Assembly: GCA_011620645.1 (NCBI GenBank) | Contig: WOYS01000057.1 | Location: 4,388 to 60,504, forward strand | Direction: 5' to 3' | DNA length: 56,117 nt | Source of the DNA: Mycobacterium sp. | GTDB taxonomy: Bacteria > Actinomycetota > Actinomycetes > Mycobacteriales > Mycobacteriaceae | Shown here: positions 1 to 56,117 of the stretch, in pieces | How the letters are laid out: each line of letters begins with the position of its first letter | Numbering within the stretch: position 1 is the stretch's first letter | Notes under the pieces: model-generated | The model's database searches: none | What the model was told of the DNA's origin: nothing | What the model saw: only the letters and a program-made list of their open reading frames with translations | Translations under genes and position numbers: made by a program

Positions 1-6
1 GTTCGG

Positions 7-341
7 TCAGCACGGGTTCGGCCACCGCGGATCGACTTTCGCCGTCAAATCGGCCAATGCATCCAGGCCCATTCGGACCGCCGCTCGAGCCGGCCCGGGC
101 AGCGGCCTGAGCATGGTCAGAACGGGACCACGTCGATATCCCCAGCGGCATCGAAAGCCGCTGCCGCGGAATCAGATTGGCGTGCGTCCATCGATACGAC
201 CTTGACGTCGTCGAACCAGCCGTAGGCAGCGACCCGATCGGTGTTGCGACTGGTCACCACGACCTCGTGGCCTGAATCGATCAATTCGGTGACCAGGCGC
301 GAGCCGACATAGCCGGTGGCACCCGTCAACAAGATCTGCAT
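7..341 (-). pseudogene. Broken NAD(P)-binding Rossmann (SDR/NmrA-like) gene
   Basis: An ATG at 341 opens a typical dinucleotide-binding N-terminus (MQILLTGATGYVGSRL, with the GxTGxxG glycine motif) followed by a beta-alpha-beta pattern, but the frame meets a TGA at 117-119 after only 74 codons, ending DIDVVPF. Extended or atypical SDR relatives continue for 200 residues or more. In a different frame, from 114 down to a TGA at 7, lie 35 codons that read like a genuine protein C-terminus (RMGLDALADLTAKVDPRWPN). I infer that one gene lost its middle through an out-of-frame deletion near 114-120. The two halves being from the same gene is inference; the early stop is directly visible. A 25-bp tandem duplication lies just upstream of the start. 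Confidence 0.6.
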
Positions 342-343
342 AG

Positions 344-393
344 CCTCAACGTACCCACGGGCAGTCGGCCTCAACGTACCCACGGGCAGTCGG
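344..393. repeat. 25-bp exact tandem duplication
   Basis: The 25-base unit beginning CCTCAACGTACCCACG occurs twice with no gap (344-368 and 369-393). It sits immediately upstream of the broken Rossmann-fold gene and downstream of the gamma-carbonic-anhydrase-like gene, so it lies in that dead gene's leader. It is the first of several perfect short tandem duplications in this window. Confidence 0.9.
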
Positions 394-403
394 ATGAAAC
401 CGG

Positions 404-916
404 CTAGCGGTGCAGCTCGATGAGTCCCTGATAGACCTGAGCGTTCAGCTTGTTGCCCGCCTTCTCTTCATCACTGAGGTCGCGGCGCACCTTGCCCGGC
501 ACGCCGGCGACCAGCGAACCTGGCGGGATGACGGCGCCCTGCGGGACGACCGCCCCCGCTCCGACCAGCGAACCTGCCCCGATGACCGCACCGTTGAGGA
601 CGATCGCGCCCATGCCGATCAGGCAGTCATCCTCGACGGTGCACCCGTGCAGCACCGCGTTGTGGCCGACGCTCACCCCGGACCCGATACGCAAGGGAAA
701 GCCGGGGTCGACGTGAGCAGTGACACCATCCTGAATGTTGGAGCCGAAACCGATCTCGATGGGCTCGAATTCGGCGCGCAGCGTGGCGTTGTACCAGATG
801 CTGACCTTCGCGGCGAGGGTCACCGGGCCGATCACGCTGGCGTTCGGCGCCACCCACGATTCGGCGTGCAACTGCGGGGCGCGGCCCTGGATGGGGATGA
901 TCAGCGGTGAAGGCAT
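404..916 (-). CDS. Gamma-carbonic anhydrase-like left-handed beta-helix protein
   Basis: A 170-residue protein made of hexapeptide repeats ([LIV]GxGxxV-type) forming a left-handed beta helix, followed by a C-terminal alpha helix (DEEKAGNKLNAQVYQGLIEL), which is the gamma-carbonic anhydrase/CaiE layout. Three histidines sit where the family binds metal: one in GVTAHVD and two in GHNAVLHG, spaced five residues apart. Whether it hydrates CO2 or is one of the many inactive homologues cannot be told. I chose ATG 916 (MPSPLIIPIQG) because homologues begin there; in-frame ATGs at 925 and 934 and a TTG at 946 are alternatives. Its neighbours are a dead Rossmann gene and IS607 debris, so the local context gives no functional hint. 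Confidence 0.85.
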   Translation of the reverse strand: MPSPLIIPIQGRAPQLHAESWVAPNASVIGPVTLAAKVSIWYNATLRAEFEPIEIGFGSNIQDGVTAHVDPGFPLRIGSGVSVGHNAVLHGCTVEDDCLIGMGAIVLNGAVIGAGSLVGAGAVVPQGAVIPPGSLVAGVPGKVRRDLSDEEKAGNKLNAQVYQGLIELHR

Positions 917-997
917 GGGCGCCATCGTAGACATGGGCTCTGTCAACTGTTGCAGGTTGAGTGGTCGTTAGTTGTCGGTGGTGTGTTGTAGGAACAG

Positions 998-1363
998 GCC
1001 CGGGTGTCGTCGGCTGATCAGAAAGCGGATCGGGATCGTCAGGTGACGCGGGTGACGGCATGGGCCACGGCCCAGCAGATCCCGGTCGACAAGGTTGTTA
1101 TGGGGGTTGGTTGGTTGTTATGGGGGTTGGTTGCGCGTTGAACGGGCACCGCCGCAAGTTTCTTGCCTTGCTGCGTGATCGATCGGTGCACCGGATCGTG
1201 GTGGAACACCGGGACCGGTTCGGCCGAGGTCGATGACGATCCGGTGCGGGATATGACCGAGATCCTGACTTCGATGTGTGCGCGGCTCTAGGGCAGATGC
1301 GCTGCACAGAACCGGGCCACGCGTGCCCTTGCTGCGGCAGCCGATGACGCCCAGGCGGCCTGA
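998..1363 (+). pseudogene. IS607-type serine recombinase (TnpA) remnant
   Basis: Reading across three breaks gives a recognisable IS607-family TnpA: VSSADQKADRDRQVTRV from about 1004, then ALNGHRRKFLALLRDRSVH, then VRDMTEILTSMCARL, and finally a short Ala-rich tail ending in TGA at 1361-1363. The N-terminal helix-turn-helix part is missing. A 20-bp tandem duplication at 1094-1133 shifts the frame, an internal out-of-frame deletion lies near 1225, and a TAG at 1289-1291 interrupts the last segment. The TGA overlaps the ATG of the adjacent tnpB fragment, as in intact IS607 elements. It cannot make an active recombinase. Confidence 0.8.
1094..1133. repeat. 20-bp exact tandem duplication inside dead tnpA
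   Basis: The 20-base unit GTTGTTATGGGGGTTGGTTG is present twice back to back (1094-1113, 1114-1133). Removing one copy joins the upstream reading frame (QQIPVDKVV) to the downstream one (LNGHRRKFL), so the duplication itself is a frameshifting lesion in the recombinase gene. Confidence 0.92.
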
Positions 1364-1524
1364 TGGCCAGATTCGAGGTGCCAGAGGGCTGGTGTGTGCA
1401 AGCATTCCGGTTCACGCTGGACCCGACCGAGGACCAGGCCCGCGCGTTGGCGCGCCATTTCGGCGCTCGCCGCACGGCGTACAACTGGACCGTCGCCACT
1501 TTGAAAACCGACATCGAGGCGTGG
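1363..1524 (+). pseudogene. TnpB (IS607/IS605 OrfB) N-terminal fragment
   Basis: About 54 residues starting MARFEVPEGWCVQAFRFTLD match the N-terminus of mycobacterial TnpB proteins from IS607-type elements, including the conserved segment DPTEDQARALARHFGARRTAYNW. A full TnpB has roughly 400 or more residues with a RuvC-like nuclease and a zinc finger; neither is present here. The fragment begins at the TGATG overlap with the tnpA remnant. The same reading frame runs on without a stop into an MFS permease fragment and ends at 2001, giving a 212-codon chimeric frame that is unlikely to be functional. Confidence 0.8.
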
Positions 1525-1647
1525 CAGGCCGGCGTCACCGCGCGATTCGCTGCCGCCGCGCCCGACGTAGTAGACACACAGCAGCAGGCGCGGGAGTATC
1601 GCTGCTCCTGCTGCCGTCGCTGCTCTCCCCCGCACGCCGAGCCGGGC

Positions 1648-2001
1648 ACCTGGGTATTCATCATTTTCTACGGACTGGACGGGGTGGCCACCGTCCCACC
1701 GACGATCGTGTCGTGCCGCGATTTCTTCGGATCCAGGTCGCCGATCGTATTCGGTGGGATTTTTGGGTCACACCAGCTCGGAGCAGCAGTCGCGGCTGCG
1801 GGCGCGGGCTGGATCCGGGACCTGCAAGGTGACTGTGACCTGGCGTTTTACCTCGCGGCGGGGCTGTGTTTCGTGGCCGTGGCACTGTGCGCCGGGGTGC
1901 GCAGGCCGGCAACTCCGGAGGCCGCCCGGTCCCGTAGCATTTGGCGCGACCCGCCGTGGCGCATACGATTCATCCGGCGCCGCGGGGACGCCGAGGCTTG
2001 A
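1648..2001 (+). pseudogene. C-terminal fragment of an MFS permease
   Basis: From about 1648 the frame reads FIIFYGLDGVATVPPTIVSC, then SPIVFGGIFGSHQLGAAVAA and a hydrophobic helix (FYLAAGLCFVAVALCAGV). This is the typical last two or three helices of a major facilitator transporter, where a conserved GxxFASHQxGAA motif is common. The N-terminal nine or ten helices are absent, their place being taken by the TnpB fragment. I infer that insertion or excision of the IS607 element deleted the start of the permease gene. The substrate is unknown. The tail after residue 181 of the chimeric frame is basic and low in hydrophobicity. Confidence 0.7.
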
Positions 2002-2065
2002 ACACACCTTTCAGCCGCGTCCTCGCTGATGCGCGCTGATCCAGTCATGAGCGGGAGGAAAACAC

Positions 2066-2863
2066 GTGCACGCTCGCACCGGCAAACTTTTCGGCGTCCT
2101 GGTCGCATCGTCGGCCATCGTCCTCGCAGGAACCACAGTGATCGCCCAGGCCGAACCCACCACCCCGCCCGGAATGGTGATCGCGGAACCGAAGGGCCCC
2201 ACGTGCGACGCCACGGTGAAGTCGGTGGCCTCCGGCCCCGGTTCGCTGATGGGCCTGGCCAAGGCGCAGTCCTCGACCGCGCTGGCCAGCATTCCGGCGA
2301 TCTCCACCTTCAGCAACGCCATCTCCGGCCAGGTCAACCCGGAGGTGAACGTGGCCGCGGTGCTCGACAACGGCCCGTACATCGTGTTCGCGCCGAGCGA
2401 TGCGGCGTTCGCGAAGCTGCCGCCCGAGCAGCTGGAGTCGCTCAAGGCCGACCCGGTCGCGTTGACCGCACTGGTGTACTACCACATGGCGCTCGGCATC
2501 CTCGGCCCCGACGACATCGAGGGCACCATCTACACCCAGCATGGCAAGCCGGTCATCGTCAAGGGCAGCGGCGGCGATATCACGGTCAACGACGCCAAGG
2601 TCGAATGCGGCGGTATCGGCGCGGACCACATGCGCCTCTACATCATCGACACCGTGCTGGACCCGGCGGCGGCGCCGACCCCCGTCACCACCTCCACCAG
2701 CACCACGTCGACCACGTCGGCAACCGAGACCACCTCTGCCACCCAGACACCGGCGCCCGAGACACCGGCGACCGTCACCGCACCCGAGACCACCCCGGCC
2801 ACCCAGACACCTGCGCCCGGCACCGTCACCACCCCGGCCCCCCCGGCCGCCCCGGCCGCCTGA
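2066..2863 (+). CDS. Secreted fasciclin (FAS1) domain protein with Thr/Pro-rich tail
   Basis: A 265-residue exported protein. A Sec signal peptide spans about residues 1-30 (basic start, then a hydrophobic stretch and AQAEP as a likely cleavage region). One FAS1 domain follows at about 55-205; the family hallmarks VFAPSDAAFAKLPPE and the late YIIDTVL strand are visible. The last 60 residues are almost entirely Thr, Pro, Ala and Ser (TTSTSTTSTTSATETTS), resembling an O-mannosylatable stalk. FAS1 proteins such as MPT83/MPT70 are adhesive surface or secreted antigens; this one lacks a lipobox Cys. The start is GTG with a good GGGAGGA ribosome site upstream. A strong terminator follows the stop codon. 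Confidence 0.88.
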   Translation: MHARTGKLFGVLVASSAIVLAGTTVIAQAEPTTPPGMVIAEPKGPTCDATVKSVASGPGSLMGLAKAQSSTALASIPAISTFSNAISGQVNPEVNVAAVLDNGPYIVFAPSDAAFAKLPPEQLESLKADPVALTALVYYHMALGILGPDDIEGTIYTQHGKPVIVKGSGGDITVNDAKVECGGIGADHMRLYIIDTVLDPAAAPTPVTTSTSTTSTTSATETTSATQTPAPETPATVTAPETTPATQTPAPGTVTTPAPPAAPAA

Positions 2864-2880
2864 CAGCAGTTTCGCGCGAA

Positions 2881-2913
2881 AACGGCGCCCACTCTCGCAG
2901 AGTGGGCGCCGTT
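2881..2913. terminator. Bidirectional hairpin terminator
   Basis: A perfect 15-bp stem (AACGGCGCCCACTCT) with a CGC loop lies between the stop of the fasciclin gene and the stop of the convergent acyl-CoA dehydrogenase gene. It is symmetric and therefore can serve both operons; there is only a weak T-rich tail, as usual for mycobacterial terminators. Confidence 0.88.
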
Positions 2914-2927
2914 CTTGCGTTCCGCGC

Positions 2928-4070
2928 CTAGAGGCCCAAGTCCCGGCCGATGATCTCCTTCATGATCTCGGTGGTGCCACCGAAGATCGTGTGGATGCGT
3001 CCGTCGACATAGGCGCGCGCCACGCGGTACTCCATCATGTAGCCGTAGCCGCCGTGCAGCTGCACACACCGGTCAATGACCTTCTTGGCGGTCTCGGTGG
3101 CCCACCACTTGGCCTTGGCCGCCTCGACCGCCGTCAGCTCACCGTCGACGACGCCCTGCAGGCAGCGGTCGACGTACTGCTCGGTGACATCCAGCTCGGT
3201 CTCCATCTCGGCGAGCAGGAAGCGGTTGTACTGGAAGCTGCCAATCGGCTGCCCGAACGCCTTGCGGTCCTTGGCGTATTGCAGCGTCTCCTGCCAGACC
3301 GCACGGGCACCGGCGGTCGCCGAGATGGCGATGGAGAGGCGCTCGGACGGCAGGTTGGTCATCAGGTGATAGAAGCCGCGACCTTCCTTGCCGAGCAGGT
3401 TCGCGTTCGGCACCCGGACATTCTCGAAGTGCAGCTCGGAGGTGTCCTGGCTGTGCAAGCCCATCTTGTCGAGCTTGCGTCCCCGGCCGAAGCCCTCCAT
3501 CCCGCGCTCCACCACGAAAAGCGTGAAGCCCTTGTGACCGGCCTCCGGATCGGTGCGGGCGACCACGACACAGAGGTCGCAGTTGATGCCCGAGGAGATG
3601 AACGTCTTGGAGCCGTTGATGATCCAATCGTCGCCGTCACGCACGGCCGAGGTTCGGATGCCCGCGAGGTCGCTGCCCGCGCCGGGCTCGGTCATCGCGA
3701 TAGCGATGATCAGCTCGCCGCTGGTGATGCCGGGCATCCAGCGCTGCTTCTGCTCGTCGTTGGCCAATTCCTTGAAGTACGGGCCGACGACATCGTTGTG
3801 CAGGCTGAGCGCGGGTCCGTCCACACCGGAGCGCGCCATCTCCTCGTCGATGATGGCGTTGAACCGGAAGTCCTCCGAACCGCCACCGCCGAATTCCTCC
3901 GGCATGTTGAACCCGATGAGGCCGTAATTGCCTGCGGCCGTGTACGCAGAGCGGTCGACGAGTCGCTCGGTCCCCCACTTCTCGGCGTTGGGGACGAGCT
4001 CGCGCTCGATGTAGTCCTTGACGGTCTGGCGGAAGGCTTCGTGCTCCGCCTCGTAGATCAGTCTCTTCAT
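2928..4070 (-). CDS. Acyl-CoA dehydrogenase (LCAD/IVD-like)
   Basis: A 380-residue flavoenzyme of normal family length that introduces the alpha-beta double bond in an acyl-CoA. FAD/substrate motifs are visible: IAMTEPGAGSDL (about 125-135) and the C-terminal IHTIFGGTTEIMKEIIGR. The residue that is the catalytic Glu in medium-chain enzymes (just before GT in the C-terminal motif) is Gly here; instead E243 in NLPSERLSIA lies where long-chain and isovaleryl-CoA dehydrogenases keep their base. It is the last gene of a three-gene operon, 15 bp after the enoyl-CoA hydratase stop, so it probably supplies the first oxidation step for the same substrate. The substrate is not identifiable. Confidence 0.9.
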   Translation of the reverse strand: MKRLIYEAEHEAFRQTVKDYIERELVPNAEKWGTERLVDRSAYTAAGNYGLIGFNMPEEFGGGGSEDFRFNAIIDEEMARSGVDGPALSLHNDVVGPYFKELANDEQKQRWMPGITSGELIIAIAMTEPGAGSDLAGIRTSAVRDGDDWIINGSKTFISSGINCDLCVVVARTDPEAGHKGFTLFVVERGMEGFGRGRKLDKMGLHSQDTSELHFENVRVPNANLLGKEGRGFYHLMTNLPSERLSIAISATAGARAVWQETLQYAKDRKAFGQPIGSFQYNRFLLAEMETELDVTEQYVDRCLQGVVDGELTAVEAAKAKWWATETAKKVIDRCVQLHGGYGYMMEYRVARAYVDGRIHTIFGGTTEIMKEIIGRDLGL

Positions 4071-4085
4071 TCGCTTCCCGGTTTC

Positions 4086-4870
4086 TTACTTTGCTTTCCA
4101 TACCGGCTCGCGCTTCTGCGCGAAGGCCAGCGGTCCCTCTTGTGCGTCCTCGGTCTTGAGCAGGGTGGAGAACTCACCGAAGGTCTGCTTCCAGAACGGC
4201 TCGTCTGCGGCAACGACCCCGTCGATGGCGCCGTAGGACACCCTCTTGCTGGCCCGAACGGCCAACGGCGCGTTGACGGCAATGCGCTCGGCCAGTTCCA
4301 GCGCGGCATCCACGACGGTGCCGTCGGGCACCACCTTGTTGATCAGGCCCCACTTGAGCGCATCCGCCGAGGACAGCGGTTCACCGGTGAACACCAGCTC
4401 CAGTGCCAGCTTCTGCGGCAGTTGCGCGACGATGCGGAACACCCCGCCGGCGCCGGCGATCAGGCCCCGCTTCACTTCGGGCAGGCCGAATTTCGCGCGT
4501 TCCTCGGCGACCACCAGGTCACTGGCCAGGGCCAACTCGGTGCCACCGCCGAGCGCGGTGCCGTTGACGGCGGCGATGGTCGGCTTGTCGATGAAGTGCC
4601 GCACGTAACCGGCGAAACCCCACTCCGGATGGTCCGGGTGAAACAGGTTCTCCCCGCGCGAGACCGCCTTGAGATCGGCTCCGGCGCAGAACGATTTGTC
4701 GCCCGCACCGGTGAGAATGACAACCCGGATCTCCGGGTCCTCCTGGGCGGCCTGCAGGGCATCCCCGACGCCGATGGACACCGATGCGTTGATGGCGTTG
4801 CGGACGTCGGGCCGGTTGATCGTAATGATCGTGACATCGCCCTTGCGCTCGACCAGCGCACCCGGCTCGC

Positions 4871-4874
<4 letters not shown>
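4086..4874 (-). CDS. Enoyl-CoA hydratase/isomerase (crotonase family)
   Basis: A 262-residue crotonase-fold enzyme that would hydrate the enoyl-CoA made by its operon partner. The oxyanion-hole segment CAGADLKAV and the helix GGGTELALASD are present, and both acid/base glutamates of true hydratases are retained (E113 and E133, spaced 20 apart as in rat mitochondrial hydratase). The start is taken as GTG 4874 (SEPGALVERKG) because it overlaps the thiolase TGA by four bases (GTGA), a translational-coupling arrangement; a longer frame up to 4919 lies inside the thiolase gene and is unlikely. Confidence 0.9.
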
Positions 4875-6025
<1,151 letters not shown>

Positions 6026-6092
6026 GGACTTCTCCTTCGAAGATGGATTGGCGAATGCTGGATGCCGCATTTATATAGATGGACTTAAATTG

Positions 6093-6136
6093 AACCTAGA
6101 ACAGAGGGTTTACTAGGTCAACCTACTGGTTGGTAG
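6093..6136 (-). promoter_or_regulatory. Predicted thiolase-operon promoter with overlapping operator palindrome
   Basis: On the minus strand TTGACC (6121-6116) is followed after exactly 17 bp by TAGGTT (6098-6093), a good sigma-A-type promoter for the thiolase operon. The -35 hexamer lies inside the palindrome TAGGTcaACCTA (6114-6125, written on plus), and next to it is CTACtggttgGTAG (6123-6136). A further short palindrome, ACCAacaTGGT (6170-6180), lies nearer the divergent regulator. These are plausible binding sites for the GntR/FadR-type protein encoded at 6229; occupancy would block RNA polymerase. The binding itself is inference. Confidence 0.55.
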
Positions 6137-6228
6137 ATGACCGATGAACGCAGGTGCACACGCCGGGTTACCAACATGGTTTACTGAGTTAAATACCGAC
6201 GCCCAGCCTATTCCTGAGGAGCCTCACC

Positions 6229-7026
6229 GTGGCCGGCAACACCCCGCTCTCGCCGATGATCGGCCGCAGCGCCGTCCCGGCGGTGGCCGGAGCGCCCATC
6301 CGGTCGCCGAAGACGGCGGAACTGGTGGCCGGAACGTTGCGCCGGATGGTGGTGGACGGTCAGCTCACGGAGGGCGATTTTCTGCCCAACGAGGCCGAAC
6401 TGATGGCCCATTTCGGGGTGAGCCGTCCGACGCTGCGCGAGGCGGTCCGGGTGCTGGAGTCCGAACGCCTCGTCGAGGTTCGCCGCGGGTCGCGCACCGG
6501 CGCACGGGTACGGGTGCCAGGACCGGAGATCGTGGCGCGACCGGCCGGGCTGCTGCTGGAGCTGTCCGGTGCGACCATTGCCGATGTGATGACGGCTCGA
6601 TCGGGCATCGAGCCGATGGCCGTCCGACTGCTCACGGAGTCGGGCAACACCGAGGCCTTCGACGAGCTGGAGAAGGCGCTAGCCGAGGACATCCCGGCCA
6701 GCAGGGAGTCCGACCGGCTGGCGGAGACGACCGGCGAGTTCCATCGGCGCATGGTCGAACTGTCCGGCAATGCGACGCTCACCATCATGGCAGGCATGCT
6801 GCACGAGATCACCGTGCGGCACACCGCGTTCGCCATGAAGGAGAACCGGCCGGTCTCCAAATCCGACTATGAACTGCTGATGCGCTCCTACAAGCGACTG
6901 ATGACCTCGATGCGTTCGGGTGACGGCGACGCCGCCGAGGCGCACTGGCGCAAACATCTGGACACCGCACGCGAACTGCTGCTGAAGGGCATGGAGACCG
7001 TCAAGGTCCGCGACGTGATGGGGTGA
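6229..7026 (+). CDS. GntR-family regulator, FadR/FCD subfamily
   Basis: A 265-residue repressor-type regulator. Residues about 25-95 form the winged helix (LRRMVVDGQLTEGDFLPNEA, then GVSRPTLREAVRVLESERLV), followed by an all-helical FCD ligand-binding domain to about residue 245. FCD domains usually sense acyl-CoAs or organic acids, often through a metal-bound pocket. GTG 6229 is preceded by TGAGGAGCC as ribosome site. It is divergent from the thiolase operon with palindromes in the 200-bp shared region, so it most likely controls that operon and perhaps itself. The effector cannot be read from sequence. Confidence 0.88.
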   Translation: MAGNTPLSPMIGRSAVPAVAGAPIRSPKTAELVAGTLRRMVVDGQLTEGDFLPNEAELMAHFGVSRPTLREAVRVLESERLVEVRRGSRTGARVRVPGPEIVARPAGLLLELSGATIADVMTARSGIEPMAVRLLTESGNTEAFDELEKALAEDIPASRESDRLAETTGEFHRRMVELSGNATLTIMAGMLHEITVRHTAFAMKENRPVSKSDYELLMRSYKRLMTSMRSGDGDAAEAHWRKHLDTARELLLKGMETVKVRDVMG

Positions 7027-7105
7027 GTGGCCCTTTGATCGACTTCTCCAGGTTGGCGTCACCCCCAGCGCCAGCGTACCGGCCATTTCGACCCGCGGTC
7101 GGTGG

Positions 7106-8362
7106 CTATAGCGCGGCCTCCAGCCGTTGCGCGTATGCGTCGATATCGCCGATCGCCGATTCGGCGGCATACACGCTGAGCGAGATGGTGCTACCAATAC
7201 CGGTCACGCAGTGGGTCAGCCCCACCATGGGCGAGAGCCCGGGGAACGCCGCGGCCAGCCGCACCCCACCGCCGCCCAGTGCGAAATCCGCGGGCCCGCA
7301 GTTGACGCTGGACACCACGGTATTGCCGGTGACCGTCGCCGAACGCACGGACGGATTGAACTGGCTTATCCCCCAACGTAACAGCGGTGCCGGCGTGGCG
7401 AGGAACGCCCGCTCCGAGGCCCGCATCGCCGGGTGCGCCGCACGTTCCCGGCGCGCCGCCAGGTCGGCCGAGATCGTCTCCAGCCGCTGCCCGGCCGGCA
7501 ACCCCGCGTGCAGCCCGACCCCGACGGTGCCGAAATGGTTGTAGGCCTGCCGTGGACCGGGTTTGGCCATGGTGACCTCCGCTCCGAGCGCGCCCGGTTC
7601 CATGCCGAGGTCTCGCAGCTGTCCGGCCAGCGCCTCGGAGATCGCCGCCAGCGCACCGACCGTCACCGTCGAGCCGGACAATTGAGCCCGATCACGCACC
7701 ACCGTGCGCATGGCGAGCGTGCCGGTGGGGTTGTCATTGGTGCGCAGCGGGACACTGGGCCCAGCCGGCGGGGGAACGCGACCGGCCTCGGTGTCGGCCA
7801 CCAGCCGGCGGTGCGCCCGCGCGGCTTCGACACTGCGCCACAGCAGCAGGGCCGGGCTGCCGTAGGCCGGCGTCACCGGTGCGACGACCGCGGAACCGCC
7901 GAACATCACCGCGGCAGGCCCGCAGGTTCGGCCACCACCGCCGAGGGCATGGGTGATCTGCAGTACCGCGACGGTGCCGGCCGCCGCCACCCCGGGAATC
8001 CCCCGCACGCCCGGGAAAAGGTGCAGCCGCCACGGCATCACCCGGGCATCGAGCTGATCGGCGACCAGTGCATTCACCGCCGCCAGGCAGCCCATCCACG
8101 AGGTGTCGGCCAGATCATGCACGGTGAATTGTGCGGCGCTCACGTCGTGGCGCACCCAGGTCGGATACTGCCACCATGACTCGTCCTCGATGCGCTGCGA
8201 AAGGTCCGGGCTGGTAAGGGCATTGGCGACGAGCTCACCGACAGCGGCGTCCATATCGGCGGGCACGCCGTCGAACCCGTACAGCAGAAAGGTGTCGTTC
8301 GGCATCCTGGCCGACATCCAGAACATCTGGGCGTCGACCGCGGTCAGCCGGCTAGCCGGCAC
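7106..8362 (-). CDS. WS/DGAT-like acyltransferase with degenerate active-site motif
   Basis: A 418-residue protein with the wax ester synthase/diacylglycerol acyltransferase layout: a start SRLTAVDAQMFW as in that family, a condensation-type centre, and a C-terminal DUF1298-like half (SVNCGPADFALGG, LSPMVGLTHCVTGIG). The HHxxxDG catalytic motif is altered to THALGGG: the second His (H138) survives, but the first His and the Asp are gone. GTG 8362 overlaps the preceding hydrolase stop by 11 bp, so the two are translated as a pair. It may be a low-activity, altered-specificity or non-catalytic family member. The downstream gap to the GntR gene has no other gene. Confidence 0.75.
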   Translation of the reverse strand: MPASRLTAVDAQMFWMSARMPNDTFLLYGFDGVPADMDAAVGELVANALTSPDLSQRIEDESWWQYPTWVRHDVSAAQFTVHDLADTSWMGCLAAVNALVADQLDARVMPWRLHLFPGVRGIPGVAAAGTVAVLQITHALGGGGRTCGPAAVMFGGSAVVAPVTPAYGSPALLLWRSVEAARAHRRLVADTEAGRVPPPAGPSVPLRTNDNPTGTLAMRTVVRDRAQLSGSTVTVGALAAISEALAGQLRDLGMEPGALGAEVTMAKPGPRQAYNHFGTVGVGLHAGLPAGQRLETISADLAARRERAAHPAMRASERAFLATPAPLLRWGISQFNPSVRSATVTGNTVVSSVNCGPADFALGGGGVRLAAAFPGLSPMVGLTHCVTGIGSTISLSVYAAESAIGDIDAYAQRLEAAL

Positions 8363-9260
8363 TTCCGATGAAATCCAGAATGTGTGCGGCCGTGGCATCG
8401 GCCTGGTCGAGCTGCAGGAAGTGACCGCCGCCGGTCACCACGTGGGCCGCACTTCCGGCGGGCAGCACCCGCCGCACCCACTCGGTGTATTCCGTTGCAA
8501 TGCAACCATCGTCGGTGCCGTGCAGGTACAGCGTCGACAGGGCCGGCGCGGAGAGCCAATGCTGCTGCAGCTCGGCATATTTCGCCGGCGGGCGGCTGTT
8601 ACGGACCATCGCCCGGTAGTAGCCCAGCGCCGCACTCCAGCGCTCCGGCGCTCCGATCGCGTCGAGCACCAGGCGCACATCCTCGCCGCCGTCATACCCC
8701 GGCGACCAGTCGCGCCACAACTTGGGCACCACCCTGCCCGCGGACCGCTCTGGCAGCCAGGGCAACTGGAAGAACATAATGTACCAGCTGCGCAACAACT
8801 GGCGCGGGAGGAGCGCCGCCAGCCGGCCGGCATCCGATACCCGACCCAGCGGGCGGAACGACGCCAGCGGTGGCACCGACATGATGACGGCCTTGTCGAA
8901 AGGGTTGTCGGGCATGGCTGCCAGCCCGGCACCGGCGATGGCACCCCAGTCGTGACCGATGATGACATCGCGTCCGGTGGGGCCTGCCGCATCGAGCACC
9001 CGCAGGGCGTCATCCATCAGCGCACCGACGTGATAGCTCCCCTGCGCGGACAGCGATGACGGCGCATAACCGCGCATGAACGGGGCCACGACCCGCCAGC
9101 CGGCATCGGCCAGCTGCGGCGCCACCTTGCGCCAGCCGTGTGCGGTGTCGGGAAATCCGTGCAGGCACACCGCAACCGGAGAATCGGTGGCATCCCAACC
9201 GCCCCACGTCAGCGCGCGCAACGTGACGTCATCGGTGGCGACTTCGATCTGGCCGGTCAT
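8352..9260 (-). CDS. Alpha/beta hydrolase, epoxide-hydrolase-like
   Basis: A 302-residue alpha/beta-hydrolase fold enzyme. The HGFPD oxyanion motif is at about 34-38, the nucleophile is an Asp (D104 in IGHDWGA) rather than Ser, and the distal acid (GTDDG) and His (GGGHFLQ) are present. An Asp nucleophile with HGxP is the epoxide hydrolase or haloalkane dehalogenase signature; a Trp directly after the Asp fits both. It overlaps the WS/DGAT-like gene downstream, suggesting both act on the same lipid class. The upstream neighbour, an Mce-associated gene, ends 11 bp later on the same strand and may belong to the same transcript. Confidence 0.85.
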   Translation of the reverse strand: MTGQIEVATDDVTLRALTWGGWDATDSPVAVCLHGFPDTAHGWRKVAPQLADAGWRVVAPFMRGYAPSSLSAQGSYHVGALMDDALRVLDAAGPTGRDVIIGHDWGAIAGAGLAAMPDNPFDKAVIMSVPPLASFRPLGRVSDAGRLAALLPRQLLRSWYIMFFQLPWLPERSAGRVVPKLWRDWSPGYDGGEDVRLVLDAIGAPERWSAALGYYRAMVRNSRPPAKYAELQQHWLSAPALSTLYLHGTDDGCIATEYTEWVRRVLPAGSAAHVVTGGGHFLQLDQADATAAHILDFIGSAG

Positions 9261-9270
9261 CTCGGGTCGA

Positions 9271-9903
9271 TTATACCGGATCGAAACCGGAGATCAGCCA
9301 GCGGCCGCCGTCCTTTTCCAGCGTGACCCGCACACTGGAGCCGGTGTCGGTCGGCGCGTCTGCTCCGACCACCACGGTCTGGTTGACGAACACCAGCACG
9401 ACCGCCCGATTGGGTTCGGCAGACACCGACGCCGCCGCCGGAACCGTTGCCACCGAAGAGATCCGTCTCTCCTTGGCGCCCGGGATCACCACATCGTCGG
9501 TCAGATCGGTATAGGCCTGCGCGAAATCTCCGGTCAGCAGCCCACGGGCATCGGTGAGCTGCTGTTCCACCGTGTCCGGCTTGTAGGACAGCAGCGCGAT
9601 CGTGCTGTCCTTAGCGACCTGGAGGGACTCGATGCGCGCGGTGTCCCCGTCGCGCACCGAATTGTCCTGCCACTTCAGGAAACCGGCACCCAGCGCGAGC
9701 ACCAGGGCCAGGCCCGGCAGGATGCCATAGGCGAGCACCCGCGGCCACTCGATCGAGCGCTTCTCCGGTGCGGGGGTGACGGCGACCTCTTCGGTCGGCT
9801 CGGGAGCCTCGGCATCGTCGACCTCATCCAGTTCGACGGCGCCGGATTCGGCGTCGGTCACCTCTGGTTCGGTGGTATCGGGCTCAGTCTTCTTGTCGGT
9901 CAC
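9271..9903 (-). CDS. Mce-associated membrane protein (Mam family), second of pair
   Basis: A 210-residue protein with an acidic cytoplasmic N-terminus (about 1-50), a single membrane helix (VLAYGILPGLALVLALGAGF, about 55-76) and a periplasmic NTF2-like domain in which DARGLLTGDFAQAYTDL and RWLISGFDPV match the Mce-associated proteins that follow mce operons. Such Mam/Orphaned Mam proteins stabilise Mce lipid-import complexes. GTG 9903 overlaps the stop of the upstream Mam gene by four bases (GTGA), so both subunits are probably made together. Confidence 0.85.
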   Translation of the reverse strand: MTDKKTEPDTTEPEVTDAESGAVELDEVDDAEAPEPTEEVAVTPAPEKRSIEWPRVLAYGILPGLALVLALGAGFLKWQDNSVRDGDTARIESLQVAKDSTIALLSYKPDTVEQQLTDARGLLTGDFAQAYTDLTDDVVIPGAKERRISSVATVPAAASVSAEPNRAVVLVFVNQTVVVGADAPTDTGSSVRVTLEKDGGRWLISGFDPV

Positions 9904-10595
9904 GGCACGAACTCCACGTTGGAAACCTTCACCTGTTCATCGCCCACATCCTGGGCGGTGATGCGCATCCGCCACGCCCGCGGCTGCTGCTCGGCTGCAC
10001 CGGCATTGGATATCTCGACGGTCACCGCCACCAGAACCTGCGCCTCGTTGTCGGACTCTGATTCCAGGCCCGCCTCGGTCACCGTCCCGACGGATTTCGA
10101 CTGCATCTGCTTGACGACTTCGATGAACGGGCCCGAACGCTGCTGGAAATCGTCGTAGAAGGTGCCGGTCGCGGAGTCCAGGATGCGCTGGACATCGGCC
10201 TCTGCCTGCTCGAAGTTGATGGTGGTGAGATTCAGCGCACCCTGGCGGGCCACCTGGAGAAACAGCTGGCGTTGCGCCTCGAGATTCCGCGATTCGCAGG
10301 TACGGAATCCGAGCCAGCCGACCAGGCCCGCCAGCGCGACCACCATCACGAGCCCGACGATCGTCGCCAGCCGGACATGCGAGATCCCGGGCTTGGCGGT
10401 CTCATCGGCGATCGCGTCTTCCGCTGCGGCACCGTGTTCAGCTGCAGCACCGTCTTCCGCTGCGGCGTCGAAGTCTTCCGCTGCGGCGTCGAAGTCCTCG
10501 ATATCTGCGGCGTCTTCGGCGATTTCAGCGGATACGGATTCAGCGGATACGGACTCGCCCACTTCCCCGGCGGGGGTAGCAGCATCGTCTGCCAT
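9900..10595 (-). CDS. Mce-associated membrane protein (Mam family), first of pair
   Basis: A 231-residue single-pass protein: an acidic, Ala/Asp/Glu-rich N-terminal 70 residues, a helix at about 76-96 (LATIVGLVMVVALAGLVGWL), then the family pattern LNLTTINFEQAEADVQRILD and TGTFYDDFQQR. The acidic region contains two internal duplications, SVSAE twice and EDFDAAA twice, matching perfect 15-bp and 21-bp tandem repeats in the DNA. In intact mce operons two such genes follow mceF; here only the tail of an mce gene lies upstream, so this pair is likely an orphan remnant of a lost mce operon. Confidence 0.85.
   Translation of the reverse strand: MADDAATPAGEVGESVSAESVSAEIAEDAADIEDFDAAAEDFDAAAEDGAAAEHGAAAEDAIADETAKPGISHVRLATIVGLVMVVALAGLVGWLGFRTCESRNLEAQRQLFLQVARQGALNLTTINFEQAEADVQRILDSATGTFYDDFQQRSGPFIEVVKQMQSKSVGTVTEAGLESESDNEAQVLVAVTVEISNAGAAEQQPRAWRMRITAQDVGDEQVKVSNVEFVP
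10454..10553. repeat. In-frame 21-bp and 15-bp tandem duplications in a coding region
   Basis: CTTCCGCTGCGGCGTCGAAGT-type 21-base units occur at 10454-10474 and 10475-10495, and a 15-base unit TTCAGCGGATACGGA occurs at 10524-10538 and 10539-10553. Both are exact and keep the frame, producing repeated acidic peptides in the cytoplasmic arm of the Mam protein. Confidence 0.9.
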
Positions 10596-10642
10596 GTTTG
10601 CTCCTCGTTCGCGGTGCGGGCCAGGTTCGACTGTGTGTCGAC

Positions 10643-10881
10643 CTACTCGCCCGGTCCAACGTACGTGCCACTGGCCGGGTCGTATTCAGCGGCTGCGACC
10701 GGCGGCGGTTCCGGGGCCGGCGCCGGAACCGTTTCTGCAGGTGATGTCCCGGGTCGCAGCCAAGGAATGGCCTGTCCCGACATTGTCGCGTTCGGGTCAC
10801 CCAAGTGTGTTGACGTCCATCGGCACCGTGGTGCGGTCGAGCAGGATGATATCGGTAGGGCGAGCCAAGTTGCTGCGCAGG
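10643..10881 (-). pseudogene. Truncated, frameshifted tail of an mce gene
   Basis: The minus strand encodes the typical end of an Mce protein: LRSNLARPTDIILLDRTTVP from about 10881, then, after a one-base frame change, ATMSGQAIPWLRPGTSP, a Pro/Ala stretch and EYDPASGTYVGPGE before TAG at 10643-10645. The frame break is one extra G in the run at about 10800 (LG followed by TGA instead of LGDPNA). Everything upstream of the ARPTDIILLD segment is missing; at that edge begins a 16-bp tandem repeat. This is what remains of a mce operon whose two Mam genes still follow it. Confidence 0.75.
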
Positions 10882-10882
10882 A

Positions 10883-10925
10883 GGGACCTCACGTAGTAGG
10901 GACCTCACGTAGTAGGGACCTTACG
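10883..10925. repeat. 16-bp tandem repeat, 2.6 copies, at the mce deletion edge
   Basis: GGGACCTCACGTAGTA occurs exactly at 10883-10898 and 10899-10914, followed by a partial copy GGGACCTTACG that runs into the tetR stop codon. The repeat marks the junction where the mce gene is cut off, and the partial third copy overlaps the 3' end of the next gene, suggesting that the unit was copied from the tetR terminus. Confidence 0.85.
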
Positions 10926-11541
10926 CTTTGCCGACGACGCCGAGCGCACGCACCGCGAACCCCTCCACGCGGGCCCTGGACAGCCGGATCTGAGCCGGAT
11001 CGAAGATCCTCGCCGAGGTGAGTTCGCGGCTCACCAGGGCCGCGATCGCAATGGCATCCGATTCTGGTTGGGCCAACGGGAAAGCTCCCGCTGCCTGTCC
11101 GGCTCGCAGAATGGTTGCCAGCGACGTTTCCCGGCGCGTGCGGGACAGCTCCCGTGCCTCCCGGTAACCCTTGGCCGACCGCATCTCGTCGCAGTCGAGC
11201 ACGGCGAGGTAACGGTGCAGGTCGGTATCGCTGGCCAGGGTGAACATCTTCTCCAGCCACGCGCGCAGCTGCTCGAGCGGGTCCGGCGAGCCGGCGACGG
11301 CGATCTCGTCGAGCGCCCCAGCGATTCGCTCGGTCACCTGGTCCAGCATCGCCAGGAAGAGGTCGCCCTTGGACTGGAAATGTCGGTAGAAGGCACGACC
11401 GGAGACTTCGGCGTGCGCCAGGATGGCAGATACGGGCAACGGGGTCTCGTGCGGTTCGGCCAGGCACTGGAAGGTAGCCTCGACAATGCGGTCCCGCTCT
11501 TCGGCGCTGAAGTCCGTCGTTGGCACTGGTTGCACGGCCAC
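10921..11541 (-). CDS. TetR-family transcriptional regulator
   Basis: A 206-residue regulator with an N-terminal helix-turn-helix (RIVEATFQCLAE, then AILAHAEVSGRAFYRHFQSK, about 15-60) and a helical C-terminal domain whose sequence is not diagnostic of a ligand. GTG 11541 (VAVQPVPTTDF) is the likeliest start; GTG 11535 is also possible. It is divergent from the alpha/beta hydrolase at 11632 across about 90 bp, the usual arrangement for a local repressor. The stop TAA at 10921-10923 lies in a tandem repeat shared with the mce deletion scar. Confidence 0.85.
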   Translation of the reverse strand: MAVQPVPTTDFSAEERDRIVEATFQCLAEPHETPLPVSAILAHAEVSGRAFYRHFQSKGDLFLAMLDQVTERIAGALDEIAVAGSPDPLEQLRAWLEKMFTLASDTDLHRYLAVLDCDEMRSAKGYREARELSRTRRETSLATILRAGQAAGAFPLAQPESDAIAIAALVSRELTSARIFDPAQIRLSRARVEGFAVRALGVVGKA

Positions 11542-11631
11542 CAAGTCTAGAGATATCCGCGGTAGCGGGCCGTCACCAACCCTGGACGGCAGATCAGTAA
11601 AGTGATCCGCGAGACCGGCGAGAGGATGCCT

Positions 11632-12495
11632 GTGAGTATGGCCAAGAGCGCACCGCAGACCGTAACGTTCCGCGGCGTCGACGACCTCGCACTGGTCGGC
11701 GACGAGTGGAATCGGGATACCACGACCGAGGCGTCGGGGCCGACCGTCCTGATGTTGCACGGCGGCGGTCAGAACCGGCACTCCTGGAAGAACACCGGCC
11801 AGATCCTCGCCGACCACGGTCTGCATGTCATCGCGCTGGACAGCCGCGGGCACGGTGACAGCGACCGCTCTCCGACCGCCAGCTACGACGTGGAGACGCT
11901 GAGCTCCGACATCCTGCAGGTGCTCTACCAGATCGGTAGGCCCGTTGTACTGGTCGGCGCCAGCATGGGCGGACTGACCGGCATCCAGGCCGCGTACGAG
12001 GCCGGCCCGGAACTGGTGACCAAGCTGATCCTCGTCGACGTGGTGCCACGGTTCGAGAAGGACGGCAGTGCCCGCATCCGCGACTTCATGTTCAACCACG
12101 TCCACGGTTTCGATTCGCTGGAGCAGGCCGCGGACGCGATCGCGGCGTATCTGCCGCACCGGCCCAAGCCCCGCAGCACCGAGGGCCTGAAGAAGAACCT
12201 CCGGCTGCGCGACGGCCGCTGGTACTGGCATTGGGATCCGGCGTTCCTCACCAAACCGGGCGACGACCCCCTCGTCCGCGCGGACAAGCTTGAGGCCGCC
12301 GCGATGAATCTGACGGTGCCGATCCTGTTGATCCGCGGCAAGTTGTCCGATGTGGTTTCCGAGCAGGGGGTGCGCGACTTCCTGGAGAAGGTGCCCCATG
12401 CCGAGTTCGTCGAGTTGTCCGAGGCAGGCCATACCGCCGCCGGCGATGACAACGACGCGTTCACCGATCTCGTCGTCGGGTTCATCGGCAAGTAA
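11632..12495 (+). CDS. Alpha/beta hydrolase (Ser-nucleophile)
   Basis: A 287-residue alpha/beta-hydrolase: HGGG oxyanion loop at about 43-46, DSRGHGDSD after strand 4, nucleophile S111 in VGASMGG, the distal Asp in GKLSDVV and the His in EAGHTAAGDD. A Ser nucleophile points to esterase, lipase or peroxidase-like C-C hydrolase chemistry, unlike the Asp-type hydrolase at 8352. GTG 11632 has GAGAGG six bases upstream; ATG 11638 (MAKSAPQTVTF) is the alternative. It is divergent from a TetR regulator that probably controls it. The 3' neighbour starts 9 bp on and could be cotranscribed. Confidence 0.85.
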   Translation: MSMAKSAPQTVTFRGVDDLALVGDEWNRDTTTEASGPTVLMLHGGGQNRHSWKNTGQILADHGLHVIALDSRGHGDSDRSPTASYDVETLSSDILQVLYQIGRPVVLVGASMGGLTGIQAAYEAGPELVTKLILVDVVPRFEKDGSARIRDFMFNHVHGFDSLEQAADAIAAYLPHRPKPRSTEGLKKNLRLRDGRWYWHWDPAFLTKPGDDPLVRADKLEAAAMNLTVPILLIRGKLSDVVSEQGVRDFLEKVPHAEFVELSEAGHTAAGDDNDAFTDLVVGFIGK

Positions 12496-12503
12496 CCGAC
12501 GGC

Positions 12504-15398
12504 ATGGCCGGCCATACCTCTGGTTGCTCGGGATTTAACTTCCTGGACCAACCAGCCCTACCGGCACCACAGGTCAGCGAACAGCAGGCCGCCGAGTTGC
12601 TGGCGTCCAGGTACGGATCCCGCGGCACGGTGAAATCCCTTGGTAGTCAGCAGGACTGCAACTTTCTGGTGTTCGAGGACGGCGCACCGGCAGCGGTGCT
12701 GAAGATCGCCAACCCGGCTTTCACCGACACCGAACTATCGGCCCAGGACGCCGCGGCAGAGCTGATCGCGCGCGCCGAACCCGAGTTGCGGGTCGCGACC
12801 CCGTTGCCCACCAGCGGCGGCGAGCCACCCGGCGCCCCTGCATGTCCCGTCGCTTCGCTCGCCCACGTCCGACTTCTGCCCTATCTGGCCGGCGGAACCC
12901 TCACCGAGCGCGGCTATCTGTCTCCGGCTGTCGTCGCGGCGATGGGCGATCTCGCCGGCCGGGTGAGCCTGGCGCTGTCCGGGTTCAGCCACCCCGGGCT
13001 CGATCGGATCCTGCAGTGGGATCTGCGGTACGGCAACGACGTGGTCACCGAACTCATCTCGCACGTGCCGCGCCGGGGCGAGGAGATCCAGGCCGCTGCC
13101 CTGCAGGCATGGTCGAGGATCGCACCGCTGGCCGACGAACTGCCGCGCCAGGCGGTGCATTTGGATCTGACCGACGCCAATTTGGTCGCCGGGGCCTCGG
13201 TTCTGCCCGACGGCATCATCGACTTCGGTGACCTGTCGGACACCTGGGCGGTGTCCGAGCTGGCGATCACGCTGTCCTCGGTGCTCGGCCACCCCGGTAG
13301 CGACCCGACGTCGATCCTGCCCGGCATCAAGGCATTCCACGCGATGCGCCCGTTGCACCCGGCCGAGGCGAAGGTGCTGTGGCCGCTGCTGGTGTTGCGC
13401 GCCGCGGTGCTGATCGTCAGCGGCGCCCAGCAGGCCGAGCTGGACCCCGACAACGCCTACGTCACCGAGCATTCCGATGATGAATGGCGGATGTTCGCCC
13501 AGGCCACCTCCGTACCGATGGACGTCATGACCGCGTTGATCGTGACCGAACTCGGCTTGGCACCGGCCGCCCCCGAGGTGCAGATCGAGGGCCGTCTGAT
13601 CTCCGGTCTGGATCCCGAAACTGTGGTGACGCTGGATCTTTCGGATACCTTTACTTTGGATGGGGAAGACGCACTGGCCGCGGCGGCGGTGCGCGATGGC
13701 GCCGCGCTGGTGATCACCCGGTTCGGCCGTCCGCGGCTGAGCCTGGCGCCCCTGCTGTCGGCGAACAGCCCGGCCGTCGTCGAGACCGGAATCGGCCTGT
13801 GGTCGGCGTCGACGACCAGGGTGCTGGCGCCGTGGGACGGCGAGGTGGTGCAGCGTTCCGATGATCGGATCACGTTGCGCGGTCTGGATTTCGAACTGAC
13901 CTTGACCGGCGTCGAGTCCAGCACGGCCCCGGGCCATGTGCAGGCCGGTGAGCATCTCGGGGTGATCGGGCAAGGCCGGTGGACCCAGTTGGCGGTGCGA
14001 CCGACCGGCGCACCGGTGGCGCCGCAGTTCACCACCGCCGAGCTGGCACCGGGCTGGCTGGCGCTGTGCCGGGATCCCCGAGCCGTTCTCGGGCTCGACG
14101 AACTCACCGACGAGCCACAGCGCGACCTGCTGGAGCGCCGCGATGACAGCTTCGCCAAGGTGCAGGAGCGGTATTACCGCGATCCGCCGCAGATCGAACG
14201 CGGCCATCGCCACTACCTGATGTCGACCGCGGGCCGGGTGTATCTGGACATGGTCAACAACGTCACCGTGCTCGGCCACGCTCACCCACGGGTGGCCGAC
14301 GCGGCATCGGCACAGTTGCGCAGGCTGAATACCAACTCGCGGTTCAATTACTCGGCGGTTGTCGAGTTCAGCGAGCGAATCGCCGCCACCCTGCCCGCCG
14401 AGCTGGACACCGTGTTCCTGGTCAATTCCGGTTCCGAGGCAAGCGATCTCGCGATCCGGCTGGCCACCGCGGCAACCGGATGCCGCGATGTGATCGCCGT
14501 GCGTGAGGCTTACCACGGCTGGACGTATGCCACCGATGCGGTGTCCACGTCGACGGCCGACAACCCGAACGCGCTGGCCACCCGCCCGGACTGGGTGCAC
14601 ACCGTCGAATCGCCGAACAGCTTCCGGGGCAAGTACCGCGGCGCCGAGGCGCACCGGTATGCCACCGAGGCCGTGACCCAGATCGAGGAACTGTCGGCCA
14701 AGGGGTGTCCGCCCGCCGCGTTCATCTGTGAGCCCGTGTACGGCAATGCCGGCGGGATGGCCCTGCCCGACGGGTATCTGCAGCAGGTGTACGCCGCGGT
14801 CCGTGCGGCCGGCGGACTGGCCATCGCCGATGAGGTGCAGGTCGGGTACGGTCGGCTGGGTCAGTGGTTCTGGGGTTTCCCGCAGCAGCAGGTAGTGCCC
14901 GATATCGTGTCGGTCGCCAAGGCCACCGGAAACGGTTACCCGCTGGGCGCGGTCATCACCACCCGCGCGATCGCCGACGCGTTCCGGTCACAGGGCTACT
15001 TCTTCTCCTCCACCGGCGGTAGTCCGCTGTCCTGCGTGATCGGCCTGACCGTGCTCGATGTGCTGCGCGACGAGGGCCTGCAGGACAACGCGCTGCGGGT
15101 CGGCGAGTACCTCAAGACCCGACTGCTGGCCCTGCGCGACAAACATCCGATCGTGGGCACCGTGCACGGTATGGGCCTGTATCTGGGCGTGGAATTGATC
15201 CGCGATGCCACCACGCTGGAGCCGGCCACCGAGGAGACTATCGCGATCTGCGAGCGCATGCTGGAACTCGGGGTGATCATCCAGCCGACCGGTGATCACC
15301 AGAACATCCTGAAGACCAAGCCGCCGTTGTGCATTGACATCGCCGGCGCGGATTTCTACGTCGACACCCTCGACCGGGTGCTCAGCGAGGGTTTCTAA
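12504..15398 (+). CDS. Trifunctional-looking fusion: APH-type kinase, beta-barrel, class III PLP enzyme
   Basis: A 964-residue three-part protein. Residues about 20-345 form an aminoglycoside-phosphotransferase/choline-kinase fold: ATP-binding Lys in AVLKIAN, catalytic HLDLTDAN (H219, D221, N226) and metal-binding IDFGD (D240). Residues about 365-540 are a beta-rich region with VLAPWDGEVV and HLGVIGQG, resembling an M23/lysostaphin barrel but without its zinc ligands. Residues about 545-964 are a class III aminotransferase-fold enzyme (VNSGSEASDLAIRLA, IADEVQVGYGRLG, PLP lysine K806 in VAKATGNGYP). The PLP part resembles the human ethanolamine-phosphate and 5-phosphohydroxylysine phospho-lyases, and the kinase part hydroxylysine kinase, so a kinase feeding a phospho-lyase is my inference. 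Similar long fusions occur in proteobacteria. ATG 12504 lacks a clear ribosome site. Confidence 0.85.
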   Translation: MAGHTSGCSGFNFLDQPALPAPQVSEQQAAELLASRYGSRGTVKSLGSQQDCNFLVFEDGAPAAVLKIANPAFTDTELSAQDAAAELIARAEPELRVATPLPTSGGEPPGAPACPVASLAHVRLLPYLAGGTLTERGYLSPAVVAAMGDLAGRVSLALSGFSHPGLDRILQWDLRYGNDVVTELISHVPRRGEEIQAAALQAWSRIAPLADELPRQAVHLDLTDANLVAGASVLPDGIIDFGDLSDTWAVSELAITLSSVLGHPGSDPTSILPGIKAFHAMRPLHPAEAKVLWPLLVLRAAVLIVSGAQQAELDPDNAYVTEHSDDEWRMFAQATSVPMDVMTALIVTELGLAPAAPEVQIEGRLISGLDPETVVTLDLSDTFTLDGEDALAAAAVRDGAALVITRFGRPRLSLAPLLSANSPAVVETGIGLWSASTTRVLAPWDGEVVQRSDDRITLRGLDFELTLTGVESSTAPGHVQAGEHLGVIGQGRWTQLAVRPTGAPVAPQFTTAELAPGWLALCRDPRAVLGLDELTDEPQRDLLERRDDSFAKVQERYYRDPPQIERGHRHYLMSTAGRVYLDMVNNVTVLGHAHPRVADAASAQLRRLNTNSRFNYSAVVEFSERIAATLPAELDTVFLVNSGSEASDLAIRLATAATGCRDVIAVREAYHGWTYATDAVSTSTADNPNALATRPDWVHTVESPNSFRGKYRGAEAHRYATEAVTQIEELSAKGCPPAAFICEPVYGNAGGMALPDGYLQQVYAAVRAAGGLAIADEVQVGYGRLGQWFWGFPQQQVVPDIVSVAKATGNGYPLGAVITTRAIADAFRSQGYFFSSTGGSPLSCVIGLTVLDVLRDEGLQDNALRVGEYLKTRLLALRDKHPIVGTVHGMGLYLGVELIRDATTLEPATEETIAICERMLELGVIIQPTGDHQNILKTKPPLCIDIAGADFYVDTLDRVLSEGF

Positions 15399-15556
15399 TC
15401 CACCGCTTCAACTTCTGAGAGCCGCTGATGCAACCGGGCCCGGATGTCGTCGGGTGTGTACGCCTTGCGGATGCGTTGATCCCGCGCGACCAGTACTCCA
15501 CCGGCGACCACCCCGGCGACACCGGCCAGCCCAATCCACTTCCAGATGCCCTTCAT
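15395..15556 (-). CDS. Small single-pass membrane protein
   Basis: A 53-residue protein (start MKGIWKWIGLAGVAGVVAGG) with one N-terminal membrane helix at about 4-24 followed by a basic, helical cytoplasmic or periplasmic tail (RDQRIRKAYTPDDIRARLHQ). I do not recognise a named family. Its stop overlaps the convergent fusion gene's stop by four bases, and its start is 26 bp from the divergent NlpC/P60-like gene, so it is tightly packed and probably real. No function can be assigned. Confidence 0.65.
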   Translation of the reverse strand: MKGIWKWIGLAGVAGVVAGGVLVARDQRIRKAYTPDDIRARLHQRLSEVEAVD

Positions 15557-15582
15557 ACCCAGATTCTGCCTAAGCTGCGGTC

Positions 15583-16290
15583 GTGAATGCGAACACGGTG
15601 TCCCTGGCGCGGGCGCTGGACGAAACCCGGACCGGCGATATCTGGTTGTTCCGGGGCGGCTCCGGGCCGGACCGCGCAATTCGGGCGCTGACGAACGCGC
15701 CGGTCAACCATGTCGGGATGACGGTGGCGATCGATGATCTGCCTCCGCTGATCTGGCATGCCGAGCTGGGCCAGAAGTTGCTCGACCTGTGGACCGGCAC
15801 CCATCATCGCGGTGTGCAGCTCAACGATGCCCGCGAGGTGGTGGAGCGCTGGGTGCACGAGTACGGCCAGCGGGGCTGGTTGCGGCAGCTCAGCCCGTCC
15901 GTCACGCGCGAGCAGGAGGACAAGATGCTCAAGGTGGTCGCCCGGATGAACGGCACCGCCTTCCCGTCGATGGCGCGGCTGACGGGGCGCTGGTTGCGTG
16001 GGCGGTTGCCGATCGTCAGCGATTTCACCCGCGGGCTGCCGATCATCCACCGCAAGGTCCGCGAATCGGCCGAGCGGGACAAGCAGCGGCGCCGGTCGGC
16101 CGGGCTGGAGACGGCGTACTGCGCGGAGACGGTCGCCATCACCTACGAGGAGATGGGCCTGCTGAGCACCGAGAAGCGGGAGAACTATTTCGATCCGGGC
16201 AAGTTCTGGAGCGGTGACAGCCTGTCGCTGGCGCCCGGCTACTCGCTGACCGATGAGATCGCGGTCCTGGTGGACGGTCAGGCCGAGTAG
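15583..16290 (+). CDS. Permuted NlpC/P60 (YiiX/YebB-like) papain-fold protein
   Basis: A 235-residue protein in which the family's His strand (APVNHVGMTVAI and LIWHAEL, about 40-61) comes before the Cys helix (AYCAETVAITYEEMGLL, about 175-192), the circularly permuted order of YiiX-type NlpC/P60 proteins. No signal peptide is visible, so it is probably cytoplasmic. Members of this superfamily act as amidases, peptidases or acyl transferases on lipid or peptide substrates; the specific reaction is unknown. The start is GTG 15583. It is divergent from the 53-residue membrane protein. Confidence 0.75.
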   Translation: MNANTVSLARALDETRTGDIWLFRGGSGPDRAIRALTNAPVNHVGMTVAIDDLPPLIWHAELGQKLLDLWTGTHHRGVQLNDAREVVERWVHEYGQRGWLRQLSPSVTREQEDKMLKVVARMNGTAFPSMARLTGRWLRGRLPIVSDFTRGLPIIHRKVRESAERDKQRRRSAGLETAYCAETVAITYEEMGLLSTEKRENYFDPGKFWSGDSLSLAPGYSLTDEIAVLVDGQAE

Positions 16291-16327
16291 CGGTCATGCG
16301 CCCGAAGCGGAACTCCACCCAATTGCG

Positions 16328-16591
16328 TCATCGATAAACGTCAAGACGATGCGCGATGTGGACAACGCGGACCACAACACGTTCGTCCAAGACCTGATAG
16401 ATCACCCGAAACTCACCCCGCCGAGCCGAGTACCGCCCCTCCAACTGGCCGCGGAGTGGTGTGCCCACTCGTTGAGGATTCTCTGCGAGAGGACCTCGGA
16501 TGAACTCCCAGCATGCGACGGCCACTGCCTGGGGCAGCAGATCGGTGAGCGCCTTCTTCGCAGCTGTCGTCAACTCAATTCGATACGTCAC
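16328..16591 (-). CDS. relE: RelE-family toxin
   Basis: An 87-residue basic protein with the RelE/ParE fold pattern: an N-terminal strand (YRIELTTAAKKAL), a helical middle (ACWEFIRGPLAENPQRVG), and the C-terminal strands PLRGQLEGRYSARRGEFRVIYQV and VVVRVVHIAHR. The Arg residues and the GRYSARRGEFR region are typical of the ribosome-dependent mRNA endonucleases. ATG 16591 overlaps the antitoxin stop (ATGA), so the toxin is translationally coupled to it. The pair lies directly beside ychF, a position that in M. tuberculosis is held by a VapBC pair. Confidence 0.88.
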   Translation of the reverse strand: MTYRIELTTAAKKALTDLLPQAVAVACWEFIRGPLAENPQRVGTPLRGQLEGRYSARRGEFRVIYQVLDERVVVRVVHIAHRLDVYR

Positions 16592-16872
16592 CGCGGGAGT
16601 CGCCCGGCGGCACGCATCTCCTCTGTCACCTGGTCGAGTGTATGGAGCTCGCCGCTTTCCGCCTCAGCCTCGGCTTCTCGAACTTCGCGCATCAGTTCCT
16701 GATCGCCAAGGACCGCCAAAGTCTCCATTATCGAGTCAAAGTCGTCCGCACTGAGAATCACAGCTGCGCAGCGACCCTGCCTTGTGACCTCGATGCGCTC
16801 GTGCGTTCGGACCGCCTCCTCAACCAACTTCGAGAGGTTGGCCCTAACTTCGGAAAGGGGAAGCGTCGGCAC
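16588..16872 (-). CDS. relB: RelB/Phd-type antitoxin
   Basis: A 94-residue protein. The N-terminal half (PLSEVRANLSKLVEEAVRTH, then IEVTRQGRCAAVILSADD) is the Phd/YefM-type DNA-binding fold, and the acidic C-terminal helix (REVREAEAEAESGELHTLDQ) would wrap the toxin. GTG 16872 is chosen because homologues start there and because a TAGTAT -10 box lies seven bases upstream (16885-16880) with no ribosome site, fitting a leaderless mRNA. Longer in-frame starts up to 16929 would enter the spacer before ychF. Such antitoxins repress their own operon. Confidence 0.85.
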   Translation of the reverse strand: MPTLPLSEVRANLSKLVEEAVRTHERIEVTRQGRCAAVILSADDFDSIMETLAVLGDQELMREVREAEAEAESGELHTLDQVTEEMRAAGRLPR

Positions 16873-16932
16873 GTACAGAATACTAGCGCGTCTGGGCGGA
16901 GTCCCTGCGTTTCGCTTCGAGCCGCGCATGCT

Positions 16933-18006
16933 TCAGACGTTGAACCGGAACTCCACCACATCCCCGTCCGCCATCACGTAGTCCTTGCCCTCCATCCGGA
17001 CCTTGCCGGCAGCCTTGGCCGCGGCCATCGAGCCGGCCTCCACCAGGTCGGCGAAGGACACGATCTCGGCCTTGATGAAGCCCTTCTCGAAATCGGTGTG
17101 GATCACCCCGGCCGCCTTCGGTGCGGTGTCGCCGCGGTGAATCGTCCACGCGCGGGACTCTTTTGGCCCGGCGGTCAGATAGGTCTGCAGGTTCAGCGTG
17201 TGAAAACCTGCCCGCGCCAAGGCATCCAGACCGCGTTCGGTCTGCCCGATCGACTCCAGCAACTCGGCCGCCGACTCGTCGTCGAGCTCGATCAGCTCCG
17301 ACTCGATCTTGGCGTCCAGGAACACCGCATCCGCAGGGGCCACCAGCGCACGCAGCTCGGCCTGCTTGGCCTTATCGGTGAGCACCGCTTCGTCGGCGTT
17401 GAAGACGTACAGGAACGGCTTGGTGGTCATCAGATTCAGCTCGCGCAACAACGACACATCGGTTCCGGCCGAGAAAAGCGTCTTACCGGTGTCGAGCACC
17501 GCCTGCGCCGCCACCGCCGCCTCCAGCACGGCCTTGCGGTCCTTGTTGGTGCGCGCCTCCTTCTCCAGCCGCGGCACCGCCTTCTCCAGCGTCTGCATAT
17601 CGGCCAGGATCAGCTCGGTCTCGATGACCTCGATGTCCGATCGCGGGTCCACCCGGCCGTCGACGTGCACCACATCGTCATCGGCGAACGCCCGCACCAC
17701 CTGACAGATGGCATCGCATTCGCGGATGTTGGCCAGGAATTTATTGCCCAGCCCTGCGCCCTGGGACGCACCCTTGACGATGCCGGCGATATCGACGAAT
17801 GTCACCGGCGCCGGCACCGTCTTCTCCGAGCCGAAGATCTCGGCGAGTTTGTCCAGGCGAGGGTCGGGCAGCGCCACCACACCCTCGTTGGGCTCGATCG
17901 TCGCGAACGGGTAGTTCGCCGCCAGCACGTCATTGCGCGTCAGCGCGTTGAAAAGGGTCGACTTGCCGACGTTGGGGAGACCGACGATTCCGAGGTTCAA
18001 GCTCAC
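16933..18006 (-). CDS. ychF: YchF/Ola1 family ribosome-associated P-loop ATPase/GTPase
   Basis: A 357-residue protein of full family length. G1 is GLPNVGKST (9-17), the YchF fingerprint ANYPFATIEPNEGVV follows, G3 is DIAGIVKGAS, G4 is the altered NADE instead of NKxD (which explains the family's ATP preference), and a C-terminal TGS domain ends in DGDVVEFRFNV. YchF binds the ribosome and modulates translation and stress responses. The start is GTG 18006. The RelBE pair follows it on the same strand, 60 bp on, with its own promoter. Confidence 0.96.
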   Translation of the reverse strand: MSLNLGIVGLPNVGKSTLFNALTRNDVLAANYPFATIEPNEGVVALPDPRLDKLAEIFGSEKTVPAPVTFVDIAGIVKGASQGAGLGNKFLANIRECDAICQVVRAFADDDVVHVDGRVDPRSDIEVIETELILADMQTLEKAVPRLEKEARTNKDRKAVLEAAVAAQAVLDTGKTLFSAGTDVSLLRELNLMTTKPFLYVFNADEAVLTDKAKQAELRALVAPADAVFLDAKIESELIELDDESAAELLESIGQTERGLDALARAGFHTLNLQTYLTAGPKESRAWTIHRGDTAPKAAGVIHTDFEKGFIKAEIVSFADLVEAGSMAAAKAAGKVRMEGKDYVMADGDVVEFRFNV

Positions 18007-18068
18007 GAACTCCAGAGTCTAAGGGTTGTGACCGGCTCCTCAGCGCGTGCTGGCAGCCGAGCGGCAGT

Positions 18069-19211
18069 ATGAGCCGGTACGGTCAACATGTGTCAGGTCA
18101 GTCCGCCGAGCCGACGGAGCCGGCGACCCGCCGTTCCGCGCGCCCCCGCTTGCAGGGGTTGCTGTCCGGGCTTCCGCCGGGACTACCGGGTTTCCCGTCC
18201 GGATTGCCCTGGTGGGGCGCCACCCTGCTGGCGGTGACGGCGACGGCAGTCGGTCTCGCCTATGACGCGGGCGCGGGCAACAAGGAACTCGGCGCCGTGT
18301 TCTCCACCTTGTACGTGCTGGGCTGCCTGGCCGCGGTGCTCCTGGTCCGCCGCAGCGGCCTGTTCACCGCCGTCATCCAGCCCCCGCTCATCCTGTTCAT
18401 CGCCGTGCCGACCGCATACTTCCTGTTCCACGGCGGCCAGCTCGGCGGTCTCAAGGACATCCTGATCAACTGCGGTTATCCGCTCATCGAGCGGTTCCCG
18501 CTGATGTTCTTCACGTCCGCAGCGGTCCTGCTCGTCGGCATGGCGCGGTGGTACTTCGACCGTGGCGCGAGTCATGGCGAGGACGCAGCCGCCGATGTCG
18601 CCCCGCCGGTCGAGACGCCGCGCCGCGCGGCCCGCCGGTTCGCCGGCGCAGCACTGCCGGTCGATGGGGACGACGAGATCGCCAAACCGCGCCGGCCGCG
18701 TCGCGAGCCTGCCGACCCCTACGAGCGCCCGCGCCGTCCGCGCACCGCTGAGCCCTCACATGCTCGTCATAATCGCCCGCCCGAATCCGACATCGCCGCC
18801 TCGGCCGCGGCAGCCGATCGTCGCGAACGGGCCGCGGCCCGTGAGCGGTCAGGCCGGCCGCGCCGACAGGGCGAGCCGCCCGCAGATCCGGCCCATCAGC
18901 CGCGTCGCGCGCGCGAGCCCCGGGATCCGCGTGAGCCCCGCCGCACCCCGCCCCCGACGCGCGGCGCGTATGACTCCCCCGACCCCTATGAGCGTCCACG
19001 GCGCCGGCCCGGGCCCGACGGCTACGAACCTGGCTACGGGGCACGCCCCGACGACCGGGCGGATCCCTACCAGGAACGGCCGCGCCGCTCGGCGTCCGAC
19101 AGCAGCCATCACCCGGTGTCCCGCGTGCGCTACCGCAGCACCGACGAGGAACGCCACACCGAGCACCGCGCCCGGCCGCGCAACGGCCACCATCGGGATA
19201 GCGACTACTGA
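18069..19211 (+). CDS. Membrane protein with DUF6542-type domain and long basic tail
   Basis: A 380-residue protein, equivalent in position to Rv1111c. Residues about 45-160 contain four membrane helices (WWGATLLAVTATAVGLAY, LGCLAAVLLV, PLILFIAVPTAYFLF, MFFTSAAVLLVGMARWYF). The remaining 220 residues are low-complexity and rich in Arg, Pro, Asp and Ala with repeated DPYERPRR motifs, so they are probably disordered and cytoplasmic. No enzymatic motif is visible. It is divergent from ychF and convergent with ispH; conserved placement in mycobacteria is recalled knowledge. Confidence 0.82.
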   Translation: MSRYGQHVSGQSAEPTEPATRRSARPRLQGLLSGLPPGLPGFPSGLPWWGATLLAVTATAVGLAYDAGAGNKELGAVFSTLYVLGCLAAVLLVRRSGLFTAVIQPPLILFIAVPTAYFLFHGGQLGGLKDILINCGYPLIERFPLMFFTSAAVLLVGMARWYFDRGASHGEDAAADVAPPVETPRRAARRFAGAALPVDGDDEIAKPRRPRREPADPYERPRRPRTAEPSHARHNRPPESDIAASAAAADRRERAAARERSGRPRRQGEPPADPAHQPRRAREPRDPREPRRTPPPTRGAYDSPDPYERPRRRPGPDGYEPGYGARPDDRADPYQERPRRSASDSSHHPVSRVRYRSTDEERHTEHRARPRNGHHRDSDY

Positions 19212-19313
19212 TGGCGCTTCTCGTCGAGCGTGAACGTAGTGTTGCGTGGTCCGCCGGATGCCGACGAACCACCCAGACGGCCTCGGGACTCGAACGTCCC
19301 CCGTTATCCCCGA

Positions 19314-20315
19314 CTATCTCCGTGGCGGGCGGATCTCGCGGGGCAGGGCGAACACGAGTGTCTCGTTGGCCGTCGTCACCGGTTGCACGGTGTCGTAGCC
19401 GTATTCGGCGAGCCGGTCCAGTACGCCGCGCACCAGGATTTCGGGCACCGATGCGCCGGAGGTGACACCGACGGTCGTGACGCCGGAGAACCAGGCCGGG
19501 TCGATATCGTCGGCGAAGTCCACCAGGTAGGAGCTCTGCGAACCGGCGCCGAGCGCGACCTCGACCAGGCGCACCGAGTTGGACGAGTTCTTCGAGCCGA
19601 CCACGATCACCAGCTCGCACTCCGGTGCCATGGCTTTCACCGCGACCTGACGGTTCTGGGTGGCGTAGCAGATGTCATCGCTGGGCGGATCCTGCAGCGT
19701 CGGGAACTTCTCCCGCAGCCGGCGCACCGTCTCCATCGTCTCGTCGACGCTCAGCGTTGTCTGCGACAGCCAGATCACCTTGTTCGGGTCGCGCACGACG
19801 ACCTTGTCCACGGCGTCCGGGTTGTCGACGACCTGGACGTGGTCCGGTGCCTCACCGGCGGTGCCGACGACCTCTTCGTGTCCTTCGTGGCCGACGAGCA
19901 GGATGTCGTAGTCGTCACGGGCGAAGCGCTTGGCCTCGTTGTGCACCTTGGTCACCAGCGGGCACGTCGCATCGATGGTCTGTAGGTTGCGGGCGGCGGC
20001 CTCGACGTGGACGGTCGGCGCGACCCCGTGCGCGGAGAACACCACAATGGCACCCTCGGGGACCTCATCGGTCTGCTCGACGAAGATCGCCCCGGCCTTG
20101 GCCAGCGTGTCCACCACGTAGCGGTTGTGCACGATCTCATGACGCACGTAGATCGGCGCGCCATGCTTCTCCAGGGCGCGTTCGACGGTCTCGACGGCGC
20201 GGTCCACGCCCGCGCAGTAGCCGCGCGGCTCGGCAAGCAGGACGCGTTTACCCACCATCCGCGAAGTGACCGAGCTGGCGGCGCCCGGAATTCCGATGTT
20301 GACGGTTGGTGGCAT
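19314..20315 (-). CDS. ispH: 4-hydroxy-3-methylbut-2-enyl diphosphate reductase
   Basis: A 333-residue IspH (LytB) enzyme, the last step of the MEP pathway giving IPP and DMAPP. The three [4Fe-4S] cysteines are C34 ([11 protein letters not shown]), C118 ([11 protein letters not shown]) and C216 ([10 protein letters not shown]); the substrate-binding SAHGV and [11 protein letters not shown] segments are present. ATG 20315 ([11 protein letters not shown]) is used; the in-frame extension toward 20447 lies inside the divergent gene's leader. It faces the lipid-droplet-associated gene divergently. Isoprenoid supply links it loosely to the Z-prenyl synthase at 34.7 kb. Confidence 0.96.
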
Positions 20316-20368
20316 GCAACGAGGGTACTTACCCGCACCCACCCCCGGCCAGCCGTAGGCTGGCACCC

Positions 20369-20941
20369 ATGGCAACAGCACCCTACGGAGTCCGACTGCT
20401 GGTGGGCGCGGCGGTGACCGCCCTGGACGAGACGCGCAAGCTTCCACAGACGATCCTGACCTACCCGATGACGGTGGCCAGCCGGCTCGCCCATCTGGTG
20501 ATGAAGGTGCAACAGGACGTCGCCGATCTGGTGAACCGCGGCGACGAGGCCCTGGAGGACCTGTTCCCGCCCAGGGACGAGCAGCCGGAGTGGGCCACCT
20601 TCGACGAGGACCTGTCCGACGGCCCGTTCACCAATCTTTCGGATGACGATGGCGTGGTCGATATCTCCGTGTCGCGCCGCACCGAAGGCAGGTTCGCGCT
20701 CTTCAGCGAGGGCGAACCCGAGCAGAACGCGTCCCCGGCAGCGTCCACCAACGGCGCCGCACCGGGCATCGTCGACGAACTCGGCTACGAATCGCTGACG
20801 CTGGCGCAGTTACGCTCCCGGCTGACCTCGCTGAAGGTCGCCGACCTGGAGGCCCTGCTGACCTTCGAGGAAGCCAACAAGGCCCGCGCACCGTTCCAGA
20901 CGTTGCTCGCCAACAGGATCACCCGCGCGTCGGCGAAGTGA
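20369..20941 (+). CDS. Lipid-droplet-associated protein (Rv1109c-type)
   Basis: A 190-residue protein with an amphipathic N-terminal segment ([20 protein letters not shown] and [20 protein letters not shown], about 7-54), an acidic middle and a C-terminal helix-turn-helix-like SAP-type segment ([20 protein letters not shown], then [17 protein letters not shown]). In databases the mycobacterial homologue is called lipid-droplet-associated; the amphipathic start fits surface binding to neutral-lipid droplets. The stop overlaps the xseA GTG by four bases (GTGA), so it is coupled to exonuclease VII genes for no obvious functional reason. Confidence 0.78.
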
Positions 20942-22176
20942 GCGATCCCGGTCAGTCTCCGGAGAATCCGTGGCCGGTGCGCGCCGTCGCGACCCGGGTG
21001 GCCAAGTGGATCGACCGGCTCGGCACGGTGTGGGTCGAGGGCCAGATCGCCCAGCTGACCGTGCGCCCAGGCTCGTCGACAGCGTTCCTCGTGCTGCGCG
21101 ACCCGGCCGCCGATATGTCGCTGTCGATGACCTGCCCGCGTGACCTGGTGGTCAACGCCCCGGTGAAACTCGCCGAGGGCGTGCAGGTGATCGTCTTCGG
21201 CAAACCGCAGTTCCACACCGCACGGGGCAGCTTCTCGTTGCGGCTCAGCGATATTCGCGCCGTCGGGGTGGGCGAACTGCTCGCCCGTATCGAGCGGCTG
21301 CGCAGGCTGCTCGAAGCCGAAGGCCTGTTCGATTCCCGACTCAAACGTCCAATCCCGTTCCTGCCCAACACCATCGGCCTCATCACCGGACGTGCGTCGG
21401 CCGCCGAACACGATGTCATGGCGATCGCCTCCGGCCGGTGGCTTGCCGTGCAATTCGCGGTGCGCAACACCGCCGTGCAGGGCCCGAATGCGGTCGCCCA
21501 GATCGTCGAAGCGCTGGCAGCACTGGACGCCGACCCACACGTGGACGTCATCATCATCGCCCGCGGCGGCGGCAGCGTTGAGGACCTGCTGCCGTTTTCC
21601 GACGAGACCCTGTGCCGGGCCATCGCCGCGTGCACCACACCGGTGATCAGCGCGGTCGGCCACCAGCCCGACAACCCGATCTGCGATCTGGTCGCCGATC
21701 TGCGGGCGGCCACCCCGACCGATGCGGCCAAACGGGTGGTTCCCGACGCCGCCGCCGAGCAGGCCCAGGTCGGCGACCTGCGCAGGCGCAGCGCCCAGGC
21801 CCTGCACAACTGGGTTCGCCGCGAACAGCACACCCTCGATCAACTGCGTTCCCGGCCGGTGCTGGCCAGGCCGTTGCAGGCCCTCGAGGCTCGCGCGGAG
21901 GAGGTGCACCGGGCCCGGCGCACCGCTCGCCGGGACATCAGCAGGCTGATCTCCGCAGAAAGCGACCGCCTCGAGCACCTGACAGCCAGACTCGGCACGC
22001 TGGGGCCTGCGGCCACCCTGGCCCGCGGTTACGCCGTCGTACAGGTCGTGGACCCCTCAGGCGAACGGCCGATCCTCAGATCCGTCGACGACGCGCCGGC
22101 GGGCAGGCGGCTGCGGGTACGTGTCGCCGACGGTGCCGTCACAGCAGTGAGCGAGGGTGCGGATGAAGCCCACTAG
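20938..22176 (+). CDS. xseA: Exodeoxyribonuclease VII large subunit
   Basis: A 412-residue XseA. An N-terminal OB-fold binds single-stranded DNA ([20 protein letters not shown], about 30-50), followed by the nuclease core with [34 protein letters not shown] and [20 protein letters not shown] (about 145-260), then a long coiled-coil region that binds small subunits (about 270-360) and a short C-terminal domain (ARGYAVVQ). It degrades single-stranded DNA in both directions. It starts at GTG 20938 and overlaps xseB. Confidence 0.95.
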
Positions 22177-22375
22177 TCAAATGGGATACGAAGAGGCGCG
22201 CGACGAGCTGATCGAGGTGGTGCAGCAGCTCGAACATGGCGGGCTCGACCTGGATGCCTCGCTGAAGCTCTGGGAACGGGGCGAAGAGCTGGCCAAACGG
22301 TGCGAGGAGCACCTCGCCGGGGCACGCAAGAAGGTGGCCGACACCCTGGCCGCGAGCGAGTCCGAAGAAGGTTGA
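22163..22375 (+). CDS. xseB: Exodeoxyribonuclease VII small subunit
   Basis: A 70-residue helical hairpin protein ([40 protein letters not shown]), the standard XseB pattern; several copies coat the XseA coiled coil. ATG 22163 ([12 protein letters not shown]) lies inside the last codons of xseA; GTG 22157 is a possible alternative. In M. tuberculosis the next gene is a 3-beta-hydroxysteroid dehydrogenase (Rv1106c); here a hairpin terminator and a convergent gene follow instead. Confidence 0.94.
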
Positions 22376-22394
22376 CGGCCCCCGGAAATGGTCA

Positions 22395-22423
22395 AGGCCG
22401 GCGACGCTGTAGCGTCCCGGCCT
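22395..22423. terminator. Hairpin terminator after xseB
   Basis: AGGCCGGcGACGC with loop TGTA and GCGTCCCGGCCT forms a 12-bp stem with a single bulged C. It lies 20 bp after the xseB stop and 78 bp before the stop of the convergent DUF5994 gene. There is no real U-tract, so termination strength is uncertain. Confidence 0.65.
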
Positions 22424-22500
22424 CTGGCTTCCCGCACGGCGTCTACAGTGCCGGGGAAGCTTGGTGACGAGTTTACGTCACCGACCAGGCCGGACCCAAA

Positions 22501-22953
22501 TCAGCCCATCCGCTCGTGTGCGGCGGGGTGGCCGCTGACGACGGTCCGCAGCATGCGCACCGTCATCGGTTGCGCCGCACCTGAGACCGTCTTGAGCAAC
22601 TCGCGCGCACGCTCGGCATCGGTCTCCGGTGGCACCACGTACAGCAGCGCATTACGGGTATGGGTGCCGACCACGAAGATGGTGTCCCTGGCGACCAGCG
22701 AGTAGCGATCCACCGAGATCACCGACGAGCCGCGAATGACCCGGGACGGCGCAGACGGGAACAGGCTCGGGTCGTACAACACTCGGTGCACGGGGCCGAG
22801 CCAGCGGCCCATCACCGAAATCAGGTCGGGCAGCGTGGTCTTGAGGTTGTATTCCGGCGGCCACCACGCGCCGTCGACGGTGCCCCGCTGCTCGGTGCGA
22901 CCGCATACTGCCAGCCTGGTGGCGGACGGATGCTCGGCTGCGGCGTCGACCAT
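22501..22953 (-). CDS. DUF5994 family protein
   Basis: A protein of about 150 residues if ATG 22953 (MVDAAAEHPSATRL) is used. It carries the DUF5994 pattern: a VDGAWWPPEYNLKTTLPDLI segment, then GPVHRVLYDPSLFP and a late RNALLYVVPPETDAE region. These proteins are common in actinobacteria and have no known function. The start is uncertain because the frame is open to 23094. The gene replaces the 3-beta-hydroxysteroid dehydrogenase found after xseB in M. tuberculosis. Confidence 0.72.
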   Translation of the reverse strand: MVDAAAEHPSATRLAVCGRTEQRGTVDGAWWPPEYNLKTTLPDLISVMGRWLGPVHRVLYDPSLFPSAPSRVIRGSSVISVDRYSLVARDTIFVVGTHTRNALLYVVPPETDAERARELLKTVSGAAQPMTVRMLRTVVSGHPAAHERMG

Positions 22954-23102
22954 CGGCGATGCTCCCGTCACTATCAGAGTGATCGCAGACGGCAACCGAA
23001 TAATCGGGCACGCGAGAAACCCACGATGCCTCCAGCGTAGACCGACATGGCCGCAATCTCGGACCCCTCGCGCAACGGTGACCGAACCTGTCAAATAGAT
23101 CC

Positions 23103-24329
23103 GTGAAAACCGAGTTCACCCTCAGCCAGAAGCGGGCACTGGCGATCGCGACCGTCATCGCGATCCTGTTCGGCGCCTACTTCCTGCGCGGCTACTTCAT
23201 CCTCATCGTGGTCGCGGCCGTGGTGGCCTACCTGTTCGACCCGCTCTACGAGCGGCTGCGCAAACGATTCAGCTCCGGGCTGTCGGCCAGCGTGACCCTG
23301 TTCGCCGCGCTGGCCATCGTGATCATCCCGATCAGCGGTGCGGTGGCGATCGGCGTCATGCAAATCACCACCATGGTGCGCAGCGTCGCCGACTGGGTCG
23401 GCAAGACCGATCTGAGCACGCTGGGTGACCGGTCGTTGCGGGTCGTCAACGATCTGCTCGACCGGCTGCCGTTCCTGAAGAGCACCGACATCACCCCCGA
23501 GCAACTGCAGCACTGGGTGGTCAACTTCGCCCAGCGCGCCGGCGAGTGGGTCCTGCAATTCCTGCAGGGTGCGGCGGGTGACCTGTTCGATGGGCTCACG
23601 GCCGCCATCATCTTCCTCTACGTGTTCATCTCGATACTGGTCAACGGCGACGATCTGCGGCTGTTGATCCGTCGGCTCAACCCGCTCGGCGAGGAGGCCA
23701 CCGACCTGTACCTGGGCAAGATGGCGGCCATGGTGCGCGGGACGGTCCGCGGACAGTTCGTCATCGCGCTGGCCCAGGGTGTCGCCGGGGCGATCTCGAT
23801 CTACATCGCCGGCTTCCACGACGGGTTCTTCATCTTCGCCATCCTGCTGTCGGCGCTGTCGGTGATCCCGCTCGGTGGTGGCGTCGCGACCATCCCGTTC
23901 GGTATCGGGCTGGCGTTGTTCGGCAACGTCATCGGCGGCGTCTTCGTCATCGTCTTCCACCTCATCGTGGTTACCAACATCGACAATGTGTTGCGCCCGA
24001 TCCTGGTCCCCAGGGAAGCCAAGCTCGACTCCGCGCTGATGCTGCTGTCGGTCTTCGCCGGGATCACCATGTTCGGGTTCCTGGGCATCGTCATCGGCCC
24101 GGTGGTGATGATCGTCATCGTCACCACCATCAGCGTGTACCTGTGGGTCTACAAGGGTGTCCCGATGGACATGGGCACCGAGCTGCTGGAGGACCAATCC
24201 GAGAAACCGAGCCGGCTCAGACACTTGATTGCGCGGGCCCGTGCCGGTGCCCGGCGTGACGGCCCGCCATCGGTCGGCGCGGCGGCCGCGACACCGCCGA
24301 TCATCCCCGGACCAGGACCAGGCGACTAG
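23103..24329 (+). CDS. AI-2E/PerM family membrane transporter
   Basis: A 408-residue polytopic membrane protein, the counterpart of Rv1101c. Helices are visible at about 15-50, 60-85, 155-175 and from 205 on in the conserved C-terminal half (GQFVIALAQGVAGAISIYIAG, FIFAILLSALSVIPLGGGV, IPFGIGLALFGNVIGGVFVI, and the family signature NIDNVLRPILVPREAKLDSA). The family was named for TqsA/YdgG but includes Na+/H+ antiporters, so the substrate is open. The start is GTG 23103. Its stop overlaps the convergent DUF4245 gene's stop. Confidence 0.88.
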   Translation: MKTEFTLSQKRALAIATVIAILFGAYFLRGYFILIVVAAVVAYLFDPLYERLRKRFSSGLSASVTLFAALAIVIIPISGAVAIGVMQITTMVRSVADWVGKTDLSTLGDRSLRVVNDLLDRLPFLKSTDITPEQLQHWVVNFAQRAGEWVLQFLQGAAGDLFDGLTAAIIFLYVFISILVNGDDLRLLIRRLNPLGEEATDLYLGKMAAMVRGTVRGQFVIALAQGVAGAISIYIAGFHDGFFIFAILLSALSVIPLGGGVATIPFGIGLALFGNVIGGVFVIVFHLIVVTNIDNVLRPILVPREAKLDSALMLLSVFAGITMFGFLGIVIGPVVMIVIVTTISVYLWVYKGVPMDMGTELLEDQSEKPSRLRHLIARARAGARRDGPPSVGAAAATPPIIPGPGPGD

Positions 24330-24970
24330 ACCGGTAGTGGCGCCTGCGTCTGCACCGCCTTCGCCAGAGTGCGGAAATCGTCCTGCGAGCCGGCACCGGT
24401 GATCGCGATCTGCGCCCGGTCCCCGAGCCGTGTCGTCCAGATCGGCTCCCCCTCGCCCGGCTCGTAGACCACCCAGCTGATGCCGTCGACATCCTGCGCG
24501 CCGGTGGGCACTGCCGCGGGATCGAGGAATCCGACCAGCCTGGCCTCGTCGGCGTTGCTCTGCGTCAGACTCAGGTACATCTTGCTCGGGGCGATGTACC
24601 CCACCCGCGACGTCACGGCCCTGGTCGGCTGGCCGGTCGCCGGGTCGGTGCGCCCACCGTCGATGCCTCCGCGCGTACCCGAATTCGGCTGCCACCCTTG
24701 CGGTAGCACCGGCACCCTGACCGGGAACTTCAGCACCTCGGCATCGGCTTGCAGCGCCGCCGGGGCATCGAATTGCGGCACCCCCCCCTGACCGGGACCA
24801 TTGGGCGCAAACGAGCACATGCCGAGCACCCCGGCCAGCGCGATGCAGACCAGAACCAGCGGCGCCATCGACCAGAACATGTCGCGGCCGTCCTGCAGAA
24901 GCCGGTCCTTGGCGGGGCGGGGAACCGGCACGACGACCGGTGCGTCGGGGTTCGGTTCCGGGGTGCTCAT
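24326..24970 (-). CDS. DUF4245 membrane-anchored protein
   Basis: A 214-residue protein, counterpart of Rv1100: a proline-rich cytoplasmic start, one membrane helix at about 34-55 ([21 protein letters not shown]), then an extracytoplasmic domain with [19 protein letters not shown] and [18 protein letters not shown]. The function is unknown. ATG 24970 has no ribosome site, but GATACT lies seven bases upstream, so the transcript may be leaderless. The same 54-bp gap also carries the glpX promoter, and both genes start almost at their -10 boxes. Confidence 0.85.
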
Positions 24971-25024
24971 GACTGCCAGTATCCCAGCTCCCAGACCTCG
25001 ATCCGGCAATGGGACAATCTTCGT
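24971..25024. promoter_or_regulatory. Compact divergent promoter region, DUF4245 gene and glpX
   Basis: In only 54 bp two divergent genes begin. Toward glpX the sequence GACAAT ends six bases before the ATG at 25025; toward the DUF4245 gene GATACT ends seven bases before the ATG at 24970. Neither ATG has a purine-rich ribosome site. This fits two leaderless transcripts whose -35 regions overlap. The assignment rests only on motif spacing. Confidence 0.45.
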
Positions 25025-26053
25025 ATGACGCCTTCGCGCCGGGAAGCCCCAGACCGCAACCTCGCCCTCGAGCTTGTCCGTGTCACCGAAGCAGGAGCCA
25101 TGGCCGCAGGCCGTTGGGTCGGCCGCGGCGACAAGGAAGGCGGCGACGGGGCCGCCGTCGACGCCATGCGTGAGCTGGTGAACTCCGTGTCCATGCGTGG
25201 CGTGGTGGTCATCGGGGAGGGCGAGAAGGACAACGCCCCGATGCTCTACAACGGCGAAGAGGTCGGTAACGGCGACGGGCCGGAGTGCGATTTCGCGGTC
25301 GACCCCGTTGACGGCACCACCCTGATGAGCAAGGGCATGCCCAACGCCATCGCGGTGCTCGCGGTCGCCGAGCGCGGCGCCATGTTCGATCCGTCGGCGG
25401 TGTTCTACATGCACAAGATCGCCGTCGGCCCGGACGCCGCCGAGGTCATCGACATCACTGCGCCGATCGCCGAGAACATCAAGCGGGTCGCCAAGGTGAA
25501 GAACTCCAGCGTCGCCGACCTCACCGTCTGCATCCTGGACCGGCCGCGGCACGCCCAGCTGATTTCCGACGTCCGCAAGGCCGGTGCGCGTATCCGGCTC
25601 ATCTCCGATGGCGATGTTGCCGGCGCCATCGCGGCCTGCCGCCCTGGGTCGGGCACCGACCTGCTGGTCGGTATCGGCGGCACCCCCGAGGGCATCATCG
25701 CCGCCGCGGCCATCCGCTGTATGGGCGGCGCGATCCAGGCCCAGCTCGCCCCCACCGACGATGACGAGCGCCAGAAGGCCATCGACCGTGGCTACGACCT
25801 CGATCGGGTGCTGCACACCGAGGATTTGGTCTCGGGTGAGAACGTGTTCTTCTCCGCCACCGGCGTCACCGACGGCGATCTGCTCAAGGGCGTCCAATAC
25901 TCCGGCGGCGGCGCGACCACCCAGTCGATCGTGATGCGGTCCAAGTCCGGCACCGTCCGGATGATCGAGGCCTACCACCGGCTGGCCAAGCTCAACGAAT
26001 ACTCCTCGGTGGATTTCACCGGCGATTCGACCGCGGCACACCCACTTCCCTGA
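25025..26053 (+). CDS. glpX: Class II fructose-1,6-bisphosphatase
   Basis: A 342-residue GlpX-type phosphatase essential for gluconeogenesis; counterpart of Rv1099c. The metal-binding Li-sensitive phosphatase motifs are visible: [18 protein letters not shown], then [15 protein letters not shown], and later [11 protein letters not shown] with [15 protein letters not shown] and [11 protein letters not shown]. Length and order match the family. ATG 25025 ([14 protein letters not shown]) is probably the first base of a leaderless mRNA. It is followed 28 bp on by fumarase, so the two form a central-carbon operon. Confidence 0.95.
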
Positions 26054-26081
26054 CCCTCCCCGACCCAAGAAAAGGATGCAG

Positions 26082-27509
26082 ATGACCGACAGCGTTGTCG
26101 AACGTCAGGCCGGCCAAGGCGAATACCGGATCGAGCACGACACCATGGGCGAGGTCCGGGTACCGCTCAAGGCCCTGTGGCGCGCGCAGACACAGCGTGC
26201 GGTGGAGAACTTCCCGATCTCGTTCCGTCCGCTCGAGCGGACCCAGATCCGCGCGATGGGACTGCTGAAGGGCGCCTGCGCGCAGGTCAACAAGGACCTG
26301 GGTCTGCTGGCGCCCGAGAAGGCCGACGCCATCATCGCCGCCGCCGCCGAGATCGCCGACGGCCTGCACGATGACCAGTTCCCCATCGACGTCTTCCAGA
26401 CCGGGTCGGGTACCAGCTCAAACATGAACGCCAATGAGGTCATCGCGTCCATCGCGGCGGCCAACGGCGTCACGATCCACCCCAACGACGATGTCAACAT
26501 GTCGCAGAGCTCGAACGACACCTTCCCCACCGCCACGCATATTGCGGCGACGGAAGCCGCTGTGCGCCACCTGATCCCAGCGTTGGAGATCCTGCACGAG
26601 TCGCTGACCGTCAAGGCACGGCAGTGGCGCACCACCGTCAAGTCCGGCCGCACCCACCTGATGGATGCCGTGCCCGTGACACTCGGCCAGGAGTTCGGCG
26701 GCTATGCCCGCCAGATCGAGGCCGGTATCGAACGTGTGAAGGCGACGCTCCCCCGTCTGGGCGAGCTGGCCATCGGCGGCACCGCGGTCGGCACCGGCCT
26801 CAACGCCCCCGACGGCTTCGGCGCCATGGTCGTCGACGTGCTGGTGGATCAGACCGGCATTGCCGAACTACGCACCGCCGCAGACTCTTTCGAGGCTCAG
26901 GCCGCCCGCGACGGGCTCGTCGAGGCGTCCGGCGCGCTGAAGACCATCGCCGTCTCGCTGACCAAGATCGCCAATGACGTGCGCTGGATGGGCTCGGGCC
27001 CGCTGACCGGGCTCGGCGAGCTCCAGCTGCCCGATCTGCAGCCGGGTAGCTCGATCATGCCGGGCAAGGTCAATCCCGTTCTGCCCGAGGCCGTCACCCA
27101 GGTCGCCGCACAGGTCATCGGCAATGACGCGGCCGTGACCGTCGGCGGCCTGTCCGGCGCGTTCGAGCTGAACGTCTACATCCCGATGATGGCGCGCAAT
27201 GTGCTGGAGTCGTTCAACCTGTTGGCGAATGTCTCGAAGTTGTTCGCCGCCAAGTGCATCGACGGGCTGGTGGCCAACGAGGCGCATCTGCGCGAGCTGG
27301 CGGAGTCCTCGCCGTCGATCGTCACGCCGCTGAACTCGGCGATCGGCTACGAGGAGGCCGCCAAGGTCGCCAAGGAAGCACTCAAGGAGCGCAAGACCAT
27401 CCGTCAGACGGTCATCGACCGCGGCCTGATCGGCGACAAGCTGTCTGAAGCCGAACTCGACAAGCGACTCGACGTGCTGGCGATGGCAAAGGTCAAGCCG
27501 GGCGAGTAG
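26082..27509 (+). CDS. fum: Class II fumarate hydratase
   Basis: A 475-residue fumarase C-type enzyme of the TCA cycle; counterpart of Rv1098c. Landmarks are [33 protein letters not shown], the catalytic segment [20 protein letters not shown] and the signature [12 protein letters not shown]. Iron-sulfur cysteines are absent, as expected for class II. ATG 26082 lies six bases after AAAAGGA; an ATG two codons upstream is less well placed. It is likely cotranscribed with glpX. Confidence 0.95.
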
Positions 27510-27572
27510 CTTCTCACCCGCGAGCAGACATGAACGGGGGGGTACCCATCGGGACCCACCGCCGATCCGGCG

Positions 27573-28433
27573 TCAAGCGCCGTTGTTGGGTCCCCCGGAG
27601 TTGGCGTCGGGGATATCGGTGATCGGGAAGTTCGGCATCGGCGGCGGTGACGGGGTGGCGGGCAGCGCCGGGATCAGATCGGCGGGGACGTCGTGCAGAT
27701 CGTTTGCGGGCGGGCCGTTTTCACGGCTGCCGTAGGTGCTGCCCGGGGCGCGCTGGCCGAGCAGCCGGCTGACCGTGACCAGGTGGTAGCCATTGGCCTT
27801 GAGCACCGGGATGAACTGCTGGGCCAGGTCGACCGTCGAGGAGTAGGTGTCGTGCAGCAGCACCACCGAACCGGGTTTGATCTGGGTCATCAGGATCTGG
27901 CGGGTGGCACCGAGATTGGCGTCGTTGGCCCAGTCGAACGGGATGACGTCCCAGTTGATATCGGCCAGACCCTGTTTTCCCGCTTCGACCAGCACCTGGT
28001 CATTGATCAGGCCGCCTGCGGTGCGCACCAGCGTGGGCCGCTGACCGGTGGCGGCCTCGATGGCGTCGGTGGCCTTGCTGAACTGGGCCGGGATGTCCGC
28101 AGCCGGAATGGCCGTCATGTTGGGGTGTTCCCAGGTGTGACTGGCGATCTCCATCCCGGCCTCGGCGATGCGCCGGGCACCGGCCGGGTTGGCGGCGACC
28201 TTGTTGCCGATGAGGAAGAAGGTCGCCTTGGCGTCGTTGTCGGCGAGGACCTTCAGCAGTCTGTCGGTGTAGGGGCTTGGGCCGTCGTCGAATGTCAGTG
28301 CCACGCACTTGGCCACCGCGCAGTCCACGGTGTCGGCGTCCGCCGTGCGGATGTGCCCGCTCAGCGTGCCTGCGACCACGATCAGCACCGCGGCGACCAC
28401 AACGGCGACCGTCCACAACCAGGCGCGACTCAC
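27573..28433 (-). CDS. Exported polysaccharide deacetylase (NodB domain)
   Basis: A 286-residue protein, counterpart of Rv1096. A signal-anchor helix (LWTVAVVVAAVLIVVAGTL, 6-24) is followed by a NodB domain at about 43-235: TFDDGPS gives the catalytic base and metal Asp (D49, D50), SHTWEHPNM gives the metal His pair (H99, H103), and DWANDAN and LLHDTYSST are later motifs. The C-terminal 45 residues are Pro/Asn-rich. The known homologue removes acetyl groups from peptidoglycan, helping lysozyme resistance; the same role is inferred here. Confidence 0.9.
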   Translation of the reverse strand: MSRAWLWTVAVVVAAVLIVVAGTLSGHIRTADADTVDCAVAKCVALTFDDGPSPYTDRLLKVLADNDAKATFFLIGNKVAANPAGARRIAEAGMEIASHTWEHPNMTAIPAADIPAQFSKATDAIEAATGQRPTLVRTAGGLINDQVLVEAGKQGLADINWDVIPFDWANDANLGATRQILMTQIKPGSVVLLHDTYSSTVDLAQQFIPVLKANGYHLVTVSRLLGQRAPGSTYGSRENGPPANDLHDVPADLIPALPATPSPPPMPNFPITDIPDANSGGPNNGA

Positions 28434-28455
28434 GCTGGTAGCCTACCGGCCCTGC

Positions 28456-28498
28456 GATTTGTGGAGCCGCAGCCATCACGGCTGCGGCTCCACAAATC
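28456..28498. terminator. Perfect 19-bp hairpin between phoH2 and the deacetylase gene
   Basis: GATTTGTGGAGCCGCAGCC and its exact reverse complement are separated by a five-base loop (ATCAC). It sits 20 bp downstream of the phoH2 stop and 22 bp upstream of the deacetylase start on the same strand. It probably terminates phoH2 transcription, but no U-tract follows on the minus strand, so a role as an mRNA-stability element or an operator is also possible. Confidence 0.7.
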
Positions 28499-28517
28499 AC
28501 TTCAGGGCAGGTCACTG

Positions 28518-29831
28518 TCAGGGCAGGGCGTCGGGGGTGATCTCTTCGAGCATCTCGGTGACCAGCGCCGCGATCGGGGACCGCTCGCTGCGCGTCAGCG
28601 TGATGTGGGCGAACAACGGGTGCCCCTTCAGCTTCTCGATGACGGCGGCGACACCGTCATGGCGACCGACGCGCAGGTTGTCACGCTGGGCGACATCGTG
28701 GGTGAGCACCACTCGCGAACCGGACCCGAGCCGCGAGAGCACCGTCAACAGCACATTGCGTTCCAGCGACTGCGCCTCATCGACGATCACGAACGAATCG
28801 TGCAGCGACCGGCCGCGAATGTGGGTGAGCGGCAGCACTTCCAGCATTCCGCGGGAGAGCACCTCTTCCAGCACCGCCGGGCTGGCCAGCCCCTCCAGCG
28901 TATCGAAGACGGCCTGCGCCCACGGGCCCATCTTCTCGCTCTCGCTGCCGGGCAGATAGCCGAGATCCTGGCCGCCGACCGCATACAGCGGACGGAAGAC
29001 GACGACCTTGCGCTGGGTGCGGCGTTCGAGTACGGCCTCCAGGCCGGCGCACAGCGCCAGCGCGGACTTACCGGTGCCGGCCTTACCACCCAGCGACACG
29101 ATGCCGACGGATTCGTCGAGCAGCAGATCGAGGGCGACGCGTTGTTCGGCTGACCTTCCCCGGAGGCCGAACACTTCGCGATCACCTCGCACCAGCTGAA
29201 CGCGCTTGTCCGCATTGACCCGGCCGAGTGCCGAAGAGCCACCGCCGAGCAGCCGGACACCGGTGTGGCAGGGCAGATCCCGCGCGGAAGCCAGATCGAG
29301 ATCGCCATCGGCGAACAGGGTGTCGACCTCCTCGGCGGCCACATCGAGCTCACCCATGCCGGTCCAGCCCGACGTCACCACATCCTGCGCGTGGTACTCG
29401 TCGGCGGTCAGGCCGACCGCGCCCGCCTTGACGCGCAGCGGGATGTCCTTGCTCACCAGCGTGACGCGTTTGCCCTCGGCGGCCAGGTTGGCCGCACAGG
29501 TCAGGATGCGGGCATCGTTGGTGTCGGTGCGGAAGCCCACCGGCAGCACCGTCGGATCACTGTGATTCAACTCGATGTGCAGCACACCGCCGTGTTTACC
29601 TACGGGAATCGGTTGATCGAGCCGCCCGTGCTCCAATCGCAGGTCGTCGAACAGACGTAGGGCTTGGCGGGCGAACCAGCCAAGTTCGTGATGGTGCCGT
29701 TTGGCCTCCAACTCGCTGATAACCACGAGAGGGACAACCACCTCATGCTCGGCGAACCGTGTGCATGCCCAGGGATCGGACAGCAGCACGGAAGTGTCGA
29801 GCACGTAGGTCCGGATCGGCGAATCGGTCAC
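28518..29831 (-). CDS. phoH2: PhoH2: PIN-domain ribonuclease fused to PhoH ATPase
   Basis: A 437-residue two-domain protein, counterpart of Rv1095. An N-terminal PIN domain ([12 protein letters not shown] with D12, [18 protein letters not shown]) occupies about 8-145, and a C-terminal PhoH ATPase has Walker [12 protein letters not shown] at about 250 and Walker [10 protein letters not shown]. Mycobacterial PhoH2 is known to be a sequence-specific RNA helicase and ribonuclease with a toxin-like role. The start is GTG 29831 ([10 protein letters not shown]). A short upstream frame overlaps its start and could be the partner PhoAT. Confidence 0.95.
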
Positions 29832-29961
29832 GAGGCGCTCCTAGACCTCCGCGGCCCCACGGAAGCGTTCGGCGGGCACCGCGGTACCGGGGACCGGGGC
29901 CGGTCCCGTTCTCGCGAAAAGATCGGGTACCGCCCGGACAGCAAAGCAATTCGCTAGCCAT
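29743..29961 (-). CDS. Candidate PhoAT-like small protein overlapping phoH2
   Basis: A 72-residue basic, Arg/Gly-rich frame ([20 protein letters not shown], ending MHTVRRA) starts at ATG 29961 and overlaps the phoH2 start by 89 bp. In M. tuberculosis and M. smegmatis a short gene, phoAT, lies immediately upstream of and overlaps phoH2, encoding its antitoxin-like partner; position and size fit. I cannot compare the sequence, and overlapping open frames are common in GC-rich DNA, so this stays tentative. Confidence 0.4.
29890..29907. promoter_or_regulatory. GC-rich palindrome in the phoH2 leader
   Basis: GGGACCGGGGCCGGTCCC is an 18-base perfect palindrome about 60 bp upstream of the phoH2 start, inside the candidate PhoAT frame. 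As RNA it would fold into a stem of about seven pairs; as DNA it could be an operator. The role is unknown. Confidence 0.4.
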
Positions 29962-30030
29962 CGGATTTGACGCTACCCCCGCTTCGCGAGGTGCGCCCGC
30001 CAGGCGCGCCGGGTCAACCAGCGCAACAGG

Positions 30031-30861
30031 TTACGCGCCGGTGAACTCTTTTAACTCTGGTTCCTCGGCGACACCCCATGCGGCGATGCGGTCGGCGATC
30101 ACCGCACGCCGGGCGGCATCATCGAAGATGCCGGCCGCGGCGACGGTGGCCCGCTTGCCGGCGTAGGCCTCGATATCGCCGCCGACGACATCCAGGGCCG
30201 CGGCACGGCTGGCAATGGCGCTGACCGTCTCGGCGCGGGTGTCGGTGCCCAGGCAGTGCGCGACCAGGTTGGCGAAGAACTCCTCGTGGCGCTCCTCGTC
30301 GGCTGCGATCCGGCCTATGAGCCCCTTGAGGGTGGGCTCGTCGACCTGCGCCTCAAGATTGCGGGTGAACACGGCGTGCGTGCGCTCGAAGAACGCCATG
30401 AACACCAGGGTCTCGATCTGGGTCAGGCGGTCGGCGCGGTAGCCCTTCATCACATGCGCGACGCGGATGTCCTCGTTGGCGGCCGGATCGACTTCCCGGG
30501 TGACCACCAGGTAGTTGCGCAGCACGATGGCGTGCAGGTGCTCTTCGGCCGTCCACCGGCCGATCCAGCGGCCCCACTTCTCATCGAGGATGAAGTGCTC
30601 GACGATCTCGCGGTGGTGTGCGGCGAGGTTGTCCTTGGTGATGAGCAGGATCTCGCACGCGTCGGTGACCGATTCGGGCAGCGTCACCTGTGATGAATCC
30701 CAGTCCTTACCGCCGAGGAACGCGAAATTCTCGCCCTGGTCGAACGGCACGTAGTCGTGTCCGTACCAGGGCTCCTCGGAGGCGAGGTGGCGCGACAGAT
30801 TCTCCGACACGACCGGCTCAAGCTCGAGGATCAACGCGTTGGCAACGGGTTTCTCAGCCAT
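30031..30861 (-). CDS. desA2: Acyl-[ACP] desaturase DesA2
   Basis: A 276-residue ferritin-like di-iron protein, counterpart of Rv1094. Iron ligands are seen in TAEEHLHAIV (E107, H110), in AFFERTH (E160) and in AADEERHEEF (E189/E190, H192). Soluble acyl-ACP desaturases use this geometry to introduce double bonds into long acyl chains for mycolate precursors; DesA2 is divergent from plant enzymes and its reaction is less certain. ATG 30861 is six bases from a TACAGT -10 box, so its mRNA is likely leaderless. glyA precedes it on the same strand by 68 bp. Confidence 0.93.
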   Translation of the reverse strand: MAEKPVANALILELEPVVSENLSRHLASEEPWYGHDYVPFDQGENFAFLGGKDWDSSQVTLPESVTDACEILLITKDNLAAHHREIVEHFILDEKWGRWIGRWTAEEHLHAIVLRNYLVVTREVDPAANEDIRVAHVMKGYRADRLTQIETLVFMAFFERTHAVFTRNLEAQVDEPTLKGLIGRIAADEERHEEFFANLVAHCLGTDTRAETVSAIASRAAALDVVGGDIEAYAGKRATVAAAGIFDDAARRAVIADRIAAWGVAEEPELKEFTGA

Positions 30862-30929
30862 AAACTAACTGTAACCCGCATTCACACGTTTCTCGAAATC
30901 GCGTGCCGCGTGTCATGCGGAAGGTGATT

Positions 30930-32396
30930 TCAGAGGGTCAGGCCCGGGTACAGCGGGTTGGCCGCCAGGATCTCTGCGGAGGCGGCGTGGACCCGATCGG
31001 CGACGCCGTCGGCCAGCGTGTACTTGGCTTTCGACGGTCCGTTCACGGCGGCGCAGGGTTCGGTGTTCTTCAGCACCTCGACGACCAGCTCGGCCACCCG
31101 GTCGAAGTCGGCGACCCCGAATCCGCGGGTGGTCAGCGCCGGTGTGCCGAACCGGATTCCGCTGGTGTACCAGGCGCCGTTCGGGTCGGCCGGGATGGCG
31201 TTGCGGTTGGTGACCACACCGGCGTCCAGCAGTGCCGATTCGGCCTGACGCCCGGTCAGCCCGAACGAGGTGACGTCCAGCAGCACCAGGTGGTTGTCGG
31301 TGCCGCCGGTGACCAATCGGGCACCACGCTTGAGGAAGCCCTCGGCCAAGGCCTTGGCGTTGTCGGCGACGGCCTGGGCGTAGTCGCGGAATGCGGGCTG
31401 ACGCGCCTCGGCCAGCGCGACAGCCTTGGCCGCCATCACATGCGCCAGCGGGCCACCGAGCACCATCGGGCAGCCCTTGTCGACCGCGGGTGCGTACTCC
31501 TCGGTGGCCAGCACCAGACCGCCGCGCGGTCCGCGCAGCGATTTGTGGGTCGTGGTGGTGGTGACGTGGGCGTGCGGCACCGGGTCCTCGTCGCCGGTGA
31601 ACACCTTGCCGGCCACCAGGCCGGCGAAGTGGGCCATATCGACCATCAGGGTGGCGCCGACCTCGTCGGCGATCTCGCGCATCGTGGCGAAGTTGACCCG
31701 GCGAGGGTAGGCGGAGTAGCCGGCGACCAGGATCAGCGGCTTGAACTCGCGGGCCGCGGCGGCGACGGCGGCGTAGTCGATCAGGCCGGTCTCCGGGTCC
31801 GTCCCGTAGCTGCGCTGGTGGAACATCTTGCCGGACACATTGGGCCGGAAGCCGTGGGTGAGGTGCCCGCCGGTTTCCAGCGACATGCCGAGCAGTCGCT
31901 GGTTGCCGAGCTTGGCGCGCAGCTTCTCCCAGTCCTGTTCGGACAGGTCGTTGACGTGCTTGGCGCCCAGCTCGGCCAACGCGGGGGTCTCGATGCGGGT
32001 CTGCAGGATCGCCCAGTAGGCCACCAGGTTGGCGTCGATACCGGAGTGCGGCTGGGCGTAGGCGTACGGGGCGCCGAACAGTTCACGGGCGTGCTCGGCG
32101 GCCAGCGCCTCGACGGTGTCGACGTTCTGGCAGGCGGCGTAGAACCGGTGCCCGATGGTGCCCTCGGCGTACTTGTCGGAGAACCAGGTGCCCATGGTCA
32201 GCAGCACGGCCGGCGAGGCATAGTTCTCGCTGGCGATGAGCTTCAGCGAATCCCGTTGATCGGCAAGCTCTTTGCGGGTCGCAGCGGCGATGCGGGGTTC
32301 GACGGACTCGATCACCGCAAGCGCGGCCCGGTAGGCCTCGCTCGCGGTGGCGGCGTATTCGACGCCCGGAGCGGTCAACGACGAGTCGGCAGTCAT
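30930..32396 (-). CDS. glyA: Serine hydroxymethyltransferase, long form with insert
   Basis: A 488-residue GlyA that interconverts serine and glycine with tetrahydrofolate. PLP lysine K285 lies in [15 protein letters not shown]; the motifs [25 protein letters not shown] and [10 protein letters not shown] are intact. It is about 60 residues longer than the 426-residue GlyA1 of M. tuberculosis, mostly because of a segment at about 132-165 ([20 protein letters not shown] onward) before [14 protein letters not shown]. An insert at this place is the published marker shared by some Actinobacteria and Chlamydiae. The gene sits at the usual glyA1 locus next to desA2 and coaA. Confidence 0.94.
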
Positions 32397-32444
32397 GCCT
32401 CCAGCCTAAACGCCGTGGTGACGCCGGCCGTCACCTACCGGCGG

Positions 32445-33659
32445 TCAGCCCGCCCGCAGGCTGGACGGGATCAGCGGCTCGTCCAGCAGCCTGCCGAAAC
32501 GTTCGGTCAGCGATACCTCCACCGGCCGGTCATCCAGCCACCTCTTCAGCAGCCGGTAACCCTCGACGTAGGTGCTGGTGTAGGCGCGCCACAGCGGTGA
32601 GGACAGGAAGCGCAGCATCTGCCGGGCCCGCTCGTCGCTGACCAGCAGCCAGCGGCTCAGGTAAGCGACCACATCGTCGACGTCGCGGTGTTCGTCGTGC
32701 AACATCAGCGCCGCGTCCTGACGCACATCGGCCAGCGCGGCGGCCGCCTCGGAGATCGACGCCGAGCGCTCTCCGTCGAAACGCAGCCCCAGGTCGGCGT
32801 AGATCTCGGACGCCCACGGCCCCCACCGAGAACCCACGACGGCGTAGAGCGCCAGGTCCGCCAGCCCCTCGGCCATCAGGCATTGCGGGGTGTTGACCAG
32901 GAAGATGGTCTGCTCGTCCTGCCCGTCACGCGCCACCAGACCGGCCTCCTTGCGGCAGTGCTCGGTGTGGTGGCCGGGATAGGACTCGTGCGCGACGAGC
33001 CGCGGCAGGTTGGACATCTGCTGCTTGAGGTCGGCGTTGACCGCGACCGTCGATGTGTAGTCACCGAGGTAGTAGTTGAACCCCGACCACGGCTTGTCGG
33101 TGACGACCTCGTAGTTGATCGTCTCGCTGTCGGGCAGCGGGTAGGTGGCGCGCACCTTGTCCCGCAGCGCCGAGGAGAAGGCGTGAATGCTCTCCTCGAG
33201 ACGTTCCGGCGGGATCTCCTCGCTCGACCGGTAGGCCTGCAACCGCTGCGCGAGTGGGCCGCTGCCGCCCAGCGCTTCGTCGAGCAGGCGGTGTGCATCG
33301 CGATAGCGATCCTGGTCGCCCTTGACGATGTCGACGTCGAAGTACTCGCGGACCTCGTCGACGAACCCGACGTCCTCGCCCGCGAACTTGCGGGCGGCAC
33401 ACGCCAGTGCCTTCAGGTGGGCGGCCAGGTAGCCGGAACGCTGCGGGTCGAGGCCGTCCACGCGTGGCACCTCGGCCAGCAGGCACTGGGCCTGGCGGGC
33501 CAGGTCGGCCGGGTGGGGGGTGGGCTCGTCGGCGACCTGGCGGCGCAGCGCCTGATCACCGGTGAAGGAGTCCACGTAACCTTCCTCGACCCGGTCGAAG
33601 CGCAGACCGAGCAAGAGGTACTCACGAATCAGCGTCCCTGAATCCATACCGGCGCTCAT
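32445..33659 (-). CDS. DUF885 family putative metallopeptidase
   Basis: A 404-residue protein whose hallmark is [17 protein letters not shown], an HExxPGHH zinc-binding motif of the DUF885 family related to M32/M2-like gluzincins. A Glu downstream in [11 protein letters not shown] would complete the metal site. No signal peptide is visible, so a cytosolic peptidase is likely. ATG 33659 ([15 protein letters not shown]) is divergent from coaA by 30 bp. It lies between glyA and coaA, where M. tuberculosis has no such gene by my recollection. Confidence 0.82.
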
Positions 33660-33689
33660 TCCGTCAACCGTAGATGCAAGACTTGCCAT

Positions 33690-34622
33690 ATGCCGCGGCC
33701 CAGCGAGCCGAGCCCATATGTGGAGTTCGACCGGACCCAATGGCGCTCGCTGCGCATGGCGACCCCGTTGGCACTGAATGAATCCGAATTGACCGGCTTG
33801 CGTGGTCTCGGTGAATCGATCGACCTGCTGGAGGTCGAAGAGGTCTACCTGCCGCTGGCCCGGTTGATCCATCTGCGGGTCGACGCACATCAACGGTTGT
33901 TCGCCGCCACCGAGGAATTCCTCGGTGAGCAGACCTCCGACCGGCCTGTGCCATTCATCATCGGCGTCGCGGGCAGCGTCGCCGTCGGCAAGTCCACCAC
34001 CGCGCGCGTGCTCAAGGCGCTGCTGGGCCGCTGGGAGCACCACCCCCGCGTCGACCTGGTGACCACCGACGGCTTCCTCTACCCGAACTCCGAGCTACTG
34101 CGCCGAAACATCATGCATCGCAAAGGTTTCCCGGAGAGCTATGACCGCCGGGCGCTGATGCGATTCGTCACCGCGGTGAAATCGGGTGCCGACAAGGCCT
34201 GCGCGCCGGTGTATTCACACCTGATCTACGACATCGTGCCGGGCGAGAAGCAGATGATCCGCCGGCCCGACATCCTCATCCTCGAGGGCCTCAACGTGCT
34301 GCAGACCGGGCCCGCGCTGATGGTCTCGGATCTGTTCGACTTCTCGCTCTACGTCGACGCCCGCGTCGAGGACATCGAGCAGTGGTACATCTCCCGGTTC
34401 CTGTCGATGCGGGCCGGCGCGTTCGCCAACCCGGCGTCGCACTTCCACCACTATTCGACGCTGACCGACGATCAGGCCGTGTTCGCCGCCCGCGACATCT
34501 GGCATTCGATCAACCGGCCCAACCTGATCGAGAACATCCTGCCGACCCGGCCGCGGGCCACCCTGGTGCTGCGCAAGGACAGCGACCACTCGATCAACCG
34601 GCTGCGACTCCGGAAGCTCTAG
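33690..34622 (+). CDS. coaA: Pantothenate kinase type I
   Basis: A 310-residue CoaA, the first committed step of coenzyme A synthesis; counterpart of Rv1092c. The P-loop is [15 protein letters not shown] (about 92-106), and the family segments [37 protein letters not shown] and [10 protein letters not shown] are all present. Feedback-regulating CoA-binding residues cannot be judged here. ATG 33690 ([15 protein letters not shown]) is well conserved. Confidence 0.96.
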
Positions 34623-34740
34623 CAGCCGAATCCGGCGGGCCGCAGCGTACGTCGAAGCGTTCCTGCAGGTTGTCGAGTGCGCGGCGCAATCTCTCACGTT
34701 GCCGCCGGTGGCGGTGACACCGGTCAGCCCGCCATGGCGG

Positions 34741-35538
34741 CTAACGCCCGTGCCTGCGGTGCCGCAGGGTGTAGTCGCGCAACGCGCGCAGGAAGTCGAC
34801 CCGCCGGAACGCCGGCCAGTGCGCCTCGGTGAACCACATCTCCGAATAGGCGCTTTGCCACAGCAGAAATCCGGACAGCCGCTGCTCGCCGGAGGTCCGG
34901 ATGACGAGGTCGGGGTCGGGCTGGCCGGAGGTGTAGAGGTTCTCCGAGATGGCCTCGACGGTGACCGACTCGATGAGCTGTTCGGCGGTCAGACCGTTGG
35001 CCACCTGCTTGCTCAGCAAACCCCGTACCGCATCGACGATCTCCTGCCGGCCGCCGTAGCCGACAGCCACGTTGACCTGCAGAGCGCCTTCAGCTGCGGT
35101 GCCCACCGAGCCCTCCACGGCCTCGCGGAGCCGGCGTGCCGGCTCTTCGCCGAGCAGTTCCAGATCGCCGACCGTCCGCACGCTCCAGCGATTGGCCGGC
35201 GCGCAGATCTCCTCGACCACATCGGTGATGATGTCGATGAGCGCGCCGAGCTCTTCGGGGTCACGCTGCAGATTCTCGGTCGAGAGCAGATACACCGTCG
35301 TCAGCTCGATGCCCGCCGCCTGGCACCAGCGCAGCATCTCGGCGATCTTCGCCGCGCCCTTGCGATAGCCGTAGCTGACGTCGTCGAATCCCGCGTCGCG
35401 GGCCCACCTGCGATTGCCGTCACACAATACGGCGATATGGCGCGGGAGGTCAGACTTGGCCTGCGCCAGCTCTCTGCGCAACTGCAATTCATACAGCCGG
35501 TAGGCCGGCTCCTTGAGTCGCGGCGGGATGATCTCCAC
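34741..35538 (-). CDS. Short-chain (2Z)-prenyl diphosphate synthase, Rv1086-type
   Basis: A 265-residue cis-prenyltransferase. The diphosphate-binding Asp is D40 in AVLCDGNRRWA, followed by GYRKGAAKIAEMLRWC, and the C-terminal signature is DLVIRTSGEQRLSGFLLWQS with SEMWFTEAHWPAFRR. In M. tuberculosis the homologue Rv1086 makes omega,E,Z-farnesyl diphosphate, which the second enzyme (Rv2361c) extends to decaprenyl diphosphate for cell-wall synthesis. GTG 35538 (VEIIPPRLKEPAYR) matches homologues; TTG 35544 is an alternative. Two residues decide chain length in this family but I cannot assign them with certainty. Confidence 0.9.
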   Translation of the reverse strand: MEIIPPRLKEPAYRLYELQLRRELAQAKSDLPRHIAVLCDGNRRWARDAGFDDVSYGYRKGAAKIAEMLRWCQAAGIELTTVYLLSTENLQRDPEELGALIDIITDVVEEICAPANRWSVRTVGDLELLGEEPARRLREAVEGSVGTAAEGALQVNVAVGYGGRQEIVDAVRGLLSKQVANGLTAEQLIESVTVEAISENLYTSGQPDPDLVIRTSGEQRLSGFLLWQSAYSEMWFTEAHWPAFRRVDFLRALRDYTLRHRRHGR

Positions 35539-35594
35539 AGCCAATAAGACTACTGTGATCGTGGGGATCTCCCATGCCAGTCAGTGGAGGTGAC

Positions 35595-36335
35595 ATGACG
35601 ACTCCGATCGACTCAAGCCGCCCGTATCGTTCAGCGGCCGCGGTGCGTCCCGCCGAGGACCTGCCCGAAGCCTTCGCCGAGGGCGTCGCACAATTTCTCG
35701 GAAGGCCGCGCGCGCGTGGCTGGATTCACGTCTACTCGGCCATCGTGGCGTTCATCGCCGGCGCCGCGCTGGTGTCGGTGTCGTGGGCTCTGCAGTCCAC
35801 CACTGCCGGGCTGGCGACGCTGCTGTACACGTTCACGATCGTGGCGATGTTCGCCGTCAGCGGTGTGTATCACCGGGTGACGTGGAAGTCGCCGACGGCC
35901 CGCAAGTGGATGAAGCGACTCGACCACTCGATGATCTTCATCTTCATCGCGGGCAGCTACACCCCGTTCGCGCTGCTGGCACTGCCCGAATCCAAAGGCA
36001 TGGTGCTGTTCTGGATCGTCTGGGGCGGCGCCATCGCCGGGGTGCTCATGAAGATGTTCTGGCCCTCGGCACCGCGCTGGGTCGGCGTGCCGCTCTACCT
36101 GCTGCTGGGCTGGGTGGCGGCGTGGTTCATCGGCCCGATCCTGGACGGCGCCGGGGTGGCGGCGGTGGTGCTGCTGATCGTCGGCGGCGCGCTCTACAGC
36201 ATCGGCGGGGTGTTCTACGGACTGAAGTGGCCCAACCCGTGGCCGACCACGTTCGGCCACCACGAGTTCTTCCACTCCTGCACGGCCGTCGCGGCGCTGT
36301 GCCACTACATCGCGATGTGGTTCGCAGTCTTCTGA
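35595..36335 (+). CDS. Hemolysin III/YqfA (PAQR-type) membrane protein
   Basis: A 246-residue protein with seven predicted membrane helices from about residue 45, counterpart of Rv1085c. Family metal-site residues are visible: the conserved [10 protein letters not shown] in helix 3, [16 protein letters not shown] in the next, and the final [20 protein letters not shown] with His pairs. These match the zinc-binding PAQR/HlyIII superfamily of putative hydrolases; haemolytic activity is not implied. ATG 35595 has GTGGAGGTGAC upstream and is divergent from the Z-prenyl synthase. Confidence 0.88.
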
Positions 36336-36345
36336 CGACGAACAG

Positions 36346-36714
36346 CTACAGCTGGGCGATGTCGGCCGGGCCCCAGAAGGCCTTCATCGAGGTGATCTGC
36401 CCGTCGGCGTTGAAGGTCATCACCTCGATGGGCTCGATGCGCATCGCGCCACCAACGGTGATGGCGAAGACGAAGGCCGCCTCGCTGCCGCCCGCACGGA
36501 AGGACAGCAGCTCGGTGGTCACCTCGACGCTCTTGAGGTTCTTGTAGAAGCCGGCGATCGCCTGACGGCCGATATGCACCTCACCGCCGCCCACCGGATC
36601 CTCCAGCGTGGCGTCCTCGGCGTAGAGCGCGGCCACATCGTCGGCGCTGCCCTTGGCTGCGGTGTCGAGATAGCGCTGAACGAAACCCTGCAACACGTCC
36701 GGCTCGAAGCTCAT
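36346..36714 (-). CDS. Ketosteroid isomerase-like (NTF2 fold) protein
   Basis: A 122-residue protein strikingly similar along its length to bacterial delta-5-3-ketosteroid isomerase: VQRYLDTAAKGSADDVAALY, then ATLEDPVG, and EVMTFNADGQITSMKAFWGP. The catalytic Tyr (Y15) and base Asp (D39) are retained; the third active-site acid, Asp in the classical enzyme, is Glu here (E97 in PIEVMTF). It would shift the steroid double bond from delta-5 to delta-4. ATG 36714. It is convergent with the hemolysin III gene and in the mca strand direction; no other steroid gene is adjacent. Confidence 0.8.
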   Translation of the reverse strand: MSFEPDVLQGFVQRYLDTAAKGSADDVAALYAEDATLEDPVGGGEVHIGRQAIAGFYKNLKSVEVTTELLSFRAGGSEAAFVFAITVGGAMRIEPIEVMTFNADGQITSMKAFWGPADIAQL

Positions 36715-36848
36715 GAGCGGCAGGCTACACGGCAGGCCGCGCGGCGGTTGGAGAAAGTGCGACAGCAGGATCCTCGACGGTGGTGGCGGGCAGATCGCAG
36801 ACCCGGCCACTCGGGCCGTGCTCGAAGGTTCCGGATCCGCCCGGGGCG

Positions 36849-37106
36849 TTACGACTTGGCGTCACCCTTGAACTCACCTGTTGTGCCTTCGTCGACGGCC
36901 TGATCGGGTTCGGGATTATCCGGATCGAACGATTCCGGCAGCCGGTTGAGGTGCCGGTTCATCGACCACACCAGTGCGAAGGTCCCGATGAGCAGCAGCA
37001 CGACCACCAGCAGTGCGACCGGGCTGGCCTTACCGAAGTCCGGGCCGGTCTTCTGCGGCCCCTCCTCGGCGAGCAGGCCGATGGCGATCAGGAGAAGGTC
37101 TGTCAT
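36849..37106 (-). CDS. Small membrane protein following mca (Rv1083-type)
   Basis: An 85-residue protein with a membrane helix at about 28-50 ([20 protein letters not shown]) and an acidic tail ([15 protein letters not shown]). ATG 37106 overlaps the mca stop by four bases (ATGA), so it is translated with mca. Its conserved coupling to the mycothiol amidase suggests a related role, but nothing in the sequence shows one. Confidence 0.8.
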
Positions 37107-37969
37107 GTCTCGATTCCTGTGAACAGGTCGGTCTCGGGCAGTTGCACCGGGACGCGGGACCGCGCGAGCTCGAACTCCTCGGTCGGCCAGAGCCGCTGCT
37201 GCCACTCCATCGGGGCGGTGAAGAAGAAACTCTTCGGGTCGATCTGGGTTGCGTGTGCCAGTAGGGCGTCATCGCGCTGCTGGAAGTACTTCGCGCACTC
37301 GATACGGGTGGTGACCCGCTTGTCGAGCAGGTCATCCTCGGGATCCCACTTCTCCAGCCAACTGACGAACGGGCCCTCCTGGCCGTTCCCGGCGAACTCG
37401 TCCTGCAGCACCTGCATCCGCTGACGCAGGAAACCGTGGTTGTAGTACAGCTTGGACACCGCCCAGGGTTCCCCGGCGTCGGGGTAGCGCACATGATCGG
37501 CGGCCGCCTCGTAGGCGGCCACGGACACCTCGTGGCACCGGATGTGGTCCGGGTGCGGATACCCGCCGTTCTCGTCATAGGTGGTGAGCACGTGCGGGCG
37601 GAACTCGCGGATCACCCGCACCAGCGCCATGGTCGGCTCGTCCAGCGGCACCGTGGCGAAGGACCCCTCCGGCAGCGGCGGCAGCGGGTCACCCTCGGGA
37701 AGCCCCGAATCGACATATCCCAGCCAGTGGTGCTCGACACCCAGGATCTCGGCGGCTCTTGCCATCTCGTCGCGGCGCACCTCGTGGATGCGTCCGCGCA
37801 CCTCAGGGATGTCCATCGCCGGGTTGAGGATGTCCCCGCGTTCACCACCGGTCAGGCTCACCACCAGGACCCGGGCGCCTTCATCGGCGTACCGGGCGGT
37901 GGTGGCCGCACCCTTACTGGACTCGTCATCAGGGTGGGCGTGCACCGCCATCAAGCGCAGTTCAGTCAT
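37103..37969 (-). CDS. mca: Mycothiol S-conjugate amidase
   Basis: A 288-residue zinc amidase identical in length to Rv1082. The LmbE/PIG-L metal motif is [12 protein letters not shown] (H12, D15), and the third ligand lies in [14 protein letters not shown]. Mca cleaves mycothiol conjugates of drugs and electrophiles to a mercapturic acid, which is exported, and glucosaminyl-inositol, which is recycled. ATG 37969 ([13 protein letters not shown]) is chosen over an upstream start because homologues begin there. The downstream small membrane protein is coupled to it. This gene is diagnostic for a mycothiol-producing actinobacterium. Confidence 0.95.
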
Positions 37970-38058
37970 CGTGCCTGTCTCATCCAACGGCTCATGCCAT
38001 CCAACAACGACGGCCGTCTTCCCTTCATGCCCACAGTCCTATAGTTCCAGTTCTAGTA

Positions 38059-38514
38059 GTGGCAATCGACCGACGGGCACCCGAAACCTTGACCATCGAC
38101 CGTCCCGCCGCCCGTTACGGGCGGCAGAAGATGTCCCGCCGCGCCCGCCGCCGGGTGGTGATCGCCCTTTTCCTGCTGATTGTGACGGTAGGAGTGGGGA
38201 TCGCGCTCATCGCGTTCCAGCGGTTCGGCACCAACGATGTCAAAGGCGAGCTCGGCGGTTACAAGCTGATCGACGACGAGTCAGTGGCCGTGACCATCAC
38301 CGTCACGCGATCCGATCCGTCGTTGCCCGCGGTGTGCATCGTGCGGGCGCGATCCATCGACGGGGACGAGACGGGTCGCCGGGAGATCCTGGTGCCGCCG
38401 TCCTCGGCGAAGTCGGTGGTGATCGATACGGTCGTCAAGTCCACCAAACCGCCCGTCATCGGCGATATCTACGGCTGCGGCATCGACGTGCCGGCCTACC
38501 TGGTGGCTCCTTAG
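38059..38514 (+). CDS. DUF4307 membrane-anchored protein
   Basis: A 151-residue protein, counterpart of Rv1081c: a basic cytoplasmic start, one membrane helix at about 34-54 (VVIALFLLIVTVGVGIALIAF) and an extracytoplasmic beta-rich domain with two Cys (AVCIVRAR and IYGCGIDVP) that could form a disulfide. The function is unknown. The start is GTG 38059. It is divergent from mca and precedes greA. Confidence 0.83.
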   Translation: MAIDRRAPETLTIDRPAARYGRQKMSRRARRRVVIALFLLIVTVGVGIALIAFQRFGTNDVKGELGGYKLIDDESVAVTITVTRSDPSLPAVCIVRARSIDGDETGRREILVPPSSAKSVVIDTVVKSTKPPVIGDIYGCGIDVPAYLVAP

Positions 38515-38587
38515 AGACGTCCACGCGACGAACAGCGAACTGCGAAATCATGAAAAGCGGTTGGCGCCGCGGTGGTAACGTTGACCG

Positions 38588-38615
38588 ATACACGGTTCCG
38601 GCTGGAACCGTGTAT
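38588..38615. promoter_or_regulatory. Perfect 12-bp inverted repeat upstream of greA
   Basis: ATACACGGTTCC-ggct-GGAACCGTGTAT lies 74 bp after the DUF4307 gene and 100 bp before greA, directly behind TTGACC (38581-38586). As RNA it makes a 12-bp stem with a tetraloop; as DNA it is a 28-bp palindrome of the size of a dimeric repressor site. It could terminate the upstream gene, attenuate greA or be an operator. Nothing else in the 201-bp gap looks coding. Confidence 0.6.
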
Positions 38616-38715
38616 TGCTGCATTAGCGCGCTGCCACGCGCCTGCGATAGCGGCGATACACGACCTTCCCACGCGACACAGCGCGAGAAATGATCAACGA
38701 CAGGAGCGCGAGGAC

Positions 38716-39210
38716 ATGACCGACACCCAGGTCACCTGGCTGACCGAAGAGGCCTACGACCGGTTGAAGGCGGAGCTGGACCAGCTGATCGCCAACCGGC
38801 CCGTGATCGCTGCTGAGATCAACGACCGGCGCGAAGAGGGCGACCTGCGCGAGAACGGTGGCTACCACGCCGCCCGCGAGCAGCAGGGTCAGGAAGAAGC
38901 GCGGATCCGGCAGCTGCAGGAACTGCTGAACAACGCCAAGGTGGGCGAAGCCCCCAAGCAGTCCGGTGTCGCGTTGCCCGGCTCGGTGGTCAAGGTGCAG
39001 TACGGCGACGACAAGACCGATACCGAGACCTTCCTGATCGCCACCCGCCAGGAGGGCGTCAGCGATGGCAAGCTCGAGGTCTATTCGCCGAAGTCGCCCC
39101 TGGGCGAGGCCCTGCTGGATGCCAAGGTCGGCGACACCCGCAGCTACACCATCCCCAACGGCAACACCGTCACCGTGACACTTCTCAGCGCGGAGCCCTA
39201 CCACTCCTGA
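38716..39210 (+). CDS. greA: Transcription elongation factor GreA
   Basis: A 164-residue protein: an N-terminal antiparallel coiled coil (about 12-78) with the acidic tip [20 protein letters not shown], which enters the RNA polymerase secondary channel to stimulate transcript cleavage, and a C-terminal FKBP-like domain ([20 protein letters not shown]). Length equals Rv1080c. ATG 38716 follows GGAGCGCGAGGAC. A palindrome lies in its leader. The GPP34 gene starts 5 bp after its stop and is likely cotranscribed. Confidence 0.95.
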
Positions 39211-39214
39211 GCCG

Positions 39215-39901
39215 GTGGCCCACATCGCCGAGGATCTGCTACTGCTGCTTCTCGACAACGCATCGGCTCAGCCCGGACTGGACCGCCCGCGCAGGCAACG
39301 CGTGCTCGCCGCGGCGGTCCTGTTGGACCTGGCCTGGGCGTGCCGCATCCGGCCTGCGGTGGACGGCGAAGCGGTAGCGGCCGGGACGCTCGTCGCGCTG
39401 GCCGGGGACGGACCGCTCGATCCGGTCACCGGACCGGCGCTCGCTCTGCTGTCCCAACGTGCGCTGCGGCCGTCGTCGGCCATCGCCAAACTGGGCAGGC
39501 ACACCGAGGGCCAGCTCGTCGAGCATCTGGAGCGCAGTGGGCAGATCCGCCGGATCCCGTTGCCGTCCAAGGGATTCAGGAAGTCGATCGCATTCACGAA
39601 GGAAATGGCGTTGCCACTGATCACCCGGGACCGCGCGGGGCCCGCTCGCGCTGCATTGCTGTCGGCGCTGTTCGATCGTCGCCCACCCGCGCCGCCGACG
39701 GCCGCGATCATCTCGCTGCTGCACGCCGTCGATGGACTGGGCGCACTGCTGAGCCTCAATGATCGGGGCTGGCGCTGGGTGCACGCCCGTGCCGGTGAGA
39801 TCGCCCTGGGCAGTTGGGTGGACGAGTCCCCCACCGCACTGCCGGAGGTGAATCTCGCGGTCACCATGTCGGCGCTGCGACCCGCGCTGCGCGCACGCTG
39901 A
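39215..39901 (+). CDS. GPP34/GOLPH3-family protein
   Basis: A 228-residue all-helical protein with the Golgi phosphoprotein 3 pattern: IAEDLLLLLLDNASAQP at the start, LAAAVLLDLAWACRI, and later RDRAGPARAALLSALF and AAIISLLHAVDGLGALLS. The eukaryotic relatives bind phosphatidylinositol-4-phosphate; the actinobacterial members, often several per genome, have no proven role but might bind anionic phospholipids. GTG 39215 is five bases after greA, and the stop is 8 bp from the convergent metB stop. In M. tuberculosis greA is followed directly by metB as I recall, so this is an inserted gene. Confidence 0.82.
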   Translation: MAHIAEDLLLLLLDNASAQPGLDRPRRQRVLAAAVLLDLAWACRIRPAVDGEAVAAGTLVALAGDGPLDPVTGPALALLSQRALRPSSAIAKLGRHTEGQLVEHLERSGQIRRIPLPSKGFRKSIAFTKEMALPLITRDRAGPARAALLSALFDRRPPAPPTAAIISLLHAVDGLGALLSLNDRGWRWVHARAGEIALGSWVDESPTALPEVNLAVTMSALRPALRAR

Positions 39902-39908
39902 AAATAGC

Positions 39909-41081
39909 TCAGCGCAGCGCCTGCTCCAGATCGCCCAGCAGGTCGGCGGCCTCCTCGATACCCACCGACAGCCGGACCAGATCCTCGGGCACCTCGAGCT
40001 GCGAGCCCGCGGTGGATGCGTGCGTCATCGCGCCGGGATGTTCGATCAGCGATTCCACCCCGCCCAAAGATTCGGCGAGAATGAAAATCTCCGTGCGGGC
40101 GCAGAATTCCTGTGCCGCCGCACGTCCGCCGCGCAGCCGCACCGACACCATGCCGCCGAAACCGGACATCTGCTTGGCCGCGACCTCGTGGTTGGGATGG
40201 CTGGACAGGCCCGGGTACAGCACCGATTCGATGGCCGGGTGCTCGACCAGGAATTCGGCGACCTGGGCGGCGTTCTCGCTGTGCCGTTGCATGCGCAGCA
40301 CCAGTGTCTTGAGGCCCCGCATGGTCAGGTAGGCGTCGAAGGGACCGGGTACCGCGCCCGCACCGTTCTGCAGGAACGCGAAGGCGGTGTCGAGTTCCTC
40401 ATCGCTGGTCAGCAGTGCGCCGCCGACCACATCGGAATGACCGCCGATGTACTTCGTCGTCGAGTGCAGCACGATATCCGCGCCGAGGGTCAGCGGCTGC
40501 TGCAGCGCCGGTGAGGCAAATGTGTTGTCCACCAACAACTTCGCACCCACGCGGGTGGACAGCTCGGCGATCCCGGCGATATCGGCGATCGACAGCAGCG
40601 GGTTGGTCGGGGTCTCCACCCAGATCAACTTCGTCTGCGCGGTGATCGCGGCCGCAACGGCGTCCAGATCGGCCAGCGCAACGGGGGTGTACCCGATCCC
40701 CCACTGGCTGAACACCTTGTCGATCAGACGGAAGGTGCCGCCGTAGGCATCGTCGGGAATGACGACGTGGTCGCCGGGACGCAGCACAGCGCGCAGGGCA
40801 CAGTCGGTGGCCGCCATACCCGAGGCGAATGCGCGGCCGTAGTCGGCCTGCTCGACGGCGGCCAGCGAAACTTCCAGCGCGGCGCGGGTCGGATTGCCGG
40901 TGCGGGCGTATTCGAATCCGCCGCGCAGGCCGCCGACGCCGTCCTGGGCGAAGGTGGAACTGGCGTAAATCGGGGCATTGACGGCGCCGGTGGCCGGGTC
41001 GGGCCGGAACCCGGCGTGGATGGCGCGGGTCGCCAGACCCTGCCACCGATGTGCGTCATGTGCGGAGCGCTGTTCACCCAT
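39909..41081 (-). CDS. metB: Cystathionine gamma-synthase
   Basis: A 390-residue Cys/Met-metabolism PLP enzyme, counterpart of Rv1079. PLP lysine K210 lies in HSTTKYIGGHSDVVGG; FEYARTGNPTR and ASGMAATDCALRA near the start and the LAESLGGVESLIEHPGAMTH segment are typical. It joins O-succinyl- (or O-acetyl-) homoserine with cysteine. Together with the nearby cbs it covers both directions of transsulfuration. Some mycobacterial MetB enzymes also show gamma-lyase activity. ATG 41081 (MGEQRSAHDAHRW). Confidence 0.92.
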   Translation of the reverse strand: MGEQRSAHDAHRWQGLATRAIHAGFRPDPATGAVNAPIYASSTFAQDGVGGLRGGFEYARTGNPTRAALEVSLAAVEQADYGRAFASGMAATDCALRAVLRPGDHVVIPDDAYGGTFRLIDKVFSQWGIGYTPVALADLDAVAAAITAQTKLIWVETPTNPLLSIADIAGIAELSTRVGAKLLVDNTFASPALQQPLTLGADIVLHSTTKYIGGHSDVVGGALLTSDEELDTAFAFLQNGAGAVPGPFDAYLTMRGLKTLVLRMQRHSENAAQVAEFLVEHPAIESVLYPGLSSHPNHEVAAKQMSGFGGMVSVRLRGGRAAAQEFCARTEIFILAESLGGVESLIEHPGAMTHASTAGSQLEVPEDLVRLSVGIEEAADLLGDLEQALR

Positions 41082-41113
41082 GCCGATCAGGGTAGTGGGC
41101 CCCCGATGAACGA

Positions 41114-41145
41114 AACGGGGTGGACCGTTGCCGGTCCACCCCGTT
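41114..41145 (-). terminator. Hairpin terminator after pra
   Basis: AACGGGGTGGACC and its exact complement enclose a six-base loop, a perfect 13-bp stem, 17 bp downstream of the pra stop and upstream of metB. On the minus strand it is followed by TCGTTC. It separates pra from metB, which therefore needs its own promoter in the 32 bp that remain or within the stem region. Confidence 0.8.
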
Positions 41146-41161
41146 CCTTGCGTTCTGGCAC

Positions 41162-42214
41162 CTACGGTGTCAGCGGAGCCACCTGGCCACCGGTCAGGCG
41201 CCGGTAGGCGTAGACCGTGATCAGCGAGATCACCGGGTACGCGACCAGCAGGCCGACGAAACACACCAGCACACCGAGGATCGCGATACCGATGGTGGCC
41301 AACCAGGTCAGCGCCATCGGACCGAAATTCTTCTTGCCGATCTCGAAGCTGCTCGTGACACCGTCGATGCCCGAGGTGTTGCGGTCGATCACGATGACCG
41401 TGGTGAACAGCAGCATGATCGTGGCGATGATGCCCGGCACGACGAACAGCAGGACGCCGACGAAGACGATCAGGCCGGAGACGACCGACGCGATGATCAC
41501 GTTGACCACGTTGCGCGGCTTGAAGAACGACCCGATCTCCACGGGCTGCCCGTTGGCGATGTCGAGCATGCCGCCGATGTAGGCGGATTGCACCACCGCC
41601 ACCACCACCAGCATCACCGCACCACCGAGGAGCGAGACGACGATGCCGCCAGTACCCATCGAGTAGCTCGCCGAGTATTCGCCGTAGGCCGTGGTGGTGA
41701 ACTGGCTGGAAATGAGCTGGATGATGCCCTGCACGACGCCGTAGACCAGGCCGAACACGATCGTCGGGACGAGGATCGCCGCGGCGTTCTTGCTGAACTT
41801 GTTCCACGCCCAGGAGACCGCCTCCCCGACGCTGTAGGCCGGCGCACCGAATCCGGGTGCACCGGGGTAGCCGCCCGGCGCCGGGTAGCCCACGGGCGGT
41901 GGAGGTGGCGGATAACCGCCCTGCGGCGGTGGTGGCGGGTAGCCCCCTGGCGGCGGCGGCGGGAATCCACCCTGCGGCGGCGGCGGGAATCCACCCTGCG
42001 GCGGCGGCGGGAATCCGCCCTGCGGCGGCGGCGGGTAACCACCGGGTGGCGGCGGGTAGCCCCCGGGTGGTGGTGGCGGGTAACCACCGGGTGGCGGCGG
42101 CGGGAATCCGCCTTGCGGCGGCGGGTAACCACCGGGCGGTGGTGGTGGCGGGTAACCACCGGGCGGGGGCGGGGGCGGGTAATTCCCAGGAGGTGGTGGC
42201 GGTTGCTCGGTCAT
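41162..42214 (-). CDS. pra: Proline-rich antigen homologue (Pra)
   Basis: A 350-residue membrane protein. Residues about 5-120 consist of short repeats of the types PPPPGGYPP and PPPQGGFPP; the rest is an RDD/DUF975-like membrane domain with about five helices (AAILVPTIVFGLVYGVVQGI, GGIVVSLLGGAVMLVVVAVV, VVSGLIVFVGVLLFVVPGII and others). It is the counterpart of Rv1078, a recognised antigen. The repeat region is longer and more Gly-rich than I recall for M. tuberculosis. The matching DNA is a minisatellite-like stretch likely to vary in copy number between strains. Confidence 0.9.
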   Translation of the reverse strand: MTEQPPPPPGNYPPPPPPGGYPPPPPPGGYPPPQGGFPPPPPGGYPPPPPGGYPPPPGGYPPPPQGGFPPPPQGGFPPPPQGGFPPPPPGGYPPPPPQGGYPPPPPPVGYPAPGGYPGAPGFGAPAYSVGEAVSWAWNKFSKNAAAILVPTIVFGLVYGVVQGIIQLISSQFTTTAYGEYSASYSMGTGGIVVSLLGGAVMLVVVAVVQSAYIGGMLDIANGQPVEIGSFFKPRNVVNVIIASVVSGLIVFVGVLLFVVPGIIATIMLLFTTVIVIDRNTSGIDGVTSSFEIGKKNFGPMALTWLATIGIAILGVLVCFVGLLVAYPVISLITVYAYRRLTGGQVAPLTP

Positions 42215-42350
42215 GTGCGCCTTCCAGATGAGGAAATTAGCTGGCTCTGCGGCGTGTAACCCTACCTGAGAAGGTGCTCAGATTGGCGTCGCTAACGCCA
42301 AGTTCATCAGCTGGATACGGCGTCGGCCGATACCCTTGTTGCCAGCGCAA

Positions 42351-43754
42351 TCAGTACGATTCGCGGTACGGGGTTCCCTCGGACAGCGATCCCAACAGGT
42401 CGTGGCGGGTCAGCACGCCGATCGGCTTGCCGTCCTGGACAACCATGACCGCGTCGGTGTCCCGCAATGTTTTTGCCGCGGTACCGAGCAGTTCGCCGGA
42501 TCCGATGAGCGGCAACGGCGCGCTCATGTGCTGGGCGACGGCGTCGGCGAGCTTTGCTCGTCCTTCGAAAACCGCTGAGAGCAACTCCCTTTCGGATACG
42601 CTGCCCGCGACTTCGCCCGCCATCACCGGCGGCTCGGCACCGACCACCGGCATCTGAGACACCCCGTATTCGCGCAGGATGTTGATCGCGTCGCGCACGG
42701 TTTCCGACGGATGGGTGTGCACCAGGTCCGGTAGCGCACCGGACTTGCGGCGCAACACCTCTCCCACGGTGACGTCGTCGATGGACCCGTCCAGCCTGCT
42801 GCGCAGGAAGCCGTAGGACGACATCCACGCGTCGTTGAAAACCTTTGACAGGTAGCCGCGCCCACCGTCGGGCAGCAGCACCACCACCACGGCGTCCGGA
42901 CCGGCCTCCTCGGCCACCTTCAGTGCGGCCACTGCGGCCATACCGCAGGATCCGCCGACCAGCAATGCCTCTTCGCGGGCCAACCGCCGGGTCATCTCGA
43001 ACGAATCGGCATCGGAGACAGCGATGATCTGATCCGGGATGCTCGGATCGTATGCGCTGGGCCAGAAGTCCTCACCGACGCCCTCGACCAGGTAGGGACG
43101 TCCGGTGCCGCCCGAGTACACCGAGCCCTCCGGGTCGGCGCCGATGACCTTCACCCGGCCGTCGGATACCTCTTTCAGGTATCGGCCGGTGCCGGTGATG
43201 GTGCCGCCGGTGCCCACCCCGGCCACGAAATGCGTGATTCTGCCGTCGGTGTCGGCCCAGATCTCGGGTCCGGTGGTCTCGTAGTGGCTTTCCGGGCCCA
43301 TCGGGTTGGAGTACTGATCGGGCTTCCACGCACCGTCGATCTCCTCGACGAGACGGTTGGAGACGCTGTAGTAGCTCGCCGGATCATCCGGCGCGACGGC
43401 GGTCGGGCACACGACCACCTCGGCGCCGTAGGCGCGCAGCACGTTCCGCTTGTCCTCGCTGACTTTGTCCGGGCAGACGAAGACACATCGGTAGCCGCGC
43501 TGCTGGGCAACCAGTGCCAGCCCGACGCCGGTGTTGCCGGACGTGGGTTCGACGATGGTGCCACCGGGCTTGAGCTCCCCGGATGCCTCGGCGGCGTCGA
43601 TCATCTTGATCGCGATGCGGTCCTTGGAGCTGCCGCCCGGGTTGAGGTACTCGATCTTCGCTGCGACCAAGCCCGATCCCGGCGCGACCACCGAGTTCAG
43701 CTGGACGAGCGGGGTATTGCCGATGAGCTCACTGATGTGCCTGGCGATACGCAT
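42351..43754 (-). CDS. cbs: Cystathionine beta-synthase with CBS pair
   Basis: A 467-residue enzyme, counterpart of Rv1077. The fold-type II PLP domain has K44 in NPGGSSKDRIA and phosphate-binding GVGTGGTITGTGRY. The C-terminal part (about 330-467) is a tandem CBS module (ETVRDAINILREYGVSQMPV and LRDTDAVMVVQDGKPIGVL), expected to sense adenosyl ligands; the mycobacterial enzyme is known to be stabilised by SAM. It condenses homocysteine with serine. The N-terminal haem domain of the human enzyme is absent, as in other bacteria. pra lies downstream on the same strand. Confidence 0.94.
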   Translation of the reverse strand: MRIARHISELIGNTPLVQLNSVVAPGSGLVAAKIEYLNPGGSSKDRIAIKMIDAAEASGELKPGGTIVEPTSGNTGVGLALVAQQRGYRCVFVCPDKVSEDKRNVLRAYGAEVVVCPTAVAPDDPASYYSVSNRLVEEIDGAWKPDQYSNPMGPESHYETTGPEIWADTDGRITHFVAGVGTGGTITGTGRYLKEVSDGRVKVIGADPEGSVYSGGTGRPYLVEGVGEDFWPSAYDPSIPDQIIAVSDADSFEMTRRLAREEALLVGGSCGMAAVAALKVAEEAGPDAVVVVLLPDGGRGYLSKVFNDAWMSSYGFLRSRLDGSIDDVTVGEVLRRKSGALPDLVHTHPSETVRDAINILREYGVSQMPVVGAEPPVMAGEVAGSVSERELLSAVFEGRAKLADAVAQHMSAPLPLIGSGELLGTAAKTLRDTDAVMVVQDGKPIGVLTRHDLLGSLSEGTPYRESY

Positions 43755-43783
43755 GCCACCATCGTCTCAGGCCGCCGGTCGAC

Positions 43784-44830
43784 TCACCACGTTGCCTCAC
43801 GGATGTAGTCCCCGATCTGGCGCAGCGAGCGGGTCGCCTCGCCGACGATCGGTGAGCAGAGCTGGAATACGTGCATCTGACCGGGCCAGACACGCACCTC
43901 GACCGGCACACCGGCCTCGGCCAGCAGCCGCGCGGCCTTTCGGGCATCGTTGAGCAGAACCTCCGAGCCGGACACGTGGATCAGGGTGCGCGGCAGTCCC
44001 GGCTCAATGTGCTCCAGCGGCTCGTAGACCTCCTCGCCCTGGCGCTGAGCGGCGGCGCCGACCATGTCGACCAGAGCGTCGAATGCCTTGGTCGGGAACA
44101 ACGCATCGGTGCGGGCGTTCGGGTGCTGGGTGCGATTCTCGTTGTCGATCTCGAACAGCGGGGACATCGTGACGATGGCGGCAGGCATTTCGGCGGCGTT
44201 CCCCTCCGCCTGCAACCGCTGGGCGAGTGCCATGGCAAGGTAGCCGCCGGCCGAGTCGCCGGCCAGCACGATGTGTTCGGGGGCGTAACCGGTCAGCCGC
44301 AACCACCGGTAGGCGTCATAACAGTCGTCGAGTGCCGATCCGATCGAATGCTTCGGGATCATCCGGTAGTTCACGACGAACACCGGGCTGTCGGCGAACT
44401 TCGACAATTCCGTCACCAGGCGGCCGTGCGTGTTCACCCCGCATGACAGGAACGCCCCGCCATGCATATAGAGGATGACGCTGCGTCGGCCGTCGGCGGG
44501 CAGCACGCCGGCCGCACGCACCATCTGTGCGGTGCACTTGGGCAGCGCGATGGTGGCCCGCACAGTGCCCGGAGCCGGGCGCAGAACCCGCGCGGCGAAA
44601 TCCAGGATGCCGAATGGCCAGGGAAGCTTGGGCATGTGACTGCCGATAGCCAGCGCCGGCTTGATCGTCATCATGGCAACTAGCCCGGCGAGTCGACCAG
44701 CGATGCCGGCACCGTCCTCGACGACCTCTACCGGTCGCCGGCCACCGACCGCGAATCGGCGGTGTTGACGCGCTCTAGCTGGGCTGATAGCCGCGAGCGG
44801 AGAACCTGAGACCTTGCTTGGTGCCGTCAT
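43784..44830 (-). CDS. lipU: LipU-type esterase/lipase (HSL family)
   Basis: A 348-residue alpha/beta hydrolase of the hormone-sensitive-lipase type, counterpart of Rv1076. The oxyanion motif is YMHGGAF, the nucleophile S193 is in AGDSAGGYLAMA, and the acid and His are expected in SGSEVLLNDA and GQMHVFQL. A basic 60-residue N-terminal part precedes the catalytic fold. ATG 44830 has AGGAG upstream; two GTG codons just before it are alternatives. It is followed by cbs and is divergent from the SGNH hydrolase across an AT-richer 194-bp gap. Confidence 0.88.
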   Translation of the reverse strand: MTAPSKVSGSPLAAISPARARQHRRFAVGGRRPVEVVEDGAGIAGRLAGLVAMMTIKPALAIGSHMPKLPWPFGILDFAARVLRPAPGTVRATIALPKCTAQMVRAAGVLPADGRRSVILYMHGGAFLSCGVNTHGRLVTELSKFADSPVFVVNYRMIPKHSIGSALDDCYDAYRWLRLTGYAPEHIVLAGDSAGGYLAMALAQRLQAEGNAAEMPAAIVTMSPLFEIDNENRTQHPNARTDALFPTKAFDALVDMVGAAAQRQGEEVYEPLEHIEPGLPRTLIHVSGSEVLLNDARKAARLLAEAGVPVEVRVWPGQMHVFQLCSPIVGEATRSLRQIGDYIREATW

Positions 44831-45011
44831 CGCCACCACTCCTACGCCGTTGTAGTACCCGTTGCTGTTATTTACTTAGCCAACCGGGTAACTTAGCTTG
44901 CCCGACCGTCAAGACATTCAACAATCTAAGAATCCGTTTAGTTCCGCACTTGATACCCCACCGTGACAGCCCGGGTCCGTACCGCAGCGCCGGCAATGCG
45001 CAAATCGGATC

Positions 45012-45025
45012 TAATATCGCGTATG
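45012..45025 (+). promoter_or_regulatory. Leaderless-type promoter of the SGNH hydrolase gene
   Basis: TAATAT (45012-45017), a near-consensus -10 box, is followed by seven bases and then the GTG start codon at 45025, with no ribosome-binding site. This places the probable transcription start on the first base of the start codon. The upstream AT-rich stretch shared with lipU also holds two copies of ACTTAGC (from 44874 and 44892). Confidence 0.55.
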
Positions 45026-45987
45026 TGGGCAGTCGTACCCGTCGTTCAACCATCGCCTTGGCAGCCGCGGCCACCCTCGCATCGACAGGTTCGGCCTACG
45101 TCGGGGCCCGCAACCTGTTGAGCGGGCAGGCCGACCAGGCGCGCCAGGTCATACCCAAATCCTGGGACGTCCCGCCCCGCGCCGATGGCGTCTACGTCGC
45201 CGACGGCGGGCCCGCGCAGCGCTGGACCCGCGACGTGCCGTTTGACCTGCACCTGATGATCTTCGGTGATTCCACCGCCACCGGATACGGCAGTACCTGC
45301 GCCGACGAGGTACCCGGCGTGCTGCTGGCCCGCGGCCTTGCCGAGGAGTCGGGCAAGCGGATCCGGTTGAGCACCAAGGCGATCGTCGGCGCGACCTCCA
45401 AGGGACTGTCGGGCCAGATCGATGCGATGTTCGTCGCCGGACCCCCGCCGGACGCCGCGGTCATCATGATCGGCGCCAACGACATCACCAAGCCCAACGG
45501 CACCGGGCCCTCGGCGCGCCGGGTCGGGCGGGCGGTCCAGCGACTGCGGGCGGCCGAGGCCGTCGTCGTCGTCGGGACGTGCCCCGACTTCGGCGTCATC
45601 AAGGCCATCCCGCAGCCGCTGCGCTGGGTGACCCGCAGCCAGGGCCTGCGACTGGCCCGTGCACAGGCGTCGGCGGTGCGGGCCGCGGGCGGCGTGCCGG
45701 TGCCGTTCTCCGATCTGCTGGCACCGGAGTTCCACAAGGCCCCCGAGGTCCTGTTCTCCCAAGACATGTTCCATCCGTCCGGCGCGGGCTACCAGCTGGC
45801 GGCCAAGCAGCTGCTGCCGGCACTGTGTAATGCGTTGGGCGACTTCGTGTCCGACGTGCCGGTCGAGGCGGCGCTGGAATCGCGGACCGACGAGGGCGGC
45901 TCGTTACTGGCCCGGATCGGCAACATGAGCCGGTTGTGGCGTCGCACAACCGGGGTCCCTGCACCCATCGTGGTGCCCGCGAGCTAG
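45025..45987 (+). CDS. Exported SGNH/GDSL hydrolase (Rv1075c-type)
   Basis: A 320-residue protein with an N-terminal signal or anchor (STIALAAAATLASTGSAYVG) and an SGNH fold: block I MIFGDSTATGYG with nucleophile S83, block III IGANDITKP, and block V DMFHPSGAGY giving the Asp/His. The M. tuberculosis homologue is described as a cell-wall-associated GDSL esterase. GTG 45025 is favoured because a TAATAT -10 box lies just upstream; longer starts toward 44818 would cross the lipU promoter. fadA3 follows 45 bp on. Confidence 0.87.
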   Translation: MGSRTRRSTIALAAAATLASTGSAYVGARNLLSGQADQARQVIPKSWDVPPRADGVYVADGGPAQRWTRDVPFDLHLMIFGDSTATGYGSTCADEVPGVLLARGLAEESGKRIRLSTKAIVGATSKGLSGQIDAMFVAGPPPDAAVIMIGANDITKPNGTGPSARRVGRAVQRLRAAEAVVVVGTCPDFGVIKAIPQPLRWVTRSQGLRLARAQASAVRAAGGVPVPFSDLLAPEFHKAPEVLFSQDMFHPSGAGYQLAAKQLLPALCNALGDFVSDVPVEAALESRTDEGGSLLARIGNMSRLWRRTTGVPAPIVVPAS

Positions 45988-46032
45988 GTTTTGTGCAGTA
46001 CTTTCCAACTGTCTGAACACCGAGGAGCTGTC

Positions 46033-47250
46033 ATGCCCGAAGCCGTCATCGTCGCCACCGCCCGCTCCCCCATCGGACGCGCCGTCAAGGGGTCGCTGGC
46101 CACCATGCGCCCCGACGACCTGGCCACCCAGATGGTCCGCGCCGTCCTCGACAAGGTGCCGTCGCTGGATCCCAGGGACATCGACGACCTGATGATGGGC
46201 TGCGCGCAGGCCGCCGGTGAGGCCGGCTACAACATCGCCCGCGCGGTGGCCGTCGAACTCGGCTACGACTTCCTGCCGGGCACCACCGTCAACCGCTACT
46301 GTTCGTCCTCGCTGCAGACCACCAGGATGGCCTTCCACGCCATCAAGGCCGGCGAGGGTGACGTGTTCATCTCCGCGGGTGTCGAGACGGTGTCACGCTA
46401 TGGCTTCGGTGCCGCCGATGGCGCCCCGAACAGCACCAATCCGCTCTTCGAAGAGGCACAGGCCCGCACCGTCACACAGGCCGAGGGCGACATCAAGTGG
46501 CATGACCCGCGCGAGGACGGCCTGATCCCCGACTTGTACATCGCCATGGGCCAGACCGCCGAGAACGTCGCGACCTACACCGGCATCAGCCGCGAGGACC
46601 AGGACCACTGGGGTGTGCGGTCGCAGAACCGGGCCGAGGAGGCCATCAAGAGCGGGTTCTTCGAGCGCGAGATCGTCCCGGTGACGCTGCCCGACGGGTC
46701 CGTCGTCTCGACCGATGACGGCCCACGCGCCGGCACCTCCTACGACAAGATCAGCCAGCTCAAGCCGGTGTTCCGGCCGAACGGCACGATCACCGCGGGC
46801 AATGCCTGCCCGTTGAACGACGGCGCCGCCGCGGTCGTCATCATGAGTGACACCAAGGCCAAGGAACTGGGGCTGACCCCGCTGGCACGCATCGTGTCCA
46901 CCGGCGTGTCCGGCCTGTCGCCGGAGATCATGGGCCTGGGCCCGATCGAGGCCATCAAGAAGGCGCTGGCCAAGGCCGGCAAGACGATCTCCGATATCGA
47001 CCTGGTCGAGATCAACGAGGCGTTCGCGGTCCAGGTCATCGGATCCGCGCGTGAGCTCGGCATCGACGAGGACAAGCTGAACGTGTCCGGCGGCGCGATC
47101 GCGCTGGGGCACCCGTTCGGCATGACGGGCGCGCGGATCACCGCCACGCTGCTGAACAACCTGGCCACCTACGACAAGACGTTCGGCATCGAGTCGATGT
47201 GCATCGGCGGCGGGCAGGGCATGGCGATGGTCGTGGAGCGGCTCTCCTGA
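46033..47250 (+). CDS. fadA3: Acetyl-CoA acetyltransferase FadA3
   Basis: A 405-residue thiolase, counterpart of Rv1074c. Nucleophile C90 lies in TVNRYCSSSLQT; the second motif NVSGGAIALGHPFGMTGAR and the final CIGGGQGMAMVVE are complete. It would perform the last step of beta-oxidation or the reverse Claisen condensation. ATG 46033 has GAGGAGCTGTC in front. It is followed by two hairpins and a long inverted repeat, which isolate it from the convergent Bax-inhibitor-like gene. Confidence 0.93.
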   Translation: MPEAVIVATARSPIGRAVKGSLATMRPDDLATQMVRAVLDKVPSLDPRDIDDLMMGCAQAAGEAGYNIARAVAVELGYDFLPGTTVNRYCSSSLQTTRMAFHAIKAGEGDVFISAGVETVSRYGFGAADGAPNSTNPLFEEAQARTVTQAEGDIKWHDPREDGLIPDLYIAMGQTAENVATYTGISREDQDHWGVRSQNRAEEAIKSGFFEREIVPVTLPDGSVVSTDDGPRAGTSYDKISQLKPVFRPNGTITAGNACPLNDGAAAVVIMSDTKAKELGLTPLARIVSTGVSGLSPEIMGLGPIEAIKKALAKAGKTISDIDLVEINEAFAVQVIGSARELGIDEDKLNVSGGAIALGHPFGMTGARITATLLNNLATYDKTFGIESMCIGGGQGMAMVVERLS

Positions 47251-47293
47251 GTTGACCACTCTGGGACGCCACCATCACCGCGCGCCACCAAAG

Positions 47294-47352
47294 TTGACTC
47301 TGCACTGACGGCGCAAAAGCGCGAGTGGCACGCGCCGTCGGCGCAGAGTCAA
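47294..47352. repeat. 59-bp interrupted inverted repeat (palindromic unit)
   Basis: TTGACTCTGC-act-GACGGCGC, a 17-base centre, then GCGCCGTC-ggc-GCAGAGTCAA: two nested perfect arms of 10 and 8 bp with a symmetric 3-base mismatch. It lies in the fadA3 to Bax-inhibitor gap, separate from the two simple hairpins there. It resembles a dispersed palindromic element more than a simple terminator. Confidence 0.75.
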
Positions 47353-47357
47353 ACCCA

Positions 47358-47374
47358 GCCCGCCTCAGGCGGGC
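47358..47374 (+). terminator. Short hairpin after fadA3
   Basis: GCCCGCC-tca-GGCGGGC is a perfect 7-bp stem with a 3-base loop about 110 bp after the fadA3 stop. It is followed by ATGAAAAAG and no U-tract on the plus strand. Confidence 0.5.
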
Positions 47375-47379
47375 ATGAA

Positions 47380-47408
47380 AAAGGGCGCCCACGCTGTGGA
47401 CGCCCTTT
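47380..47408 (-). terminator. Hairpin with U-tract after the Bax-inhibitor-like gene
   Basis: AAAGGGCG-c-CCA, a five-base loop, TGG-a-CGCCCTTT form a stem of 11 pairs with one mismatch. On the minus strand the stem ends in CCCTTTTTCATG, a classical intrinsic terminator, 16 bp downstream of the gene's stop codon. Confidence 0.85.
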
Positions 47409-47423
47409 CTCTGGCCAGTACTG

Positions 47424-48272
47424 CTAGTCGTTGTTGAAGTAACTCAGCAGGCGCAGGATCTCCAGGTACAGCCACACCAGGGTGACCATCAGACCCAGGG
47501 CGACGCCCCATGCTGCCTTCTCCGGAGCGCCGGCACGGATCATCTGATCCGCGGCGTCGAAGTCGATCAGGAAGCTGAACGCCGCCAGTGCGATGCACAG
47601 CAGCGAGAAGCCGATCGCGATGGCGCCACCGTCGCGCAGGCCCATGCCCGCACCGCCGCCGACACCGAACATGCCGAGCACCAAGTTCATCAGCATCAAC
47701 GCAACCACACCGAAGAGGCCGGCAACGATCATCCGGGTGAACTTCGGGGTGACGCGGATGGCGCCGGTCTTGTAGACCACCAACATGCCGAAGAAGACGC
47801 CCAGCGTGCCGACGATCGCCTGCGCGATCATGCCGACGCCACCGACGGAGGCCAGGTTGGCGATGACGAAGGACACCGCACCGAGGAACAGGCCCTCCAG
47901 CGCGGCGTAGCTCAGCACGATGGCCGGGTTGTCCTGCTTACGGCCGAAGGTCGCGATGAGGACGAGTGCCAGGCCGCCGAGCGCACCCACGAGGGTGAAC
48001 GGCGTGGCCAGACTGAGGTTCTGGCTCACGAGGTAGTAGGACACCACGGCGACACCGGTCAGCAAGGCGAGGCCGATGCCCGTCTTGGTGACGACGTCGT
48101 CGATGGTCATCGGCCGGGAAACACCGACCTGCTGCCGATCCGGGTACTGCGTCGCGTAGGGCTCTGCATGCACCTGCCGCGCACCGAAGCTTGCGGCTCC
48201 GGTACCGAACTGCGCGTATCCGCCCTGCCCCTTGGGCAGCGATCGGAATACCGGGTTGCTGCTTTCGCGCAC
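47424..48272 (-). CDS. Bax inhibitor-1/YccA-family membrane protein
   Basis: A 282-residue protein with a soluble 65-residue start (Gly/Gln/Tyr-rich, ending VGVSRPMTIDDVVTKTGI) and seven membrane helices. The terminal pattern AFSFLIDFDAADQMIRAGAP with EKAAWGVALGLMVTLVWLYL is typical of the TMBIM/BI-1 superfamily, whose conserved Asp pair (DFDAAD) forms a pH-sensitive gate in BsYetJ, a calcium leak channel. GTG 48272 has AGGAGAGG upstream. It is divergent from the echA9 leader. Confidence 0.88.
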   Translation of the reverse strand: MRESSNPVFRSLPKGQGGYAQFGTGAASFGARQVHAEPYATQYPDRQQVGVSRPMTIDDVVTKTGIGLALLTGVAVVSYYLVSQNLSLATPFTLVGALGGLALVLIATFGRKQDNPAIVLSYAALEGLFLGAVSFVIANLASVGGVGMIAQAIVGTLGVFFGMLVVYKTGAIRVTPKFTRMIVAGLFGVVALMLMNLVLGMFGVGGGAGMGLRDGGAIAIGFSLLCIALAAFSFLIDFDAADQMIRAGAPEKAAWGVALGLMVTLVWLYLEILRLLSYFNND

Positions 48273-48458
48273 CGTAGGTCCTCTCCTGGTACTGGATGGT
48301 TCGATTGCCGAACACACGGTCAACGATCGACGCTCCGAACAGGTTCCCATGCCCACCCAGAAATAGCTGAGAAGATCCTCAGGACCGTCCAGGTTGATCT
48401 TGGCGCAAACCCTACCCGTCGCTCGCCGCGCCGGGACTACGAACTAGATTGCAACCTC

Positions 48459-49493
48459 GTGGCAGAAAACGAGGACATTCTAGTAAGTGTCCGTAACGGC
48501 GTCGGCATCGTCACCCTGAACCGGCCCAAGGCGATCAACTCCCTCAACGACGTGATGGTCGACGGCCTGCAGAAGGCCCTCACAACCTGGGAGAACGACG
48601 ATTCGGTCAGGGCTGTGCTGCTAACCGGCGCGGGCGAGCGCGGTCTCTGTGCGGGCGGTGACGTCGTGGCGCTCTATCACAGCGCCAAGGCCGACGGCTC
48701 CTACGCACGCAAGTTCTGGTGGGACGAGTACCTGCTCAACGCCCACATCGGCCGATACCCCAAGCCGTACATCGCGCTGATGGACGGCATCGTGATGGGT
48801 GGCGGCGTCGGCGTCGCCGCCCACGCCGATGTCCGGGTCGTCACCGACAAGACGAAGATGGGCATGCCCGAGGTCGGCATCGGATTCATCCCCGACGTGG
48901 GCGGCACCTACCTGCTATCGCGCACACCGGGATCGCTCGGACTGCATGCCGCACTGACCGGCGCCCCGTTCTCCGGACCGGATGCCATCGCGCTCGGTTT
49001 CGCCGACCACTTCGTCCCGCACGAGCAGATCCAGGACTTCGCCGAAGCCGTCGTCAACGACGGACACCAGGACGCACTGAACTCCTACGCCCAGGAGCCG
49101 CCGCCCAGCGGCCTTCTGGCGCAACGGGATTGGATCGACACCTGCTACGCGGGCGACACCGTCGCCGAGATCGTCGCCGACCTGCGCCACCAGGAAACCG
49201 AGCAGGCCGACGCCGCCGCCGACCTGATCGCGACCCGCTCCCCCATCGCGCTGGCCGTCACGCTCACCGCGGTGCGTCGCGCCGCGCACCTGCAGTCCTT
49301 GGAAGAGGTTCTGCAGCAAGAGTTCCGGGTGTCGACGGCCTCGCTGAAATCCCACGATTTCGTCGAGGGCATCCGCGCCCAACTGGTGGACAAGGACCGC
49401 AACCCGACATGGTCGCCCGCCTCACTCGAGCTCGTCGATGACGCGGCGATCGACGCCTACTTCGCCTCAGCCCACCCCGATCTGACGTTCTGA
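48459..49493 (+). CDS. echA9: 3-hydroxyisobutyryl-CoA hydrolase-like crotonase, EchA9-type
   Basis: A 344-residue ECH_2-type crotonase, counterpart of Rv1071c. It is longer than true hydratases, with the HIBCH-type motifs [35 protein letters not shown] and [21 protein letters not shown]138 and D146 correspond to the hydrolase's catalytic acids. It would hydrolyse 3-hydroxyisobutyryl-CoA in valine catabolism. GTG 48459 lies eight bases after a TAGATT -10 box without ribosome site, again leaderless-like. echA8 follows 10 bp on, so the two are cotranscribed. Confidence 0.88.
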
Positions 49494-49503
49494 AGGAGAT
49501 CCG

Positions 49504-50280
49504 ATGACTACTTACGAGACCATCCTGGTCAGCCGCGACAGCCGGGTGGCCACCATCACGCTGAACCGGCCCAAGGCCCTCAACGCCCTCAACAGCCAGG
49601 TCATGCACGAGGTCACCTCCGCCGCAGCGGAACTCGACGCCGACGGAGGCGTCGGCGCCATCATCCTGACCGGCAGCGAGAAGGCGTTCGCCGCCGGCGC
49701 CGATATCAAGGAGATGGCCGGCCTGTCCTTCGCGGATGTGTTCAGCCAGGACTTCTTTGCGCTGTGGGGCAAGTTCGCCGCCACCCGCACCCCCACCATC
49801 GCCGCGGTCGCCGGGTATGCCCTCGGTGGCGGCTGCGAGCTGGCCATGATGTGCGATCTGCTGATCGCCGCGGACACCGCGAAGTTCGGCCAGCCCGAGA
49901 TCAAGCTCGGTGTGCTGCCCGGCATGGGTGGCAGCCAGCGGCTGACCCGCGCCATCGGTAAGGCCAAGGCGATGGATCTGATCCTGACCGGGCGCACCAT
50001 CGATGCCGCCGAAGCCGAGCGCAGCGGCCTCGTCTCCCGCGTGGTGCCCGCCGACACGCTGCTCGACGAGGCCAGTGCCATCGCCGCGACCATCGCGGGC
50101 ATGTCCCTGTCGGCGGCGCGGATGGCCAAGGAGGCCGTCAACCGCGCCTTCGAGTCGACGCTGGCCGAGGGCCTGCTCTATGAGCGGCGACTCCTCCACT
50201 CGGCCTTCGCCACCGAGGACCAGAAGGAAGGCATGGCCGCGTTCACCGAGAAGCGCGCGGCCAACTTCACCCATCGCTAA
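49504..50280 (+). CDS. echA8: Enoyl-CoA hydratase EchA8-type
   Basis: A 258-residue hydratase, counterpart of Rv1070c. The oxyanion segment [12 protein letters not shown] and both catalytic glutamates (E112 in [12 protein letters not shown]132 in GQPEIKLG) are present, giving a textbook crotonase. It hydrates short to medium 2-enoyl-CoAs. ATG 49504 follows GAAGGAGATCCG, a strong ribosome site. It sits between echA9 and the membrane hydrolase at 50290, all closely spaced and probably one operon. Confidence 0.95.
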
Positions 50281-50289
50281 AGTCGAGCG

Positions 50290-51978
50290 GTGACCGCCGC
50301 CCCCGACCTGCTGACCCCCGACGCACCGGCGCGGGCCGTCCAGCGCGACTGGTGGAGCCGGCACTACACCTTCACCGGCACGGCCGTCGGCCTGCTGTTC
50401 ATCTGGCTGTCGCTGACCCCGTCACTGCTGCCCCGGGGCCCGCTGTTCCAGGGGCTGGTCAGCGGTGCGGCCGGCGGTATCGGCTACGGCCTCGGGGTTT
50501 TCGGCGTCTGGCTGTACCGGTACATGCTGTCGAAGGACAGCACCCCGTCAGCGCCGCGACGCGCCTGGCTGATCCTGCTCGTGGTCGGTGTCATCGGGCA
50601 GATTGCCGCGATCGTCTACTTCCACGTCTGGCAGGACGATATCCGCGACCTGATGGGGGTGTCGCGGCTCGCATTCTGGGACCATCCGCTGACCGCGGTG
50701 CTGGCCATCGTTTTCCTGTTCCTGTTCGTCGAGATCGGCCAGCTGGTAGGCAGATTCGTCCGCTTCCTGGTACGCCAGCTCGAACGCGTCGCGCCACCGC
50801 GGGTGTCCGGTGTCGTCGCGGTGGTGCTGGTTCTCGCGCTTGCCATCGCACTGCTCAACGGGATCGTGGCGCACTTCGCGATGAGCACCATCAACAATAC
50901 CTTCGAAAGCGTCAACAACGAGGGTGATCCCGACGATCCAGCTCCCACAACGGTTTTACGATCGGGCGGGCCGCAGTCATTGGCCAGCTGGGAGTCGTTG
51001 GGGCATCAGGGCCGAAGCTTCGTGGCGGGCGGCCCCTCGGTGGCGGAGCTCACCGAATTCAACGGCGCGCCGGCCACCGAACCGATTCGGGCCTATGCCG
51101 GGCTGAACTCCGCCGACGGCATCAAGGCCACCGCCAAGCTGGCCGCCGAGGAGCTCAGGCGCACCGGCGGGCTGCAACGCGACGTCATCGCCGTCGCCAC
51201 CACGACCGGTACCGGCTGGATCAACGAGGCCGAGGCGTCCTCGCTGGAGTACATGTACAACGGCAACACCGCGATCGTGTCGATGCAGTACTCGTTCCTG
51301 CCCAGCTGGATCTCGTTCCTGGTCGACCAGGAGAACGCTCGGCAGGCCGGTCAGGCATTGTTCGAAGAGGTCGATGCGCTGGTGCGCGAACTGCCCGAAG
51401 CCGACCGGCCGAAGCTGGTGGTGTTCGGTGAGAGCCTCGGCTCGTTGGGCGGCGAAACCCCGTTCCTGGCCCTGAACAACCTCATCGCCCGCACCGACGG
51501 CGCGCTGTTCTCCGGGCCCACGTTCAAGAACACCATCTGGACCAATCTGACCATCAACCGCGATGCAGGCTCCCCGCAGTGGCTGCCCATCTTCGACAAG
51601 GGCGAGAACGTCCGGTTCTCGGCGAAGGCCGCACAAGACCTGGTCCGTCCCGACGATCCGTGGGGGCAGCCGCGCGCGGTGTACCTGCAGCACGCGTCGG
51701 ATCCCATTGCGTGGTGGAATCCCGATCTGCTGTTCGCCAAACCGGATTGGCTGCGCGAGCCGCGCGGGTACGACGTGTCCCCGCGGATGGAGTGGATCCC
51801 GGTGGTGACCTTCCTGCAGGTGTCCGCGGACATGGCGGTCTGCGTCGATGTGCCCGACGGGCACGGCCACGTCTATGCCCGCGACGTCGCCAACGCGTGG
51901 GCGGCGATCCTGCAGCCGCCGGGCTGGACACCGGAGAAGACCGACCGGCTACGGCCCGTGCTGCGCTCCGGCGAGTGA
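50290..51978 (+). CDS. Membrane protein with alpha/beta-hydrolase domain (Rv1069c-type)
   Basis: A 562-residue protein. The N-terminal 210 residues hold about five membrane helices (TGTAVGLLFIWLSLTPSLLP, GYGLGVFGVWLYRYM, LILLVVGVIGQIAAIVYF, VLAIVFLFLFVEIGQLVG, VAVVLVLALAIALLNGIVA). The C-terminal part is an alpha/beta-hydrolase-9-type domain with nucleophile S382 in VVFGESLGSLGG and a probable His in DGHGHVY. Its catalytic domain likely faces outward. GTG 50290 is 9 bp after echA8. The function is unknown, but a role on cell-envelope lipids is plausible. Confidence 0.85.
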   Translation: MTAAPDLLTPDAPARAVQRDWWSRHYTFTGTAVGLLFIWLSLTPSLLPRGPLFQGLVSGAAGGIGYGLGVFGVWLYRYMLSKDSTPSAPRRAWLILLVVGVIGQIAAIVYFHVWQDDIRDLMGVSRLAFWDHPLTAVLAIVFLFLFVEIGQLVGRFVRFLVRQLERVAPPRVSGVVAVVLVLALAIALLNGIVAHFAMSTINNTFESVNNEGDPDDPAPTTVLRSGGPQSLASWESLGHQGRSFVAGGPSVAELTEFNGAPATEPIRAYAGLNSADGIKATAKLAAEELRRTGGLQRDVIAVATTTGTGWINEAEASSLEYMYNGNTAIVSMQYSFLPSWISFLVDQENARQAGQALFEEVDALVRELPEADRPKLVVFGESLGSLGGETPFLALNNLIARTDGALFSGPTFKNTIWTNLTINRDAGSPQWLPIFDKGENVRFSAKAAQDLVRPDDPWGQPRAVYLQHASDPIAWWNPDLLFAKPDWLREPRGYDVSPRMEWIPVVTFLQVSADMAVCVDVPDGHGHVYARDVANAWAAILQPPGWTPEKTDRLRPVLRSGE

Positions 51979-52044
51979 GGCGGCTTTCAGTCCTGAAATC
52001 CGGTCCCCTTCATCATGGGCGCGAGTGTTGCATAGATTGGCCTC

Positions 52045-52476
52045 ATGCGCCGCTACCCGATCCTCGTGACGGTGGCCGCCGCCGTCCTCCTGACCGGATG
52101 CTCGCCAGGTTCCGAAGAGCCGGCCCCCGCCACGTCCCCGCCGGAAACCGAGACCTCTGAAACCTCTGATTCATCGCAGCAGCCCCAGGAGGGAGTCGTG
52201 CGCCCGGGCGAGGTGCAGGTGTCACCGGGCGGCGTCACAACGGCGGTCGGCGCGCCCGCGGATGCCACCGAGTCCGGGTATGGCCAGGCCTGTCTGGCCG
52301 CCAAGGCCTGGTTCGACGAACAACGCGGTGAGGTGGAGGCCTATCTGCAGACGGTGCAGGCACCCGGTGCCGTCGGCCGGGGCAGTTTCAACATCCCGTG
52401 GGCCGATCTGACGCCCGGGCAGCAGGCCGGCGTCATCATGGCCGCCAATGCCGCAGCAAACGGCGACTGCGGCTGA
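52045..52476 (+). CDS. lpqV: Lipoprotein LpqV
   Basis: A 143-residue lipoprotein, counterpart of Rv1064c. The signal peptide ends in the lipobox LLTGC (C19), followed by a 45-residue Pro/Glu/Thr/Ser linker and a small globular domain with two Cys (YGQACLAAKAWFDEQRGEVE and the C-terminal GDCG) that may form a disulfide. The function is unknown. ATG 52045 lies 66 bp after the membrane hydrolase. Confidence 0.88.
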   Translation: MRRYPILVTVAAAVLLTGCSPGSEEPAPATSPPETETSETSDSSQQPQEGVVRPGEVQVSPGGVTTAVGAPADATESGYGQACLAAKAWFDEQRGEVEAYLQTVQAPGAVGRGSFNIPWADLTPGQQAGVIMAANAAANGDCG

Positions 52477-52613
52477 GGGTTCGAATCACGCCGAGCCGAA
52501 CGATCGCCCGGCGAGGACGTCGCGGGGTGCGGGAAGGCCCAGGCGCCGCGGCAGTCCGATGGGCATGCTCACAGTTTTGCCGACGGCGGCCACGGATGCA
52601 CCACAATGGGGGT

Positions 52614-53585
52614 ATGCGAATTGCGCTGGCGCTCGGCAGCGGCGGTGCGCGCGGCTACGCGCACATCGGCGTGATCAACGAACTCCAAGAACGCGGCTAC
52701 GACATCGTCGGTGTGGCCGGATCCTCGATGGGCGCTCTGGTCGGCGGCCTGCACGCCGCCGGCAAACTCGACGAATTCGCCCAGTGGGCAGGATCTTTGA
52801 CCCAGCGGGCGGTGCTGCGACTGCTCGACCCGTCGTTGACGTCACCGGGAGTGCTGCGTGCGGCGAAGATCCTCGACGCGGTGCGCGACATCATCGGCGA
52901 TGTCGCCATCGAGACACTGCTCATTCCCTACACCTCGGTGGCCACCGACCTGATCGCCGGGAAATCGGTGTGGCTGCAGCACGGTCCCCTCGATGACGCG
53001 ATCCGGGCGTCCATCGCCATCCCCGGCATCTTCACCCCGCACGTGCTGGACGGACGACTGCTCGCCGACGGTGGCATCCTCGATCCGCTCCCGATGGCAC
53101 CACTGTCGGCGGTGAACGCGGACCTGACCGTCGCGGTCAGCCTATGCGTCGGTGATCCGGCAGTCCGGTTGCGCGAACCCCAGCCGCGGGTGACCACCGA
53201 GTGGCTGGGCCGGATGTGGCGCACCACGACGGCTTTGCTCGATACCTCGACGGCGCAGCGGGTGATGGACAGCCCGGCGGCCAAATCGGTCCTGAGCCGG
53301 TTCAGTAGTTCTCTGGACGACACAGCAGAAGCGGCAGAGATCGCCGAAGAGCGGGCGGCCGCGGGCGGCCCAGCGCTGCCGCGGCTGGGCAGCTTCGAGA
53401 TCATGAACCGCACCATCGATATCGCCCAGTCGGCGCTGGCCAGGCACACGCTGGCCACCTATCCGCCCGACCTGCTGATCGAGGTGCCGCGCAACGCCTG
53501 CCGCAGTCTGGAGTACCACCGGGCCGAGGAGGTCATCGAGATCGGCCAGGAACTCGCCGCGGCCGCTCTGGACGCGCTGGATTAG
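52614..53585 (+). CDS. Patatin-like phospholipase (Rv1063c-type)
   Basis: A 323-residue patatin. The oxyanion motif is LGSGGARGYAHIG (8-20), the nucleophile S38 is in AGSSMGALVGG, and the dyad Asp is D152 in LLADGGILDPLP. Patatins hydrolyse phospholipid or neutral-lipid acyl esters; the C-terminal 90 residues are helical and contain DIAQSALARHTLA. No signal peptide, so cytosolic. ATG 52614 is preceded by ACAATGGGGGT. The stop overlaps the stop of a membrane-protein remnant on the other strand. It marks the end of the conserved synteny with M. tuberculosis. Confidence 0.9.
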   Translation: MRIALALGSGGARGYAHIGVINELQERGYDIVGVAGSSMGALVGGLHAAGKLDEFAQWAGSLTQRAVLRLLDPSLTSPGVLRAAKILDAVRDIIGDVAIETLLIPYTSVATDLIAGKSVWLQHGPLDDAIRASIAIPGIFTPHVLDGRLLADGGILDPLPMAPLSAVNADLTVAVSLCVGDPAVRLREPQPRVTTEWLGRMWRTTTALLDTSTAQRVMDSPAAKSVLSRFSSSLDDTAEAAEIAEERAAAGGPALPRLGSFEIMNRTIDIAQSALARHTLATYPPDLLIEVPRNACRSLEYHRAEEVIEIGQELAAAALDALD

Positions 53586-53686
53586 CGAGCCACGAACTCG
53601 GCGTGATCGGGCAGCATCAGCCACGCCAGAGCGAACATCACCGCAGACCCGAACACCCGGTTCAGCAGTAGTGATGAGATCAGCAA
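53582..53686 (-). pseudogene. C-terminal remnant of a membrane protein behind cadI
   Basis: A 34-residue coding-like segment (LLISSLLLNRVFGSAVMFAL, then AWLMLPDHAEFVAR and TAA) reads as the last membrane helix of a transporter. It is in the same frame as cadI, just beyond that gene's TGA, and has no room for more. I cannot name the family. In an arsenic/cadmium cluster an efflux protein is the natural guess, but that is inference; it could also be a small real protein started from TTG 53686. Confidence 0.35.
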
Positions 53687-53701
53687 CCGGCGCCCACCGC
53701 C

Positions 53702-54112
53702 TCAGCAGCAGGGGGCCGTGGACGTCTGCGCACTGACGCCGAATGTGTCCGAATCGGCGAGCACGGCATAGACCTCCCACTTCTCGCCTCCCGGAGCGGT
53801 GACCCACACCTTGTCCTGGGTGGCGAAACAACACGTGGTGCCGATCTCCTCCTCGGTGAACATGCCGGCCGCCGTGAATCGGGCGATCTCGTCATGCACG
53901 GTCTGGCTGGAGCCGACCTCGACCCCGAGATGGTTGAGGCTGCCGCCCTTGCCCGAGTTCTCCAGGAGCACGAGTTTCAACGGAGGTTCGACGACCGCGA
54001 AATTGGCGTAGCCCGGTTTCACCTTCGCCGGGGCGGTACCGAACAGCTTGGAATAGAAAGAGATTGCCTCGTCGAGGTCGTCGACGTTAAGGGCCAGCTG
54101 CACACGGGACAT
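53702..54112 (-). CDS. cadI: CadI/ArsI-type vicinal-oxygen-chelate dioxygenase
   Basis: A 136-residue VOC-fold protein like Rv2641 CadI and the C-As lyase ArsI. Metal ligands are expected in SLNHLGVEV (H61) and KWEVYAV (E113); the vicinal pair C94-C95 in GTTCCFATQDKVWV is the trivalent organoarsenical-binding pair of ArsI. Another Cys pair ends the protein (TAPCC). It would cleave methyl or aryl groups from trivalent organoarsenicals, and its transcription in mycobacteria responds to cadmium. ATG 54112 has GGAGGAGGATGTC upstream. It is divergent from an ArsR-type repressor. Confidence 0.9.
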   Translation of the reverse strand: MSRVQLALNVDDLDEAISFYSKLFGTAPAKVKPGYANFAVVEPPLKLVLLENSGKGGSLNHLGVEVGSSQTVHDEIARFTAAGMFTEEEIGTTCCFATQDKVWVTAPGGEKWEVYAVLADSDTFGVSAQTSTAPCC

Positions 54113-54137
54113 GACATCCTCCTCCGAGGGTCTGCGA

Positions 54138-54187
54138 CGTATATCGAACTTCTGGGCACAGCTCAGCATGCCACCTTTTTGATATAT
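54138..54187. promoter_or_regulatory. Divergent cadI/arsR control region with inverted half-sites
   Basis: The 101-bp gap holds GTATATCGAA at 54139-54148 and TTGATATAT at 54179-54187, which are inverted versions of an ATATC-type half-site about 30 bp apart. ArsR/SmtB repressors bind AT-rich imperfect inverted repeats of this kind at their own promoters. The match is short and the spacing larger than a single site, so two separate sites are possible. Confidence 0.4.
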
Positions 54188-54213
54188 GCCAACAAAGCTG
54201 TCAGGATGCAGGA

Positions 54214-54573
54214 GTGCCCAAAGCCCTTCCCGTCATCGACATGTCCGCCCCGGTCTGCTGCGCCCCGGTCGCCGCGGGTCCGATGACCGATGCCGCGGCA
54301 CTGGAAGTGGCGCTGCGCCTCAAAGCCCTGGCCGATCCGGTGCGGGTCAAGATCATCTCCCAGCTTTTCGCATCCTCGCTCGGCGAACAGAACAGCGGCG
54401 AACTGGCTGCGGCGGTCGGGCTCACCGAATCCACTGTCAGCCACCACCTCACCCAACTGCGAAAGGCCGGCTTCGTGGCCTCGGAGCGCCGCGGCATGAA
54501 CGTCTACCACCGCGCTCAACGCAGCCCACTGGCCGCACTCTGCGTGGTCCTCGACCCGAACTGCTGCCGTTAA
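54214..54573 (+). CDS. ArsR/SmtB-family metalloregulator with two Cys pairs
   Basis: A 119-residue winged-helix repressor (ALADPVRVKIISQLFASSLG, then VGLTESTVSHHLTQLRKAGF and RRGMNVYHRAQ). The classical As(III) site in the recognition helix (CVC) is absent; instead there is a Cys pair near the N-terminus (C15, C16 in APVCCAP) and one at the C-terminus (C117, C118 in NCCR), plus C103 in LAALCVV. A site built from terminal cysteines is known in several ArsR types, so this is likely an independently evolved thiol sensor. The start is GTG 54214. It is divergent from cadI, its probable target. Confidence 0.88.
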   Translation: MPKALPVIDMSAPVCCAPVAAGPMTDAAALEVALRLKALADPVRVKIISQLFASSLGEQNSGELAAAVGLTESTVSHHLTQLRKAGFVASERRGMNVYHRAQRSPLAALCVVLDPNCCR

Positions 54574-54869
54574 CGCACCAGCTGGTAGTACAGCTCCTCC
54601 AGCGACTGCCGCGCGTAGCCCTTCCCAGTGCGCCCTGGACAGATCACTGGCTCACATTGTGGCGCAACACCATCGGATACTGCCCACCACGACCAGCAAC
54701 GACCTCGTGCCCACACAATGACCGACCCCGCAACACCCTCAAGCCACATCAATCAGCCACATCAATCAGGTCAGTCCACGGATCGTGACTAACGGTGTTG
54801 GGCGTAGCGACGGGGAATGGCCACGCGTTATGGTGGGACTCGACCGCAGCGCAGCGAAAGGGATCCACC
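54574..54869. other. Non-coding gap with decayed coding traces
   Basis: About 296 bp between arsR and the SCP2-type thiolase gene. The minus strand next to arsR reads GKGYARQSLEELYYQLVR and TAA, which looks like the end of a lost protein, but the upstream part is not protein-like. A 13-bp exact tandem duplication lies at 54742-54767. Codon composition is lower in GC third positions than the neighbours. I see no intact gene or RNA here. Confidence 0.5.
54742..54767. repeat. 13-bp exact tandem duplication
   Basis: AGCCACATCAATC occurs twice in a row (54742-54754 and 54755-54767) in the non-coding gap downstream of arsR. Confidence 0.88.
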
Positions 54870-56060
54870 ATGCCGAATCGTGTCTTCGTCGTCGGAGTCG
54901 GAATGACGAAGTTCGAGAAGCCCGGGCGACGTGAGGGCTGGGATTACCCCCAGATGGCCAACGAATCCGGGACCAAGGCCCTACAGGACGCCGGCATCTC
55001 CTATGACCAGGTCCAGCAGGGTTACGCCGGTTACTGTATCGGCGATTCCACTTCAGGCCAGCGCGCGCTGTACGAGCTCGGCATGACCGGCATCCCGATC
55101 GTGAACGTCAACAACAACTGCTCCACCGGTTCGACGGCGCTCTTCCTTGCCGCACAATCGATTCGGGGCGGTCTCGCGGACTGCGTGATCGCGCTGGGAT
55201 TCGAGAAGATGCAGCCCGGTTCACTCAGTAGCGCAGCGCAGGACCGCGAATCGCCGCTGGGTCGGCACGTGAAGGCGCTCGCCGAGATCGACGAGTTCGC
55301 TTTCCCGGTGGCGCCGTGGATGTTTGGTGCCGCCGGCCGCGAACACATGAAGAAGTACGGCACAACCGCAGAGCACTTCGCGAAGATCGGCTACAAGAAC
55401 CACAAGCACTCGGTGAACAACCCGTACGCACAGTTCCAGGACGAGTACACCCTCGATGACATCCTCGGCGCGAAGATGATCTCCGACCCGCTGACCAAGC
55501 TGCAATGCTCGCCCACCTCCGACGGGTCCGCCGCGGCGATCGTGGTCAGCGAGGCCTTCGTCGACAAGCACGGCCTGGCCGCCCAGGCCGTTGAGATCGT
55601 CGGCCAGGCGATGACCACCGACTTCGCCTCGACGTTCGACGGCAGCGCCGCCAACATCATCGGCCATGACATGAATGTTCAAGCCGCACAGCAGGTATAC
55701 TCGCAGTCCGAGCTGGGCCCCGAGGACTTCCAGGTCATCGAGCTGCACGACTGCTTCTCCGCCAACGAGCTTCTACTGTACGAGGCCCTGGGCCTGTGCG
55801 GTGAAGGCGAGGCTCCCGCACTGATCGACAAGAACGACACCACCTACGGCGGACGCTGGGTGGTCAACCCGTCCGGCGGGCTGATCTCCAAGGGGCATCC
55901 GCTGGGGGCGACCGGCCTGGCGCAGTGCGCCGAGCTGACCTGGCAGCTGCGCGGTACCGCCGACAAGCGACAGGTCGACAACGTCAGCGCCGCACTGCAG
56001 CACAACATCGGGCTCGGCGGCGCGGCGGTGGTGACCGCCTACCAGCGCGCCGAGCGTTGA
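54870..56060 (+). CDS. SCP2-type thiolase/lipid-transfer protein
   Basis: A 396-residue non-decarboxylating thiolase-fold protein of the SCP-x/lipid-transfer type. C84 ([17 protein letters not shown]) is the nucleophile position, a second Cys lies in [10 protein letters not shown] (where ordinary thiolases have NEAF, an HDCF signature of this branch), and [14 protein letters not shown] carries the His. Mycobacterial members take part in sterol side-chain degradation as thiolases or, with partner proteins, as aldolases (Ltp-type). ATG 54870 ([16 protein letters not shown]). No MaoC or DUF35 partner is visible before the window ends, so a pure thiolase role is slightly favoured. Confidence 0.9.
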
Positions 56061-56064
56061 CCGC

Positions 56065-56117
56065 ATGTGCGGAGCCGCACCCGCAATGGTGATGTGCGGG
56101 GCCGCACCCGCAATGGT
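56065..56117. repeat. 27-bp tandem repeat running off the window
   Basis: A unit starting ATGTGCGGNGCCGCACCC (26 bases plus one G) is present at 56065-56090 and 56092-56117 with one mismatch. Each copy contains the small palindrome GTGCGG/CCGCAC. The array may continue beyond the window; as it follows the thiolase stop codon by four bases it could act as a terminator. Confidence 0.8.

Follow-up and report, generated by a model that had tools for sequence, protein, structure and literature searches.

The protein encoded at 12504..15398 (+) of the analysed stretch of DNA (56,117 nucleotides of Mycobacterium sp., here called the window) appears, from its sequence, to be one bifunctional catabolic enzyme in which a kinase and a phospho-lyase would act in series, and we estimate the probability of this reading at about 0.76. 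Two solved phospho-lyases are the nearest structures to its PLP domain, their signature residues are present, and a kinase is a frequent partner of related phospho-lyases elsewhere. The suggestion of the initial annotation, two enzymes working one after the other on an amino alcohol, is thus supported; its further suggestion, that the intermediate is not released between the two steps, is not well supported.

The ORF is intact and its 964-aa product joins a kinase, a decayed M23 barrel and a PLP domain of phospho-lyase type. NF004800/PRK06149 matched residues 10-963 with positions 3-971 of its 972-position profile at 1420.4 bits (cut-off 973), and we found no difference between this family and the window protein in domain order or full-length score. 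NF004799/PRK06148, named ‘hypothetical protein’ and likewise a fusion of kinase, M23 and PLP parts in this order, scored 649 bits against a cut-off of 1128; its middle domain keeps the M23 ligand set, which the window protein has lost. Pfam recognised APH (53-266) and Aminotran_3 (563-960) and no family in the segment between them. The initial annotation had given the coordinates, the residues and the order kinase/barrel/PLP correctly. The layout is already in the databases and is not new, and the name ‘aminotransferase’ carried by NF004800/PRK06149 is probably wrong about the reaction. One full-length copy of the fusion is present in the genome (3.98 Mb, 128 contigs), where no other class III PLP match exceeds 36 % identity. 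PADLOC models gave no match at E ≤ 1e-5. A 639-aa antisense ORF (12735-14654) was set aside, by judgement, as a shadow ORF of GC-rich coding DNA. For conservation we used an alignment of 78 rows, the window protein and 77 loci (the truncated loci L040, L057 and L080 of the 80 were left out), and 45 of these rows were used for the model. All three parts of the protein are under purifying selection in 9/9 codon-wise comparisons.

The kinase part covers residues 18-345 (12555..13538, +) and matches Pfam APH over the cut-off, with dN/dS of 0.14-0.31. Small-molecule kinases of the APH fold carry an HxDxxxxN loop, a second Asp and a Lys of the N-lobe. The window protein has all three, and the residues H219, D221, N226 and D240, which had been put forward as catalytic, are identical in 78/78 full-length fusions. 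The catalytic loop HLDLTDAN (residues 219-226, 13158..13181, +) is equally invariant at T223. D240 (13221..13223, +) is presumably the metal-binding Asp, a role we take over from the APH fold, and K67 is the conserved Lys (78/78). The glycine loop LGSQQDCNF (residues 46-54, 12639..12665, +) shows L46, G47, S48, Q50, D51 and N53 in every one of the 78 sequences. When the kinase part alone was searched against NCBIfam, homoserine kinase was the sole match outside the two fusion families (34 bits, cut-off 271), and a sequence search against solved structures gave no match up to E 1. Homoserine kinase is itself an amino-alcohol kinase, and its match to the window kinase is far below the cut-off.

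Residues 545-963 (14136..15392, +; Pfam Aminotran_3; dN/dS 0.06-0.16) form a class III PLP domain that we classify as a phospho-lyase by kinship. Among solved structures, the sequence search ranked human ETNPPL first (6tor, 351 bits; 42 % identity across some 404 columns), which acts as an ethanolamine-phosphate phospho-lyase, with second place for A1RDF1, a phospho-lyase of Arthrobacter (5g4i, 262 bits; 34-35 % identity). Dialkylglycine decarboxylase follows with 182 bits and all others stay at or below that value. Fold comparison of the predicted structure again placed 6tor and 5g4i as the top two, so by sequence and by fold alike the solved phospho-lyases are nearer to the domain than the solved transaminases. 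The phospho-lyase-type signature N585-N586 (14256..14261, +) and R613 (14340..14342, +), together with K937 (15312..15314, +), has its equivalents in both solved enzymes and occurs in 56/56 rows of a residue census; these rows had been preselected as family-model matches, and the two solved enzymes were the only proven phospho-lyases in the comparison. Five of the 61 rows from outside the own genome had been dropped from the census (three other class III genes, the wrongly extracted L082 and one duplicate of the window protein). The class III lysine named in the initial annotation, K806 (14919..14921, +), is present as the Schiff-base lysine and is identical in 78/78 fusions, as are the PLP aspartate D776 and E645, R784, K937 and K939. 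Both solved chains lack kinase and barrel (that of 5g4i has 446 aa). In the predicted structure, a monomer, the loops 610-612, 675-682 and 783-788 of this domain have pLDDT below 50.

The middle barrel (residues 366-530, 13599..14093, +) has the M23/LytM fold. M23 zinc ligands lie in the motifs HxGxD and HxH; at these sites the barrel reads ETGIG and WTQ, and a His in the first-ligand column is found in none of the 78 fusions. The barrel is not assigned as a peptidase, and the earlier description of an M23-like barrel devoid of zinc ligands holds. The sequence varies in the middle part (residues 346-520, mean conservation 0.50), and a profile of the barrel gave a single weak match among solved structures, PrgK at E 0.016. 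Purifying selection acts on this part (dN/dS 0.12-0.35), so the barrel, though a decayed peptidase domain, is no freely drifting linker. The decay can be followed among relatives, from the intact ligand set of PRK06148-type proteins to its loss in PRK06149, and this series clearly illustrates how a peptidase domain becomes a structural part. EnvC-like LytM domains also lack a working zinc site and belong to cell-envelope proteins, whereas the barrel of the window lies in the middle of a metabolic enzyme.

Four layouts of kinase and phospho-lyase were found among the relatives sampled in the window's phylum and in another phylum: separate genes, direct fusions of kinase and PLP domain (L132-L135, 770-904 aa), PRK06148 and PRK06149. 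For 21 phospho-lyases encoded as separate genes, we inspected 1.5 kb of flanking DNA on either side. A kinase model built from the fusions alone detected a neighbour in 12/21, three of these matches being weak (18-24 bits), and a widened model, which included 11 of the kinases it then counted, raised this to 18/21; in the other 3/21 no kinase was found within this distance. Two divergent neighbouring kinases were confirmed by a Pfam APH match. One kinase among the 18, that of L116, is a cut ORF on the opposite strand. Since kinase and phospho-lyase occur as separate neighbouring genes in these relatives, the covalent link is dispensable there. The PLP tree, with a midpoint root only, has one supported split (98/94), which parts direct fusions and separate genes from PRK06148-type and PRK06149 fusions. 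PRK06149 is a single clade in both the PLP and the kinase tree (100/100 in both). This topology is compatible with more than one fusion event, or with fission.

We propose that the N-terminal kinase would transfer phosphate from ATP to the hydroxyl group of a small amino alcohol (R-CH(OH)-CH2-NH2 type). As in its relatives, the PLP domain would then take up the phosphorylated amine as an aldimine in place of K806, remove a proton, eliminate phosphate and release ammonia and an aldehyde, with no amino acceptor used. The former M23/LytM module, its zinc site lost, would now probably serve as a spacer or an interaction surface. Directly upstream, with a gap of 8 bases, lies an alpha/beta hydrolase gene (11602..12495, +), which precedes the fusion in 38/80 loci (L009-L046, of which L013 is partial) and probably forms a two-gene operon with it. 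L009-L046 are also the group closest to the window fusion. As a guess, the hydrolase may release the amino alcohol by cleaving an ester or amide; its solved relatives are general alpha/beta hydrolases (the best, a ‘possible hydrolase’, at 88.6 bits) and give no substrate clue. A divergent TetR-family gene (10921..11547, -, start approximate; TetR_N), seen in 22/80 loci by tblastn at E ≤ 1e-20, may control the hydrolase-fusion operon. Downstream, a gene for a 235-aa product (15583..16290, +) occurs in 31/80 loci, in Mycolicibacterium at varying distance from the fusion. The product has no family match and no solved relative up to E 0.1, and a link of this gene to the fusion is doubtful. No neighbourhood is common to all lineages: among 20 groups, under labels assigned by us, only the fusion is present in 20/20 and the next family in 5. 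Around other family members the commonest neighbour families account for 3/86 ORFs (86 of 159 ORFs, from 18 of 20 regions).

Regarding the substrate, the closest solved relative would suggest that the protein degrades ethanolamine specifically, as ethanolamine kinase plus ethanolamine-phosphate phospho-lyase, and the own genome gives no EutB match at E ≤ 1e-50. However, the cofactor loop is unlike that of ETNPPL. It reads FFSSTGGSP in the PRK06149 clade and mostly YFNTFGGNP in the others, and the clade sits on a long branch (0.78) in the PLP tree, so chemistry or substrate may differ from those of ETNPPL. Across the 248 genomes sampled from the genus, EutB and the fusion are distributed independently (46 with both, 61 with the fusion only, 49 with EutB only, 92 with neither; Fisher p 0.19), which leaves ethanolamine without co-occurrence support, and we regard this specific assignment as unlikely.

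Other clues come from the surroundings of relatives. An agmatine-deiminase-family gene lies within 8 kb of the fusion in 13/80 loci from four genera (Arthrobacter, Agreia, Agromyces and some mycobacteria). These loci are related by descent and do not count as 13 independent cases, though their arrangement varies by genus. A gene related to the PRK06565 amidase is also found near the fusion in 13/80 loci, and all three of these amidases that were scanned exceeded the PRK06565 cut-off. Among Pseudomonadota, the genes downstream of the Pararhizobium fusion, all on its strand, encode an amidohydrolase, an ABC transporter, a histone-deacetylase-family protein and an annotated N-carbamoylputrescine amidase (AguB-like). 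A relative of this last protein (55 % identity) lies just downstream of a second Pseudomonadota fusion (L111), and two deacetylase-family genes lie upstream of a separate kinase/phospho-lyase pair (L146). On pSymB of Sinorhizobium meliloti, a PRK06149-type gene adjoins hutC and is one gene away from a PRK06148-type gene. The contexts of other annotated relatives showed no agmatine- or polyamine-type genes within the stretches inspected. In the 248 genomes of the genus, the fusion and PF04371 occur together more often than expected (32 with both, 75 with the fusion only, 17 with PF04371 only, 124 with neither; odds 3.1, Fisher p 6e-4), a statistic in which shared ancestry is still contained. 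Hydroxylated polyamine-like substrates are plausible for some relatives in two phyla.

Extending this to the lineage of the window, as an enzyme for hydroxylysine or for a hydroxylated polyamine such as 2-hydroxyputrescine, seems to us as improbable as the ethanolamine assignment. None of the 13 deiminase loci falls in the window's clade (L009-L046), the own genome has no PF04371 match at E ≤ 1e-40 and no PRK06565 match over the cut-off, and the one deiminase-like protein scanned reached 255 bits, under the NCBI agmatine deiminase cut-off of 382. For hydroxylysine, a 2026 paper states, in the part available, that Pseudomonas degrades it via lysine-pathway enzymes (PMC12930750), which speaks against assuming a general bacterial kinase route. 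A broader idea about the family, tentative and only slightly better placed, is that PRK06149 fusions are not ethanolamine enzymes and could be central to a bacterial pathway, as yet undescribed, that handles hydroxylated polyamines or compounds of the agmatine type. An amidase or hydrolase would free the amine, deiminase and carbamoylase would trim it, and the fusion would phosphorylate it and eliminate phosphate and ammonia to give an aminoaldehyde, the decayed peptidase domain joining the catalytic parts.

Less probable still is that the protein is a genuine class III transaminase whose kinase-like domain either regulates it or produces a separate metabolite. The NCBI family name ‘aminotransferase’ and a fold common to many transaminases would agree with it, but the closest solved structures to the PLP domain are the two phospho-lyases, whose N-N...R...K set it shares. 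Of six class III paralogues in the own genome, four cover positions 585/586 and four cover 937; the former have neither Asn, and at 937 three of the latter have an Arg, absent from the window protein, and one a Gln. R613, too, is lacking in the paralogues that cover its position. The frequent linkage to a kinase in other layouts also argues against a transaminase. That an aminoglycoside-modifying kinase was joined to an unrelated PLP enzyme is hardly credible: the Pfam family is APH, and APH(3') models pick up the kinase of one relative (L112) at scores far under their cut-offs, but no NCBIfam aminoglycoside model matches the window kinase at E ≤ 0.001, where its matches are confined to homoserine kinase and the two fusion families, and the linkage of these kinases is to phospho-lyases.

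A kinase and a phospho-lyase acting in series, our preferred reading, have a counterpart in animals, where hydroxylysine kinase (HYKK) and the phospho-lyase PHYKPL are separate proteins with consecutive reactions; these are of the kind proposed here. The study of Veiga-da-Cunha in 2012 (JBC) reportedly started from bacterial bi- and trifunctional proteins that join an APH-family kinase to AGXT2L-like enzymes, and is said to have gone from these bacterial fusions to the identification of the animal hydroxylysine kinase and two phospho-lyases. No assay of a bacterial fusion appeared in titles or abstracts among the matches listed, in a search whose coverage left most subscription journals outside. 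A 2025 review notes, in the part available, that a gene fusion can point to function even where neither partner has been characterised (PMC12138971). Its reference list, as far as accessible, places Veiga-da-Cunha et al. 2012 between fusion papers, and we infer that the study is cited at that sentence. In the accessible parts of PMC5200902 and PMC13406643 the animal pathway is used or cited only. The window protein joins a known kind of fusion, and the earlier remark that such fusions are annotated with no proven reaction agrees with the matches listed, in whose titles and abstracts no proof of the bacterial reaction was found.

The fusion family is found over its cut-off in 107/248 sampled genomes of the window's genus, 6/296 of its phylum and 0/14 named control genomes. 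The nearest relatives found are from Mycolicibacterium, which makes an environmental mycobacterium the most likely host, and the family is also present in Agromyces, Rhizobium and others. The neighbourhoods of some relatives suggest substrates that can be tested. The family is named ‘aminotransferase’ although its sequence points to a kinase plus a phospho-lyase, and a corrected name would give many bacteria an additional catabolic step.

In one sampled genome, a 703-aa open reading frame (G073:C10:256228-258273) matches PRK06148, the family with the same kinase/M23/PLP order and a retained M23 ligand set, from position 331 onward only, and because the match begins so late, the frame probably comprises the M23 and PLP parts without the kinase. 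Locus L136 holds an M23-containing fusion (1495-4200, minus strand), whose shortened kinase part was matched as two pieces. The genome that carries it (G516) is also home to a member of PRK06149, the family of the window fusion, at locus L129.

On pSymB of Sinorhizobium meliloti (locus L158, 7965-15147), a single gene stands between two fusion genes, one of the PRK06149 type and the other of the PRK06148 type; the pair is flanked by hutC/hutF at one end and by an Lrp/AsnC regulator at the other. At the Pararhizobium locus L161, the fusion heads a same-strand gene row (342-12127) with genes for an amidohydrolase, an ABC transporter, a histone-deacetylase-family protein, an N-carbamoylputrescine amidase and a serine hydrolase.

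Regarding the window itself, the ORF at 1363-2001 (plus strand) starts with a match to the IS605 OrfB helix-turn-helix, followed by a sub-threshold MFS match. It is perhaps an insertion-sequence remnant joined to another gene, or else a frame artefact. At 16328-16929 (minus strand), a YefM-type antitoxin gene (Pfam PhdYeFM_antitox) overlaps an 87-aa ORF, which by eye resembles RelE/YoeB toxins. The two probably form an ordinary toxin-antitoxin pair.
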